Shown here: piece by piece, positions 1 to 46,905 of the stretch
How the letters are laid out: each line of letters opens with the position of its first letter
Numbering within the stretch: position 1 is the first letter of the stretch
Source: a virus
Reading direction: 5' to 3' (one strand)
IMG/VR virus record: IMGVR_UViG_3300050821_005904
Span: 1 to 46,905 of that record
DNA length: 46,905 bases
Made by a program: the position numbers and the translations under genes
The notes under the pieces: model-generated
Database searches by the model: none
Seen by the model: the letters and a program-made list of their open reading frames with translations, nothing else
Told to the model about the DNA's origin: nothing

Positions 1-97
1 CGAAATCGTGCCAGCCGAGCAGGAACAGCAGCACGAACAGCAGTATGGTTGGCGCCCAGCTGAATTGAGTTGCGCCGGGTCCCCAGGTGGTCCAGCC
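1..97. repeat. Terminal direct repeat, left copy
   Basis: The first 97 bases are identical to the last 97 (46809-46905). Together with a reading frame that continues correctly across the join, this indicates a circular assembly whose ends overlap, or a circularly permuted genome. The exact, short length fits an assembler overlap better than a biological terminal repeat, but the sequence alone cannot separate the two. Confidence 0.95.
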
Positions 98-151
98 CCA
101 GAACACGAACCACAGAATCATCAGCATCCAGAAGATCATCCCGATGGGCAT
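1..151 (-). CDS. Two-TM holin-like small protein (N-terminal part; gene crosses the contig join)
   Basis: The gene starts at an ATG at 151, preceded by an AAGGAA ribosome-binding site, and runs off the left edge. It resumes at 46808 and ends at 46792, giving 55 residues. The protein has two strongly hydrophobic, Trp-rich segments (about residues 5-21 and 33-47) separated by a short polar loop, and ends with a short tail. It lies just after the endolysin and a 29-residue membrane peptide and overlaps the start of a secreted protein by ATGA. Size, topology and position make it the best holin candidate of the genome; no family was recognised. The part at 1-97 is also present in the right-hand terminal copy. 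Confidence 0.7.
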   Translation of the reverse strand, partial: MPIGMIFWMLMILWFVFWGWTTWGPGATQFSWAPTILLFVLLFLLGWHDF

Positions 152-182
152 CCTGTTATTCCTTCTCAGCCGAGGATGGCGT

Positions 183-272
183 TCACCTCATCAACTCCAC
201 GATCGCCACGAAAAATAGCGCGCTGATGATCCCCATGATCGCCATCACGGTCAGCAGCTCATGCGTGCTCAT
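183..272 (-). CDS. 29-residue single-TM peptide after endolysin
   Basis: The ATG at 272 overlaps the endolysin stop codon by ATGA, typical of translational coupling. The 29 residues are a short polar head (MSTHELL) followed by one transmembrane helix and a short charged end (VELMR). Too small to assign to a family. Its place between the endolysin and the two-TM protein suggests a lysis role such as a holin partner or antiholin; this is inference from position and topology. Confidence 0.6.
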   Translation of the reverse strand: MSTHELLTVMAIMGIISALFFVAIVELMR

Positions 273-1885
273 GCCCCGGGCTTCTTCTTCGCATGGGGCT
301 TGCGCTTGGCAACCTTCGCCGGCATGTCGTGGTCGCGCTCCATGTAGTCCTGAACCTGCCTGAATAGATGCTCGGCCGCGGATTTCAGCTCGGTTTCCTT
401 TCTGATGATCGGGCCGTAATGGTTGCAGAGATTCCGCAGCGTCAGCCCGCAGGACTCGACCGCAAATGCCGGGCAGCTCTTGCACAGCTTCTGGAAGTCG
501 TAGCCACTGCCGCTGCCGTAGTTCGACCAATCATCAGCGTCGCAACTCACCCCATCGTCGAACTGGGCCAGATAGCAGAGCGCTACATTCGCCGGATCGG
601 CGAATTCGGCCATCAGGGTCGAGAATGCGGGGTCGCTGGCGCTGTGCGCATTGAAGGACGTCTGGAACAGGCCCGCCTCGGCCGTATCGGACTGCACATT
701 GTCCGCGCTTATGTCACGGCCCTCGCAGTGCCGGCCGCTCGACTCGCGCATCCCGTGACCCAGCATCAGCGCATAGAGGTGCCGCAGCGTGTCGAGACCA
801 GGCTCCTCGACCGACATGCCGAGCCGGTCGAAATCCTCGCGATAGATGTTGAGCGCGTCCTTGTCGCTGTCTGTACGGGCCTTGGCCATCTCGACAAGGG
901 CGGAATGGCCGGCCCTGAGCTTGAGCATGCTCTGCGCAAACGCGAGCGCCATGCCCTGCGTGTAGCCCACTGGCGCCACGCCGCGGTCGTTCCACGCGTA
1001 GTCGGCGATGTCGCTTGCGCTGGCGATCTCGCATATGGCCCCGATGTCCTCCTCGGACAGCGCGCCCGGCGGCGGGGGCGCCGCCTCGATATCGACGTAC
1101 GCCGCCGAGCACCAGCCATAGACCGCGACGCCAGGGCCAGCATCGCGGCCGACCTGGAAGCGCAACCAAAGCGTCGAGGCATTCCAGGCCTCACCGACGA
1201 TGATCAGCTCATCGCCATTCACAGCCTCCCCGATGATCGACGCGGACGACGATGCGGAAGCGCGAATGTTGAGCTTGTCGCCGGGAAGAAGATTGTAGAC
1301 GGTGCCGCGACGCACCGGCACCGGCGGCTGCTCGGCCTCGCCGCCGTCGCCCATGTATTGCTCGACGTCGGAAATGAACCCGGACTTGGACATGTTCTTG
1401 CCGGGGCAGTCGTGATCGGTGTTGGGGTCCTCCTTGTGAAATTTCAGATTGTTGGGGTCCCAGCCGAAGTGGTTGCACACCTCGCCAGAGAGGGCATGGG
1501 CCATCTTCATGACCTCGGCGCCCATCCCGGTCTCGTCCGACTCGACGTTGTAGTCGCCGACGCATTCGAACCCGAGCATGGTGCCGTTCCAGCTCGGGCT
1601 GTGAACTCCCTTGACGTTGAAGGGGGTGAATATAAACCACGACTTGCCGTCGATGAAGCAATGCGGGCCGGCGGACCAGCCCATTTCGTTCTCATAGTAA
1701 TGGCGCAGATTTTCCATGCGCTGGGCCGGCGGCACCGAGTGCCACCATTGATACAGCGTCGGCGATGCGGTGTTGTGGATGACGAAGTTCGAGGGCCGCC
1801 ACGAGTAATTGAGCGAGCGGATATAGGACCGCAGGTCGTCGATGGATTTGATCTCGATCGCGGGATCGCAGCCTCGCCAGGTCAT
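269..1885 (-). CDS. Endolysin: amidase + SH3b + lysozyme-like domain
   Basis: Cell-wall lysin of 538 residues with three modules. Residues about 30-175 are an N-acetylmuramoyl-L-alanine amidase of the Amidase_2/PGRP type: H37 in the IHNTAS strand, H150, and C160 in the HDCPGK motif fit the zinc ligands. Residues about 192-267 resemble a bacterial SH3 domain (LNIRASAS start, YGWCSAAYVDIE end). Residues about 275-500 look like a lysozyme/transglycosylase domain: E381 in GMRESSGR followed by EAGLFQTS recalls the Glu...Gly-Leu-x-Gln pattern of SLT and goose-type lysozymes. The tail is Lys-rich. There is no signal peptide, so export should need a holin. The start has a GAGGAG site 8 bases upstream and follows the tail fibre gene by 12 bases. 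The third domain assignment is the least certain part. Confidence 0.88.
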   Translation of the reverse strand: MTWRGCDPAIEIKSIDDLRSYIRSLNYSWRPSNFVIHNTASPTLYQWWHSVPPAQRMENLRHYYENEMGWSAGPHCFIDGKSWFIFTPFNVKGVHSPSWNGTMLGFECVGDYNVESDETGMGAEVMKMAHALSGEVCNHFGWDPNNLKFHKEDPNTDHDCPGKNMSKSGFISDVEQYMGDGGEAEQPPVPVRRGTVYNLLPGDKLNIRASASSSASIIGEAVNGDELIIVGEAWNASTLWLRFQVGRDAGPGVAVYGWCSAAYVDIEAAPPPPGALSEEDIGAICEIASASDIADYAWNDRGVAPVGYTQGMALAFAQSMLKLRAGHSALVEMAKARTDSDKDALNIYREDFDRLGMSVEEPGLDTLRHLYALMLGHGMRESSGRHCEGRDISADNVQSDTAEAGLFQTSFNAHSASDPAFSTLMAEFADPANVALCYLAQFDDGVSCDADDWSNYGSGSGYDFQKLCKSCPAFAVESCGLTLRNLCNHYGPIIRKETELKSAAEHLFRQVQDYMERDHDMPAKVAKRKPHAKKKPGA

Positions 1886-1897
1886 TTCTCTGGCTCC

Positions 1898-4015
1898 TCA
1901 ATATGGCGTACACCTGTAGTCGACGAACAAGCCGCTCGTCGCCGGATTGGTCCATACGATCTGCGATGTAGAGATTGTTATCGGCTGTACCGGGAACGAT
2001 GGCTGGCGGCTCAGCAATATGCACGAAGGGGCAACAGCCCTGTTCGGCACTGGAAAGGTTACCGTGCATCCGGTCGGAGATCCGGTTCCCATAACGATTG
2101 TCCCCTGCTCGCCAGTGGCGCCAGAGCCAACAATCGGGCTCGTTCCACAGGCCGACACGGTTGGAGGTCCGAGTACAAAGCTCTGCAATTTGTTTGTCGT
2201 AGACGACGACAAGCTGATAATAGCATTACTTGGTGGCGCAATCGGAGAAAAGAATTGCACCCACGCAGTATCCCGCTCGATAACGTTCGTGGCGCCATTG
2301 GCGACCTGATACCACCCAGAAACCATCGACACATTAACCGTTTCTAAATGAATACCGCTAAAGATGACATCATTGGACGTTGCTTCCACCGAGGCAAAGC
2401 TATTTGGCGCCACGACAGTGCTGTTCCCAAACCACAAATCTCGCAACCGGACCATATGGCATCCGGATGTTCCGGTGCCTAAATCGAATAAATTTTGCCC
2501 AGAAGTCCAGCTTCCTACGGCAGTGTCCGCCAGCCAATCGCCACCAGTCACCAGAACATTGTTGCATTCCGGGGCAAATAGAAATGAGCCTGCCGCGTCC
2601 ACCGACATATTAGTAAATGAATAGTTGAACGGCCCATATGTGGGGTCTGTGCTGTCTATAATAATGCACTTCCATGTACCCCCGCAGGCCGAATTGATGA
2701 CATGAATATCCTCCAGACCCATGGAAGATATAGGGGTCGACGTGAAGTGATAGCTGATGGCATAGCCCTGGGCCAGCGTATCGGAGATATGATTGACAAA
2801 GCCCCGGCCAGTAAACGTCACGCCAGTGCTACTGGTATCCGCCCCAGCCGCCTGCCCATTGTGCAACCATACGCTTAGCAGCCGCGTCCCGCCCGGATTG
2901 TTGAACAGAATGCCGTTCCGAAATCCATTGATGAGGACATTACGCAGATAGGTATAGTTGGCCGCAGCATCGTTCACGCCATACAACGATCCAGTCGTGG
3001 TCGTCGAGTTGAGGCCAATGTCCTGAAGCTCAACAGAAGTGGCCGAACCACCACAATGGTCAATGCCATCCGTGCCGCCAGTGAAGTTCAGCAGCGTCGT
3101 TGCTGTCGTTGCGCTGTTGCCTCCTGAGCCAAAAAACGCAACGCTTTGATTGCATATCGATAGTGCCTTGTTGAGCATCGCAACGCCGGGCGGAAGCCTG
3201 ATCGCCAATGGCCCCATTGCGGCATTGATGGTGGATTGAAGAGAAGCCCAGTCCACCTCGTCGGTGAGGGATGTGGCGGCCGGGAGAATGCTCTGCCATT
3301 GGGCCAGAGTAAAACCGGTTGTATTGATTCCATTGCAGCTCGTGACACTCGAAAGAGGATGTGAAAAACCGTTGGCTTGATAGCAAGGTAGATTAACTGC
3401 GGGTATTCCGGGTGGAATGGAGGTTTGCAGCGTGCTGACAATTGGCTGGCCTCCCGAATCAAACACGAGCAGCTTGCCAGCCCTCGTGCCCGACGGCGGT
3501 AGTGGATTGAGGACTTCGCCAGGCTGGCCGACGATCGCCCCGTTCAGCCTATCCCAGGTCTCGCGCAGCATCGCGATCTCGTCGGTGATGACCTGATTGA
3601 TATCGCGCGCGGTGAAGCCACGGCCCTCCTGGAATTGGCTCAGCCGCCGCGGCCTCCGGTTGCCGACGATGTTGATCGTTCCGGTCTGCGGGGCATTGAA
3701 CGTCAGCACCGCATTGGTGATCGGGCGGGGGATGCTGCCCAGCGAGCCGGTGGGGCTCGTCAATGTCCAGCCGGCTGTGGAGCTGGTGGATGGGACTGAT
3801 ACGCCATTGATGAACACGTCGATCCAGTTGTCGACATCGGTGCCGTCGGCATATAGGGCAAATCCCACCGAGCATGCGCAGGTCGAGGCGCTGAGCGAAT
3901 AGCTGGTGAGGCGTGGGGAATCGGGCAGCGCCGGCACCGGAGGCGGCGTCTGGGCATAGGCGATTGCGGCGGCGACAAGCGTGAGAAGCGCGAGCAGCAG
4001 ACCCAGTCGTTTCAT
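1898..4015 (-). CDS. Tail fibre/tailspike with T7-type N-terminal domain and signal peptide
   Basis: The chosen ATG (4015) gives 705 residues, with a ribosome site AAAAGG just upstream; a longer in-frame start at 4075 lacks support. Residues 1-22 are a textbook Sec signal (MKR, a Leu/Ala core, AYAQT). Residues about 35-160 resemble the T7 gp17 N-terminal attachment domain: a two-sheet region with YADGTDVDNWIDVFINGV, then RRPRRLSQFQ and RGFTARDINQVITDE leading into a helix. The remainder is rich in Asn, Thr, Ser and Gly with repeated short strands, as in pectin-lyase-like beta-helix spikes that bind or cut surface polysaccharide. It sits between small membrane genes and the endolysin. A cleavable signal ahead of a virion attachment domain is unusual. 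Confidence 0.85.
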   Translation of the reverse strand: MKRLGLLLALLTLVAAAIAYAQTPPPVPALPDSPRLTSYSLSASTCACSVGFALYADGTDVDNWIDVFINGVSVPSTSSTAGWTLTSPTGSLGSIPRPITNAVLTFNAPQTGTINIVGNRRPRRLSQFQEGRGFTARDINQVITDEIAMLRETWDRLNGAIVGQPGEVLNPLPPSGTRAGKLLVFDSGGQPIVSTLQTSIPPGIPAVNLPCYQANGFSHPLSSVTSCNGINTTGFTLAQWQSILPAATSLTDEVDWASLQSTINAAMGPLAIRLPPGVAMLNKALSICNQSVAFFGSGGNSATTATTLLNFTGGTDGIDHCGGSATSVELQDIGLNSTTTTGSLYGVNDAAANYTYLRNVLINGFRNGILFNNPGGTRLLSVWLHNGQAAGADTSSTGVTFTGRGFVNHISDTLAQGYAISYHFTSTPISSMGLEDIHVINSACGGTWKCIIIDSTDPTYGPFNYSFTNMSVDAAGSFLFAPECNNVLVTGGDWLADTAVGSWTSGQNLFDLGTGTSGCHMVRLRDLWFGNSTVVAPNSFASVEATSNDVIFSGIHLETVNVSMVSGWYQVANGATNVIERDTAWVQFFSPIAPPSNAIISLSSSTTNKLQSFVLGPPTVSACGTSPIVGSGATGEQGTIVMGTGSPTGCTVTFPVPNRAVAPSCILLSRQPSFPVQPITISTSQIVWTNPATSGLFVDYRCTPY

Positions 4016-4097
4016 GGACGCGCCTTTTTCTATTGAGGCGCGGGCAGTCTTTTCTATGCGGGCAGGGTTCCGCAACGCACGGCGTCAGGCCTCGGCG

Positions 4098-4175
4098 TCA
4101 TTGCCAAGTCATCACCAGCCATACGAACAGACTGAGAAGGATGAGTGTAAAAAGTTGCAGCGCGGTCAGCGCCAT
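4098..4175 (-). CDS. 25-residue membrane peptide
   Basis: A short frame starts two bases after the stop of the preceding gene and has AGAAGG as a possible ribosome site. Almost the whole peptide is one hydrophobic helix (LQLFTLILLSLFVWLVM). No family can be assigned. Its position just before the tail fibre, in a genome with several similar mini-membrane proteins, supports a real gene, but the short length keeps this tentative. Confidence 0.45.
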   Translation of the reverse strand: MALTALQLFTLILLSLFVWLVMTWQ

Positions 4176-4177
4176 GG

Positions 4178-4915
4178 TCAGGCCTTCTGCCAGAGCTCGC
4201 ACCATCCGTCTGGCGCGATGTTGGCGACGTACCGGCAGGTCGGCTGCGGAGCATGGTCCGAGTACTTGCAGGTGCGGCAGTACTCCGGCGAATGGCCGGG
4301 CCCATACTCGACCATGGCATGGCTGAGCCTGCGCCCGCTCAGCGGCACGGCGGCGGCGCGCAGCACCGGCAGGATGTCGTAGTCGACGCTGTCCTCCTCG
4401 TCCTCGTAGGGACCGAGGAACAGGTCCGGCGGGACGGTGTCGGGCGAGATGCGCCCGCGCTCGTCCCGCTTGATGTAGGGCGCGAGCTCGTTCTCGTACT
4501 CGTCCGGATTGTGGCCGTCGAAATGGAGGGCGTCGTGCTCTATCCGGACGGCATAGTGGTGGGCGCCCTGGCTGCCGTCCTTGCCGAGGTAATCCATGCG
4601 CAGCCGCATCATCAGCCACCATTCCGACCGTTCGTGCAGCGCGATGTACTTGTCGGGATCTATCCCGGTCCTGGGCAGGACGTCCGGCAATCCCTTGTCG
4701 ATGTAGACCACCCGGCCGTCCTGCGAGATGCCGCCGAGGTAAGGCACCAGGTACTCGCGCGAGATCGTGGGGGCGGTGTCGAGATAGGCCTGCAGATCGG
4801 GATGCTTGACCAGCGTGGCCTGGACCTCGCGCTTCGGGGCCGCAATTTCGTCGATGTGCCCTGTGGCCATGATGCGGTTCCTGTTGAGCAGCGCGAGGGT
4901 GCGCTTATAGGTCAT
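4178..4915 (-). CDS. Hypothetical protein with C-terminal Cys-rich (HiPIP-like) motif
   Basis: Protein of 245 residues, soluble, with no signal peptide. The body is not recognised; it contains an acidic stretch (YEDEEDSVDYD). The last about 35 residues carry CRTCKYS, a central Cys (PTCRY), and a final IAPDGWCELW. This spacing recalls the small Cys-rich domains, often called HiPIP-like, common in phages, in which four Cys can bind iron-sulfur or zinc; only the motif is visible here. Related Cys patterns occur at 26613-26909 and 31633-32148. The start overlaps the stop of the upstream membrane protein gene by ATGA. Function unknown. Confidence 0.7.
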   Translation of the reverse strand: MTYKRTLALLNRNRIMATGHIDEIAAPKREVQATLVKHPDLQAYLDTAPTISREYLVPYLGGISQDGRVVYIDKGLPDVLPRTGIDPDKYIALHERSEWWLMMRLRMDYLGKDGSQGAHHYAVRIEHDALHFDGHNPDEYENELAPYIKRDERGRISPDTVPPDLFLGPYEDEEDSVDYDILPVLRAAAVPLSGRRLSHAMVEYGPGHSPEYCRTCKYSDHAPQPTCRYVANIAPDGWCELWQKA

Positions 4916-5136
4916 CTCGGTTGCGGTCCCGAACAGCTCGACAGCGCTTTCTCTGTCATCCGCTCCCAGATGGCTTGATTGTCGGTGAAGCGCTCGCCCT
5001 GCTTGATTTGCAAGAACGTGGAGAAGCCGATGTAGAACAGATTGAAGACCACAAGAGCCAAGATCATCGGCGTCGTCGCCAGCGAGGCGATCAGCGCTCG
5101 GGCGGTGCCGCCGGCTTCTTCGACGGGCCCACTCAT
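4912..5136 (-). CDS. Small single-TM protein downstream of ejection protein
   Basis: The chosen ATG at 5136 overlaps the stop of the 1238-residue ejection protein gene (stop 5133-5135). The 74-residue product has a polar N-terminus, one long hydrophobic segment (about residues 21-42, TTPMILALVVFNLFYIGF) and a soluble tail. No family recognised; an i-spanin, holin or ejection accessory role are all possible. A longer in-frame start would only add Arg-rich sequence read from the overlapping gene. Confidence 0.65.
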   Translation of the reverse strand: MSGPVEEAGGTARALIASLATTPMILALVVFNLFYIGFSTFLQIKQGERFTDNQAIWERMTEKALSSCSGPQPR

Positions 5137-8100
5137 TGCTTGGGCTCTGGGATCTTGATGCCGAAGGCGTTGTCGGCGCCGTGCTCTACCGCGGTGAACA
5201 GACGATTGACCTCCCACAGGTTCTGCAAAAACGTGACCCGCCGCAGCGAATGCATGTCCCCGGCCGTGAAGTTTCCCGATGATATGCCCCCTGTCACCTT
5301 GGTGAGATCGCTTAGCTTGCCGATCGTGGGGCCGAGCAGGTGCTCGACGGCAGACTGGGCCGCAGTTTTGCTGACCGGCTTGTAGGCGCCGATCGCGCGG
5401 TAGATGTCGAGCTTGCCGGCCGTCGCCTTCGAAGCCAGCGTGTTGCCCTCTTCGAGCCAGCCGAAGATGTTGCCGCGGCTCATGGCCTCCTTGAACCAGT
5501 CCTGCGGCCGATCGCTGGTCGGGCTGCCTGTCACGATGGAATTGAGCTTGTAGCCCACCATGCCGAGAGCAAGCGAGGTGACGAGGCCCTGCAAGGTCTG
5601 AGCGTCGGAGCGCTGCAGGTTGGCAATCAGAATACGAGTGGTGGCAGACGCGGTGAATGATTTGAACTGCAGCAGGATCTTGCCAATCGCCGTGTCGAAC
5701 TCCGGAGGAAGATCAAGGCCCGGCGTCGTCGCGGCGATATCGGCACTGCGATGCAGCGCGCCTTCGAAGGCCTGCCTGGTTTCCTCTCGCCATGCCTCGG
5801 TATTTGGAAGCCTTGCCCCCCCGACGATGTTGGAGTGCTTTTCATAGTCCTCGACGATCTTTTCATAGAGTTCGGGCTGGATGTTGCCGGCGCCGAGAGT
5901 CATCTTCTGCTTTGCGGTAGCGGTCCCCTTGAGCGCAGCCTTGGCGGCGCGATAGAGGTTCGTCGAGCCGATCGTGAAGCTGATGGTCTTGATGAGATCG
6001 GTTTCCGGCGCAAGCAGGTTGAGGAGCTGCATCTTGTCGGCGCCGAACTGCAGCGCCCGCTCGAACGGAGAGCCGGGCTCGTCGTGGTCCACGATGCCGC
6101 TCATGGCATGATGCCGGGATGCGGTCTGCGTCTCCGTTGCAATGCCGGCCACCTTGGCCTGACGCTTGGCCTCGCGGTTGTACTTCTGATCGGACATCAA
6201 CGATTTCATGAACGGCGCCCAGCCATCATTGAAGGCCGAGGCCATTCCGTACATGAACACATGGTTTGCTGCGTCGGTAATGGAGTTCAGGCCAGACATG
6301 CCCATGCTCGTGATGACGACGGCATTGCGCGCCGCGGTCGAGAGCTGCCCCATCCGGCGCTGACTGGCGGTCTGGGAGATGGCATTGACCCCGCGCAGGC
6401 GGTCGCGCGCCAGGGCCAGATCCTCGATTGCGCCGGCCTTTTCCTTGGTCAGCTTGGCGATCTCGGAAGCGTTGCCGCGGGCGGCATCGATCAGGCGATT
6501 GTATTCCTCGTGGATCTGGCGAAAATTGTTGGTCATGTTGATGTCGCCAAATCGCTCGGCCAGCAGAACATCCGGAATGAATGTGCGATTGAAGCGCCGC
6601 ATCACCGTCATGATGTCGGTTTTGATCCACGGCAAGGCAAACTCATTGGAGACATTGAGAAGGCGATGCGCGAGTGATCCTCGCAACATCTCTCCTTTCG
6701 GCCCGCCGGGCAGTTGCGGTTCGGCCGATGCATCCTCATAAGGCAGCCGGCCATCCGGGGAGCCGAGAATGCGATCGGTGGTCTGCTGCGCTCTGGCCCG
6801 GATTGCCTCCGGGTCGTCCGTGATGCGCTCGTTCTCCAGGATGTGCTTGACGGCGCGATCGACGGCGGCATCAGCCTGGGTCAGTCGGCCGCCCTTCGGT
6901 TCACCGGGCGTCCGCTTGGCCTCGCGCTCGGCCTCGTACTTGGCCCGCGCCTTTATGGCCGACTTGGCCTCGGCCGGGGACTTGCCCTCCCATCTGCCAA
7001 TCTCCTCCTCCAACTTGCCCCTCATTTCGGCAACGCCGTCGTGCGCGGCCTGGAGCTGACTATCAATCTCTGCAATCTTGGCTGGGTCTTTCTCACGTTC
7101 GAGGCGCGCAGTCAGCTTGGCTATCTGTGCTTCATGCGCAGCAAGCGAGTTCTGGTAGAGCTGCATGCGGCCCTGAGCTTGCTGCTTGGCAACCTCGTCG
7201 GCCTGAAACTTCTCCGCAATGTGGTCGACGAACTTGGGCCGTTCGCGCTCGATGAGCGGCTTGTTCCAAGCATGATCGAAATGCTCTTCGCCTTCCTTCT
7301 GATCCAGATTTTTATACCCAGGAATTGATGTTTCGGCGCGACCCGTCCACTTCGCCCGGTGCTGACGATATGCTTGTACGGCCTCATTGACCTGTGGAAC
7401 GTCATGCGGCTTGGTAAAATTCGCAGCCTCGCCTACCACCTTCCTGAAATCCTCGAACGTGATGCCGGACATCGGGCCGGCGCCGGCCGGCAGACCTCCC
7501 AGGCGGCCCATCTCGCTTCGCAAGACCGCAGCTTTCGGTGGCTTATCGGCACCAAATCGAGCCGCCGTCCAAGCATCAAGCAGCTTATCCTGAAAGACAG
7601 CTTCGGATGATCGGATCGCCGACTTGACCTGCGTCTGCACCGGAGATCCGCCATAACTCGCCGGCTGACCTGCCGCGGTCTCCTTGGTGAGGACGGGGAT
7701 CTCGACAACATCGGCATAAGCGCGCTTTGCCATGATGCTTTGACGTTGCAGCATCCGCAGCGTCAGATCGCGGAACCCCAGCTTCACGAGGCCGCGCAGC
7801 GCCGTTCCCAATGTCAGATCGCGCAGGCTGCCAGGTTCTCCGACCGTGGTCAGCAGCTCCAGCTTTCTCATATCGGCGGCAGCGGCGCCGGCCGGGACGG
7901 CGATCGGAGCTGAACCCATCGTCGGAACGGATTCGACTGGCTCCTCGGCGATCCGCGGTTTTGCTTCCGCGGCAGCTGCGGCCTCAAGTGGCGGCGGCTT
8001 AACCGCTTCCGCAACGCCAGCCTCAGCAGCTGTGGCGGCTGCAGGCGGGGCTTCGGATGGCTGCCCCTCCGCATGGGCATCCAGCTCAGCCCGCACACGG

Positions 8101-8849
8101 TCTAGGTCGCGCGCCGCACCCTCCATCAGGCCCGGGCGAAGGGCATGGACAGCAGGACCGAGGATGGCGCCGAGGAGAGTAGCGCTGGCAATGCCCACCA
8201 CCGCTTCTTCTGGCTTGCGCGTAACCTGGGCGTTCTGGAGGATTGCTTCCTGAGCCGCACCCGCCCCTCCCCAGGCAAGCGCAGACTCCGCGGCTCTGGT
8301 AATGCGGAGGCCAGCCGTGGCCGAGTACATTCCTGGCATAGTGGAAAGCGGTGCTATTGCCACTCGCCCCGGCAGGAGCATCAACGGGGCCTCGGCGAGC
8401 ACATTGGTGATAACGCCGGACAAGCCGGACGCCGCCGTGATGTCCTTGTCTTTTTTTTCCTGGTCTATCCTCGCCATCAGTTCGTGCGATTGCTGCGTAT
8501 TACGGAACCCCGCGAACTGCGACGCGTATTCCCAGTATTGCGGCTTGTCCTTGATGTCGTCCCACGCTGAATAGCCATCGCCTGTCGGGCCGCCTTGACG
8601 CGCGCCGAGCAACGACAGCAGATTCACGACGGTTGATTGCCGTAAGCCGGCGCCTAGAACCTCTTGCGCAGAGGGACCTGACGTGGGCTGTAAAAACACC
8701 TTGCCGGGGAGATCCCCGGGCTGTGGCGGGACGCCAAACATGCCACTGGCTTGCTGGGATTGCTGGACGCGCCGGAAGCGCTCCTCCGCAGTCGGCTCCG
8801 CCGTTCCCGCGGAAATCTCCGAGTCATCGACGACGCCAAACATGCTCAT
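5133..8849 (-). CDS. Large internal virion/ejection protein (T7 gp16-like position)
   Basis: Protein of 1238 residues; the ATG at 8849 overlaps the upstream stop as TGATG. It follows gp14-like and gp15-like genes, the T7 order for proteins ejected with the DNA to form the trans-envelope channel. An N-terminal alpha/Ala-rich region is followed by Pro/Ala linkers (about 250-320), a long coiled-coil stretch (about 570-690, rich in Glu/Lys/Ala), the RILGSPDGRLPYED segment and a helical C-terminal third with hydrophobic stretches (LQFKSFTASATTR, LGMVGYKLNSIVTG). This C-terminal pattern is familiar from podovirus internal virion proteins. No lytic transglycosylase motif is evident at the N-terminus, unlike T7 gp16. 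Confidence 0.82.
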   Translation of the reverse strand: MSMFGVVDDSEISAGTAEPTAEERFRRVQQSQQASGMFGVPPQPGDLPGKVFLQPTSGPSAQEVLGAGLRQSTVVNLLSLLGARQGGPTGDGYSAWDDIKDKPQYWEYASQFAGFRNTQQSHELMARIDQEKKDKDITAASGLSGVITNVLAEAPLMLLPGRVAIAPLSTMPGMYSATAGLRITRAAESALAWGGAGAAQEAILQNAQVTRKPEEAVVGIASATLLGAILGPAVHALRPGLMEGAARDLDRVRAELDAHAEGQPSEAPPAAATAAEAGVAEAVKPPPLEAAAAAEAKPRIAEEPVESVPTMGSAPIAVPAGAAAADMRKLELLTTVGEPGSLRDLTLGTALRGLVKLGFRDLTLRMLQRQSIMAKRAYADVVEIPVLTKETAAGQPASYGGSPVQTQVKSAIRSSEAVFQDKLLDAWTAARFGADKPPKAAVLRSEMGRLGGLPAGAGPMSGITFEDFRKVVGEAANFTKPHDVPQVNEAVQAYRQHRAKWTGRAETSIPGYKNLDQKEGEEHFDHAWNKPLIERERPKFVDHIAEKFQADEVAKQQAQGRMQLYQNSLAAHEAQIAKLTARLEREKDPAKIAEIDSQLQAAHDGVAEMRGKLEEEIGRWEGKSPAEAKSAIKARAKYEAEREAKRTPGEPKGGRLTQADAAVDRAVKHILENERITDDPEAIRARAQQTTDRILGSPDGRLPYEDASAEPQLPGGPKGEMLRGSLAHRLLNVSNEFALPWIKTDIMTVMRRFNRTFIPDVLLAERFGDINMTNNFRQIHEEYNRLIDAARGNASEIAKLTKEKAGAIEDLALARDRLRGVNAISQTASQRRMGQLSTAARNAVVITSMGMSGLNSITDAANHVFMYGMASAFNDGWAPFMKSLMSDQKYNREAKRQAKVAGIATETQTASRHHAMSGIVDHDEPGSPFERALQFGADKMQLLNLLAPETDLIKTISFTIGSTNLYRAAKAALKGTATAKQKMTLGAGNIQPELYEKIVEDYEKHSNIVGGARLPNTEAWREETRQAFEGALHRSADIAATTPGLDLPPEFDTAIGKILLQFKSFTASATTRILIANLQRSDAQTLQGLVTSLALGMVGYKLNSIVTGSPTSDRPQDWFKEAMSRGNIFGWLEEGNTLASKATAGKLDIYRAIGAYKPVSKTAAQSAVEHLLGPTIGKLSDLTKVTGGISSGNFTAGDMHSLRRVTFLQNLWEVNRLFTAVEHGADNAFGIKIPEPKQ

Positions 8850-11800
8850 CACTTCACTCCAAGCTCATCGGGGTGAAGTCCTTGATAAATGTCGCGTGCC
8901 CGATTTCCCCTCTCTATTCTCTCTTTTGCTCGCTCCCCAGCAGCCTTCATATAGGCGGCCGCATCCCACCCGAAGCGGTTGCTGCCATCCTTCGCAACAA
9001 GGATCTGATCGAAGCCGCGGGCATCGGTGTACCAAATCTGATAGGTCGGCTTCTCGCCTGCGCGAACCTGGCGCTCCGTCTTATCGTCTGCAGCCAGCCC
9101 CTTGAATTTCCAATTGGGTTGCGGACCCGGGCGAAGAAACCCAAAAAACCCGCTTTCTGTGGGCCGAAGTATTTGACCGAATGTCTGTCCTTCCGGGAAT
9201 GCAACACCCCCTTCGACCTCCGTGAATTGCGGGCCGAGCTCCGTGGTCAATTTTTCCCTTATGGCATCTTTGAGCCATTGGTGGCTGCCATCGATGGGCG
9301 GATAGCTGATATCCGGCGGATTCTTCATGAGCACATTGCCGATCACCGACGGCGCCCACGATTTTTTCATCTGATCAATTGCAATCGACTCGGCCTGATC
9401 AGGATTGGTCCCGAACATGCGCTGGGCTTTGTAAAAATCGAAGAACTCATTCTTCATGCCCGCAGCGACCCAGTTGTCTGGCGGTATATTCGGGGTTGCT
9501 CCGGTAATGCCGCCGGTGACCCGGAATCCTGTGCCAAGCCGATAGGCGACATCCTCTGGACTCCACTTTGACCGCTCCGTTTCAATGGCCGTTTCGGCGG
9601 TCTCTCTTTCCTTGGCAAAGGCCGGATCATATGCCCGGTGCGCGCGATCTATGAATTGAGCAAGGCGTTGCTGATCTTGCGGCGTAGTCCCACCTTGCGG
9701 AGCGCCTTGACCGCGCCACGCCAGCATTGTGTCGATCGCGGAGCGGCTGTGTTCTCCATAGATGCGCCCAACCTCTGGATGGTGGTTTTGCCACATGTCC
9801 GACAACGTGTTCATGCCGGTCACGAACCGTGTCGGGTCGTTGCTGTTCACCATCCCGACGACGGCATCCCTCATTGGAGGGCTCGACATCGTCGCCACGT
9901 AGTTTGGCTCGGACAACTGACTACGCATGGCATTGAGGAACGTCGCAGCCTGTTTCGGATCGCTATTAACCAGGGCAGAGGCAATCTGCTTGGCTTCCTC
10001 TTCACCGAAGACATTGATTGGCCGCCCGACGGTATGTTCGTTCTCGTTAAACAGGCCCATGCTTTTCTCGCGCTGGGCGAACTCTCCCGCGACCGCGGCC
10101 TCTGGCATCGATGGCGACAACGGTCCGGGAGGTGGCGTGCCGTAAAAAGTAGAACTGCGGATGAGTGGATTTTTCTCCGACTGTTCTATGGATGCGTCGA
10201 GCCGCTGCTGCACCTTCTGCGCGAGCAGGAATTGGGCCGCAGGAGCCGTCTGCTTGGCCGATTCAAGTGCCGCACGGGTTGCAACACGCTGCTCTGGAGG
10301 GATGTTTCTTTCCACCTCCAACGGTTCCAGGTCGGTCTTGAGCTTGTCGATGAGATCTTGCTTGCCTGACATTCCTGCCAGCTGGAGGAACATCGAGACA
10401 TCATCTGCCTTCGGGTAAACACCGGCCTTGATCTGGGCATCCAGATCACCGTGCAGCTTCACGGCGCTGGCGGCGATCTTCTTTTCCACCGCCTCTTGCG
10501 TCACTGCCCATAGCCGAGCATCCGCTGGATTGGAAAAGTCGATCGGCTTGCCAACCGCGCCACCGCCGACCTTTACCTTGAACGGCCCCTCGCTGAAGTA
10601 GCTTTCCGGGCCGACGCCCGTTTCCAGGGTGAACCCCGGCATCCCTTTCTTGAATTGTTTGCTAGCAAGGGGGTTCCCGGGCTCGTCTGACGCATTCCCG
10701 GTGATCAGGTGGCCGCCGCTGTGCTTGCCGGCATAGTTAGATCCAGCGAGAACAGCCTCCAGATCGCCCTTGAAGACTTCGTCTGAATAACCGCCGCGCG
10801 AGAACGTCGTCGGGGGATAGTATCCGTTGTCACCGTGGGCACCGGTATCCCATAGAGCTTGCTCAAGCGAGTGACCACGCGCCAAGGCGCGGTTCATCGC
10901 CGTTTCCATCTGAATGCGCCGGACCTCGTCGCTTGCCTTGGGGCCTACCTCGCCACGGACCATCTGGTTGAGACGATCGGCAAGCCCAGGCTTTTCCTGC
11001 AATTCCTTGGCAATGATCGACCGATCGATTTGCCCGGGCGCCGAATAGTCCCCACCCGGAGGAGGGGTGATGCCAGCGCCGGCCCCACCAGAAAAATCCG
11101 GATGTCTCATCCGGTTGAGCTGCCCGGCTATCCTGATTCGCTCAGGCAGCGACCCTGCCTCGAAATGCTTGGCGGTATCGAACCATGCTGGGAAAGCGTC
11201 GAGTTCAAACTTAGTCTTCGGGTCATTGAGATCGTCGGCCTGCTTTCTCAGAGCCTGATATGTTCCCTCATCGTAGGAGCCGGGCCTCTCCTGCGAAGTG
11301 TGCATCCATTTGTTGACGGCGGTGCGAAACTCGCTCACCTGCTGGCGATCCACCGCGCTGGTGCGTTCGAGCGCGCGCAGGCCCTCGCCGACTGCGGCCT
11401 CCCCTTTCTTGGCACCCAGGCCGAGTTCTCTCGCCTCTGGCCCGGTGAGGAACCTGTCTTCTAGTTCGCGCTGCGCCTCGACGACGTTGGCCTTGCTCTT
11501 ATACTTCCTCACCACCTCGCCGATGACGCCCTGGATACGGTCGCGATCAATCGAGTTCTTCAGGAGATCGTCGCCTTGGCTCCGAGTGACGCCGAAGCGC
11601 TTGTCACCGACCAGCTCCTCCACGAGCTGCATATTGCTGCCTTCGCGACCGCGATATTCATCGCTGCCCTGCGGATTCTCTTTGGTCGGGCCACCGCCTT
11701 GACGAGCAATGAGTTCTTTTTGGTTATTGTTTTGCTCGATCTGATCCATGTAATTTTGATATGCGTCGGCGACATTCTTCTTATCGGCCTCGACCAACGC

Positions 11801-12274
11801 GGTGCGGTAGTTATGCGCGCCGGACTCCGACACCATCTTGGTGATGCCGACCTTGAGGGCCGGGTCGCTGATGTTACGGACCAGATCCTGGCCATACGCG
11901 GTGGCTTTGCGCTGGAACACCTGCGGGTCGGGATCCTCCAGGCGCATCTCCAGCATCTTGGTCTCGATCTGGGGCTGCATCCTGATCGCAGCTGACATGG
12001 TGGCGGCACGCCGATACTCCGGCATTGCCGGCCCGACCAGGAACGGGGCCGGGTCCATGACAATTTGGCCGTTGTCGTCGACCCGCGCCTTCAGTCCGGC
12101 TTCCTCGCCGGCCTTTTTGGCCTGGGCCATGGCAAACTCGTTGAGACCCTCGCCGCTTTTGTCGAGGACGTGGGCCATCGCCATGTAGGGCGAGGCGACA
12201 TCGGCAGCGCTGACAGCCGTCGTCACCGGCTTGGTGACCGAGAAATTGTCCGGATCGGGCAGAAGCTTCGGCAT
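8849..12274 (-). CDS. Internal virion protein (T7 gp15-like position)
   Basis: Protein of 1141 residues between the gp14-like and gp16-like genes, so most likely the second ejection-channel component. It is mostly helical and polar, rich in Gln, Ala, Lys and Glu, with a Gly/His-rich segment in the middle (NYAGKHSGGHLITG) and a compact C-terminal domain with FGWDAAAYMKAAGERAKER. The start overlaps the upstream stop by one base. The assignment rests mainly on size and gene order; no catalytic motif is recognised. Confidence 0.78.
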   Translation of the reverse strand: MPKLLPDPDNFSVTKPVTTAVSAADVASPYMAMAHVLDKSGEGLNEFAMAQAKKAGEEAGLKARVDDNGQIVMDPAPFLVGPAMPEYRRAATMSAAIRMQPQIETKMLEMRLEDPDPQVFQRKATAYGQDLVRNISDPALKVGITKMVSESGAHNYRTALVEADKKNVADAYQNYMDQIEQNNNQKELIARQGGGPTKENPQGSDEYRGREGSNMQLVEELVGDKRFGVTRSQGDDLLKNSIDRDRIQGVIGEVVRKYKSKANVVEAQRELEDRFLTGPEARELGLGAKKGEAAVGEGLRALERTSAVDRQQVSEFRTAVNKWMHTSQERPGSYDEGTYQALRKQADDLNDPKTKFELDAFPAWFDTAKHFEAGSLPERIRIAGQLNRMRHPDFSGGAGAGITPPPGGDYSAPGQIDRSIIAKELQEKPGLADRLNQMVRGEVGPKASDEVRRIQMETAMNRALARGHSLEQALWDTGAHGDNGYYPPTTFSRGGYSDEVFKGDLEAVLAGSNYAGKHSGGHLITGNASDEPGNPLASKQFKKGMPGFTLETGVGPESYFSEGPFKVKVGGGAVGKPIDFSNPADARLWAVTQEAVEKKIAASAVKLHGDLDAQIKAGVYPKADDVSMFLQLAGMSGKQDLIDKLKTDLEPLEVERNIPPEQRVATRAALESAKQTAPAAQFLLAQKVQQRLDASIEQSEKNPLIRSSTFYGTPPPGPLSPSMPEAAVAGEFAQREKSMGLFNENEHTVGRPINVFGEEEAKQIASALVNSDPKQAATFLNAMRSQLSEPNYVATMSSPPMRDAVVGMVNSNDPTRFVTGMNTLSDMWQNHHPEVGRIYGEHSRSAIDTMLAWRGQGAPQGGTTPQDQQRLAQFIDRAHRAYDPAFAKERETAETAIETERSKWSPEDVAYRLGTGFRVTGGITGATPNIPPDNWVAAGMKNEFFDFYKAQRMFGTNPDQAESIAIDQMKKSWAPSVIGNVLMKNPPDISYPPIDGSHQWLKDAIREKLTTELGPQFTEVEGGVAFPEGQTFGQILRPTESGFFGFLRPGPQPNWKFKGLAADDKTERQVRAGEKPTYQIWYTDARGFDQILVAKDGSNRFGWDAAAYMKAAGERAKERIERGNRARDIYQGLHPDELGVK

Positions 12275-12726
12275 TACGGGATGGCCTTTGCTAATCCAGA
12301 GAGAACATCGACCCCGGCGCCAAGATAACCGCTCTGGAGCGCGGCCTTGCCGGCGGTGCGCAGGTAGGCCGCGTCCGCCTCCTGCTGCTGCGCCTGGGCG
12401 ATGATGTTGTCGACATCGATCGACTTCTTGGTGAGCCCGAGCTGCTCGTGCCAGTCGCGCACGGCGGCGCCGGTCGGGGAAGTCGGATCGGTATGGGCAG
12501 CGGCACGGATGGCATCGACATTGCCGAGGTCGGAGGCGATCTTGATGCTCTCCGCGGCGCCGGTCTGGACCGCGGCCACCCGTCCGCGAGCCGCCGCGTT
12601 CTCCAGCGACTGGGCTCGATAGATGTCCCCTGCCTGCTCGCCCTGGCCCTTGAGGACATCTCCATAGGCTTTCAGTCCAAGTGCGGCGACCGAGGCGCCT
12701 GTAGCGGCTCCTGCTGGCATTCCCAT
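12274..12726 (-). CDS. Internal core protein (T7 gp14-like)
   Basis: Protein of 150 residues. A hydrophobic, Gly/Ala-rich N-terminus (about 3-20) is followed by a long amphipathic helical region with AQSLENAAARGRV and GNVDAIRAAAH, matching the style of gp14-type ejection proteins, which insert into the outer membrane in T7. It lies directly after the tail nozzle gene and before the two large ejection proteins, the standard order. A start two codons downstream is also possible. Confidence 0.8.
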   Translation of the reverse strand: MGMPAGAATGASVAALGLKAYGDVLKGQGEQAGDIYRAQSLENAAARGRVAAVQTGAAESIKIASDLGNVDAIRAAAHTDPTSPTGAAVRDWHEQLGLTKKSIDVDNIIAQAQQQEADAAYLRTAGKAALQSGYLGAGVDVLSGLAKAIP

Positions 12727-12728
12727 AG

Positions 12729-14984
12729 CTACACCGTCACTTCCTGCGCGATCTCCAATATGGTCATTGGACCGGGCACGTCCTTGATGATCGCGTTGCG
12801 AGGATCGTAATCAGAGCCCGATGGCCGCCAGAACTCGGTGCCCTCGCGCAAGGGCGCCGGCTGGGTGGGATCGTCACCCTGATTATAGGCTGGGACACGG
12901 CGATTGTTCATCGGATCGCCCAGCGCCGGCCCGCCTGGCCGCAACGGCTCGGCATAGAGCTTCTGAAACAGAAACCCAGTGGAATTGATGAAGTAAACGC
13001 ACATCTGCGCGACCTGTCGGCGCAGCATGCGCTGGTGGACGTCCTGGCCGCCGGGCGGCGACGGAATGAACGGCTCGGCGGTGGAGGTCCACGGAAAGCC
13101 CATGACCAGCTGGGGCGAGGCGAGGTTCTCTCCACCGATGAATTGCGGGACGATGAACCCGTTGCTGTCGGTCTGATAAATGCCCATCTGGCGCAGACCG
13201 AGGTCGAACAGATAAACCGGCTGGCCGGGCGCCCAGTACAGTGGCCCCTTGCCGCCGGGAGGAGTGAGTTGAGCCGGCGGCGAATTGACGGTGATGGCGG
13301 CGTCGAGATACTGGCTCGCGTCGAGCAGCTCGGCCATCGGACCGGTCGCTCCAGGATAATTGACCACGAACCATACGTGGCCGAGGCGGGCAGAAATCCA
13401 TTTGATCGCTCCACCGCCGCCGGCCACGTGACGCGTCCAGCCGGGCACGTCCTTGATCTGCCCGTTCTGGATCTCAACCTTGCAGGCGACGGCCGTTCCG
13501 TCACCGTTGAGCACGTAGATGTACCGCTCGGGGAATAGGAGATCGTCTCCGTCTGGCGCTGCGATTGCGACGATGCCGTTGAATAGTGCCGCGTGGAAAT
13601 CGGTCAGGTTGCGCGCCTCGTAGGGGCGGGTCAGACTTCCGGTGGCGGCGATGGCGCGGACCATGTTGGCGCCCGCGTTGATGTAGATGATGGCGCCCCG
13701 GTAGAAGCGCGGCTGGATTTGCCCGCAGCCCTCATCGATGCGGTTGAAGACGACGGAACCTGGCGCCAGCGGGTTCTGCAGGCTGATCGGGATGGCGTAG
13801 GTCGCGTTGTCGCAGAACACGAATTCGTCGCTCTCGGCGCCGGCCTGCACGTAGAGGACCTGGCCTTTCCCGGGCACCAGCTCGAAAATAGACGAGTCCG
13901 GCGTAACCTGGGTCGGCACGTCGTACATGTCATTGACGACGCCGATCGCCGACCAACAGATAGCCGACGGCACGCTATTGAAGTTGCAGAAGCCGAGCCG
14001 GTTCTGGTCGACGAAGCAAGATGCCGGCCAGCCCTGGAACGAGTTCATGACCTCCTGATCCCATATCGTCACCGGTTGCGCGCCAATGTCGGTGAAACTC
14101 TGCATGACCCCGAGGTTGCCGCCCGGACAAACGATGTTGTCGCCAGATGGAGGCACCCCGAAAATCAGCCCATTGAGCATCTGGCCCTGGAATTCATGCG
14201 GACCGATGATGGCCGTGATCTGGATCTTTGCGCCGCTGACGGAGCCAATTGCAACATCGCCAATGCTCGCGACAAGGGTGATGTCGGGGACATTTGCAAC
14301 GATGATATCGAGCCCTTTGAAGAGCGGCTCCTCGATGGTGACAGTGGCATGGGTCGAGTCGGTGACGCCGGTGATCAGCATCTGCCGGCCGATGTAACGC
14401 ATGCGGGTGCCGACCATGCCGGCTGATAGCACCGGAGCCGAGAATACGATGGTGGTGCTGCCCTTGTAACCCGCTGGGTCCATGGTGATGCCTTGCGGCG
14501 AGATGCGATAGAACGGCGTCCGCTTCTGCACCCCGAACATCAGCTCTGTGAAGTTGGCAATCGAGAAGGTGGCTGGAGGCACCCATGTCACCACCAAGGG
14601 CTGCATGCCTGGAAAGGTAATGAAGATCTGCTTCTGATAAATGGCCCACACGATCAGGCCAACATTGGCGGCGGTCCACGGGAATGTATTGGATGTGAAA
14701 ACCACGGCGCCAGACATCGAGCGGATCGTGATGGTGCCGGTCTTGAAGCACAGCAGGAACACGACGCCGGGCGCCATGATGATCTCGTCGACCCGAGGGC
14801 CATCGAGGAACTGGGCGCTACGGCCGGCGCGGTTGGTGAGACCCTGACTATTGAGGATGCGCCAGTTGATGCATTGGCGCAGGCCCGCCTTGTGCAACGG
14901 ATGCGGATCGTTTCGCTTGATGGTGACGTCGACCTGACCGCCCGAGAGATCGGTCTGGGTGACGATATTTTCTACCTGTGCCAT
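12729..14984 (-). CDS. Tail tubular protein B / nozzle (T7 gp12-like)
   Basis: Protein of 751 residues, close to the size of T7 gp12 (794). The N-terminus reads like the family: a GGQVD start, LRQCINWRILNSQGLTNRAG and then FLDGPR followed by beta-strands. The remainder is beta-rich with many Gly/Pro turns, as expected of the propeller-like tail nozzle. It follows the gp11-like gene with a three-base gap and precedes the gp14-like gene. It should close the tail tip and carry the fibres. Confidence 0.9.
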   Translation of the reverse strand: MAQVENIVTQTDLSGGQVDVTIKRNDPHPLHKAGLRQCINWRILNSQGLTNRAGRSAQFLDGPRVDEIIMAPGVVFLLCFKTGTITIRSMSGAVVFTSNTFPWTAANVGLIVWAIYQKQIFITFPGMQPLVVTWVPPATFSIANFTELMFGVQKRTPFYRISPQGITMDPAGYKGSTTIVFSAPVLSAGMVGTRMRYIGRQMLITGVTDSTHATVTIEEPLFKGLDIIVANVPDITLVASIGDVAIGSVSGAKIQITAIIGPHEFQGQMLNGLIFGVPPSGDNIVCPGGNLGVMQSFTDIGAQPVTIWDQEVMNSFQGWPASCFVDQNRLGFCNFNSVPSAICWSAIGVVNDMYDVPTQVTPDSSIFELVPGKGQVLYVQAGAESDEFVFCDNATYAIPISLQNPLAPGSVVFNRIDEGCGQIQPRFYRGAIIYINAGANMVRAIAATGSLTRPYEARNLTDFHAALFNGIVAIAAPDGDDLLFPERYIYVLNGDGTAVACKVEIQNGQIKDVPGWTRHVAGGGGAIKWISARLGHVWFVVNYPGATGPMAELLDASQYLDAAITVNSPPAQLTPPGGKGPLYWAPGQPVYLFDLGLRQMGIYQTDSNGFIVPQFIGGENLASPQLVMGFPWTSTAEPFIPSPPGGQDVHQRMLRRQVAQMCVYFINSTGFLFQKLYAEPLRPGGPALGDPMNNRRVPAYNQGDDPTQPAPLREGTEFWRPSGSDYDPRNAIIKDVPGPMTILEIAQEVTV

Positions 14985-14987
14985 TCA

Positions 14988-15695
14988 TCAGCCCGGAACA
15001 CCTGTGCCGCCCCATCCGCCGGGCACGGGAGGCCACGGCCGGCGCACGCGGCGCGCTGCGGTCATGCGCGAATTGTACAGCGCGCGCTTCGGCATCTGCT
15101 GATCGTGGCGGGTCTGGGCGTCGGCGAGATAAGATCGGGCCGCGAGCATCGCCTCCTTGTGCTGCGCGTAGTCTTTGTGCAGGCCAGAGAAGATCCCGGA
15201 GATCACGAACGCTTCGAGCGCCAGCACCAGGGTCGGCGTAGCGAATGTCGGATCGCTCGTGATCGACGAGATGTACTGGATCGTGAGCGGAGCCGGCGCC
15301 TGTGGCGGCACCGGGCGGGGCGGACCGCCCTGCGCATTGACATAGAGCTGTTGCGGTGTCGGTCCCGATGTCGTCGGCCCCATCGCCAGGGCGTAGATGC
15401 TGGGACGATCGTCGACCCGCACCCAGATCAGGTGGACGAGGTCGGCCGGTAGATTGTAGGCGGTGTCCCACAGGGGGTCGGTCGGAGTGTTGGCAGCCGG
15501 CGGCAGCGTCGCGACTGTCTTGCCCCACGCCCACGGATGGCCCTCGATGATGTAGGCGAGCCAGGTTTCATAGGCCGCCGACGCGCAATCCCACTCCTCC
15601 GAGCCATCGTCCGCGGCATTGACCTGGTTGTCGCCGGTCTTGCGCAGGGCCCGGTTGATGAGGGCGAGCTTGTCTACCGGCCATTCGAAAGCCAT
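14988..15695 (-). CDS. Tail tubular protein A / adaptor (T7 gp11-like)
   Basis: Protein of 235 residues, near the 196 of T7 gp11. Diagnostic features are KLALINRALRKTGDN at the N-terminus, the EEWDCASAAYETWL helix, HPWAWGKTVATLP, and YNLPADLVHLIWV. The C-terminal helix (GLHKDYAQHKEAMLAARSYL) is also typical. In T7-like virions this ring joins portal to nozzle. The last about 30 residues are an Arg/Pro/Gly-rich tail. A terminator-like hairpin lies about 26 bases upstream of its start. Confidence 0.92.
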   Translation of the reverse strand: MAFEWPVDKLALINRALRKTGDNQVNAADDGSEEWDCASAAYETWLAYIIEGHPWAWGKTVATLPPAANTPTDPLWDTAYNLPADLVHLIWVRVDDRPSIYALAMGPTTSGPTPQQLYVNAQGGPPRPVPPQAPAPLTIQYISSITSDPTFATPTLVLALEAFVISGIFSGLHKDYAQHKEAMLAARSYLADAQTRHDQQMPKRALYNSRMTAARRVRRPWPPVPGGWGGTGVPG

Positions 15696-15720
15696 GGATC
15701 AAACTCTCGTTCGCTCCTCC

Positions 15721-15752
15721 AAGAAAAGTGCCGCTGCCCGGAGACAGCGGCA
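15721..15752 (-). terminator. Intrinsic terminator between secreted protein gene and tail genes
   Basis: On the minus strand an 8-bp perfect stem (TGCCGCTG/CAGCGGCA) with an 8-base loop is followed by CTTTTCTT. It lies 28 bases after the stop of the gene ending at 15780 and upstream of the adaptor gene, so it may set head-gene against tail-gene transcript levels. The U-run is interrupted, so it is probably only partly efficient. Confidence 0.6.
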
Positions 15753-15779
15753 GTTTGGGGAGGAAACCACAGACAGGCT

Positions 15780-16361
15780 TCAGTAAGCGCCGTAGATCAC
15801 TGTCACGGTGACGTTGGCGTTGTTCCAGGCCGTCACCGCGGCCATGTTGAGCGTCGTGGCCGCGCCGCTCGTCGACGGCACCGGCAACAGGATGCTGGCC
15901 TGTGGCACCGCCACGTCAGATGACAGGGCCATAGGCTGCGCCGCGACGATGTTGACGCCGTTGGGGGTGTTCCCGATCGAGATGCCGCCAGTGACGGCAG
16001 CCGCAGCCGCATTCGAGAAGATGATCTGCTGGATGTAGGACTTGGCCGGCAGCGTGCCGATCACGAAATTGGTGGTGCCGGTCGCTACTCCGGTGGTGAA
16101 CAGGATCGCATTTTGGCCGGGTCCGCTGGTAAATCCCTGGGTCTGGAAATACCCGATGTCGGCCTGCTGGATCAGCGCGCAGCCGGCGGCATTGAGACCG
16201 TACGCATTATTGGTGTTCGGGTTCACGACGCGGCGGGCGGCAGCGGAAGCGACCGCTTCCGGCGCGCACAGCCAGACCGCAGCGGCCTGAGCTTGCGAGG
16301 CCATGCCGACAAATGGAACGGCGACTAGGGCGGCGAGCGCCCATGCGCGGAATCGATTCAT
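15780..16361 (-). CDS. Secreted Ala/Thr-rich protein inside the virion gene block
   Basis: The ATG at 16361 has a strong AAGGAG site; a longer in-frame start at 16454 is weaker. The product has 193 residues with a clear Sec signal peptide (MNRFRAW, Ala/Val core, SQAQA then AAVW, cleavage near residue 26). The mature part is rich in Ala, Thr, Asn, Val and Gly and probably beta-structured, with two Cys near the start. It lies between head genes and tail genes, where decoration or fibre proteins are usual, but a signal peptide would send it to the periplasm. No family recognised. A terminator follows it. Confidence 0.8.
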   Translation of the reverse strand: MNRFRAWALAALVAVPFVGMASQAQAAAVWLCAPEAVASAAARRVVNPNTNNAYGLNAAGCALIQQADIGYFQTQGFTSGPGQNAILFTTGVATGTTNFVIGTLPAKSYIQQIIFSNAAAAAVTGGISIGNTPNGVNIVAAQPMALSSDVAVPQASILLPVPSTSGAATTLNMAAVTAWNNANVTVTVIYGAY

Positions 16362-16371
16362 GGACGGCTCC

Positions 16372-16746
16372 TTACTTGTGTTGCAATGAGGCCCTGGGAG
16401 GCGGCGGGTCACGCTTCGGGTCGTGCTTTTCCGGCGGCGCATCGGGATGTGCATGGTCCTTGATGGAGTAGCGGTGCTTGTCGAGCGCCACCAAGGCTTC
16501 AGCCGCCTTGCGCTCCATCAGGCGGGGCGCGCCGATGTCATAGAGATTGACCTGGTCGCTGTGGACCATCTCGTATCGCTCGGGATCGGCCTCGACGGCA
16601 TGCACGGCGTCAACCGGCGACATCTCGCACTCGTACACCTTGGCTTCGGGATGTTGCTTCTTCCAAAGCTTGTACGCGGGCTCCTTTTGCCATTTCTCAT
16701 ACTCGGGCGTTCCCTGAGGAGGGCCATTATCACGAACGGTCGTCAT
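16372..16746 (-). CDS. Hypothetical protein in the head block
   Basis: Protein of 124 residues, very polar, with a Trp/Lys-rich N-terminal part (YEKWQKEPAYKLWKKQHPEAK) and a Pro/His/Asp-rich C-terminal tail that should be disordered. The start overlaps the upstream stop by ATGA. Its place between the cement-type gene and the tail adaptor suggests a small head completion or assembly factor, but no family is recognised. Confidence 0.65.
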   Translation of the reverse strand: MTTVRDNGPPQGTPEYEKWQKEPAYKLWKKQHPEAKVYECEMSPVDAVHAVEADPERYEMVHSDQVNLYDIGAPRLMERKAAEALVALDKHRYSIKDHAHPDAPPEKHDPKRDPPPPRASLQHK

Positions 16747-17195
16747 GCGCGGACTCCTCCGAATTGCGGGTCCTGTTTCCTGGCGGCGAGGCGCTCGTAT
16801 TCCTCGTTGGCCTCGCGCTCCTCATTTTCGATTTGCGCTTTGCCGGGCTTGATGCCGCGCGGCAGGTCGAGGACGTAGCGTTCCGGAAATGCGACGACTA
16901 TTCGCACGACCTCGACCGTCCAGTTGTAAATCTTGACCGGGCCGCCGATCTGCATGCGCCAGTGGTCGTATTCCCGCTTGAGCGCGCCGTATGCACGCAG
17001 GCCCTTTTTGTAGTCCTCGACCGCATCCTCGTACTGGATCTGCGCGAGAGCTTGCTCGGTGGCGCTTCCGGTCTTGTCCGGCGCAGTCGGAGCAATCGGC
17101 TCGTTCGGCCGCGTCGGGCCGAGGTCCCATAGCGGACACTGACCGTTGCGCATGGTCCGGTCGCGCACCGCGGCGATTGCCATCTCCTGGTTCAT
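16743..17195 (-). CDS. Hypothetical protein in the head block
   Basis: Protein of 150 residues. The ATG at 17195 overlaps the upstream stop as TGATG and is preferred to a GTG one codon upstream. The middle is an amphipathic helix (QYEDAVEDYKKGLRAYGALKREYDHWRM), then a small beta region (VVRIVVAFPERYVLDLPRG) and a Glu-rich helical end. Coupled on both sides to neighbours. Function unknown; head assembly is likely from context. Confidence 0.65.
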   Translation of the reverse strand: MNQEMAIAAVRDRTMRNGQCPLWDLGPTRPNEPIAPTAPDKTGSATEQALAQIQYEDAVEDYKKGLRAYGALKREYDHWRMQIGGPVKIYNWTVEVVRIVVAFPERYVLDLPRGIKPGKAQIENEEREANEEYERLAARKQDPQFGGVRA

Positions 17196-17671
17196 CACGG
17201 CTCCGGCAGAACGGCGACGAATGCCGTGAAGGCGGCTGACGGCGTGGCGCCGCTGACGATGACGTACAGCGCGACGAACTCATAGAGCTGCCCGGCCTGG
17301 TTGGTGGTGAAGAGCAGCTCGTAACGGCCGGGACCGCTGGTCGCCATGTTGATGCCGGCGATGGAGCCGCCTACCCCGGCCTCTATCTCGCCGAGAACGA
17401 CATTGCCGGTGCCCATGCCGGCGTCGTTGCTGCCGAGCAGCATGAACTTGTAGGTCTGGGCGCCGGTCGTGGTGAGCGCGCCCACATCGATGACGCAGAC
17501 GGCGTCGATGCGCGACTGCTGTTTCGGATTGGTGCCCTGGTTGCCGCCGAGGTCGAGGACCGCGTTGGCGCCGCCGGACTGCGCAAAGCCGGTTGCGGTC
17601 AGCGGCACGGCGCCGTCGGCAAGCTCCAGGTTCTTGTCGAAAGAATAAGTGCGGTCATTCGGGAACGGCAT
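17195..17671 (-). CDS. Probable capsid cement/decoration protein (Bbp16-like)
   Basis: Protein of 158 residues directly after the major capsid gene, where podoviruses of the BPP-1 type carry a cement protein. It is beta-rich and Gly/Thr/Ala-rich, with DKNLELADG at the start, LDLGGNQGT, YKFMLLGSND, VVLGEIEAG and a YEFVALYVIV strand. These fit the jelly-roll decoration family represented by Bbp16, by resemblance only. A GGAGG site precedes the start. Expected to bind the outside of the capsid. Confidence 0.72.
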   Translation of the reverse strand: MPFPNDRTYSFDKNLELADGAVPLTATGFAQSGGANAVLDLGGNQGTNPKQQSRIDAVCVIDVGALTTTGAQTYKFMLLGSNDAGMGTGNVVLGEIEAGVGGSIAGINMATSGPGRYELLFTTNQAGQLYEFVALYVIVSGATPSAAFTAFVAVLPEP

Positions 17672-17680
17672 GCCGGCCTC

Positions 17681-18640
17681 CTATGCAACGATCGGCGCGT
17701 TGGTCCAGCTGTCGAGCCGAGAAAGGCAGTACTTGTGCTCGTCGACCATTCCGACGTCCCAGTTGATGTGCGTGCGGTACGTCTTGCCGTCCTGCAGCAT
17801 GCCGATGTCGCGCACTTCGAGCGGCCGCAGCTGGAGGCCGCGCAGGCGCTGCTCGCCGAACGACACCACATAGAGAGACGCGGTCACCGGCGAGCCGCCG
17901 CCGGACGCCACCTCGTTGAAATCGAGCATGTAAGGGTGATCGTCCTTGGGGTAGCCCCACAGGAACGTCAGGCCGGCGTAGGACGCCTTGAGCCCGCCGA
18001 CGCCCTTGTCGCCGCCGATGTCGAATTCCTGCATCACGAATCCAGACAGGGTCTGAGTGCGGGCGAGTTGAATCCACAGGGGGCGCGACAGGTATGGCGC
18101 GATAATATGGGTGGGTTTATTCACGGCATTGATCGCAATATCCAAATTGGCCAACGATAATGGGCCGCCGCCGCTCGCTGCCGAGTTATGAATGTCTCGC
18201 GAATACTTGTTGGCCCTGATTTGCATGCCATTGAAGACGCGGGCGTTGGTCGATTCATCGCCCTTGATAAAGGTCGTCGCCCACAGCTGACCAAACGCGG
18301 TCAGGCCCATCTGCTCCTCGTAGGCGCGCCTTTCCGGGCCATGGCGGTCGACGATGGCGCGGTCGACATCGACATCGTGATCGATGATTGCGGTGTGCTC
18401 TTGCAACGGCGTGATGATGCCGTGCCCGGAGGACGAAGCCTCGTTGATGGCGCGGAACTGCGGCGTGGCCAGCACTGCCTGCCGGTAATATTGGAAGACC
18501 GAGCCCTTGAGGCCCTCGAACGGCATCGCCTCGAACACGTCGGTCGAGCGAGCGAACATCTCGATGGGTGGACGTCTGACGTCCTCGTTGGCGAAACTTT
18601 TAGCGTATTCCGCAACCGTGATGAGATTGGAGACAGGCAT
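17681..18640 (-). CDS. Major capsid protein
   Basis: Protein of 319 residues with a good ribosome site (GGAAGGGATG). It follows the scaffold gene and precedes the cement gene. Its style is that of HK97-fold capsid proteins of BPP-1-like podoviruses: an N-terminal arm with AEYAKSFANEDVRRPPIEMF, a middle E-loop/P-domain part (VDVDRAIVDRHGPERRAYEEQ) and a C-terminal A-domain with DGKTYRTHINWDVGMVDEH. No separate protease gene is nearby. Confidence 0.9.
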   Translation of the reverse strand: MPVSNLITVAEYAKSFANEDVRRPPIEMFARSTDVFEAMPFEGLKGSVFQYYRQAVLATPQFRAINEASSSGHGIITPLQEHTAIIDHDVDVDRAIVDRHGPERRAYEEQMGLTAFGQLWATTFIKGDESTNARVFNGMQIRANKYSRDIHNSAASGGGPLSLANLDIAINAVNKPTHIIAPYLSRPLWIQLARTQTLSGFVMQEFDIGGDKGVGGLKASYAGLTFLWGYPKDDHPYMLDFNEVASGGGSPVTASLYVVSFGEQRLRGLQLRPLEVRDIGMLQDGKTYRTHINWDVGMVDEHKYCLSRLDSWTNAPIVA

Positions 18641-18655
18641 TTCTGCATCCCTTCC

Positions 18656-19468
18656 TTATCTATTCGGCTGGGGAAATTTGGAGGCGTAGGCGATGCGTTC
18701 TGGGTAGGTCAGCTTTCCGTACTCGGCGTCGCTGATCTTCCCGGGAATGACCGGCTCACGGTGCGCACCGTTGAAGGCGCCGCCGCCCTGGCTGACGTAG
18801 CGCTGCATGAGGACTTCAAGGCCCTTGACGGTCGCGGCCGTCGGCGCGATGTCGAGCACCCGGGCCAGGTCGTTGAAGTGCTCGCCGCCCATGGCCTTGA
18901 GCCACGTACGAACGGAATCGAGCCGCGCATTGGCGTTTTCGCCAAGCTTCTGAACTTCGGCCGCCTTCGCGGTGGCGATAGCTTGGTCCTCGCCGATGCG
19001 GGACGCTGCGTGCAGTCCGAGCAGCTTACTGAAGCTGTCCTGGCTCATCCCGCTGGCGGAAGCGAACTCGCGCACCTGGGCGAGGAGGGGATCAGATTCA
19101 TTCCAAGCCCACTGCGTGCCCTGCGGAAGGACGTAGTCCTTGGAAAATTCGAGCTTGTATTCGCCGGGCTTGGGGGTGGAGAGCTTGGCTGAATCGGTGG
19201 CGGCCTTGAATGCGGTCAGGTCGTTAATGTACTTGCCCAGTTCAACGCCCTTGACCTCGCCCTTGGCGGCATCCCAGAACGCTTCCGGCGCCCAGTCAGG
19301 TCTGGCCGAAGCCGTAGGGGCCGCGGGGGTCGTCGGTGTCGAACTCGGAGGGCTGCCGGCCGCTGGCGATGGCGGCGGCGATGCCGCGGCGGCGGGAGTC
19401 GGGGCCGGCGACGGCGTGCTTGCGGGCGTGCTCGATAATGACGGCGTCGCTGCGGCGGATTCTGGCAC
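18656..19468 (-). CDS. Capsid scaffolding protein
   Basis: Protein of 270 residues. Residues 1-55 are almost only Pro, Ala, Ser and Thr, a disordered leader. The core starts at RPDWAPEAFWDAAKGEVKG, typical of podovirus scaffolds, followed by a helical region (SQDSFSKLLGLHAASRIGEDQ) and a C-terminal segment (KISDAEYGKLTYPERIAYA) likely to contact the capsid protein. It lies between portal and capsid genes, as expected. The first 173 bases overlap the end of the preceding gene in another frame; no later Met exists before the core, so the overlap is probably genuine. Confidence 0.87.
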   Translation of the reverse strand: MPESAAATPSLSSTPASTPSPAPTPAAAASPPPSPAAGSPPSSTPTTPAAPTASARPDWAPEAFWDAAKGEVKGVELGKYINDLTAFKAATDSAKLSTPKPGEYKLEFSKDYVLPQGTQWAWNESDPLLAQVREFASASGMSQDSFSKLLGLHAASRIGEDQAIATAKAAEVQKLGENANARLDSVRTWLKAMGGEHFNDLARVLDIAPTAATVKGLEVLMQRYVSQGGGAFNGAHREPVIPGKISDAEYGKLTYPERIAYASKFPQPNR

Positions 19469-19667
19469 TCTCTTCGAGTCCTTTGGACAACAAGCCCATC
19501 AATTCGGACGCGAAGATGCGTTGGCCATTTTCGACGCGCAACGCACGGACCTGCCCTGATCTGTTCACCTCCATCAGCCGTCGTTGCAGGTAGAGATAGA
19601 GCAGCTCGCCGTCGGGCGTGCGCCCGATGCGGTCGATTGCTTCGTGCATGGTTTCTTCGGTGATCAC
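19296..19667 (-). CDS. Small head-block protein (Bbp19-like)
   Basis: Protein of 123 residues starting at a GTG overlapping the portal stop (GTGA); the ATG at 19649 is an alternative. The N-terminal part (IDRIGRTPDGELLYLYLQRRL) and the RVENGQRIFASELMGLL helix recall the Bbp19-like proteins found between portal and scaffold in BPP-1 relatives. The C-terminal 57 codons overlap the scaffold leader in another frame. Role unknown; probably head assembly. Confidence 0.65.
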   Translation of the reverse strand: MITEETMHEAIDRIGRTPDGELLYLYLQRRLMEVNRSGQVRALRVENGQRIFASELMGLLSKGLEESARIRRSDAVIIEHARKHAVAGPDSRRRGIAAAIASGRQPSEFDTDDPRGPYGFGQT

Positions 19668-21289
19668 GGCAAACCCGCCGCTTGCTGCGGCTGGCCCTGC
19701 GGCGCCTGTCCGCCGGTCAGTTTGCTGATCTGGTCGAGCGCGGTTTGGACATCATTGGCATTGCGGAAATGGATGAGGTCGACGCGCATCTTCTTGATAA
19801 TGGCCTGCATGGTGGCGAAACCGTCGACCCGCAGTTTGAACTCCTCGGGAAAAGCCTGGCCCAGGATCTGGATCGCTTGCACCGTCTTGGCGATCTCCTG
19901 CTGCTCGGCGGCGCGCTGGGCTGGATTCATGGCGCGCGTCGATATCAGCGAGCCGTTGCGGCCGACCAAGCGCTGCACTGCGCCGACCCGCTCCAGGAGA
20001 TATTTGAACCGGTTGAAATACTGCATCGGCCCTTCGCGCCAGAACGCCATGCCGGGGGTGCCGATGCGTCGCTGCGCGCGCGCCATCTGGTCGAGCCACT
20101 GGCCGAGCGTCGGCGGGGTGTCGCCGCTCTGCTCCGGGAAGTCGATGAAGAACAGCTTCCGCATCCGGTGCTCCATCTCCTCGTGCTGGTAGATGGCCGG
20201 CTCCATGTTGATCGGCGGGTAAATCGGCTTGACGGCGCCTTCCGAGCCCTGGCGGATCGGATAGGCCATGCCGTCCTCGATCCCCTGCTCGATGTTGGTG
20301 AACGAGTCGCTCGGATAGGTAATCGGCGGATTGATATTGCGGCCGACGCCTTCGATCTTGCGACCTTCGAGCTCGTCGATCTGGCGCAGGTCCGGCAGCG
20401 TCTTGAACAGCGGACCCATGCCCCACGGCCAATCCGCGGTCGGATTGAACCGCGTGATCAGCAGCGGACAGCAGCCTTCGCCTTTGAGTTCGGTGCTATG
20501 GACCAGCTTGTTGCGCAGGAGGACCGTGTGCTCCCAGGTCTCGGTGCCGGTTTCCTCCCATTTGCGCCAATAGCCGAACACGACCTGGTGGCGGTCGCTG
20601 ATGTTGCCATCCTCGATGGAGCGGCGCTGCTCGGAGTCGACCTGGTCCCAGATCTCCTCGCCGAGCACGGCGCGGACATGGGGAGCGCGCGGCCAACGCA
20701 CCGCGAACCGGTCGTCGATTTCGCCGTAAGGCCCGAGATTGACCTCGCATTCGCGGATCGGAATGGCCTGGCAGGTGATGGGCGCGCCGGCGTAGGGGAT
20801 GTCGACCCACATGCCAGTCAGGCCGATCGAGAGGTCGGGATCGTAGGATTTCGGGATCTCGCTGTAGAAGTTCGACGCCTTGATCGCCTCGAAGATCAGG
20901 ATGTCGTCGTCGTAGACCTGGTCCTTGACCTGGTCCCACACCTGCTGCGGCACGAACATGCCGCGCCCGCGCTCGCACCACTGCTGCGCTTCGGGCATGA
21001 ATGTGTTGACGACCTCGGTCACAAACTCACCGACGAGGTCGAAGCCGACCGAGGTCTGCAGCTCCGGATAGTCCATCCAGCGCACCGTGCCGGGCGCAGT
21101 CTGCGAGGAGATCTGCCGCTGCCGGTGCGGCGCGGTCATGAAGTACATTTCCTTCATGTCGAGTTCGAAGAAACTTTTCCATGTGCGCGCGGCTGCCAGG
21201 CGCGACAGGACTTCTTTTTCGAGCGTGCGGTCGCCAGAGCCGCCACGGGGGCCCTCGTCGCCGCCTCCGGATGGTGTGCGGGCGAGCAT
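19664..21289 (-). CDS. Portal protein / head-tail connector (T7 gp8-like)
   Basis: Protein of 541 residues, the usual size of gp8-type connectors (T7, 536). Recognisable elements include the early helix (EVLSRLAAARTWKSFFELDM), PHRQRQ, FMPEAQQWCERG, SNFYSEIPKSYDPDLSIGLTGMW, and RFNPTADWPWGMGPLFKTLPDLRQIDELE, the last being a hallmark of the family. The C-terminus is Gln/Pro-rich. It should form the dodecameric DNA entry ring. The start overlaps the upstream stop as TGATG. Confidence 0.95.
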   Translation of the reverse strand: MLARTPSGGGDEGPRGGSGDRTLEKEVLSRLAAARTWKSFFELDMKEMYFMTAPHRQRQISSQTAPGTVRWMDYPELQTSVGFDLVGEFVTEVVNTFMPEAQQWCERGRGMFVPQQVWDQVKDQVYDDDILIFEAIKASNFYSEIPKSYDPDLSIGLTGMWVDIPYAGAPITCQAIPIRECEVNLGPYGEIDDRFAVRWPRAPHVRAVLGEEIWDQVDSEQRRSIEDGNISDRHQVVFGYWRKWEETGTETWEHTVLLRNKLVHSTELKGEGCCPLLITRFNPTADWPWGMGPLFKTLPDLRQIDELEGRKIEGVGRNINPPITYPSDSFTNIEQGIEDGMAYPIRQGSEGAVKPIYPPINMEPAIYQHEEMEHRMRKLFFIDFPEQSGDTPPTLGQWLDQMARAQRRIGTPGMAFWREGPMQYFNRFKYLLERVGAVQRLVGRNGSLISTRAMNPAQRAAEQQEIAKTVQAIQILGQAFPEEFKLRVDGFATMQAIIKKMRVDLIHFRNANDVQTALDQISKLTGGQAPQGQPQQAAGLP

Positions 21290-21528
21290 CAGCGCCGTCC
21301 AAATCCGCCGAGCCCGCCGCCGCCAAACAGGCCGCCGAACATGGGAGATGGCGTGGAGCCGCCGGACGTGCCGGACAGCGCGAGGCGCGCGCCGTAGCGG
21401 GCGAGCAGCGACGCGGTGTCGCCCTCAGCCTCGGTTTGCATCGCGGCGATCTGCTGCTGCTGCGCCGTCTTCGCCAGCTGTTGGAGCATCGGATCGGGCT
21501 GGATCTGCGGGGGCTTGGGGGCGCCCAT
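21289..21528 (-). CDS. Small Gln/Gly-rich protein upstream of portal
   Basis: Protein of 79 residues: a Pro/Gln-rich start, a predicted helix (LQQLAKTAQQQQIAAMQTEAEGDTA) and a Gly/Phe-rich low-complexity end (MFGGLFGGGG, FGRR). Coupled to the portal gene by stop-start overlap. Small proteins of this style often precede podovirus portals; a head-tail accessory role is possible. No family recognised. Confidence 0.65.
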   Translation of the reverse strand: MGAPKPPQIQPDPMLQQLAKTAQQQQIAAMQTEAEGDTASLLARYGARLALSGTSGGSTPSPMFGGLFGGGGLGGFGRR

Positions 21529-21539
21529 CTGGCGGGCCT

Positions 21540-21755
21540 TTAGGGCTTGGTGGCCACGCTGAGATAGGTCCAGGAGCCGAGCGCGGTGTTGGTAGCCCCG
21601 TTCGCGCTCTGGCCGACGATAGTGCCGGAAGAGAGCTGGCCGTTGCCGCGGCCGAACTCCTTCATCACCATTTGCAGAGCGTGATTGGCGAAGGCGACCT
21701 CAGAGGACTTCTTTTCGAGTCCCGGATCGTTGATCGTAATGGTCAGTAGCGCCAT
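21540..21755 (-). CDS. Hypothetical 71-residue protein
   Basis: The protein begins with a beta-like segment (LLTITINDPG), continues with an amphipathic helix (EVAFANHALQMVMKEFG) and ends Ser/Thr/Gly-rich. It lies 11 bases before the next small head gene, and its start lies inside the end of the preceding gene (56-base overlap). Probably part of the head operon; function unknown. Confidence 0.6.
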   Translation of the reverse strand: MALLTITINDPGLEKKSSEVAFANHALQMVMKEFGRGNGQLSSGTIVGQSANGATNTALGSWTYLSVATKP

Positions 21756-22218
21756 GTCTCACCCGCGCGATCTGGACGATGGTTGCACCATGGCGCAGAC
21801 ACTGGCGGCGGAACGCATCGGGCCGCAACGCACGGCAGGGCAGCCCGAGCAGGCGGGCGACCGCGGTGGTGCAGAGCATTGGCCGGAATAACCCCGGCCA
21901 AAAGCGGCCACTTGTTCCGGCGTTCATCGCCAGCACGTCGGCGTCGGCGGTCCATTCCGCGATCAGGCGCTTGGCCTCCTCGCCGCGGGCAACCTGGATG
22001 GTCGTGTGGAAAAATTGGCAGTCGTAGAACAGCCAGGCATCACAGGCGTGGATGTAGCCGAAACAGCGTGCGTGTTTGTGACGGCCGAGCGCGACGAGGC
22101 TCGCCCACCAGGTTGCGGCGCGCCGGTCAAACACGATCAGCCAGCGGGTGGGGGAGCCGCTGGCGTCAGTGGGGATCGGGTGGCCCACTTTGCCGCGCCA
22201 CTTTGATGGATGGAACAT
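21700..22218 (-). CDS. Hypothetical protein (172 residues)
   Basis: The frame is open upstream to a TTG at 22299, but the first ATG is at 22218 and fits the overlap with the preceding gene better. The product has FDRRAATWWASLVALGRHKH, FGYIHACDAWLFYDCQFFHT and VARGEEAKRLIAEWTADADVL, and a basic C-terminal part. The look is of a conserved phage protein with an alpha/beta core, but I cannot name the family. It lies upstream of the portal group. Confidence 0.6.
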   Translation of the reverse strand: MFHPSKWRGKVGHPIPTDASGSPTRWLIVFDRRAATWWASLVALGRHKHARCFGYIHACDAWLFYDCQFFHTTIQVARGEEAKRLIAEWTADADVLAMNAGTSGRFWPGLFRPMLCTTAVARLLGLPCRALRPDAFRRQCLRHGATIVQIARVRHGATDHYDQRSGTRKEVL

Positions 22219-22357
22219 CCTCCCATTCAGATGCCCACACGTGCCCAGCGAGAACTTGTCGGGCCAATGCAGCCGGATCAGATGCTTTACCGGCAGCAAT
22301 AAATAGCAAGCCTCGTTTCAGCCACTCGATGTGCCCCATAAGTTCACGCGTGATCAT
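22166..22357 (-). CDS. Hypothetical 63-residue protein
   Basis: Starts at an ATG with a GGGAGAGG site. The N-terminal half (HIEWLKRGLLFIAAGKASDPAALARQVLAG) looks like two helices and the remainder is polar. It overlaps the preceding gene by 14 bases and the next by 53. Nothing is recognised. Confidence 0.5.
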   Translation of the reverse strand: MITRELMGHIEWLKRGLLFIAAGKASDPAALARQVLAGHVWASEWEDVPSIKVARQSGPPDPH

Positions 22358-22499
22358 GGTCCCTCTCCCGGTCGAGAAGTTCCTGGAGAACTTCCTGCAC
22401 GTCGGGTTCGTATTTCATCAGGCGCTTGCACACTTGAATGATCAGCACCTTCAGCCGCTCGGCCTCGACACTGGCTGTTGAGGATCTCGTCCTACTCAT
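22344..22499 (-). CDS. Hypothetical 51-residue protein
   Basis: The chosen ATG at 22499 has a GAGAAGG site; a longer frame to 22538 would run into the upstream gene. The peptide has a Ser/Arg head and one long amphipathic helix (VEAERLKVLIIQVCKRLMKYEP) with an acidic/basic end. Function unknown. Confidence 0.5.
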   Translation of the reverse strand: MSRTRSSTASVEAERLKVLIIQVCKRLMKYEPDVQEVLQELLDRERDHDHA

Positions 22500-22518
22500 G
22501 GCGGCCACCTTCTCATTT

Positions 22519-23346
22519 TCACGACCCCGGGCGAACAACCCTTTGAATATCGATCAACCGTTTCTCGTTATCCTGTGTTCGGCTCAGCAGGGTGTCTATC
22601 TTCAAATACAGGTCTCCGGCCCAGCTCTCTGGATCGATTCGGTCGAGTGTCACGTTCATCTTGTTGAGCCACTCCTTAATTTCGTTGGTCTGTTGAGCTA
22701 TCTGCTTGCGCATTTTGTCCACTTCTCGCTGCACTTCGGCAGCGAGATCCTTGGCTTCCGTGAGCGCGCCATCCAGCTCTGGATTACTGCCGGCATCACC
22801 GAAAATTTCGTCGCGTATATCGGCGACCCACGCTTGCGGGCAATTAAGGCGCTGCGCCACCACCTTGTCAGTGTGCCCAGCGCAGTAGCAGCCATTTTTT
22901 TCATCGTAGCATTCTTGCAGTGTAATGATGATCAAGCGCTTTGTGTCGCGATCAGCCAATTTTGGGCCAAGGTTGAGAACCGCGTTGGCGCCATTAGCGG
23001 TTGATTGTTGCGTCGGCATTTGCTCTCGCCCCATATGAGCTTGCGTCGGGAGATTTATTACGGCAGCCGTCTGCCGTAGATCGGCATTGGAGAGCGGCTT
23101 GGCAGGGGGCCTACAAACGAAGCATCTGTGTTGTGATGGGATCAATCCTACCTGCCATCCAGCGCGGTGGAACTTGAGCGCAACCGCCTGAAATTCCCGT
23201 TGGTCGCTTGCGCCCGACTTGGCGCCTTTGAAGGTGTTCATACGCTCTGTTTGCGTTGTTCCGCACTTCCCACACTTGATCTCAAAGGCCCGCAGCGGCT
23301 TGTGGTCGATGATGACGTTTGTGGGCCTGAACAGCTTCTCATTCAT
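22519..23346 (-). CDS. Zinc-ribbon/HTH-like protein with coiled coil
   Basis: Protein of 275 residues. Residues about 18-80 hold two Cys pairs (CGKCGTTQT and HRCFVCRPP), enough for a zinc ribbon. About 150-190 is a segment with two further Cys (CYCAGHTDKVVAQRLNC) that reads like a helix-turn-helix (DKVVAQRLNCPQAWVADIRDEI). The last 80 residues are a coiled coil (AAEVQREVDKMRKQIAQQ). This suggests a nucleic-acid-binding protein. It lies 12 bases after the GHKL ATPase gene and may belong to that cassette. Confidence 0.65.
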   Translation of the reverse strand: MNEKLFRPTNVIIDHKPLRAFEIKCGKCGTTQTERMNTFKGAKSGASDQREFQAVALKFHRAGWQVGLIPSQHRCFVCRPPAKPLSNADLRQTAAVINLPTQAHMGREQMPTQQSTANGANAVLNLGPKLADRDTKRLIIITLQECYDEKNGCYCAGHTDKVVAQRLNCPQAWVADIRDEIFGDAGSNPELDGALTEAKDLAAEVQREVDKMRKQIAQQTNEIKEWLNKMNVTLDRIDPESWAGDLYLKIDTLLSRTQDNEKRLIDIQRVVRPGS

Positions 23347-23358
23347 AGTGGCCCCTAA

Positions 23359-24759
23359 CTATTCGGCTGCCTCCGCCTGTTGATAATGATCAGCCACCTT
23401 TTTCCATGCGCGCAGCCCGAGATGGTCTCTGTCTCCGAGATCGAAGAGCAGCTGCTCCGAATTTTGACCCTCGTACAAAAGCATGGCGATGTCATAGAGG
23501 GCGATGACGCACAGTTCCTCATCGCGGCCCGCGCGCAGCTTGGCGATGTGAGGATTGTCGCTCGCCAGCTGTATTCGTGCTGACTTTTTCTCGATCAGCG
23601 CTCTGCCAAATCCCTCGGTCTCATGCAGACCATCGGAAAATTCGATCAAGAGACCACGCGGGGGTTTTCTCCCGCTGGTCGGCCCTGTCGGAGTTGGGTC
23701 TGTATCTGGCGCAGGCTTCACGCGCTTATCACCGCCCTTGGGACCCTGTCTGCCCTGGGGGTCCTTTTTTACGGGCCGCGAAATCTTCATATGGTCCGGG
23801 ATCATGTCGTTCAGCAATTGCACGATGCGGTTCGTCCTGAGCTTGAGGGACGCAGAGTGACACTTCTCCAGCACCGGAGCGATTATTTCCGCGACCGCAT
23901 CCTCCAGCTGATCGTATTCGTTTTTGTCGAACAGCTCGTCCTTGAACTTGGCCAAGTGCCAGCCGCCTTCGAGGCTGACCCGACAATACATAGCGGATAT
24001 GCCGGCATATCCGTCGCAAGCGAAAGCGCTCTCCTTTTTGATGAGGCGCCACGCATAGGAGACATCGACCTGCTTCAATTTTGATTTGTGGTCGACCAGC
24101 ATGCCGGCGATAACGCTGGCTTTATTTCCTTCTCCTAGATCGATCTCGCCCTCGACTACGTCGGTCATGGCTGGCAATGGTATGGGTTGAATATCGGCGC
24201 CGTTTAGCGTCACAGTGCGGCCATACAGCATAGCGGGGTAATACAGCCGCTGTATTATGTTGGCTGTTTTTACAATATCTCGTTCTTTTGGTTTACGGAA
24301 AAGCTCCAATATCTGCACACGGGTGTAGGTCGACTTGCCATGAGCTGGGAATCTGTTGGGCTTCGGGAAAAGCCACCGACCCGAGGTGCGGACTGTGCTC
24401 CAGTCCCAAAAGCGGACCATCTTTCCGTCTATTGATACGCTTTCGAATTTTATGCACTGCCCGTGTTGAATTGCCTTGGATTTGATGCCGACCCCATAGC
24501 GGCCCAGCTTCGTGCCCACCATAGCTCCGTGCACGGAAAGACGCGTGAGCGCATGGTCCCGATCCTTAGTGATCCCCTCGCCATTATCCCAACAAGTCAA
24601 CTCACCGGCATTCATGATCAGCGCGACCTTTGTCGCGCTTGCATCGAATGAATTGTCTATCGCTTCCCCGGCCCACTGCCAGAACTCAGACGGCTCCGCG
24701 CGGATAGCGTCAATTAGATGAGTGCTCGGAACGCCCTCCTCATCGTAATTATTCTGCAT
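23359..24759 (-). CDS. GHKL-type (HSP90/MORC-like) ATPase
   Basis: Protein of 466 residues with the Bergerat ATP-binding fold in the first about 100: N-box EAIDNSFDASA (E32, N36), G1 motif CWDNGEGI (D58, G60, G62), and G2 motif GRYGVGIKSKA (G86-G91). This puts it in the gyrase/Hsp90/MutL/MORC superfamily; a histidine-kinase identity is unlikely because no H-box or receiver is seen. A second domain (about 130-310) may be the transducer region. A Lys/Pro-rich linker (about 320-370) precedes a C-terminal helical domain. The gene overlaps its DUF3102-like neighbour by 11 bases and is preceded by GGAGC. Such ATPases often act in DNA handling or in defence; the phage role is unknown. Confidence 0.85.
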   Translation of the reverse strand: MQNNYDEEGVPSTHLIDAIRAEPSEFWQWAGEAIDNSFDASATKVALIMNAGELTCWDNGEGITKDRDHALTRLSVHGAMVGTKLGRYGVGIKSKAIQHGQCIKFESVSIDGKMVRFWDWSTVRTSGRWLFPKPNRFPAHGKSTYTRVQILELFRKPKERDIVKTANIIQRLYYPAMLYGRTVTLNGADIQPIPLPAMTDVVEGEIDLGEGNKASVIAGMLVDHKSKLKQVDVSYAWRLIKKESAFACDGYAGISAMYCRVSLEGGWHLAKFKDELFDKNEYDQLEDAVAEIIAPVLEKCHSASLKLRTNRIVQLLNDMIPDHMKISRPVKKDPQGRQGPKGGDKRVKPAPDTDPTPTGPTSGRKPPRGLLIEFSDGLHETEGFGRALIEKKSARIQLASDNPHIAKLRAGRDEELCVIALYDIAMLLYEGQNSEQLLFDLGDRDHLGLRAWKKVADHYQQAEAAE

Positions 24760-25342
24760 ACGACGGCTCCAAAATGGCGAATGTCTGCATCAAGCCAGCG
24801 AGTAGCGCGCCCTTATCTTCCTCTGGTAGTTCCCGGTAGGCGAATTCTATCTGAGGACCTATTGTCCTGATCCATTCCACTAGATTTTTTGATTCCGACT
24901 GAGGAGCCGCGCTGGCTGCTGCTTTTTTTTTAACAGACTTCGGTTCTATCCCACGTAATTTTCGCACGTCCTTGCGCTGCATATTTGGGTTTATGGCGCC
25001 TGACGCGATGCCGTTCTCGAACTGAGCGGCGGTGAGTTTGGTTAGTTCATGGAGGATGGACCAGTGCACCGGCAAATGGGAAGCATGTTTCCCATTTCGG
25101 AGCCTTTCGTCGTCAGCTATTTTAATTAGCATGTTACCCATTCGCTTTGAAAATGGCGCCTCATTATTTTTGAACATCAGCTCCCATTCGCCGTGTAGCA
25201 ATTCGGCCTTTGCCGCCTCCAGCAGGTTTCCGGTTTCGAAGATGCTCGGCAGCTGCTCGCGCCACGCGCAGCTGATCAGCGCGGCCCAATCGGCGCGGGA
25301 GCGGGTGTTTGGCAATTTCGTCACCTTGATCGCCATGCCCAT
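24749..25342 (-). CDS. DUF3102-like protein
   Basis: Protein of 197 residues. The core (about 33-110) reads GNLLEAAKAELLHGEWELMF, a basic stretch with MGNMLIKIADDERLRNG, and HASHLPVHWSILHELTKL; this matches the pattern of DUF3102-type proteins (AK...HGEW, then HLP...L.EL) frequent in phages of alphaproteobacteria. A Lys/Ala-rich linker follows and then an acidic helical tail. It lies between an RHH gene and the ATPase gene and overlaps the latter. The molecular function of the family is not established; DNA binding has been suggested. Confidence 0.72.
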   Translation of the reverse strand: MGMAIKVTKLPNTRSRADWAALISCAWREQLPSIFETGNLLEAAKAELLHGEWELMFKNNEAPFSKRMGNMLIKIADDERLRNGKHASHLPVHWSILHELTKLTAAQFENGIASGAINPNMQRKDVRKLRGIEPKSVKKKAAASAAPQSESKNLVEWIRTIGPQIEFAYRELPEEDKGALLAGLMQTFAILEPSYAE

Positions 25343-25357
25343 TGCAGTTCACACTGT

Positions 25358-25540
25358 TTATTGATCGGTCTGCAGTCCCAGCTTCACCAGTCGGCGGATA
25401 GCTTCCGCCTGTGAGGGCTCGTCTTCTTGCGCAGCGCGCCAAGCGTCGACCTTTTCGATCAACGTCACATGTCCGCGCAGAACGATCTGCTTGGTGCGTC
25501 CCGCGCTCTTCAGGTGATCGCTTCCGGCTGGTGCTGGCAT
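25358..25540 (-). CDS. Ribbon-helix-helix regulator
   Basis: Protein of 60 residues, first gene of the cassette. The sequence KQIVLRGHVTLIEKVDAWRAAQ followed by PSQAEAIRRLVKLGL matches the strand-helix-helix of Arc/CopG/MetJ-type DNA-binding proteins. It is most likely a dimeric repressor of its own operon, or an accessory DNA-binding subunit of the ATPase system. Two promoter-like signals and an operator repeat lie directly upstream. Confidence 0.78.
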   Translation of the reverse strand: MPAPAGSDHLKSAGRTKQIVLRGHVTLIEKVDAWRAAQEDEPSQAEAIRRLVKLGLQTDQ

Positions 25541-25569
25541 CCGCAGATGCTATGAGGACATAGCAAGAA

Positions 25570-25631
25570 CGTCAACGAAAACCTTCAACGATAACAAAAT
25601 GTTATGTCACAAAATGTGGTTTACGAGTCAA
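25570..25631 (-). promoter_or_regulatory. Promoter/operator of the RHH-DUF3102-GHKL cassette
   Basis: On the minus strand, TTGACT (25626-25631) and ACATAA (25602-25607) are 18 bases apart. An inverted repeat ATAAC-N5-GTTAT (25591-25605) overlaps the -10 of that promoter, as a repressor site would. A second promoter-like pair, TTGACG (25570-25575) and TAGCAT (25547-25552), 17 bases apart, would give a nearly leaderless transcript at the ATG of 25540. The same inverted repeat occurs at 40163-40212 in front of the Cro-like gene. Confidence 0.55.
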
Positions 25632-25654
25632 CTCAATCACATAGCGGGCATTGG

Positions 25655-25873
25655 TCAGGACCACACACCGCGAACGTATTTCTCAAACGCGTCGTAATGC
25701 TTCCACGCCCCGCAGCAGGCGCAGCCCGCATCGAACTCCTCGCAGCGCGGGCCGAAATACTCGGTCACGTAGCGCTTCATGCGAGTCAGGACGATGTCGG
25801 TTTCTCTCCGAAGCATGCGCTCGCGGATGCAGCTGCGCTCGATCTCGAGGTCCTTGATGGTTCTCGTGATCAT
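25655..25873 (-). CDS. Small Cys-containing protein
   Basis: The chosen ATG at 25873 gives 72 residues; GGGGGTGA upstream may serve as ribosome site. Two helices with many Arg/Glu (KDLEIERSCIRERMLRRETD) are followed by YVTEYFGPRC and CACCGAWKHYDAF, whose Cys cluster could bind metal. Last gene of the small-gene run below the terminase, convergent with nothing. Function unknown. Confidence 0.55.
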   Translation of the reverse strand: MITRTIKDLEIERSCIRERMLRRETDIVLTRMKRYVTEYFGPRCEEFDAGCACCGAWKHYDAFEKYVRGVWS

Positions 25874-25886
25874 ACGATCACCCCCA

Positions 25887-26084
25887 TCAGGCCGTAGCAA
25901 GCTTCACGGCCCACATGGCGGCTTCCTCGTAGGCCGTCATCGCCAGCTCGGCCAGCCGCGGGTCCTTGTCCTTGTTCGCCTCGCAGAAGTCGATCAGGTC
26001 GGCCGTCCTCCGCTTGATGATGTCAACCGCCGAGTGACTTTCCGGATTGAAGGTGAGCCGCACTCTCGTCTCGCCGATCGTCAT
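25887..26084 (-). CDS. Acb2-like protein (candidate cyclic-oligonucleotide sponge)
   Basis: The ATG at 26084 is chosen because AAGGAG lies 7 bases upstream; the ATG six bases before it is too close to that site. The 65 residues are two helices with a short turn, marked by TFNPESHSAVDIIK, ADLIDFCEA and TAYEEAAMWAVKLAT. This pattern (FNPxx...V..IK...A.LID, then AAMWAVK) matches phage proteins of the Acb2/Tad1 hairpin group as I know them. Acb2 blocks CBASS by binding cyclic di- and trinucleotide signals. It sits among small accessory genes behind the terminase. Family placement is from memory of the pattern, not a search. Confidence 0.7.
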   Translation of the reverse strand: MTIGETRVRLTFNPESHSAVDIIKRRTADLIDFCEANKDKDPRLAELAMTAYEEAAMWAVKLATA

Positions 26085-26229
26085 GCGCATTCTCCTTGCG
26101 CTGCCTCTTGTTGAACTTGCGCTTGATACGGGCGCGCTCACCGGGGCGCCAGTGGAGATAACGCTTGGCGCGCCGGCTGAACGCATCCCATTCATCGCCG
26201 CCGCTGAGCCGCTCCCGATGTCCCATCAT
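26023..26229 (-). CDS. Small basic protein
   Basis: The ATG at 26229 overlaps the upstream stop (ATGATG). The 68-residue product has WDAFSRRAKRYLHWRPGERARIKRKFNKRQRK, an Arg/Lys/Trp-rich stretch seen in small phage proteins that may bind nucleic acid. Its end overlaps the Acb2-like gene by 62 bases. No family name can be given. Confidence 0.55.
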   Translation of the reverse strand: MMGHRERLSGGDEWDAFSRRAKRYLHWRPGERARIKRKFNKRQRKENAHDDRRDESAAHLQSGKSLGG

Positions 26230-26480
26230 ACGATCTGTCCCTTGCGCCGCAGGTAGTCCACGGCCTCGGCCAATGAGCGCTTGGTGACCTCCATTTTCGG
26301 CTTGCCATACATGGCCTTCGCGCACGCGACGCAGAAGCGCTTGTCCGTCCTGGGGCTCGTATGCGCGATCCAGATGCGTTCGTCGCATTCGTCGCAGCGG
26401 CCGATTACGGACGCGGCAGAGGGGATCGGCATATCGGCGACGCGCATGCAAACAAGGCCGGTGTCATCGTCTTTCTTCAT
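26226..26480 (-). CDS. Small zinc-finger protein
   Basis: Protein of 84 residues with two CxxC pairs (GRCDECDERIWIAH, FCVACAKAM) spaced as in a treble-clef or TraR/DksA-like finger. The C-terminal part is helical and basic (KRSLAEAVDYLRRKG). The start has the strong GGAGGATC leader that recurs in this region. Possible transcription modulator; family uncertain. Confidence 0.65.
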   Translation of the reverse strand: MKKDDDTGLVCMRVADMPIPSAASVIGRCDECDERIWIAHTSPRTDKRFCVACAKAMYGKPKMEVTKRSLAEAVDYLRRKGQIV

Positions 26481-26493
26481 GCGCTGATCCTCC

Positions 26494-26577
26494 TCATCGC
26501 AGCAGAACGAAGCAAGCCAGCAGGATCAGCAGGAGCGCTATTTCTATTTTCAATTCCACCTTCCACTCGTCCTTCAC
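26494..26577 (-). CDS. 27-residue membrane peptide
   Basis: A GTG start preceded by the repeated GGAGGATC leader opens a 27-residue peptide: a charged head (VKDEWKVELK) and one hydrophobic helix (ALLLILLACFVLL) ending in Arg. The stop overlaps the leader of the next gene. The perfect ribosome site argues for a translated gene; its role is unknown. Confidence 0.5.
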   Translation of the reverse strand: MKDEWKVELKIEIALLLILLACFVLLR

Positions 26578-26612
26578 GCGCTGATCCTCCGCATCGACTT
26601 GTTAGCCTCGAC

Positions 26613-26909
26613 TCACTGTTTTTCCTTCCAGTCGCCGCACCAATCTTCGTTCAGCGTTATAGGCCAGTGGGCTTCGAACGGCTCATCCATTTCAGGATCG
26701 ATGCTATAGTTTGCCTCTTCCCTATTTGCGGTTTCCTCATCGGCAATTTCCCTGACGAGCCACCACAGCAACAACGCAGCGGCTTCGCTTGATTGCCGCA
26801 CAGCGTTGGGCATCGCCATTGGCGATCTATGGTGACAGGTTCCTTGCTGGCGCCGCTGCAGATAAGAACGCACCCAATAGGTGCACGTATCGCATCTCAT
26901 CTCTGTCAC
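26613..26909 (-). CDS. Small Cys-rich protein after terminase
   Basis: A GTG start overlaps the terminase stop (GTGA) and uses a GGAGGATC site inside the terminase gene; the product has 98 residues. It carries CDTCTYWV, a GTCHH pair and a terminal NEDWCGDWKE, the same Cys layout as the HiPIP-like proteins at 4178-4915 and 31633-32148. The middle is hydrophobic (AAALLLWWLV), then acidic. A longer ATG-initiated reading to 27134 would only translate the terminase gene out of frame. Confidence 0.65.
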   Translation of the reverse strand: MTEMRCDTCTYWVRSYLQRRQQGTCHHRSPMAMPNAVRQSSEAAALLLWWLVREIADEETANREEANYSIDPEMDEPFEAHWPITLNEDWCGDWKEKQ

Positions 26910-28423
26910 GCGCTGATCCTCCGCATGCTCTTCCTGCCAGCATAGACCTTGATCGGCTTCATCGCGCCGAGCGCGGTCTGGCCGACCATGCGTTGGCCCT
27001 CGCCGAGGCCAAGACAGGCATATTGCAAGGAGTCGCAGACATGACTGAATTTGTCCTTCTTCGGCGTCAGCTCGCCGTCCTCCTCGCGCTCCAGATGATA
27101 GCGGCCAGCCATGGCGAGCTTGAGCGTCCGGCACAGCGGCGATAGACAGAACCGCGGCCGGCCGTCGTACATCGAGGTGAGCAGGCTCGTCACCGCCTCG
27201 ACCCGGGTCGCGATCATGTTGTGCTTCAGGCCCGGCGGCGGCCGCACCGCCATGCCGTTGGCATTGAATATGTCGTATGCGGTCCGCTCATCGGCCTGCC
27301 CCTTATCCTGGCCCTTCGGATCGCCGTAATAGTCGACGGCATATCCGTCGTAGTGGGTGGCGATGAACTGGCTGACCCTGGGAGCAAATGTCACTGCGCC
27401 TTCGTTGAACCCGAGCAGCTCGTACTGCACCATGACGCGGTTGTTGATTTCCTGCATGAACACCGCCGCCGGCTGCCGGCCGAAATCGAGACCTACCACC
27501 ACGGTGTGGCCGGGAATCGGACGCAGCGGGATATGCGATACGTGGGCGTCGATCGAGAACTGCGGCCATACCGGCGAGCCGTCGACCACCAGTGCGATCT
27601 CATTGCGCAGCCGCGAGTCGATCCATGACTTCTTCTTGGCGTGCCAGGTTTCCGGGTAGTACTCCGCGCGCAAGTTGGCGAGGTTCTCCGCGTCCGGATT
27701 GACCTTATATCCCGTGAACATGCCGGCGCCGTCGCGCACCTCCAGCACCGCGGGCGGCTGCTTGTAGAAACCCCAGAAGTCCGGCCACACATATTCGCGC
27801 CGCTCCTCGTCGGTCAGGTTCGCCGGCATCGGCACCATGCCCGTCATGATCGCCAGCCAGTGGTCCTCGTCGGGCGCATTGGTGTCGGCGATCATGCCAT
27901 GCCACTCGGAGCCGCCATGGTCGGGCCCCGGCCAGCGCAGGCGGCCCATGCCCTCGTCGAACAGGATCTTCGGGATGAACGCCAATTCGTTCCAGGCCAG
28001 TCCCGTGAATTCCATGGATCTCAGCCGGTGCAGGTCGACCTCGCGGTCCAGCCCCATGAAGATGACCTCGGCGTCGACATCGCCGAACCGCAGCCGGTGG
28101 GTCGGCGGCGGGTTGCCGGTGATGGGGCCGTAGATTTCCTCGGGCACGATCTCGCGCCACGTCTTCATCGTGGTCGTCTTCACCTCGGTGTAGGTGTTGC
28201 GCACGATGGCCCAGCGCGACATCCGCCGCCCGGTGAGCTTGGAGACGCGCTGCTGCTGGATGTGGCGCATGACTCTGGCGCACATCGCCTGGGTCTTGCC
28301 CGATCCCAATGGTCCGCAAATGACGTCGACCGGGCGGTCGCTGAGCAGGAACTTCGCGAGCTGGGTGTTGGGCGCGACCCTGAACACGCGTCTGGTGTCC
28401 GGCTGTTTTGGCGCCTGCGCCAT
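26906..28423 (-). CDS. terL: Terminase large subunit
   Basis: DNA-packaging motor and headful nuclease, 505 residues. The ATPase domain has Walker A CGPLGSGKT (G37-T44) and a Walker B-type segment ending in WNE (E146). The nuclease domain has D313 in GLDFGRQPAA, D368 in YYGDPKG, and a late Asp in KKDKFSHVCDSLQYA. It starts the late minus-strand block with an AGGAGTGAG site and stands opposite a divergent plus-strand gene. The probable small subunit is not adjacent but at 34331-34813. Confidence 0.95.
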   Translation of the reverse strand: MAQAPKQPDTRRVFRVAPNTQLAKFLLSDRPVDVICGPLGSGKTQAMCARVMRHIQQQRVSKLTGRRMSRWAIVRNTYTEVKTTTMKTWREIVPEEIYGPITGNPPPTHRLRFGDVDAEVIFMGLDREVDLHRLRSMEFTGLAWNELAFIPKILFDEGMGRLRWPGPDHGGSEWHGMIADTNAPDEDHWLAIMTGMVPMPANLTDEERREYVWPDFWGFYKQPPAVLEVRDGAGMFTGYKVNPDAENLANLRAEYYPETWHAKKKSWIDSRLRNEIALVVDGSPVWPQFSIDAHVSHIPLRPIPGHTVVVGLDFGRQPAAVFMQEINNRVMVQYELLGFNEGAVTFAPRVSQFIATHYDGYAVDYYGDPKGQDKGQADERTAYDIFNANGMAVRPPPGLKHNMIATRVEAVTSLLTSMYDGRPRFCLSPLCRTLKLAMAGRYHLEREEDGELTPKKDKFSHVCDSLQYACLGLGEGQRMVGQTALGAMKPIKVYAGRKSMRRISA

Positions 28424-28561
28424 GGGCTCACTCCTAAAAGCTGCGTTGCAAATGATACCGGCTATCGCTGGCTACCGGTAGCCGGCTCCCCGAGGAAACG
28501 CGGATTAGCGGATCGTTAACGATTTCCGGCATAGCCTCCGAGACTGCAAACAGGAGGCAGC
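28424..28561. promoter_or_regulatory. Divergent control region between terL and the RHH-like gene
   Basis: This 138-base gap separates two genes read away from each other. It holds a perfect 14-bp palindrome, GGCTACCGGTAGCC (28470-28483), and a perfect 12-bp palindrome, ATCGTTAACGAT (28512-28523), both of the size bound by RHH or other dimeric regulators. I see no convincing sigma-70 pair on either strand. Confidence 0.5.
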
Positions 28562-28900
28562 ATGACCAACGCACCCATCGACCCAAGCTCAGGACGCGCC
28601 GATCCGACGGCGGGAGACATGAACCTTGCCCAGTTCGAGAAGAGCAGGAGCCCGAGCCGCCGTACAAGTCTGTTGGAGGCCATGCACGCGTCGGCGGGCT
28701 TTCCAGGCCGCAGCAAGATGCCGGCGCATCTACCGGCGCGTTACCGGTTCACCGGCCGCAACGTTCAGATCAACATCAAGGTCACTCATGAGGTCTGGGC
28801 GCGGTGGGTCGACGTCGCCGACGAGCATCGGTTCGCATACGGGGAGCTGCTGGAGCTTGCGCTCGATGCTTTGCTCGAAAAGTGGGCCGCCGGGAGGTAA
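28562..28900 (+). CDS. RHH-like DNA-binding protein
   Basis: Protein of 112 residues with an AGGAGG site. The first 65 residues are polar, Ser/Arg/Pro-rich and probably disordered. The end (VQINIKVTHEVWARWVDVADEH, then YGELLELALDALLEKW) fits a strand-helix-helix domain like ParG/CopG. Two palindromes stand directly upstream, so self-regulation is likely. Role in late or replication control is inference. Confidence 0.65.
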   Translation: MTNAPIDPSSGRADPTAGDMNLAQFEKSRSPSRRTSLLEAMHASAGFPGRSKMPAHLPARYRFTGRNVQINIKVTHEVWARWVDVADEHRFAYGELLELALDALLEKWAAGR

Positions 28901-28938
28901 CCCGTAGCGGTTGTGTAAACCGCGCGAATCACAACAAA

Positions 28939-28970
28939 ATAAAAACCCCGGTGTATCGAGCACCAGGGTT
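28939..28970 (-). terminator. Intrinsic terminator on the minus strand
   Basis: Read on the minus strand, AACCCTGGTG and CACCGGGGTT form a 10-bp stem with one mismatch and a 7-base loop, followed by a TTTTTATTTT run. It would stop leftward transcripts arriving from the 33.9-30.1 kb operon before they reach the terminase region. Confidence 0.7.
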
Positions 28971-29103
28971 CTTGGTGGGTCGGAAAGGACCCAAGTCACT
29001 AGTATCACAATCCCCATACACACTGATTTGGTCCCCGGAGTCAACTTCGATCTTTCCGGGCATGGGGAAAAATTTGGTCCTTTCGGCCTCGATCGGAGGC
29101 CAG

Positions 29104-29793
29104 ATGTTAAGGAAATCTCAACTCTTATCTGCTCTGTCGTTGGAATATGCAAACGAAACAATCAGCGAAGACGAATACCAGCGCCGATGGGAAGCCATCG
29201 ATGGGCCCCAGGCTCGACCTGCAAAGCCAAAGCCTAGCCTCCCCAGATACCGGCCCCCTCGCAGCCCGGATCGCCAGGCTTCGATCCAGCGCCGTCGGCT
29301 TCTCGTTGCATCCGGCCCGCTACCACCTCCCCTGGCTGCTCGATTCACCTGGGGAGAAGTCGCGGTAATGCGCATCATCGGCGACGAATGCCGCGCGCAC
29401 GGATGCTGCTTCCTGCATATCGACACTATCGCGGCCAGAGCCGGCGTCCACCGGACCACGGTGCAGAACGCGCTCCGGGAGGCGCAGGGCAAGGGTGAGG
29501 TGCCCGGTGCCCCCATCATCACGGTGCAAGAGCGCCGCCGCCCCGGTCAGCGCAGTCTCACCAACATCATCAAGATCGTCTCGAAGGAATGGTGGAGCTG
29601 GCTCAACAAGGGACCTCGCTGGCCCGGCCAGGGGGTGGGTTCAAAACACACTCAATCCAAAAAATTGAGCACCACGGATACAAGTAAGAAAGAAGAAGCT
29701 GCCGGTAGGATAGAACCGACCGGAGGAACTAGTCCACTGGAAAATGCCCTCCAGGGCTGGGGCAGGGTGGTAGACACCCGCCGCCGCACCTAA
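29104..29793 (+). CDS. Winged-HTH (HTH_36-like) replication/regulatory protein
   Basis: The ATG at 29104 has a GGAGG site and gives 229 residues; an in-frame start at 28804 is unlikely because it overlaps the previous gene. A Pro/Arg-rich N-terminal part is followed by a winged helix: FTWGEVAVMRIIGDECRAHG, LHIDTIAARAGVHRTTVQNAL as the recognition helix, then a wing with PIITVQERRRPGQRS and LTNIIKIVSKEW. This is the pattern of HTH_36/replication-initiator-like proteins. The C-terminus is low complexity. It may start replication, as no polymerase or primase is present; this is inferred. Confidence 0.7.
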   Translation: MLRKSQLLSALSLEYANETISEDEYQRRWEAIDGPQARPAKPKPSLPRYRPPRSPDRQASIQRRRLLVASGPLPPPLAARFTWGEVAVMRIIGDECRAHGCCFLHIDTIAARAGVHRTTVQNALREAQGKGEVPGAPIITVQERRRPGQRSLTNIIKIVSKEWWSWLNKGPRWPGQGVGSKHTQSKKLSTTDTSKKEEAAGRIEPTGGTSPLENALQGWGRVVDTRRRT

Positions 29794-29872
29794 GATTCGG
29801 CCAGCAGTCACCGCGAGACGCGGGACCGAGAGGCTCGGCGAGGAAGAAACCGGTGAACCCGGGGGAGGGCAC

Positions 29873-30103
29873 ATGACCAACCTGGCCCAGCAGATCACCA
29901 ACGGCATCAGGCCCCTGCTCGTCGGCCACCCGCCGGAGGTCCAGGGGATCGTTCTCGCCGACCTGGTCGCCACCTTCATCGCCGGCCACCATCCGGCCGT
30001 GCGTGATGACACCCTCGATCTGCTGTTCGACTGCGTCCGTGCGCTCGTTCCCTGCAACGAGAAGAAAATCTTTCCGGACAGCTTTCCAGTCGACTGGAAC
30101 TAG
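29873..30103 (+). CDS. Hypothetical 76-residue protein
   Basis: A strong GGGGGAGGG site precedes the ATG. The product is helical (VQGIVLADLVATFIAGHHPAVRDDTLDLLFDCVRALVPCNEKK). It follows the HTH protein on the plus strand and faces the minus-strand gene ending at 30121. No family recognised. Confidence 0.6.
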   Translation: MTNLAQQITNGIRPLLVGHPPEVQGIVLADLVATFIAGHHPAVRDDTLDLLFDCVRALVPCNEKKIFPDSFPVDWN

Positions 30104-30120
30104 AGTCACCGGTTCTTGGT

Positions 30121-30531
30121 CTAGATGTCAATCCAGCTCGTCTCCGTCTGCTGTCGCAGCTCATAAACGTAATCGGCGACCGATCGCGACGCATTGGCCA
30201 CCAGGCAGGCGACCTGGGGAAGGTCATCAAGCGTAGCCGGCGCCGATACGCGCCCCTCGGCGAACGTGCAGCGATATCGCTGGCTCAGCTCATTGAGCCT
30301 TTGAACAACATTGCGAGACAAGGAGACGCCCGCACCACTGAGGCGCATGGCGCTGGAACCAGCATCGTGCACAATCAAACTGTCCGCCTTTTGCTCTACG
30401 ACAACAGACACAAGCTCACCGCCACCGTAGGCGACAGGCAACGTCACCTCGATGCCGAGATTGGTCTTTTCCGCCGCAATGAGGGCACGAATGGCCTTCT
30501 CAACTTCGGCGGCCGTCAGAATTGTCGCCAT
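30121..30531 (-). CDS. DUF1828-like protein
   Basis: The ATG at 30531 with GCGGAG upstream gives 136 residues. The middle (VVVEQKADSLIVHDAGSSAMRL followed by GAGVSLSR) resembles the N-terminal part of DUF1828-type proteins, which couple a D-x-G motif with a helical tail. The C-terminal half is helical (DDLPQVACLVANASRSVADYV). Last gene of the 33.9-30.1 kb operon. Function unknown. Confidence 0.55.
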   Translation of the reverse strand: MATILTAAEVEKAIRALIAAEKTNLGIEVTLPVAYGGGELVSVVVEQKADSLIVHDAGSSAMRLSGAGVSLSRNVVQRLNELSQRYRCTFAEGRVSAPATLDDLPQVACLVANASRSVADYVYELRQQTETSWIDI

Positions 30532-30554
30532 CGAGCTCCGCGGGACCGGGGTGA

Positions 30555-30893
30555 TCACACCCCGTGATCAATGACGGGCAGCTCACCGTCGGACGGCTCT
30601 GTCCACAGGCCCCGCCGACGCACCTCGGCCTCCCACCGGCGCTTCGTCTCCTCATCGCAATGCGCCATGGCATCCGCCCACGTCGGAGGGCGGCCGATCA
30701 TGCCCTCGAACGTCATCTGGTAGTACAGCGACTGCGCGTTGTGCGGCTCGGCGAGGCTGTGTTTCGCGGCGCAGATCTGGCACATGCCCGCAGGCGGTGG
30801 CAACACGGACCACGCAGCTGCCTCGTGCGTCTCCTCGCCTGTTTCAAGATCGACCTTGGTCACCGTGCCCGGTATGCGCCTGACAGACTTCAT
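30555..30893 (-). CDS. Conserved phage Cys/His protein
   Basis: The ATG at 30893 overlaps the upstream stop (ATGA); 112 residues. Its core, CQICAAKHSLAEPHNAQSLYYQ, FEGMIGRPPTWADAMAHCDEE and a Trp-containing amphipathic helix, is a pattern I know from many phage proteins of unknown role. Cys and His residues are placed as in a small zinc site. Confidence 0.7.
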   Translation of the reverse strand: MKSVRRIPGTVTKVDLETGEETHEAAAWSVLPPPAGMCQICAAKHSLAEPHNAQSLYYQMTFEGMIGRPPTWADAMAHCDEETKRRWEAEVRRRGLWTEPSDGELPVIDHGV

Positions 30894-31525
30894 TGCCGCC
30901 ACCCCCGCATCGCCGCCGTGTGCCGCTCCACCAGGTCACGCTCGGCCTCGCTCGCCGGCCGGATCACAAAGCGCGGGCCATAAACGCTCTCGTCCCACTC
31001 CCCGTCGAACCAGGCCCCCGCCCAGATCTCGCGCCCCTCGGCGTCGCGCCCGCGAACCCCGCCAGGGACGTCGAACGGAACGGCACACCGCCCGCCACGC
31101 CACCGCGATGTCCTCATCCAATTCTCGAACGCGTCCCGGTAATGCTCGGCGAACTCCCGCGGCATCCCCTCGCAGAAATACCGCCGGCCGCCATTGCGCA
31201 CCATCTCCTCACGACACCGCCGCGCGAATGCCCGCCGCGCCGCCTTGATCACCGGCAGCCGCGCGCAATGCCACTCGATCACCTCGACGTCGAACGCGCT
31301 CGCCCCTGACACCACCACCCGATGCTCCCCGCTCACCGGATGCCGGAACTTCGCCGCCGCCAGCTCGACCTCGTCCACCAGGTCGAAGCCGATCCGTTCC
31401 ACCCCAGGCATCCGCAACAGCGCGACCCGGCGCGTCGGGGTCCCCGCCACCGCCCACTCCATCAGCGCGGACCGGTACGCGTCCACGAACACGTCCGGGA
31501 TCTCGAATATCGCCTGGGCGTTCAT
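30890..31525 (-). CDS. Hypothetical protein (211 residues)
   Basis: The ATG at 31525 overlaps the stop of a 30-codon frame upstream. The protein starts FEIPDVFVDAYRSALMEW, has a beta-rich part (HRVVVSGASAFDVEVIEWHCARL) and an Arg-rich helical part (IKAARRAFARRCREEM), then EFAEHYRDAFENWMR. It looks like a compact alpha/beta protein; no family or catalytic motif is evident. Confidence 0.55.
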   Translation of the reverse strand: MNAQAIFEIPDVFVDAYRSALMEWAVAGTPTRRVALLRMPGVERIGFDLVDEVELAAAKFRHPVSGEHRVVVSGASAFDVEVIEWHCARLPVIKAARRAFARRCREEMVRNGGRRYFCEGMPREFAEHYRDAFENWMRTSRWRGGRCAVPFDVPGGVRGRDAEGREIWAGAWFDGEWDESVYGPRFVIRPASEAERDLVERHTAAMRGWRQ

Positions 31526-31614
31526 ATCGCCATCATGTCGTCGTGGTCGGCTCGCTCGGCCGCGGTCATGGCGCGGTATTTCCACGATCCGCCAGGGTCG
31601 TGAGCCCCAGCCAT
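31522..31614 (-). CDS. 30-residue peptide
   Basis: A short frame with a poly-G ribosome site (AAGGGGGGG) 7 bases upstream and an ATGA overlap with the next gene. The peptide ends in WKYRAMTAAERADHDDMMAI, the style of small phage proteins that accompany longer neighbours. Coding is likely but not certain. Confidence 0.45.
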   Translation of the reverse strand: MAGAHDPGGSWKYRAMTAAERADHDDMMAI

Positions 31615-31632
31615 TCGATCGGCCCCCCCTTA

Positions 31633-32148
31633 TTATTCCGCCGCCACCAACCTCAACATGCTGGGCTCCGGCAGCTTGGGCTCTGGTCTCGGCTTCTTGT
31701 TCTTCTGCAATCTCGCCAAACGGCTCGCAGAACGCTTGCGCGCGGCGGCCAATTGCTGGCGAAGTTGGCCGTTCATCTCTTCGAGATAGTTGAGCCGTCT
31801 GCTACTCCAATCGCCAGAGTCGCCCCGCATCAAGTCGCGATACCCCTTGATTGCCCATTCCATCAAGCCGCAATCGCGCTCACCATCAAAAGCGCGGATG
31901 CCCCACCCATTATCCTTGCCCAGCACCGGCCGGTGTTGCCCGCAAGCGCCCCACGGCGATGTTTCCACAGCGAGAGGATTGAACCGGCAGAAACCCTTCA
32001 GCGGCTCCTTGTGATTCCGCACGTACAGAATGGCGGTGCGCCAATTCCATTCCTTGCCGCAGCTGCCCTCACACCTTCCGGCCTCGCGCGCCGCCTTGTG
32101 CTCGGGCGGCTCGATCGCTTGGAAATAACTACACGTCAAGCAGCACAT
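31633..32148 (-). CDS. Cys-rich (HiPIP-like) protein
   Basis: Protein of 171 residues with an AAGGAG site. N-terminal half: CLTCSYF, GRCEGSC, then LKGFCRFNP, SPWGACGQHRP and RDCGLME, a set of Cys spaced like the iron-sulfur or zinc domains common in phages. A helical, Lys/Arg-rich C-terminal half (QLRQQLAAARKRSASRLARLQKNKK) could bind nucleic acid. Third member of this type in the genome. Confidence 0.65.
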   Translation of the reverse strand: MCCLTCSYFQAIEPPEHKAAREAGRCEGSCGKEWNWRTAILYVRNHKEPLKGFCRFNPLAVETSPWGACGQHRPVLGKDNGWGIRAFDGERDCGLMEWAIKGYRDLMRGDSGDWSSRRLNYLEEMNGQLRQQLAAARKRSASRLARLQKNKKPRPEPKLPEPSMLRLVAAE

Positions 32149-32166
32149 CTGGATCTCCTTCGCCCC

Positions 32167-32352
32167 CTATGGTCCCGCCCCCAGACACAGCCCGCAATAG
32201 CCGTCGTCCTGCGAGCCCGACTTCCAGCGCCACGCCATGCACTCGGACCCGATGCAGGTGGTGACGCCGTTCGGAAGGTTCGACTCCGGCGGCGTGCCAG
32301 GCAGCAGCCTCACCATCGGACACCACTTCGTCGCAGCCTCGGCCTCGGTCAT
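32167..32352 (-). CDS. Small Cys/Trp-rich protein
   Basis: The ATG at 32352 gives 61 residues with a GAGGAAG site. The motif set KWCPMVRLLPG, TTCIGSECMAWRWK and GYCGLCLG is one I know from many short phage proteins; Cys residues are suited to a metal site. Function unknown. Confidence 0.65.
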   Translation of the reverse strand: MTEAEAATKWCPMVRLLPGTPPESNLPNGVTTCIGSECMAWRWKSGSQDDGYCGLCLGAGP

Positions 32353-32353
32353 C

Positions 32354-32728
32354 TCACTTCTTCCTCGCCTTGCCCGCCTCGATCTCCAGCTTCTCCGCCA
32401 ATTCGCGAAGCCTCGCCGCAACGGCAGGAATAACGCTATCATCATCCGGTCCCATGTCGATCAGATCATCGACAGCGGCCTCCAATGAAACGGAAAACTG
32501 CGTGGCGTTGCCTCCATCGTGCCGGGGAAGGCCAACATAAAGCATGGCCGGGTCGGTTACCGCAGGGCCACCACAACCGTCCTCAGCAGGCGCCCACATG
32601 TAAGCAAACCAAACTTCAATAACGTCAGGAAGCATATCTACCGCAGGCGTGTGCGGGACGTGAGTGGCCTCGTTCGGCAAATGCCTCAGCCTCTTGCGCT
32701 TCGTCATGCCGGCATAAGCCAAATTCAT
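32354..32728 (-). CDS. Hypothetical 124-residue protein
   Basis: AAGGGGAAG precedes the first ATG; a second ATG seven codons on is possible. A basic N-terminus is followed by a beta-like middle (VIEVWFAYMWAPAED) and an acidic helical end (AAVDDLIDMGPDDDS, LRELAEKLEIEAGKARKK). The stop overlaps the spacing to the next gene. No family. Confidence 0.55.
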   Translation of the reverse strand: MNLAYAGMTKRKRLRHLPNEATHVPHTPAVDMLPDVIEVWFAYMWAPAEDGCGGPAVTDPAMLYVGLPRHDGGNATQFSVSLEAAVDDLIDMGPDDDSVIPAVAARLRELAEKLEIEAGKARKK

Positions 32729-32865
32729 TTTTTCTTCCCCTTACCAGACCTGCGGGCAACCGCATACGCGATCGCAACCGCCTGCTTCTGCGGCCGCCCC
32801 GCCTTGATCTCGGTGCGGATGTTCTGCGACACAACCTTCTGCGACCTTCCCTTCCTCAACGGCAT
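32725..32865 (-). CDS. DUF6496-like small basic protein
   Basis: This 46-residue gene is preceded by a GAGGAGGATC leader and overlaps the next start by ATGA. Its sequence (SQKVVSQNIRTEIKAGRP, then QKQAVAIAYAVARR and a Lys-rich end) matches the short, widespread phage proteins of the DUF6496 type, in which a conserved helix carries KxGxPxKQAVAIA. Role unknown; DNA or capsid association has been guessed. Confidence 0.7.
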   Translation of the reverse strand: MPLRKGRSQKVVSQNIRTEIKAGRPQKQAVAIAYAVARRSGKGKKK

Positions 32866-32883
32866 GCGATCCTCCTCATCCGT

Positions 32884-33048
32884 TCATCTGCGGCCCCACC
32901 TCACCCAGAAGATCAGCTGAACAACGCTCAAACATACCACGATGACCGGGATCCCCCAGACAGCCTCGACCCCAGAAACCTGCAGGAGCACCGCCAGAAC
33001 CAGCGCCAAGCCGGCATAGGCCGAGCAATGCAACGCCAGGCGCGCCAT
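32884..33048 (-). CDS. Two-TM small membrane protein
   Basis: A 54-residue frame starting four bases after the preceding stop. Two hydrophobic segments (LALHCSAYAGLALVLAVLL and WGIPVIVVCLSVVQLIFWV) with a short loop and a basic end. Topology resembles small holins or inner-membrane accessory proteins, but it lies in an early-type small-gene operon. Confidence 0.55.
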   Translation of the reverse strand: MARLALHCSAYAGLALVLAVLLQVSGVEAVWGIPVIVVCLSVVQLIFWVRWGRR

Positions 33049-33051
33049 GCG

Positions 33052-33429
33052 TCAGTGCTCGGCGATGTAGGGCCGCAGCCGCGCCTCGAACATCGCATAG
33101 TCCTCGGGCGTGTAGCGCACGCCTCCACCGGCCCGGTGGCCCCTGATCCTCGGCAACAACTCTCGCATTATCTCGGGATGCTCGCGGATCACGGCAAACT
33201 TCTGCAGCGCCCGCTGGCGCGCCGCCTCCACCGCCATTCTCCTGCTCTCCTCGGTGCCCCGCCCCTGAGCCATCTTCTCGTCAATCGCGCGATCAATCTC
33301 TTCCCTGGGGAGAAAGTCCTTCGCATCAGGCCACCGCGCAAGCAGCCAGCGCTCAAGTACGTCGCCATGCTCCAGCATCGTCAGGTACCTAATGAGAGCG
33401 GCCTCCGCTCGTTCACGCTTCTTCGCCAT
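33052..33429 (-). CDS. Hypothetical charged helical protein
   Basis: ATG at 33429 with GGAGG upstream; 125 residues, almost all helix and very charged (AKKRERAEAALIRYL, RGTEESRRMAVEAARQRALQKF), ending YTPEDYAMFEARLRPYIAEH. No motif recognised. Confidence 0.6.
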   Translation of the reverse strand: MAKKRERAEAALIRYLTMLEHGDVLERWLLARWPDAKDFLPREEIDRAIDEKMAQGRGTEESRRMAVEAARQRALQKFAVIREHPEIMRELLPRIRGHRAGGGVRYTPEDYAMFEARLRPYIAEH

Positions 33430-33484
33430 CACTCACTTCCTCCATCGCCAAGCCCCTCCGTGAGCAACTCCCCCACCCCTTTAC

Positions 33485-33646
33485 TCAACTCTTACCCTGC
33501 GGAATGTCCGGCAACCGCATCCATGTTCGTTCTTTCCACCCCTCATCAAATGCAATACGAAGCAGCCACATCGAGCCATCGTCGCACAGGCATGCAATCG
33601 TCTCACCAATCGGCACAATCTGAATAACGCGCCGACCGCTCTTCAT
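33485..33646 (-). CDS. Hypothetical 53-residue protein
   Basis: The ATG at 33646 has GGAAGGGG upstream in a leader shared with the neighbouring gene. The peptide (RVIQIVPIGETIACLCDDGSMW, then LRIAFDEGWKERTW) reads as one small beta-sheet unit of the type seen in many phage orphan proteins. Function unknown. Confidence 0.55.
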   Translation of the reverse strand: MKSGRRVIQIVPIGETIACLCDDGSMWLLRIAFDEGWKERTWMRLPDIPQGKS

Positions 33647-33867
33647 CGCCGAGCCCCTTCCTTGTTTCCAGCCCGGCGCTCGGCACGCAGCCGAAAAATC
33701 TCCCCGTACGCATCGTCGATCAGGCGCCCCAATATCCCCGTCGAAGCGCCCCCCAACAGCAAAACCGCCTTCCGCCGACGCCCGATCCACTGCGCAGCAC
33801 GCAGCCGATCAAGGATGTCCAAAGACTCCATCGCCCGACGCTCCGCAGCCGTCATGCCGTCCTCCAT
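33643..33867 (-). CDS. Hypothetical 74-residue protein, first of the operon
   Basis: ATG at 33867 preceded by GGGAGGAAGGGG; stop overlaps the next start (ATGA). The product is helical (ERRAMESLDILDRLRAAQWIGRRRKAVLLLGGAS, RLIDDAYGEIFRLRAERR). A terminator hairpin stands immediately before its ribosome site, so its expression may depend on read-through. Confidence 0.55.
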   Translation of the reverse strand: MEDGMTAAERRAMESLDILDRLRAAQWIGRRRKAVLLLGGASTGILGRLIDDAYGEIFRLRAERRAGNKEGARR

Positions 33868-34330
33868 CGCCGAGCCCCTTCCTCCCTAAAGAAAAAAATG
33901 CGTGCTCTTGCACGCTCTCCCCGCAGCGGAGCGAGGACAACGAGGAGCGCAAGCGCGACGACGTGCCAACAACCCGGACAAAACCAGCAATCAACTCCAG
34001 ACCAACCCGCAACTCTCGCAACAGGGCCCGATGTTCCAGACCCCCCAATTTTTCGGAGAGCCCGATATTCCAGAGGACATGCATATGCGGAGGGTACCAG
34101 CGCGGCAGTCGCGTCGCGTTTTTCCCCCCCGGGTGGCCTCGCGCGCGGCACCAAGGGATGTGCTTGCCAAGTGGACGGTGGGAAGGGCGTATCAGTGTGC
34201 TGGACCGCATCGGCGTTGCACATTTCCGACTGCCGTCGGGCGGCCACTGCCGTGCCGCCTTTTACCACTCTCGGCTATACATACCGAGAGTACCAAGTCA
34301 GCAAGTGCCTGTGCCGCAGCGGCTTGTGGC
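33868..34330. other. Gene-free stretch with repeats and hairpins
   Basis: This 463-base stretch lies between the TerS-like gene and the small-gene operon. I see no convincing gene; the long frames here have weak starts and no domain-like sequence. It holds a direct repeat GCCCGATRTTCCAGA (34026-34040 and 34060-34074, 34 bases apart, one mismatch), a perfect 8-bp hairpin ACTCTCGG/CCGAGAGT with a 9-base loop (34268-34292), and the terminator at 33891-33915. It could carry a packaging site, an origin, or a small RNA. Confidence 0.5.
33891..33915 (-). terminator. Intrinsic terminator just before the small-gene operon
   Basis: Minus strand: GCGTGC/GCACGC stem (6 bp, 4-base loop) followed by ATTTTTTTC. 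It is 24 bases ahead of the start codon at 33867, leaving no room for a promoter between, which suggests attenuation or antitermination. Confidence 0.75.
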
Positions 34331-34813
34331 TTACTCTGTATCGCTTGCGTCGTCGCTGGGAAGGCCTGGGGAAGTCGGCGACACGTCTATGGTCACCGGC
34401 TTGGCCTCGGTTGCCGTGACCACGATGGCCAACCCGGGCATCATCTGCCGACCGGCCGCGGGCGTGTCATCATCGAGCGCTTCGAGCGCTTTGATCGCGT
34501 TGACGCGCGCCATCTGGTTGATGGTCTGGTCGCGAACGTCGGCAAGCGCGTGGATATTGCGCGGCCGTTCGCTAAGTCGAAGCACCTCCAATTGTCCGAG
34601 GTAGTACGCCTTTACATGTGGCTTTCTGAGTGCCTCCCGCAATCCGTGGTCACTCATTCCGGCTTCTTCGGCGGCTTTAGGCCTACGTGAGCCGTGCCAC
34701 ACCATGTTATCGAGGGCGTTTTTGAGCTTGCCGCTGACATGGAGCCTTCCGGAGCGGCCTTGTGCTTCGACGGCTTGCCGTGTGGGGAACACTGTGCGCT
34801 TTTGGGGAGGCAT
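34331..34813 (-). CDS. Probable terminase small subunit
   Basis: The ATG at 34813 with AAGGAAG gives 160 residues. The core LKNALDNMVWHGSRRPKAAEEAGMSDHGLREALRK is a helix-turn-helix, continued by PHVKAYYLGQLEVLRLSERPRNIHAL and a coiled region, the pattern of HTH-type small terminase subunits in alphaproteobacterial phages. The tail is disordered. It would choose DNA for packaging. It stands 6 kb from terL and is not in its operon; an identity as another HTH regulator is possible. Confidence 0.65.
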   Translation of the reverse strand: MPPQKRTVFPTRQAVEAQGRSGRLHVSGKLKNALDNMVWHGSRRPKAAEEAGMSDHGLREALRKPHVKAYYLGQLEVLRLSERPRNIHALADVRDQTINQMARVNAIKALEALDDDTPAAGRQMMPGLAIVVTATEAKPVTIDVSPTSPGLPSDDASDTE

Positions 34814-35069
34814 GGCTTGCTTCCTTGGGGCTTTCACCCTCTTAGAAGCCGCGCGCGCGTAGTGCAAGCTATGCGGCATTGCCTTGTCAAGCCCCCAGCT
34901 AAGCATCGGGGGGGACTCGGCGAAATTGATCAGACGTCTGCCTATTTGGGAACTCGTTTTGTTCACTCCATGAACATGGGGGGGAGGGGGGAGGGGAGTG
35001 TGGTCGCGCATAAGGAGTGGCTGCGCGGCCATATCCCGCGGGGATTGTAGCGGCCCATCTTTGACGTAA
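34814..35069. other. Intergenic region with G-tracts and palindrome
   Basis: The 256 bases contain a plus-strand G-rich run at 34978-34997 (tracts of 7, 6 and 4 G separated by single A), a 7-G run near 34910, and a perfect palindrome CAGACGTCTG (34931-34940). The G-run has enough tracts to form a quadruplex. No gene is seen. Confidence 0.5.
34862..34890 (-). promoter_or_regulatory. Candidate promoter of the TerS-like gene
   Basis: A perfect -35 hexamer TTGACA (34885-34890, minus strand) is followed 17 bases later by TTGCAC (34862-34867), a poor -10. It lies about 50 bases before the start at 34813. The assignment rests on the -35. Confidence 0.35.
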
Positions 35070-35258
35070 TCACACAGACTTATCCCCTCCGGTTGTGGCT
35101 GCGGTGGGGTCGGGGTTGTGGTCCCGGCAGAGCGTCTCCCATGTCTCTACTGCGCCATAGGCGTCTGGAGTGACAAGCACGCGCAATGCCCGCCCGGTGG
35201 TGAAATCCTCGAGCGGGATGAAGCGGCCGCATTGATCGCACCTGTCCCACCGTTTCAT
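35070..35258 (-). CDS. Small zinc-ribbon protein
   Basis: Protein of 62 residues starting RWDRCDQCGRFIPLEDF with one CxxC, then a beta segment and CRDHNPDP; Cys and His could form a small zinc knuckle. The Shine-Dalgarno GGAGG is 11 bases upstream. Follows the RHH gene; function unknown. Confidence 0.55.
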   Translation of the reverse strand: MKRWDRCDQCGRFIPLEDFTTGRALRVLVTPDAYGAVETWETLCRDHNPDPTAATTGGDKSV

Positions 35259-35266
35259 TGATCAGA

Positions 35267-35482
35267 TCAGTCCTCCGCTGTCGCCTCGATCAGACGCTTG
35301 ATGGCCTCTTGGCGCGACGGCAGGTCGGGCTGGGAGCGGCGCCAATCGTCCAATAGCTGCAACAGGTTAGAGTGCAATCTCACATTGACTTGCAGGCCGA
35401 TTCCGCGGCCGTGCTTGGTACGGCTTCCATACGGCCGGCCGCGGCGACGAATTATTTTGGTATCACTTGTTGACTCGCTCAT
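35267..35482 (-). CDS. Ribbon-helix-helix regulator
   Basis: Protein of 71 residues. A basic head (IIRRRGRPYGSRTKHGRG) is followed by GLQVNVRLHSNLLQLLDDWRRS and PSRQEAIKRLIEAT, the strand-helix-helix of the CopG/Arc group. Divergent from the plus-strand gene at 35530 and probably controls the shared region. Confidence 0.75.
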   Translation of the reverse strand: MSESTSDTKIIRRRGRPYGSRTKHGRGIGLQVNVRLHSNLLQLLDDWRRSQPDLPSRQEAIKRLIEATAED

Positions 35483-35500
35483 ATTTCCGTGGTATCAATT
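35459..35500 (+). promoter_or_regulatory. Promoter with paired operator-like repeats
   Basis: TTGACT (35470-35475) and TATCAA (35493-35498) are 17 bases apart and precede the gene at 35530, which has an AGAGGAGA ribosome site. GGTATCAMTT occurs at 35459-35468 and 35491-35500, 32 bases apart (three helical turns); one copy covers the -10. These fit binding by the divergent RHH protein. Confidence 0.5.
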
Positions 35501-35529
35501 AATCATCGACAGCGCAAGAGGAGACGGAA

Positions 35530-35811
35530 ATGACCAAGGCGACCATGACCGCTTTTCGAGACACTAAAGCAGCCGCCGAATTCATCACTTCCGCGGCGAG
35601 CCGCGAAACATCGCCGGAAATCATGACGGCTATCGTGTTCTTCGCGCGCGATATCACTGAGGCCGAAGCATTGTGGAACGGCGATGGGTTCGGTCGCGTC
35701 TGTCACCCCAGCGATCTATGGGAGCATGTCACCAAGAACGGATTGCGCAATGCGGAGGATTATTGCTGGGGCGCCCAAGGCCATGACTGGTGGAACGCCA
35801 TTAAGGAGTGA
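35530..35811 (+). CDS. Hypothetical 93-residue protein
   Basis: First gene of the plus-strand accessory run. Helical N-terminal half (TSAASRETSPEIMTAIVFFARDITEAEALW) and an aromatic C-terminal half (EDYCWGAQGHDWWNAIKE). No family recognised. Confidence 0.6.
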   Translation: MTKATMTAFRDTKAAAEFITSAASRETSPEIMTAIVFFARDITEAEALWNGDGFGRVCHPSDLWEHVTKNGLRNAEDYCWGAQGHDWWNAIKE

Positions 35812-35875
35812 TTGCAGCGACTGCCCGTCGCCGCGCGGCAGGCAGCTACGGCAATCATGCCGAAGGGGAAAGACC

Positions 35876-36046
35876 ATGACCAACCACGAATACATCGCCG
35901 CGCTTCACATGCGCCACCAACGGTATCAGACGCACCGTCGTCGCGAGCAGCGGCTCAATTTCTGGATCGGCGCAAGTGCCGTCGCCTTCATGGCATGCAT
36001 GTCGCTAGTGCCGGTTCTAATCATCATCAATGACATTTGGGCGTGA
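35876..36046 (+). CDS. Small single-TM protein
   Basis: The ATG at 35876 has AAGGGGAAAG upstream. 56 residues: a basic N-terminal helix (RHQRYQTHRRREQRL) and one transmembrane segment (WIGASAVAFMACMSLVPVLI). Topology would place the basic part in the cytoplasm. A longer frame from 35684 overlaps the previous gene. Confidence 0.6.
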   Translation: MTNHEYIAALHMRHQRYQTHRRREQRLNFWIGASAVAFMACMSLVPVLIIINDIWA

Positions 36047-36108
36047 GCGTTGCGCATTGCCGCTCCCATGCGGTGCGGCTTTGCAGAGCGCTTTTGCTCA
36101 GAGGGGGA

Positions 36109-36894
36109 ATGAACATGTCAAACTATAGCAACATCAAATCGACGCGCATCAAGCCCGAGGACGCGGCCCGGTGGGGCTTCGCGGTCATGGCCTCGATCGA
36201 TAATCCGAAGGCGAGCAAAGCCACGGAATACGGCTACCTCAACGCGATACTGTACATGGCGCCGAAGGATAGCGCCGGAGTAGGAGATTTGTGCCCCAAC
36301 TCCGGAGATTGCGTGCACATTTGCCTTGGCGCCCATAGCGGGCAGGCATCGATGCGCAAGGATGACGAAGACAACGCGGTGACGCTAGCTCGGAAGGCGC
36401 GCGCGCGCGCCTATATGACGGAGCGGGAATTGTTCCTGACATACGTCAAGCGCGACATAGAACGTCTGCAGGGCATTGCCGCTCGCATGGGGCTGCAGCT
36501 GTGCTACCGGTTCAACGGGTCGACCGATGTTGGCGTGCCTGCATGGCTATGCAATATGTTCCCCGCGGTGACGTTCATCGATTACACGAAAAACCCCAAC
36601 AAGATGGCGCAATATCTCGCGGGGCGGTTGCCGCCGAATTACCACGTCACTTTCTCGCGGGACACGCACAATGAGCGGCTCGCCGAGCGGTTCCTAGGGC
36701 AGGGCGGTAATGTCGCGGTGGTGTTCGGCAATGGGCGGCCTGCTGCGTGGCGTGGCTTTGCGGTCATTGACGGGGATAGACACGACGTTCGTACACCTCA
36801 AATGGACGGCCGCGGCGTTGTGATCGCCTTGACGCCCAAAGGCGCCAAGGCGAAGCGCGAAACCAAGGGCTTCATCGTGAGGGATGCTGCATGA
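36109..36894 (+). CDS. GP88-family protein
   Basis: The ATG at 36109, with GAGGGGG upstream, gives 261 residues; the ATG two codons later is an alternative. Marks of the GP88 family (gene product 88 of mycobacteriophages and plasmids) are TEYGYLNAILYMAPKDSAG, LCPNSGDCVHICLGAHSGQA, YVKRDIERLQGIA, and the VTFIDYTKNPNKM and HVTFSRDTHNE strands. The three Cys near residue 65 may bind metal. Its function is not established. It is coupled to the next gene by ATGA. Confidence 0.82.
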   Translation: MNMSNYSNIKSTRIKPEDAARWGFAVMASIDNPKASKATEYGYLNAILYMAPKDSAGVGDLCPNSGDCVHICLGAHSGQASMRKDDEDNAVTLARKARARAYMTERELFLTYVKRDIERLQGIAARMGLQLCYRFNGSTDVGVPAWLCNMFPAVTFIDYTKNPNKMAQYLAGRLPPNYHVTFSRDTHNERLAERFLGQGGNVAVVFGNGRPAAWRGFAVIDGDRHDVRTPQMDGRGVVIALTPKGAKAKRETKGFIVRDAA

Positions 36895-37073
36895 CGCGGA
36901 TTGCAATTCCATCGGTGCATGTGGCGGGGTGCCGCCACATCACCATCACCAAAGACAAGCAGATAGGCGTCACAATCGACATAGATGCAGGGGCGCTGGT
37001 CATTGATGCGTCTGGCGACGACATCAAAGTGGAAATCGTGGAAACAGACAGCCAAGCGGACAAAACCGACTAG
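36891..37073 (+). CDS. Hypothetical 60-residue beta-rich protein
   Basis: Overlaps the GP88-like stop by ATGA. The peptide is beta-patterned (HITITKDKQIGVTIDIDAGALVIDASGDDIKVEIVE) with an acidic end. Possibly a partner of the GP88-like protein; no family recognised. Confidence 0.6.
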   Translation: MTRIAIPSVHVAGCRHITITKDKQIGVTIDIDAGALVIDASGDDIKVEIVETDSQADKTD

Positions 37074-37078
37074 GTGAT

Positions 37079-37548
37079 GAATTCGTATCAACCGGGGAGA
37101 ACGCAAGATGACACGTATGGCAATGTTCTGTAGCGCGTTGCTGTTGGGCTCGGCATGCCAAGCGCAAACTTTGACGGACGAGCAGATGGATAAGTTTAAG
37201 CGCACTGTTCAAAACGCAGATGTGGGGATTATGACGACCTTGTTCTGTCCCGAGGGCTATCAACTTCGCCAGGGTTTTGCTTCTGCGCTTCACCTAACGT
37301 GCTGGATAAGCCTGCGGATTTTAATCGATGACATATTGTGGAAAGAAGGAAGCTACGGACGCTCTGTCTGTCCCCCACCGTCGTTGACGGAGTACAGGCC
37401 GCTTTTTGATGCCATCACCGAATATATCATTGTGAAAAAGCCTCTTGATACGGAGCGCGCCGCCACAATTGCCTCGATTGCCTTGAGGGAAAAATTTCCA
37501 TGCCCTTCACCGTTGAATTTCAGGTAGGACTCGAATTCGTATCAGCCG
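37079..37548 (+). repeat. Repeated leader before two accessory genes
   Basis: GAATTCGTATCARCCG occurs at 37079-37094 and 37533-37548 (one change), each followed by a purine-rich ribosome site and the start of a gene (37108, 37561). Confidence 0.7.
37108..37527 (+). CDS. Secreted Rap1a/Tai-like protein
   Basis: Protein of 139 residues with a signal peptide (MTRMAMFCSALLLGSACQAQ); a lipobox reading (GSAC) is weak. The mature part has Cys pairs and ends with LTEYRPLFDAITEYIIVKKP, TERAATIASIALREKFPCP. This tail recalls Rap1a/Tai immunity-type proteins (a conserved ...AL..xFPC end), which inhibit effectors in the periplasm. A GGGGAG site precedes it in a leader that is repeated before the next gene. 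Family call is by resemblance. Confidence 0.55.
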   Translation: MTRMAMFCSALLLGSACQAQTLTDEQMDKFKRTVQNADVGIMTTLFCPEGYQLRQGFASALHLTCWISLRILIDDILWKEGSYGRSVCPPPSLTEYRPLFDAITEYIIVKKPLDTERAATIASIALREKFPCPSPLNFR

Positions 37549-37560
37549 ATGGGAGGGTTC

Positions 37561-37860
37561 ATGGATAAGTATTTCTTGGTGAACGTGCAGCAAGATGCAT
37601 CGCCCGATTGGCGCGCCGTGGTGAGGGCCGCTACCGCAGAGCAGGCGGCCGAAGCGGCAATCGCCGCCTGGGAAGGCGCCGACAACGGGATTGCCTTGAA
37701 GAGTGCAATCTACAGCGATTTGAAGAAGCTTGATGCGCATATCGTCCGGCCACACGAGTACGACGAGGCGCCGGAATTGACGCATGAGCAATTAGCTGCT
37801 GCCGACGTACGCGAGAACGGCAAGCTGGTGCGGAAAGCTTGTGATCAACCGAGGAAATGA
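37561..37860 (+). CDS. Hypothetical 99-residue protein
   Basis: The ATG at 37561 has GGGAGGG upstream. The N-terminal part (KYFLVNVQQDASPDWRAVVRAATAEQAAEAAIAAW) is a strand-strand-helix unit as in small phage domains that occur with an AEQA helix. The C-terminal part is polar. No named family. Confidence 0.6.
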   Translation: MDKYFLVNVQQDASPDWRAVVRAATAEQAAEAAIAAWEGADNGIALKSAIYSDLKKLDAHIVRPHEYDEAPELTHEQLAAADVRENGKLVRKACDQPRK

Positions 37861-37863
37861 CAG

Positions 37864-37944
37864 ATGGTCGAGACGCTGTGGGTTTACCTCGCCGCCGACC
37901 CGGCGGGCGGCAACACCGGAGCGCGGCCCGACCATGCGCACTAA
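37864..37944 (+). CDS. Possible 26-residue peptide
   Basis: Short frame three bases after the preceding stop, with GAGGAAATG as possible ribosome site. Composition (VYLAADPAGGNTGARPDH) gives no clue. Ends before the convergent gene stop at 37963. Weak support. Confidence 0.3.
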   Translation: MVETLWVYLAADPAGGNTGARPDHAH

Positions 37945-37962
37945 GCGCCCAGGCGATGGTCA

Positions 37963-38124
37963 TCAAAACCTCCGGGGGGTGCTCTTGTCCTTTAGGAAAA
38001 TCTCAACGTTAAGATTGGCGTAGTTCCTCGTGTCGACCCGAACGCCTTCGATTTCCTGGCCAGACAATCTTTCGAAGTCGAGCAGCAAAGTGCGAACAGC
38101 GTTTTCCAGTTCATCGACGGTCAT
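37963..38124 (-). CDS. Hypothetical 53-residue protein
   Basis: ATG at 38124 with GGGGGAA upstream. The peptide (VDELENAVRTLLLDFERLSG, IEGVRVDTRNYANLNVEIFLKDK) is a helix followed by two strands. It overlaps the preceding frame by 14 bases and ends the minus-strand early operon. Confidence 0.55.
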   Translation of the reverse strand: MTVDELENAVRTLLLDFERLSGQEIEGVRVDTRNYANLNVEIFLKDKSTPRRF

Positions 38125-38263
38125 TGCGTTCCCCCAACCGTTCGAGGATCATCGCCTCGTTGACGGGGCGGAAATACGGCCTGTGGGCCGCGATATGATC
38201 CCGCGGTGTTGCTGATCTGGTGGTTCGAACGTCGTCGAGAGAATAATCCTGTGGCGCAGGCAC
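38111..38263 (-). CDS. Hypothetical 50-residue protein with GTG start
   Basis: A GTG directly after the preceding TAA opens a frame reading APQDYSLDDVRTTRSATPRD, then AAHRPYFRPVNEAMILERLG. The balanced composition and both-sided junctions support a real gene, though no good ribosome site is visible. Confidence 0.5.
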   Translation of the reverse strand: MPAPQDYSLDDVRTTRSATPRDHIAAHRPYFRPVNEAMILERLGERNDRR

Positions 38264-38734
38264 TTATGCGGACGTGTCCGCATGCCACCGCGCCTTCGCA
38301 AGCTCCCTCATCAGGCGGCTTCTCAATTCAGGGGAGATGCCGCGCCATCTAGCGCTGCCGGCCTTGCGGGCGAGTTGGCTGAGCACCTGGGGCCTGGCGC
38401 GTTTGATGACGGAGGCGGCGAGCCTCGCGGGCGGCCGCACCTGCTTCACGTCGCGACGTTCCCACTGCGGCTGCATGCGCGCAGACTGCACAGGGTCGAT
38501 AGCGACGAGCAACTGCAGGCCGAGCGCGGATAACATGCCGTCGAGAGACGAGCGCGATAGTCCTCGCTCCTGGGATGGGCCTAGAAGTTTGTCGGTATGG
38601 CCGGAGGCCGCCGGCATCAGGTGGTCGAGCAGCTCGTTGGATAGCCCCAGGGAGGCCTTGCGCGCGCGCAGCACCTCGATCAGCTCGTCATGACAGGTCG
38701 CGACACCGAGGACGGCTTCATGGCCCCCAATCAT
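38264..38734 (-). CDS. HTH-containing phage protein
   Basis: Protein of 156 residues. The N-terminal half (CHDELIEVLRARKASLGLSNELLDHL, then GHTDKLLGPSQERGLSRSSLDGMLSALGLQLLV) is a known phage pattern with a Xre/HipB-like helix-turn-helix layout. The C-terminal half is Arg/Ala-rich (ELRSRLMRELAKARWH). Preceded by AAGGACG; overlaps the upstream gene by 17 bases. Probably a DNA-binding early protein. Confidence 0.6.
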   Translation of the reverse strand: MIGGHEAVLGVATCHDELIEVLRARKASLGLSNELLDHLMPAASGHTDKLLGPSQERGLSRSSLDGMLSALGLQLLVAIDPVQSARMQPQWERRDVKQVRPPARLAASVIKRARPQVLSQLARKAGSARWRGISPELRSRLMRELAKARWHADTSA

Positions 38735-39275
38735 CGTCCTTGTTCTCCAGACCCGGCTTCTTTTTCATGATATCTAGTAGTCCGGGACTGATCATCATAC
38801 CAGATGCAGAATCGACTGACTTCAGCCCCCAATTGGGCCCGTGCTTGCGCCGTAGCTCCTCCAGGGTGGGCCGTAGCTTTCGGGCCTCCTCCGTGCGGCG
38901 CTGATCCGCGATCGCTTCAGCGCGCTCCTTAGCCCTGGCATGGTCCAGGTTTTGCCGCTCGACTGCCCGGCGCATCCAACCGGATTCACGTTCGCACCAG
39001 GCGATGACGTCGGCGACGGTGGGCTGAAATTTTGTTTCACGTGGAATTCCGGTCACCGGATCAGCCGCCGCCAGGGCGACGCGGCGAGGGTAGTTGCGCA
39101 GCGCCGCAGCCAGGGCGCCGAAGTAGGGCTTCTCACCTGCCGGCTTCGGCCAGCACGCCAGCAGCCGGCCCACGAGCTCTACCGCCTCGGATGGGCTCAG
39201 CCTGTCAGCGTAATCCCGCCTCGCACTCTCTGGCGCGAAGCTCTGCCGCCATTTCTCCGGTAGCCGTGAGGACAT
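38718..39275 (-). CDS. Early/replication-region protein
   Basis: The ATG at 39275 gives 185 residues. The N-terminal domain (SPSEAVELVGRLLACWPKP, YFGALAAALRNYPRRVALAA, then QPTVADVIAWCE) is an all-helical unit I have seen in phage replication regions. A coiled, charged middle (RAKERAEAIADQRRTEEARK) and LRRKHGPNWGL follow. The gene starts inside the end of the previous one (71 bases). A helicase-loader role is possible but unproven. Confidence 0.55.
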   Translation of the reverse strand: MSSRLPEKWRQSFAPESARRDYADRLSPSEAVELVGRLLACWPKPAGEKPYFGALAAALRNYPRRVALAAADPVTGIPRETKFQPTVADVIAWCERESGWMRRAVERQNLDHARAKERAEAIADQRRTEEARKLRPTLEELRRKHGPNWGLKSVDSASGMMISPGLLDIMKKKPGLENKDDDWGP

Positions 39276-39693
39276 CCGGTTTTCCACGCGCTCCTCCGCT
39301 GCTGACCAGGGAGCTGATGTATCCAATAGGATCGACCACGTTCCGGTTGCGGGCGTACTCGATCGTCGCCAGGAGCCCCTCGGGGTCATCCCGCTTTTTC
39401 AGCCACCGGCCGATCATTTGTCCGCTGCGATCTTCGCGGATCCCCCAGGACATAAGGATCGTTTTCCCAACACGCCAGAGTCTTGTTTGGGCGTCCTCGA
39501 CAACCTCGAACATATCCTCCTGGGTAGCCGATGTGCTCGTGTGACGAGCACACGGTCGTTGTTTTTGCTTGGCTATTCGATTTTGCCTGGTGGTTATTCG
39601 ATGCCGCTCCCGGCGGTCGGCCTCGACCGTTTCTATAACGCGGACGATGTCCTGGTCGGTCAGACCGGCGGCACGCAATGCGGAGACGTTCAT
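39205..39693 (-). CDS. Replication-associated protein
   Basis: Protein of 162 residues starting with ATGA overlap. A basic head is followed by DMFEVVEDAQTRLWRVGKTIL, SGQMIGRWLKKRDDPEGLLA, and ARNRNVVDPIGYISSLV. The last segments resemble the C-terminal part of phage replication-initiator/DnaD-like proteins (W-L-K...D...DPxxYI). The role in origin recognition or helicase loading is an inference. Confidence 0.55.
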   Translation of the reverse strand: MNVSALRAAGLTDQDIVRVIETVEADRRERHRITTRQNRIAKQKQRPCARHTSTSATQEDMFEVVEDAQTRLWRVGKTILMSWGIREDRSGQMIGRWLKKRDDPEGLLATIEYARNRNVVDPIGYISSLVSSGGARGKPDVLTATGEMAAELRARECEAGLR

Positions 39694-39902
39694 TCTGCGG
39701 CCTCCCCTCCAGGGGAGACCACTGACGGAACCGCTTTCATCCTGCGGCGCCGCGGTACCGATGCTGCCGGTGGCTTTTTGGCTCTCCGGCGCCGCCGTTT
39801 GACCGGACTGTTCGCCGCCTCGTCCGCCTCGATCAGAACAAGCAGTTGCTTGGCCTCGACACCGGACTCGACAAGCGCCCTCAGCACCGAAAGGTGGATC
39901 AT
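39690..39902 (-). CDS. Small basic protein
   Basis: ATG at 39902 with AAGGAGG six bases upstream, overlapping the preceding stop; 70 residues. A short helix (HLSVLRALVESGVEAKQLLVLIEADE) is followed by an Arg/Lys/Pro-rich tail (RRRRRAKKPP). Probably a nucleic-acid binder. Confidence 0.6.
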   Translation of the reverse strand: MIHLSVLRALVESGVEAKQLLVLIEADEAANSPVKRRRRRAKKPPAASVPRRRRMKAVPSVVSPGGEAAE

Positions 39903-40105
39903 GATCGTCCCTCCTTCTCCCACCATGGTTTTCTGGCCGCAGTCCTGCTCAACGCCGACCACGATGCCTTTCCCATGCTGATCAATTGATAATGATACCG
40001 GTGCGGGACTCGGCCCCGGTGCTTCCACACATTGAAGACGTTCGGAGAAATACCGAGCTGCAGCGCTCCCTCGCGAACGCGGTCCCAGTCCAACTCGTCA
40101 TCCAT
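39899..40105 (-). CDS. Cro-like helix-turn-helix regulator
   Basis: Protein of 68 residues. REGALQLGISPNVFNVWKHRG is a small HTH of the Cro/YdaS kind, followed by RVPHRYHYQLISMG. It stands first in the minus-strand operon, with three copies of an ATAAC/GTTAT inverted repeat upstream, the usual arrangement for a self-regulating phage repressor. The region between the operators and its ATG shows no good Shine-Dalgarno. Confidence 0.78.
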   Translation of the reverse strand: MDDELDWDRVREGALQLGISPNVFNVWKHRGRVPHRYHYQLISMGKASWSALSRTAARKPWWEKEGRS

Positions 40106-40140
40106 TTCAAAACGCTACAACAAAAATTCATGACAGCAAG

Positions 40141-40212
40141 AACAATCTGTTATCTGGCTGACATAACAAAATGTAATCGATGCAGCGGGGATAACTTGTT
40201 ACATTTTGTTAT
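40141..40212 (-). promoter_or_regulatory. Operator cluster of the Cro-like operon
   Basis: Inverted-repeat sites: ATAACAAAATGTAAT (40163-40177), GTTACATTTTGTTAT (40198-40212, opposite orientation), and a degenerate AACAATCTGTTAT (40141-40153). The A+T-rich 174-base gap they occupy lies in front of the Cro-like start. The same unit recurs at 25591-25605. Confidence 0.65.
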
Positions 40213-40279
40213 CGCTCGGTTCCATTTCCAGAACGATTTCAACGAAATCTATAACGCAATATAACGGGGTTCCAGAGCG

Positions 40280-40735
40280 TTACCCCCTCATTTTGGGGGA
40301 TTGACTCCCGCGCAACAGGCCGTGCGTTTCCAGCCACCAGATCGCGGCATCGAGGCCATAGGCCACCGCCACCTTGGCGCCCGCAGCCTCCATGCGCTGA
40401 AGGGTTTCGTGCTGCTCGTCAGCCAACTTGCCCTTCGCGCGCTTGAGCTCCAGGCCATAGATGTGTCCGTGTTGTAATACGATCACATCGGGAACTCCGG
40501 ATACCACGCCGAGCCCCGCATTGATCCCGCGCGCTCGCCCACGCTGATGGACGCCGCCGTTCTTGGGATGAAATGCAAACACACCGGGCGACCCCCGTGT
40601 CCGCAGATGAGCGAACACGGCGCGCTGGATCTCGTTCTCGCTGGGATCGGTCGCATGCTGTGGAGAATGGACCTGCTCCACACACAGGTTGTTATTCCCG
40701 CGAGTCGCCGCCTCGCCTATTATCATATCGGACAT
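40280..40735 (-). CDS. VRR-NUC nuclease
   Basis: Protein of 151 residues with the PD-(D/E)xK layout of VRR-NUC domains: SENEIQRAVFAHLR (E35), GVPDVIVLQHG (D83), GLELKRAKGKLADEQ (E96, K98, Q108), then VAVAYGLDAAIWWLE. These are Mg-dependent nucleases related to Holliday-junction resolvases. It stands divergent from the YqaJ gene and may act with it in recombination or genome processing. The ATG three codons on is an alternative start. Confidence 0.85.
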   Translation of the reverse strand: MSDMIIGEAATRGNNNLCVEQVHSPQHATDPSENEIQRAVFAHLRTRGSPGVFAFHPKNGGVHQRGRARGINAGLGVVSGVPDVIVLQHGHIYGLELKRAKGKLADEQHETLQRMEAAGAKVAVAYGLDAAIWWLETHGLLRGSQSPKMRG

Positions 40736-40784
40736 CAGGGAATTTTACCCCGACGGCACACCGATTGGAATCCTTGGAGGCCAG

Positions 40785-41570
40785 ATGCTCAGTCCGCAGC
40801 AACATAAACAGCGAGAGGGCAAGTTGACCTCGTCGCGCATCGCCTGCCTGATGAATGGTGATGCCGAGGCCATCATGAGGCTCTATCGCGAGATGATCGG
40901 CGAGGCGGAGCCGGAAGACCTGTCCCATGTCTGGCCGGTGCGCCTCGGCGAGGCCACGGAGCCGCTCCACCTCGATTGGCTCGAGATGAGCGGGTTCCCG
41001 ATCGAGCGGCGCGGCGACGTCGTCGTTCACCCGCATTATCCATGGGCCGCCGCGACCCTCGATGGGTGGGCGGCCGATCTCAAATGTCCGGTCGAAGTGA
41101 AGCACACCGGCGGTCGGGAGCCGTTCGAGGTCCTGATCGATCGCTATCAGCCCCAGGTGCAATGGCAGATGGAGGTGACCGGCGCCACGCAATGTCTGTT
41201 CTCGGTCATCCTGGGCGCAAACCCGCCGCTGCCAGAGACGATCGAGCGCGACCCCGATTATGCGGCCGAGATGATCAAGCGCGGGCAGCAATTCATGGCC
41301 GCCGTGGCGGATCGCCGCCCGCCGGTCGCGCTACCCGCAGCCCCGGTGCCGGCCATCGCCCACAAGGTCTACGACATGAGCGGCAATCCGAGCTGGACCA
41401 GCCACGCGCAACGCTGGCTGCAAACCCATGGCGCGGCGGAAACCGCGAGGGAATGCGAGAAGGTGCTCAAATCGCTGGTGCCGGAAGACGCCAGGAAATG
41501 CCACGGTAATGGGGCCCAGATCACGCGCAATCGCGCCGGCCATCTTTCACTCAGGGAGGCTGTGCAATGA
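40785..41570 (+). CDS. YqaJ-type exonuclease (recombination)
   Basis: The ATG at 40785 has TTGGAGG and gives 261 residues. The nuclease core has E56 (RLGEATEP), D93 (AATLDGW), and E104/K106 (CPVEVKHTGG), the lambda-exonuclease/YqaJ signature, then YQPQVQWQMEVTGATQCLF. A C-terminal addition (about 190-261) is helical. It should chew 5' ends for the annealing protein encoded next. Confidence 0.85.
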   Translation: MLSPQQHKQREGKLTSSRIACLMNGDAEAIMRLYREMIGEAEPEDLSHVWPVRLGEATEPLHLDWLEMSGFPIERRGDVVVHPHYPWAAATLDGWAADLKCPVEVKHTGGREPFEVLIDRYQPQVQWQMEVTGATQCLFSVILGANPPLPETIERDPDYAAEMIKRGQQFMAAVADRRPPVALPAAPVPAIAHKVYDMSGNPSWTSHAQRWLQTHGAAETARECEKVLKSLVPEDARKCHGNGAQITRNRAGHLSLREAVQ

Positions 41571-42406
41571 CCGTTCCAGTGCGCAGCGATGTCCACGGCG
41601 ACGTCATCGAGAGCATCATCGCCAAGGGTGACTTGAGCAAGCTCACTCCGGAAGAGCGGACCCAGTATTACGTGCAGCTGTGCCGGTCGCTCGGCATGAA
41701 CCCGCACACGCAGCCATTCGCCTACATCACGCTGAACGGCAAGCTGACGCTGTACGCCAAGCGCGATGCCGCGGACCAGCTGCGGAAAATACACGGCATA
41801 AGTCTTCAGATCGTCAGCCAGGAACAGGCCGACGGCCTCTTGAGCATCCACGTCAAGGCTACGGACAAGGACGGCCGGTCCGACGAGGACCTCGGCGTCG
41901 TCGCCTTCCCGGAAGCGCTCAAGGGCGAGGCGAGAGCCAATGCCATATTGAAGGCGGTCACGAAAGCCAAGCGGCGGGTGACGCTGTCGATCAGCGGCCT
42001 CGGATTCCTGGATGAGATGGAGGTTGCCGACGTGCCGACCGCCAGGCGCCCGCCGCCGCCCGCCGCCAATGTGATGTTGCCGCCCCACGATCCGCAAACC
42101 GGAGAAATCATAGAGGCGCCGCTTCTCCCAGGCGCCGACGCTGCTGCCGGACCTTCCGAGAGCCACGCTACCCCGGCAGCAGCCTCTCCCGATCCGCCAG
42201 AGGACGAGAGCGAGCGCCTCGCCGGCCTCGATCGGCTATTGACCGCGGCGGCGAAGAACGGCACGGAGATCCTGAAGGCCGCGTGGGTTCAGATCAGCAA
42301 GGAAGACAAGGCCGTCCTCAAGGCCGCGCTGGAGCGGCGCTACAAGACGATGGCGCTGGAGGCGGACGAAGAAAAAAAACGGCAAGGGGGAGAAGATGAG
42401 CGATGA
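41567..42406 (+). CDS. RecT/Bet-like single-strand annealing protein
   Basis: Coupled to the exonuclease gene by ATGA; 279 residues. The N-terminal half (YVQLCRSLGMNPHTQPFAYI, LNGKLTLYAKRDAADQLRK, then GEARANAILKAVTKAKRRVTL and SGLGFLDEMEV) fits phage annealing proteins of the RecT/Bet type. A Pro/Ala-rich linker and a charged C-terminal helix follow. Partner pairing with YqaJ supports the call. Confidence 0.75.
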   Translation: MTVPVRSDVHGDVIESIIAKGDLSKLTPEERTQYYVQLCRSLGMNPHTQPFAYITLNGKLTLYAKRDAADQLRKIHGISLQIVSQEQADGLLSIHVKATDKDGRSDEDLGVVAFPEALKGEARANAILKAVTKAKRRVTLSISGLGFLDEMEVADVPTARRPPPPAANVMLPPHDPQTGEIIEAPLLPGADAAAGPSESHATPAAASPDPPEDESERLAGLDRLLTAAAKNGTEILKAAWVQISKEDKAVLKAALERRYKTMALEADEEKKRQGGEDER

Positions 42407-42671
42407 TATCGAGTCGTATCGTCTGGCGTTTCGCGTCGAGGGTAAATGGTGGGTGGCTTACTGCGGCAGAGCCGGCACGATGGATGGCGCCGCCGAGGTC
42501 GCCCGCATCCTCATGAGCCTCGTCGACGGCAACGAGGCAGCTGAGACGACCAAGAGGGCATTCATCGAGGTGCTGGCAGCAGCCTTTGCCGACATGGCCG
42601 AGCCCATCACGGGCGAGCGGCCAGACATGCAGCTGCAAGACGCGCCGGAGTCCGAGCGGAGGCGGCAGTGA
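42396..42671 (+). CDS. Hypothetical 91-residue protein
   Basis: Overlaps the annealing-protein gene by 11 bases, with GGGGGAGAAG upstream. Begins as a small beta unit (YRLAFRVEGKWWVAYCG), then a helix (GAAEVARILMSLVDGN) and a tail. It ends four bases before the converging tailspike gene. May be an accessory of the recombination module. Confidence 0.6.
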   Translation: MSDDIESYRLAFRVEGKWWVAYCGRAGTMDGAAEVARILMSLVDGNEAAETTKRAFIEVLAAAFADMAEPITGERPDMQLQDAPESERRRQ

Positions 42672-42675
42672 TGGA

Positions 42676-45600
42676 TCATCCCCACGCCGGAAAGCCGGTC
42701 GGCGGCGCGTAGGTTTGCCCAGCCGGCCCAGGCTGCACGGTCCATATGCCCGAGGTCACATCGTAGATGGAAGTTCCATAAAACAGCGCCCCTGTCGTAG
42801 CCACGGAGAATATCGCCGAGGGATTGGTTCCACTCGACGGAGCACCAGAACCGATCCACACATTGTTATACGCGACCCACACCTTGCCGGCATCGAAATC
42901 GATAGCAATTGCGTATACGTCACCAACAATAGGGTCCAGGTTAGCAAGCCCAAAGCCGCCAGGATTAGAAAAGCCTCCGGACATGAACGTATGCCCGGTT
43001 ACCGACTGCCACCCGGCAGACTGACCGGTGATTCCCAGATAGTTGTTGAGTACAACCGGAAAACTGATATTAGCGAGCCCGAATAGCGGAACCTGACCGA
43101 CGCCTGGCGCCGTGCTGCATTTGAACTCCACATATGCCTTTCCGGAGAATTTCGACGTCGACGATCTGACTGTCCAATTGCTGGCAGAATGCGGGTTCTG
43201 TATCGTGAGATTGTTATTCGACAGCAATAATCCGGATATTGCGGCATCGGGAACGCTGAATCCACTAACTAGCGGCGAGACGCTCACTGCCGTCTTCCAG
43301 CCGACAGTTGCATTTATCCAGGTGAATTTGGTAGCCGCCCCTGTTGTGCTCAACACCAGATTCGATGAGCTGTTATTGATCTTACCTCCATTCGGTGAAA
43401 CCGTAAGATTATTGGCCGAAAAAAACCCGGCGATATCATCCACCGTGATCGTATCGCCCTGGATCAGCGCCGTGCCTCCGTTGACGGTCGTCGGAGGCAA
43501 CGTCAGCGTCCAGGCCCCGCCACTGGTGTCGGCAAGGATCTGTTGTCCAACGATCGCCATGGTCGCCGCATTGCGATAGACCGGAAGGCCGCCTGCGACC
43601 CGGATGCGGTATGGCTGCGCCTTCAGCACGGTTCCGGTATAGATCGTAGTCTTGACGCCAGTGATGAAAAGTGTCGTTCCGTCAGAGATATTGATAATCT
43701 CAACATACCCCAACTGTGGATATATGCCGGTCACGATATAATAATTCAGGACATCAGTAGTAATTCCAATAACCAAGCCTAAGAACATCATGCTGAGAGA
43801 ATTAGCGTCCAGATAGAGGAAGCAGCCCTGCCCCTTGGCGCTCCAGCTTACGCCGCCTATGTTGCTGGAAAGGTCTTGGAAATAGTTATAATATTGGTGC
43901 GAGCTTTCCACCAAATAAGTGCTGGTCTCGTTTTGCAAGGTCGTTGTCTGGTACAAGGTGCTCCCATACAGAAGCGGATAAGAGGCCCCAGCGGTAGTCA
44001 GCGGCGCATTGGTCGGCAAATTCACGGAGTCGGCGACCAGTGCGACCTTCGTCGGCAGCACCGCGGGTAGCACATAATTCGCCGGACGCACGCCTTGAGT
44101 CGGGGCCGATCCCATATCACCAGCCCATATTCTGGCGAACGCACCTCCGTCCCCTGGAGGCGTATTGTTGGGAGCTTGCCCCGTAAGAATATTGCCAATA
44201 ATGGTATTTTGCTTGGTAAGAAAATTCGGGAACCCCGTCAGAGATATCTTAGGCCATCTGATCGATAGCCGATTGTATGGCTCGGGAGATCCCCCGACCG
44301 TTCCTTCCCGAAAGATCAGCCGCCCGGTCCCCTGAGTATCGATAGTCAGCGTATCTATAAACGCCTCAGTGGTGGATACGGGGCCATCCAAGACAACGTC
44401 GTTCTGGCACAACATGTGCGGGAATGCGTGCTGAGCGTAATAATTCGCCAATTGGGGGGTCGTCGGCGAATGACTCGGACCATACGCACTCAATGTCGGA
44501 TCGAAGTCATACTGAAGATTGAAGAAGTACGAAGGATGGTTCGCTTGGTTCGAGTTCACACATATTGAAGCATAAAAACTTTCAATGAACGTATGCACTG
44601 CCGTGATGCTGGACTGCCATGTAAAACACATGGTCGCCGCATACACCCGATCCACAGCTCGTATTTCGGCTTGCAAATCGGTAGCCGTCAACACATTGGT
44701 GCCAATGCCAAAAGTGTTTCTTATCCATAGTGGATAGATCATCAACGACAATACGTTCGTAGAATTATTGAATGCTCCCTGGCTGGCCGCCAGGCATGGC
44801 ACCAATCCGAAATGAGCCGTCTTCAGCACAAAGACGGTGTAAACCCCGTTACGGTCTCCATGACTGTGCGAAAACAAATCATTATCGATGGGAAATGTCG
44901 TGCCATCTATAGGGGCCAGCACCGTGGTGCTGAAGGTGATCTGTACCACGTCTCCCGATGGAACAGCCGCCGCGCCAAACGTAAAATAATAGCCGCCCGA
45001 AGGATATGTGAGCGTCAGCACCGATGTGCTGCCGATCCGGTATATGTTTCCGGGCGACTCCTCGCCGTCAGGCGACCAGTTGCCGCCAGTAAGCAGACTA
45101 GGCGGACCGTCGCTGACGAGACCAATACGGCCAGTCATATTGCAGTCGCGGAAATGATTGATATATGCTTGGTTCTCGTTTATCGAGACCGATATGAACG
45201 CTTGGCCATCACTGCATCGGTCGAACAGATTACTGTCACCCAACCCACCGCCTGGTGATCCTAGCTGATATGAAGTATAACAATAGGCAGCATAGCAATT
45301 ACGAAGCACGGTGCGACTGGCGCCACCACCAGTCCCGGAAATGGAAAACCCTACGATGCGCGGATCGACTCCGCCAAAGTGGTCGACAGTTCCATCGAAC
45401 GTGCTCGCAACTCTGCGGGCGACCACATTGATGCTATCGACCGTACCACCGTTATTCGGCCCCAGCATGAGGCCGGGACCATAGAAATCAAGGAAGATTT
45501 GGGTTCCGAACGGAATCCCACCCTGACCGGGCTCGCCGAGGAGCGTAAAAGCAACCGATACTATCTGATTCAGAGCGGGGGCCGCATTAGCATTTGCAAT

Positions 45601-46455
45601 GACCTCATAATAGAATTTCCAATGTGGATTGGCTCCGATCGCATGAAACGGCGAATTCGGGTCGGAGCGCCCGAAAGTCGGTGGACTGTTGGCCGGCACG
45701 GCGTCCAGCGCCTTGAAAGGTATGCCATTGTAAATAACGATCTGGCCGGACGTATAAGTGCCAGTTGGTGTCCACCGGGCGTATGGTGTCCCCGGACCGG
45801 ACGGTCCACCCGAAACATTCTGGCCCCGGAGACCGCCGGGATGATCCATGAAAATCGGCGCATCCACTACGAAGATGCCCGCCGGAATCGCACAGGACCG
45901 GTTCTTGCCGCCGTTGGCGAGGTAGGCCTGATCGATCGCCTGTTGGATGGCACATCGATCATAATAGGGCGTCAAATCGTCGACCCACGGAAACACCGCC
46001 TGGGCAGCGGCCAAGCTGGCAAACACGGTCGACAGTCGATGCGCTGGCGGCACGGCATTATCGCCGAACGGCTTCCACGAGGCGGCGTTGAAACGCACAC
46101 TGGGCGAGTCGAATATTGGCGTATTCGTATAGTCGACAACCAGCTCCTGGCCCACGGTGGCAGTCGGAAGGCTGCCACCCCCACCACTACCAGATGGTCC
46201 AGTCGGCCCAGTCGCCCCGGTCGGCCCAGCCGGCCCAGTTGGGCCAGTAGGTCCAGTCGCGCCACCACCCCCTCCACCACCCCCTCCTGCCGCTGGTAGC
46301 CATCCCTGGGTGAGGAGATTGGCTTGATCGAGAGCGTCGACCGTGACCTGGCCGAGCCCGTTGACGGTGTAAAGATTGTTCGTCACCGGTCCGAACAGGA
46401 CGCCGTTCTGAATCTCCTGGAATGGGCGTATGCGCTGGAGCGTGACAGTAGCCAT
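42676..46455 (-). CDS. Tailspike with collagen-like linker and SPRY-like C-terminus
   Basis: The ATG at 46455 gives 1259 residues; a start 13 codons upstream would only read into the previous gene. Residues 1-55 look like a virion attachment tag (RPFQEIQNGVLFGPVTNN). Residues 57-65 are Gly only, and 66-88 are collagen-like GxT/GPx triplets. A beta-helix-like body follows (CAIQQAIDQAYLANGGK, IPAGIFVVDAPI) with numerous Asn/Gly turns. The last about 190 residues resemble a SPRY/B30.2 domain (YVEFKCSTAPG, GDVYAIAIDFDAGKVWVAYNN). It is the last late gene, converging on the recombination module. Confidence 0.85.
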   Translation of the reverse strand: MATVTLQRIRPFQEIQNGVLFGPVTNNLYTVNGLGQVTVDALDQANLLTQGWLPAAGGGGGGGGGATGPTGPTGPAGPTGATGPTGPSGSGGGGSLPTATVGQELVVDYTNTPIFDSPSVRFNAASWKPFGDNAVPPAHRLSTVFASLAAAQAVFPWVDDLTPYYDRCAIQQAIDQAYLANGGKNRSCAIPAGIFVVDAPIFMDHPGGLRGQNVSGGPSGPGTPYARWTPTGTYTSGQIVIYNGIPFKALDAVPANSPPTFGRSDPNSPFHAIGANPHWKFYYEVIANANAAPALNQIVSVAFTLLGEPGQGGIPFGTQIFLDFYGPGLMLGPNNGGTVDSINVVARRVASTFDGTVDHFGGVDPRIVGFSISGTGGGASRTVLRNCYAAYCYTSYQLGSPGGGLGDSNLFDRCSDGQAFISVSINENQAYINHFRDCNMTGRIGLVSDGPPSLLTGGNWSPDGEESPGNIYRIGSTSVLTLTYPSGGYYFTFGAAAVPSGDVVQITFSTTVLAPIDGTTFPIDNDLFSHSHGDRNGVYTVFVLKTAHFGLVPCLAASQGAFNNSTNVLSLMIYPLWIRNTFGIGTNVLTATDLQAEIRAVDRVYAATMCFTWQSSITAVHTFIESFYASICVNSNQANHPSYFFNLQYDFDPTLSAYGPSHSPTTPQLANYYAQHAFPHMLCQNDVVLDGPVSTTEAFIDTLTIDTQGTGRLIFREGTVGGSPEPYNRLSIRWPKISLTGFPNFLTKQNTIIGNILTGQAPNNTPPGDGGAFARIWAGDMGSAPTQGVRPANYVLPAVLPTKVALVADSVNLPTNAPLTTAGASYPLLYGSTLYQTTTLQNETSTYLVESSHQYYNYFQDLSSNIGGVSWSAKGQGCFLYLDANSLSMMFLGLVIGITTDVLNYYIVTGIYPQLGYVEIINISDGTTLFITGVKTTIYTGTVLKAQPYRIRVAGGLPVYRNAATMAIVGQQILADTSGGAWTLTLPPTTVNGGTALIQGDTITVDDIAGFFSANNLTVSPNGGKINNSSSNLVLSTTGAATKFTWINATVGWKTAVSVSPLVSGFSVPDAAISGLLLSNNNLTIQNPHSASNWTVRSSTSKFSGKAYVEFKCSTAPGVGQVPLFGLANISFPVVLNNYLGITGQSAGWQSVTGHTFMSGGFSNPGGFGLANLDPIVGDVYAIAIDFDAGKVWVAYNNVWIGSGAPSSGTNPSAIFSVATTGALFYGTSIYDVTSGIWTVQPGPAGQTYAPPTGFPAWG

Positions 46456-46456
46456 C

Positions 46457-46795
46457 TTACTGCCGATCTTTCGTTTCGATGCGGCTCGCCTCACGGGGAC
46501 GTGGCAGCGGAGGCAGCCGAGCGAGCCGCTCTGTATCGATCGCCGCGATGGCGTGCCGGTAGGCCCTCACAGCCCTGCGGATGCCATTTGCGGCCCGCGC
46601 CGGCTGCTCGTGCTCGTCCTTCATCCAAGTGGCGAAGAGGCGCTCGACCTGGTTCTGGAACGCCTGGTCCAGACCGCGCTGGATGACGCGCCGTATCTGC
46701 TCATCGCCGCCGCGCTCGGGCTCCTGGGCGCCAGCCGCGCCCATCGAGAGCAGAACCATTGCTGCGGCGACGCCCCTCATCGCAGCCTTCTTCAT
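46457..46795 (-). CDS. Secreted protein in lysis region
   Basis: The ATG at 46795 overlaps the stop of the two-TM protein (ATGA); 112 residues. A clear signal peptide (MKKAAMRGVAAAMVLLSMGAAGAQ) without a lipobox Cys is followed by a polar, Arg-rich helical mature part (EQIRRVIQRGLDQAFQNQVERLF). Its place after holin-like genes suggests a spanin-like or lysis-accessory role; no family recognised. Confidence 0.65.
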   Translation of the reverse strand: MKKAAMRGVAAAMVLLSMGAAGAQEPERGGDEQIRRVIQRGLDQAFQNQVERLFATWMKDEHEQPARAANGIRRAVRAYRHAIAAIDTERLARLPPLPRPREASRIETKDRQ

Positions 46796-46905
46796 TTCAC
46801 CACGAATCCGAAATCGTGCCAGCCGAGCAGGAACAGCAGCACGAACAGCAGTATGGTTGGCGCCCAGCTGAATTGAGTTGCGCCGGGTCCCCAGGTGGTC
46901 CAGCC
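46792..46905 (-). CDS. Two-TM holin-like small protein (C-terminal part; gene crosses the contig join)
   Basis: Second part of the 55-residue gene begun at 151. Bases 46809-46905 repeat 1-97, so the unique part is 46792-46808, coding the last five residues and the stop. The end overlaps the next start by ATGA. Confidence 0.7.
   Translation of the reverse strand, partial: GWTTWGPGATQFSWAPTILLFVLLFLLGWHDFGFVVK
46809..46905. repeat. Terminal direct repeat, right copy
   Basis: Identical to bases 1-97; see the left copy. After removing one copy, the circular genome is 46808 bases long. Confidence 0.95.

Follow-up and report, generated by a model that had tools for sequence, protein, structure and literature searches.

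A MORC-like GHKL ATPase and its exchangeable partner: a predicted two-gene accessory module of phages

The window analysed here, a viral DNA record of 46,905 nucleotides, carries a gene for a MORC-like GHKL ATPase next to a gene for a DUF3102-like partner protein, and pairings of this kind recur in dozens of phages that are unrelated and for the most part uncultured. We consider it somewhat better than an even chance (probability about 0.55) that the two genes form an accessory module, in which a DNA-binding partner recruits the MORC-like GHKL-S5 ATPase, which closes as an ATP-dependent DNA clamp. The pairing itself is a real, repeated combination of known parts. We found no description of a GHKL plus ParB pairing in phages in the open-access literature, and the phage GHKL/partner pairing is apparently undescribed so far.

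The window comes from a podovirus-like phage that encodes an internal virion protein of the T7 type. It has a 97-bp direct terminal repeat (1-97 and 46809-46905), and the record is therefore probably a complete genome. An earlier note on this DNA had described three close-packed minus-strand genes inside the late block. The three open reading frames were recovered at the same coordinates (Table 1), with a 15-base gap between the first two and an 11-base overlap between the second and third, and they lie between the terminase gene (26906-28423) and the portal/connector gene (19664-21289), all on the minus strand. The late-block location thus stands as far as the flanking genes go, but the cassette is there only by way of an inserted segment of ~4.6 kb that is absent from a sister phage. 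The promoter signals that had been ascribed to the cassette did not hold up, since the two sigma-70-like matches found do not exceed the 2.6 that chance alone would give; one match (25575-25547, minus strand) ends 7 bases ahead of the RHH start codon. On the other side of the terminase gene, a plus-strand gene for an HTH_36/replication-initiator O-like protein (28804-29793) adjoins it.

Table 1. Features of the inserted segment in the window.
Feature	Position	Strand	Evidence
GHKL (Bergerat-fold) ATPase, 466 aa, MORC-like by prediction	23359..24759	-	PF13589, AF2 model, Foldseek, profile vs PDB
DUF3102-like all-helical partner, 197 aa	24749..25342	-	PF11300 E 9e-4, below cut-off
RHH (Arc-like) small protein, 60 aa	25358..25540	-	PHROG 4738 transcriptional repressor, E 5e-4
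Inserted accessory block, lower GC	22300..26900 (ends approximate)		Missing from sister L096
Acb2/Tad1-hairpin-type protein, 102 aa	25887..26195	-	PF24729 E 6.4e-9, 36.3 bits vs cut-off 27
Zinc-ribbon/coiled-coil phage protein, 275 aa	22519..23346	-	PHROG 21667 E 5.5e-28

The 466-residue protein matched HATPase_c_3 (PF13589) with an E-value of 4e-11 (43.4 bits, cut-off 25), in agreement with its description as a GHKL ATPase with intact ATP-site motifs. In 30 diverse homologues, D35, N36, D58, G60, G62, G86, G89 and G91 are invariant, and E32 is kept in at least 90%. K273, which lies beyond the second domain, is also invariant and would be expected to contact ATP. The AF2 model (pLDDT 74.1, pTM 0.65) is good over residues ~10-320, except for a poor loop near 70-90, and is made up of an ATPase domain (~10-150), an S5/transducer-like domain (~180-275) and a long helix (279-318); the chain continues with a disordered linker (~322-367) and a small alpha/beta domain (~368-466). 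The model, the Foldseek matches and the invariant K273 all point to an N-terminal GHKL domain followed by an S5/transducer domain with a conserved lysine.

A Foldseek search with the predicted structure, as the earlier note had suggested, gave MORC2, MORC3 and MORC4 as the closest fold (E = 4e-16). The solved structures nearest in fold were MORC2 with DNA, MORC3 and MORC4, followed by TRAP1/Hsp90 and GyrB. A profile search of the PDB likewise placed MORC4, MORC3 and MORC2 first (E = 7e-12), with MutL next; a single-sequence search of the PDB gave no match. The protein thus has the GHKL plus S5-like ATPase module of eukaryotic MORC2/3/4, its nearest relatives by profile and fold, with the ATP-site residues kept. 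It is viral and only ~14% identical to eukaryotic MORC, and its putative DNA-binding partner is encoded by a separate gene, whereas MORC has fused CW and coiled-coil regions.

The presence of a GHKL protein in a phage raises the possibility of an rIIA/rIIB-like pair, in which an HTH-type partner and the ATPase would shield the infection from prophage or host exclusion, as in T4 rIIAB. In rIIA, too, an N-terminal GHKL domain is joined to a variable C-terminus, and the protein has been described as poorly understood counter-defence (PMC7824862). Furthermore, there is an HTH-like stretch at the N-terminus of T4 rIIB, RIIA models were found among the viral fold matches at ~1e-10, and hhalign to T4 rIIA gave an E-value of 2e-4 across the GHKL part. 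However, just 85 columns of the GHKL core aligned, between proteins of 466 and 725 residues, and neither of the partner profiles was significantly similar to T4 rIIB. Moreover, the best viral fold match (1.8e-29), a 494-residue protein that is probably gp96 of Mycobacterium phage Bobby, given the equal length, was far above both the RIIA models and the topoisomerases. Membership of the rIIA/rIIB family was rejected on the GHKL-only alignment and the missing rIIB match, and we regard an rIIAB-like function as unlikely. PADLOC returned MzaB (E = 3e-4), a match confined to the common ATPase core, and assignment to MzaB was rejected on this ground. The module shares a GHKL ATPase domain with the defence proteins MzaB of the MZA system and VcSduA of Shedu, but is without their nuclease, Z1 or AIPR partners. 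On the fold, profile and rIIA/rIIB comparisons, we file the ATPase only as MORC-like GHKL-S5, a predicted class that rests on architecture, profile and fold, and not as rIIA or as a restriction-system paraMORC.

Homologues were collected from viral contigs by a scan with the three Bergerat motifs and a second one with a 14-sequence alignment, which gave ~45 loci, selected by the ATPase alone and none by its neighbours. Removal of near-duplicates left 43 ATPases, including that of the window. Single-protein searches of the viral contigs returned the same phage only, a first search with a two-sequence alignment gave no new relatives, and a plasmid search gave no matches. When ~50,700 phage records were searched with four family members, only Mycobacterium phage Bobby matched substantially, and a faecal contig without annotation gave one further, partial match. 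For scanning bacterial genomes, the 30-row alignment proved too diverse; the genome scan found at least two full-length family members, a lower bound as the pattern search was strict, both in metagenome-assembled bacterial genomes, plus distant GHKL proteins.

The ATPase was conserved together with a partner in 41 of the 43 non-redundant relatives, where a partner gene on the same strand overlaps it or lies within 13 bp, a count that is partly circular, as the partner profiles were built from the neighbours themselves. Some of the large overlaps are an artefact of always taking the farthest start codon. For one of the two remaining ATPases, the contig breaks off within the gene, and the other has no recognised partner. 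Twenty-nine partners are ParB/Noc-like (20 upstream of the ATPase gene, 9 downstream), six are DUF3102-like, that of the window included, and six belong to a third, helical type; all of the latter two types are upstream. No matches to the partner profiles were found away from the ATPase among 2,326 ORFs of at least 100 aa in the ATPase-bearing loci. The linkage, the conserved ATP site and the MORC-like fold bear out the proposal of a phage-borne DNA-binding plus ATPase module, and the partnership looks obligate in the sequences compared, even as the partners are swapped. Neither of the two outcomes that the earlier note named as refuting, unlinked genes in relatives or ATP-site residues that vary among homologues, was observed.

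The ParB identity of the most common partner is supported independently of our profiles by Pfam matches in 8 of 20 members, by PHROG ParB-like families and by PDB matches to Noc, ParB and Spo0J (E = 7e-12), and these proteins carry motifs related to the ParB boxes, DGRNR and NxxRRHL. In most relatives, the partner thus has the ParB fold signature of the ParB/Noc CTP-dependent DNA clamps, with Noc and ParB as the best PDB matches. Unlike in ParB/Noc systems, however, no ParA was found (PF13614 in 0 of 20 contigs, and no match in the window genome), the partner is a GHKL ATPase, and in the window a DUF3102-like protein with no ParB_N match takes the place of ParB; membership in ParABS was rejected on the lack of ParA and ParB_N. 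The ParB motifs and the absence of ParA would both fit a ParA-independent partition system or nucleoid organiser, with a ParB-like partner bound to a centromere-like site and ParA or SMC replaced by the GHKL protein. Such a function is very unlikely, considering that the ParB domain is swapped for unrelated-looking partners, and that about half of the contigs encode an integrase and would not need episome partition.

Of the three partner types, the DUF3102-like one of the window is understood least. Its match to DUF3102 (PF11300) was below the cut-off (19.9 bits against 24.4), but the 197-residue protein is clearly homologous to the other DUF3102-like partners, which are encoded directly 5' of the GHKL gene in loci L024, L026, L039, L040 and L073. 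The AF2 model is weak (pLDDT 66) and all helical, and gave no significant match in Foldseek. DNA binding by this protein is putative. We detected no sequence homology between the DUF3102-like and ParB-type partners. The DUF3102-like and third types gave a weak C-terminal match (E = 0.0016) and may share their C-terminal part; a C-terminal tail common to all partner types, suspected by eye, was unsupported for the ParB type. In a maximum-likelihood tree of the ATPases, the DUF3102-like and third-type labels each required at least four changes, on well-supported branches, and the window's clade (100/100) includes three DUF3102-like and two third-type partners. Because one type replaces another beside the same ATPase, the partner types are suggested to do the same job. 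A DUF3102-like protein that is 33% identical to that of the window, gp51 of Mycobacterium phage DeadP (L004, 4968-5765), is encoded directly after a repressor gene, with no GHKL gene adjoining.

The core of the module comprises two genes, rather than three or four. The proposed co-occurrence of RHH, DUF3102 and GHKL genes stood for the latter two, with the DUF3102-like protein in six loci and the GHKL gene paired in 41 of 43, but the RHH gene does not recur: it had no Pfam match, and outside the window's own phage no homologue was found among the first 33 homologous loci. The RHH protein is probably a local regulator. The zinc-ribbon/coiled-coil gene, considered earlier as a fourth member, has homologues in Rhizobium, Sinorhizobium and Microcystis phages in which no GHKL homologue was found. 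Neither gene was found at the module in relatives, and both were dropped as module parts.

Comparison with close relatives indicates that the module is accessory. In the contig of a sister phage (L096), the terminase and portal proteins are 70% and 74% identical to those of the window, and the gene order is the same, with the terminase followed by homologues of window 21700-22299, 21540-21755 and 21289-21528 and then the portal; in place of the window's ~4.6 kb, there is one unrelated gene of 120 residues. The GC content of the segment is 55.6%, compared to 61.8% and 60.5% on either side. Because the sister lacks the block and the GC content is lower, we consider the cassette to be accessory cargo in the late operon, rather than part of the late gene set. 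A second case is phage Bobby, in which the ParB-like gp95 and the ATPase gp96 are part of a 3.5 kb insertion (gp93-gp97, L003 about 3338-6830) between an esterase gene and gp98. Phages Schatzie and Dove, ~97% identical to Bobby on the left flank and 94% on the right, are without this insertion. In 18 of 19 loci (L036-L077), the module had a lower GC content than the sequence around it, as expected for recently acquired genes. Taken together, the sequences point to a horizontally moved, accessory module, seen as an insertion in two unrelated phages.

An accessory module of this kind might also serve superinfection exclusion or defence against incoming competitor DNA, through silencing or restriction of the MORC/paraMORC type. 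The integrases in about half of the 20 related contigs suggest that many carriers are temperate, and in Bobby the module follows the immunity repressor gene and a small HTH gene at a distance of a few genes. The ATPase resembles the prokaryotic MORC and paraMORC1-5 proteins (Iyer et al. 2008, PMC2292703), which have a GHKL-S5 core with a C-terminal extension and are encoded by mobile genes, and paraMORC genes sit in restriction-modification operons with helicases and nucleases; a MORC-family-specific motif separating MORC from paraMORC is mentioned in the same work (PMC2292703). Unlike paraMORC, the phage ATPase pairs with ParB/DUF3102-type proteins, an association absent from the text of that paper. 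Membership in a restriction-modification system, with its linkage to SF2 helicase, methylase or endonuclease genes, was rejected: the constant neighbour is ParB/DUF3102-like, and helicase and methylase genes near the module are only occasional. There is no nuclease or other effector in the module, the PADLOC match was to the common ATPase core only, homologues in bacterial genomes are very few, and the window genome gave no integrase match; an exclusion or defence function is thus rather unlikely.

In relatives, the neighbouring genes include YqaJ, RecT, NinG, Prim-Pol (primase-polymerase) and DNA methylases. In one locus (L064, 3506-4321), a DAHP synthase gene is next upstream of the module, an odd neighbour for a phage gene. 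The replication and recombination neighbours, and an ATPase core common to type II topoisomerases, could reflect an ordinary helper in DNA topology or replication, or a regulator of early-region transcription, with no role in conflict. We give this little weight, as close relatives without the module are viable and no TOPRIM or nuclease partner is present.

The inserted block of the window also encodes an Acb2/Tad1-hairpin-type protein, which had no PDB match by sequence alone and is predicted to be a cyclic-nucleotide sponge with anti-CBASS/anti-Thoeris activity; the family consists of phage sponges that block defence signals (PMC12043709). The gene is context of the inserted block, not a member of the module, and a role as general companion was rejected, since it occurs in only 2 of 39 related records. 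Its presence in the same block slightly favours counter-defence. From this gene and from the replication and recombination genes around the relatives, we judge, at our most speculative, that the module may be of benefit through counter-defence, or by protecting or re-organising DNA in the course of infection.

MORC ATPases act in transposon silencing in both animals and plants, and MORC clamps compact DNA in animals; how their prokaryotic relatives work is poorly understood. ParB recruits SMC on bacterial chromosomes. In the two-gene mechanism that we favour, the partner (DUF3102-like here, ParB/Noc-type in most relatives) would mark DNA or be loaded on it and would recruit the MORC-like GHKL-S5 ATPase to that DNA. 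Upon binding ATP, the ATPase would dimerise and close as a clamp, and the closed clamp would bridge, loop or compact the DNA. We infer the partner contact, clamp closure and compaction from the recruitment of SMC by ParB and from MORC2, a DNA clamp with DNA compaction driven by ATP hydrolysis (PMC12216690). A broader formulation, which we hold tentatively and as less probable, is that of a ParB-MORC type of DNA-organising system, in which a ParB/Noc-like or DUF3102-like loader would deposit a MORC-like ATP clamp on chosen DNA, making a viral machine for compaction or silencing that is distinct from ParABS, SMC, rIIAB and restriction systems. Such a machine would provide a simple prokaryotic model for MORC silencing.

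If the favoured mechanism is true, a compact, repeatedly swapped two-gene phage version would reveal the smallest set of parts needed, namely a loader that binds DNA and an ATP clamp. The genes with which phages counter defence or control DNA would also gain a candidate class. A phage MORC-like ATPase that is consistently paired with ParB-type proteins is likely to surprise specialists, although its function is known by prediction only. MORC-style clamping becomes testable in bacteria, and Bobby, which grows on M. smegmatis mc2 155, and the near-identical phages without the insert are a ready natural comparison.

Outside the inserted block, the window encodes a GP88 family protein (36037-36894, plus strand; PF17338, E = 7e-28), from a phage family without assigned function, and an endonuclease/Holliday junction resolvase-like protein (40280-40735, minus strand; PHROG 93 and 5702).

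Follow-up and report, generated by a model that had tools for sequence, protein, structure and literature searches.

The hairpin gene and its surroundings

The window analysed here, the whole 46,905-nucleotide stretch of a viral record, carries on its minus strand a coding sequence of 65 codons plus stop (25887–26084, stop included) whose product, hereafter the hairpin protein, belongs to the Acb2/Tad1 hairpin family. A preliminary description of this DNA had reported a 65-residue protein with the motifs TFNPES, DIIK, ADLID and EEAAMWAVK at 25887–26084. Such a protein is indeed present, in a minus-strand frame; the description was silent on strand, and the plus-strand translation of the same positions is unrelated. 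The open reading frame delimited mechanically is longer, with 102 residues from an in-frame upstream ATG at 26195. We favour the start at 26084 because a ribosome-binding-site-like AGGAG (26092–26096, minus strand) lies 7 nt 5' of this ATG and because the alignments of the relatives begin near that residue. Another small ORF (26023–26232, minus strand), which encodes a very basic product of ~67–70 residues, HWRPGERARIKRKFNKRQRKE, overlaps, in a different frame, the beginning of the hairpin gene and is present in 1 of 89 loci, that of the near-identical contig L001.

The hairpin ORF is a real gene. Three results indicate that it is more than a chance frame: its product matches a Pfam family with an E-value of 2.1e-9, 131 of the 143 viral-contig stretches that fit the search pattern code for a relative (tblastn E ≤ 1e-3; best 80 kept), and third codon positions account for 466 of the 828 nucleotide differences counted over 770 codons in 12 hand-chosen relatives, an excess that fits a protein under purifying selection. 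Among the best 80 of the 131, the identical copy in L001 aside, the relatives are 58–73% identical to the hairpin protein, and most of the relatives read have 64–75 residues. L001, a contig from another metagenome, shows 99.988% identity to the window across 8195 bases; the two are probably the same virus found twice, from different samples. Short hairpin proteins of this class occur commonly in phages from the environment, with 131 matching stretches from a single scan, and a search of 50,697 named phage records returned only relatives with less than 60% identity.

The hairpin gene lies between the genes for the terminase large subunit (26906–28423; phrog_2 of PHROGs, E 7.6e-16) and the portal, or head-tail connecting, protein (19664–21289; PF12236, 75.4 bits; phrog_332), all on the minus strand, as is the major capsid protein gene (17681–18640; PF20911, 38 bits; phrog_212, E 4.4e-38). 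Also between terminase and portal, on the minus strand at 23359–24759, is a gene for a 466-residue protein that contains a GHKL/HSP90-type ATPase domain (PF13589, 43.4 bits) and has a weak similarity to MzaB in PADLOC (E 0.00032), which is possibly a counter-defence or defence-related gene. Further away, a plus-strand gene at 36037–36894 encodes a member of the Gene product 88 family (PF17338, 98.5 bits), of unknown function. When the 12 neighbour proteins of the window (13 with the hairpin protein) were compared by tblastn with 89 loci, shared neighbours were found only in L001, apart from the terminase in L034 and L064. A conserved operon partner of the hairpin gene was therefore rejected.

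Family membership and predicted fold

The preliminary description had attributed the protein to the Acb2/Tad1 hairpin group and had named an HMM search against that family as a check. In this search, the hairpin protein scores 37.9 bits (E 2.1e-9) against Pfam PF24729 (Acb2/Tad1 hairpin), for which the curated cut-off is 27 bits, with residues 13–61 (25902–26048, minus strand) covering profile positions 3–54 of 58. PF24729 is also matched by all 30 aligned relatives at E ≤ 0.01. The genomes that carry proven Acb2 genes, used as positive controls, gave 70.3 bits (T4, Vs.4) and 65.3 bits (PaP2, p26), and none of 14 control genomes had a match at E ≤ 0.001; at a lax E of 10, 10 of these 14 were matched, none above the cut-off.

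Profile-profile comparison of the short family with nine Acb2-type proteins gave a probability of 93.7% (E 1.9e-7), which rose to 96.9% (E 1.6e-10) when the isolate relatives were included. A profile that combines the hairpin proteins with Acb2 matches the solved Acb2 structures 8ixz, 8h2j and 7uq2 (E 3.7e-25), a result that is not independent since Acb2 itself is in the profile. Profiles built from the short family only gave weak matches to Vs.4 among the solved structures (E 0.019 and 0.015), and the single hairpin sequence gave no Acb2 among the matches listed, which were weak and unrelated, mostly G-protein gamma subunits. PHROGs, NCBIfam and PADLOC provided no useful match for the 65-residue protein (best PHROG E 0.063).

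The AlphaFold2 monomer model of the hairpin protein has a mean pLDDT of 95.9 and a pTM of 0.81, and consists of a short N-terminal helix (residues 3–7) followed by two long antiparallel helices (18–36 and 42–64). The two-helix protein of the preliminary description is thus recovered as a predicted helical hairpin, with one short helix in addition. PMC12043709 describes the Acb2 protomer as a short helix plus two long helices, a layout that the predicted model shares. Among viral models, those closest in structure are two entries named "Acb2/Tad1 hairpin domain-containing protein", with TM scores by query length of 0.88 and 0.92 and E-values of ~0.001. Among solved structures, the model had no Foldseek match at E ≤ 0.001, and VIA-align over 61 chains listed generic helical hairpins only (Z up to 7.1) and no Acb2 chain; such comparisons are uninformative because a two-helix hairpin is too plain. 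A hairpin-like stretch (TM 0.73 over the model, Foldseek E 0.19) was also seen in UniProt M4PQN8, an uncharacterised protein of 188 residues from Sulfitobacter phage phiCB2047-B, which may be a fusion of a sponge hairpin with another domain.

The match above the cut-off and the predicted helical hairpin both came out positive, and together they support membership in the Acb2/Tad1 hairpin family. The gene product is a stand-alone, hairpin-only member of this known and catalogued family; in UniProt, such short proteins already bear the name "Acb2/Tad1 hairpin domain-containing protein".

Functional residues and proposed role

Jenson and co-workers solved the structure of Vs.4 with cGAMP. According to their report (PMC10097602), Y8 and F82 provide the base stacking, polar contacts to cGAMP come from Y8, H11, K23 and R79, the hexamer is destroyed by mutation of L29, A66, A73 or A77, and the F82A substitution lowers cGAMP binding more than 25-fold. 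For T4 Acb2, a change of T68 to M lowers binding, as stated in PMC12657230. We located the corresponding residues in a MAFFT alignment of 45 proteins comprising short sequences, isolate relatives and Acb2-type proteins.

The four interface residues of Vs.4 (L29, A66, A73 and A77) correspond to L30, A48, A55 and A59 of the hairpin protein; all four are identical, and each is kept in 30 of 30 short sequences. This identity at 4 of 4 interface positions compares with 9 of 53 at the other aligned positions (Fisher p 0.0018), and for all functional positions taken together it is 6 of 13 versus 7 of 44 elsewhere (p 0.03). At the cGAMP site, Y8, K23 and R79 become F12, K24 and K61, i.e. the lysine is identical and the other two changes are conservative. 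K24, which is K23 in Vs.4 and K26 in PaP2, is found in all 30 short sequences, all 5 isolate relatives and all 9 Acb2-type proteins, and T68 of T4 Acb2 corresponds to T50.

Other residues of the dinucleotide pocket differ. The stacking residue F82 of Vs.4 is replaced by T64, but an aromatic residue at this position is missing in 7 of the 9 Acb2-type proteins, including PaP2 (A there), so that F82 does not characterise the family as a whole. H11 is replaced by E15, and the C-terminal proline found in 9 out of 9 Acb2-type proteins is absent from the hairpin protein, which ends before it, as is the C-terminal "QP" tail. For lack of this proline and kink, we place the hairpin protein in the hairpin family and not in Acb2 in the narrow sense. 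Judged by these residues, the hexamer core is intact and the dinucleotide pocket partly changed.

In the same alignment, PaP2 Y11, K26, R67 and T74 correspond to F12, K24, R43 and T50, respectively, and R43 is present in 30 of 30 short sequences. R67 of PaP2 Acb2 is a trinucleotide contact. The three-fold core is the cyclic trinucleotide site of Acb2 and Tad1 (PMC12043709), and in the hairpin protein this core looks intact from its residues.

We consider it likely that the hairpin protein acts as a hexameric sponge, which takes up cyclic oligonucleotides and so dampens immunity of the CBASS type. The protein would assemble as an Acb2-type hexamer of three head-to-head pairs and would sequester cyclic oligonucleotide alarm signals while leaving them uncut; effectors of CBASS, or of other systems triggered by cyclic nucleotides, e.g. 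CapV or NucC, would stay off during infection. The computed basis consists of the homology, the predicted monomer fold, the conserved residues at the hexamer interface and a nucleotide site that is conserved in part. From these we infer that the protein would form a hexamer, bind its ligand and protect the phage, of which the last step is the least certain; the putative anti-CBASS activity comes from homology and conserved residues. That the phage meets CBASS-type immunity in its host, as the preliminary description suggested, would be a further, conjectural step. A SMODS cyclase gave no match in the window record, and was found above the cut-off in 3 of 9 bacterial assemblies that carry a relative; several of these nine are metagenome assemblies, and this anecdotal count, taken without a matched background, does not serve as evidence here.

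The genomic position of the hairpin gene bears on a different role, in which a protein of the same fold would be a head or packaging accessory that acts in virion assembly and not in immune evasion. We regard this as quite improbable, although the location between terminase and portal also fits a late, virion-related function. A flank scan, which took one large gene each at 20 of the 32 surveyed loci and by this choice of large genes favours terminase and portal, returned 8 terminase large subunits, 3 portal proteins, 1 DNA polymerase and 8 genes without a match. The 11 loci with a nearby terminase or portal gene (L006, L012, L021, L029, L033, L036, L046, L050, L054, L070 and L101) come from otherwise unrelated phages, and the relative in Providencia phage PS3 has internal virion proteins on both sides. 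However, Acb2-type genes are found in head modules as well (JBD67, the Leptolyngbya phage, Vibrio D80 and Serratia BF), and location therefore does not discriminate between a sponge and a virion part. Moreover, relatives occur near recombination or replication genes in EcP1, elemo phage and FCL-2, and the DNA polymerase of the scan flanks the relative in L061; T4 vs.4 itself sits among small genes near regB. The flanking genes tested in the other loci are not detectably related to those of the window, with the exceptions given above, which points to a hairpin gene that passes from one phage to another, unrelated one and not to a fixed part of the virion. Its location would therefore also suit a gene for immune evasion.

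Two other alternatives concern the ligand. The hairpin protein could form a genuine nucleotide-binding hexamer but prefer a ligand other than a CBASS signal, for instance cA3 of type III CRISPR or a housekeeping cyclic dinucleotide. The differences from Vs.4 in the dinucleotide pocket (F82, H11 and the C-terminal tail) speak for this, as does the statement, in the review PMC12043709, that Acb2 binds cyclic trinucleotides tighter than dinucleotides, in separate pockets, and could affect type III CRISPR. We nevertheless judge it unlikely, and because cA3 is also a CBASS signal this alternative overlaps with the CBASS-directed sponge. An identity as a Tad1-type inhibitor of Thoeris is suggested by the name of PF24729, which refers to both Acb2 and Tad1, but appears highly improbable: in Tad1 as published (PMC12043709), a four-stranded N-terminal beta sheet precedes the hairpin, whereas the hairpin protein has only ~10 residues before the conserved FNP motif and its 65-residue model contains no strand.

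Returning to a sponge that acts on CBASS, we tentatively propose, as a doubtful extension, that the hairpin-only proteins of 65–70 residues form a large class of minimal sponges in environmental phages, conserved in sequence, which would have kept the hexamer core and the three-fold channel, lost the C-terminal dinucleotide half-pocket, become trinucleotide-selective, and would recur in the terminase-portal operon. The open literature searched contained no functional test of this short class. If the proposal is true, a minimal sponge would be made together with terminase transcripts. In staphylococcal phages, RNA of terminase genes can activate CBASS (PMC10686824), which makes the position of the hairpin gene between terminase and portal suggestive. 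More generally, the hairpin gene would add one case to a family that lets phages mute bacterial second-messenger immunity. Acb2-type sponges can also set off the Panoptes defence (PMC12657218 and PMC12657230), and the spread of sponges therefore bears on the defences under pressure in the wild.

Comparison with known systems

Tad1 has the hairpin domain in common with the hairpin protein by the naming of Pfam, and its N-terminal beta-sheet domain is absent from the latter. T4 Vs.4 (PDB 7uq2) shares PF24729, the four interface residues and, at the cGAMP site, the lysine (K24), with conservative replacements of the aromatic and basic residues there (F12 and K61), whereas it has 88 residues instead of 65, is 22% identical in the joint alignment, and has F82, H11 and the QP tail of its own. 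PaP2 p26 (PDB 8h2j and 8ixz) shares PF24729 and the arrangement of a short helix with two long ones, but is longer (93 residues), with a longer part between the helices, a C-terminal kink and only 8% identity in the joint alignment. The preliminary description had called the protein shorter than the characterised Acb2 proteins. This is correct with respect to Vs.4 and p26, but close Acb2 relatives with as few as 74 residues are encoded by Serratia phage BF, by Leptolyngbya phage Lsp-JY19 and by a Vibrio phage. Stuart_43 of Providencia phage PS3 (UniProt A0A411AWH0), which its record calls a hypothetical protein, is divergent in the sequence of the second long helix; like the hairpin protein, it is a stand-alone hairpin of 65 residues, with 39% identity, a TM score of 0.88 and the same order of motifs.
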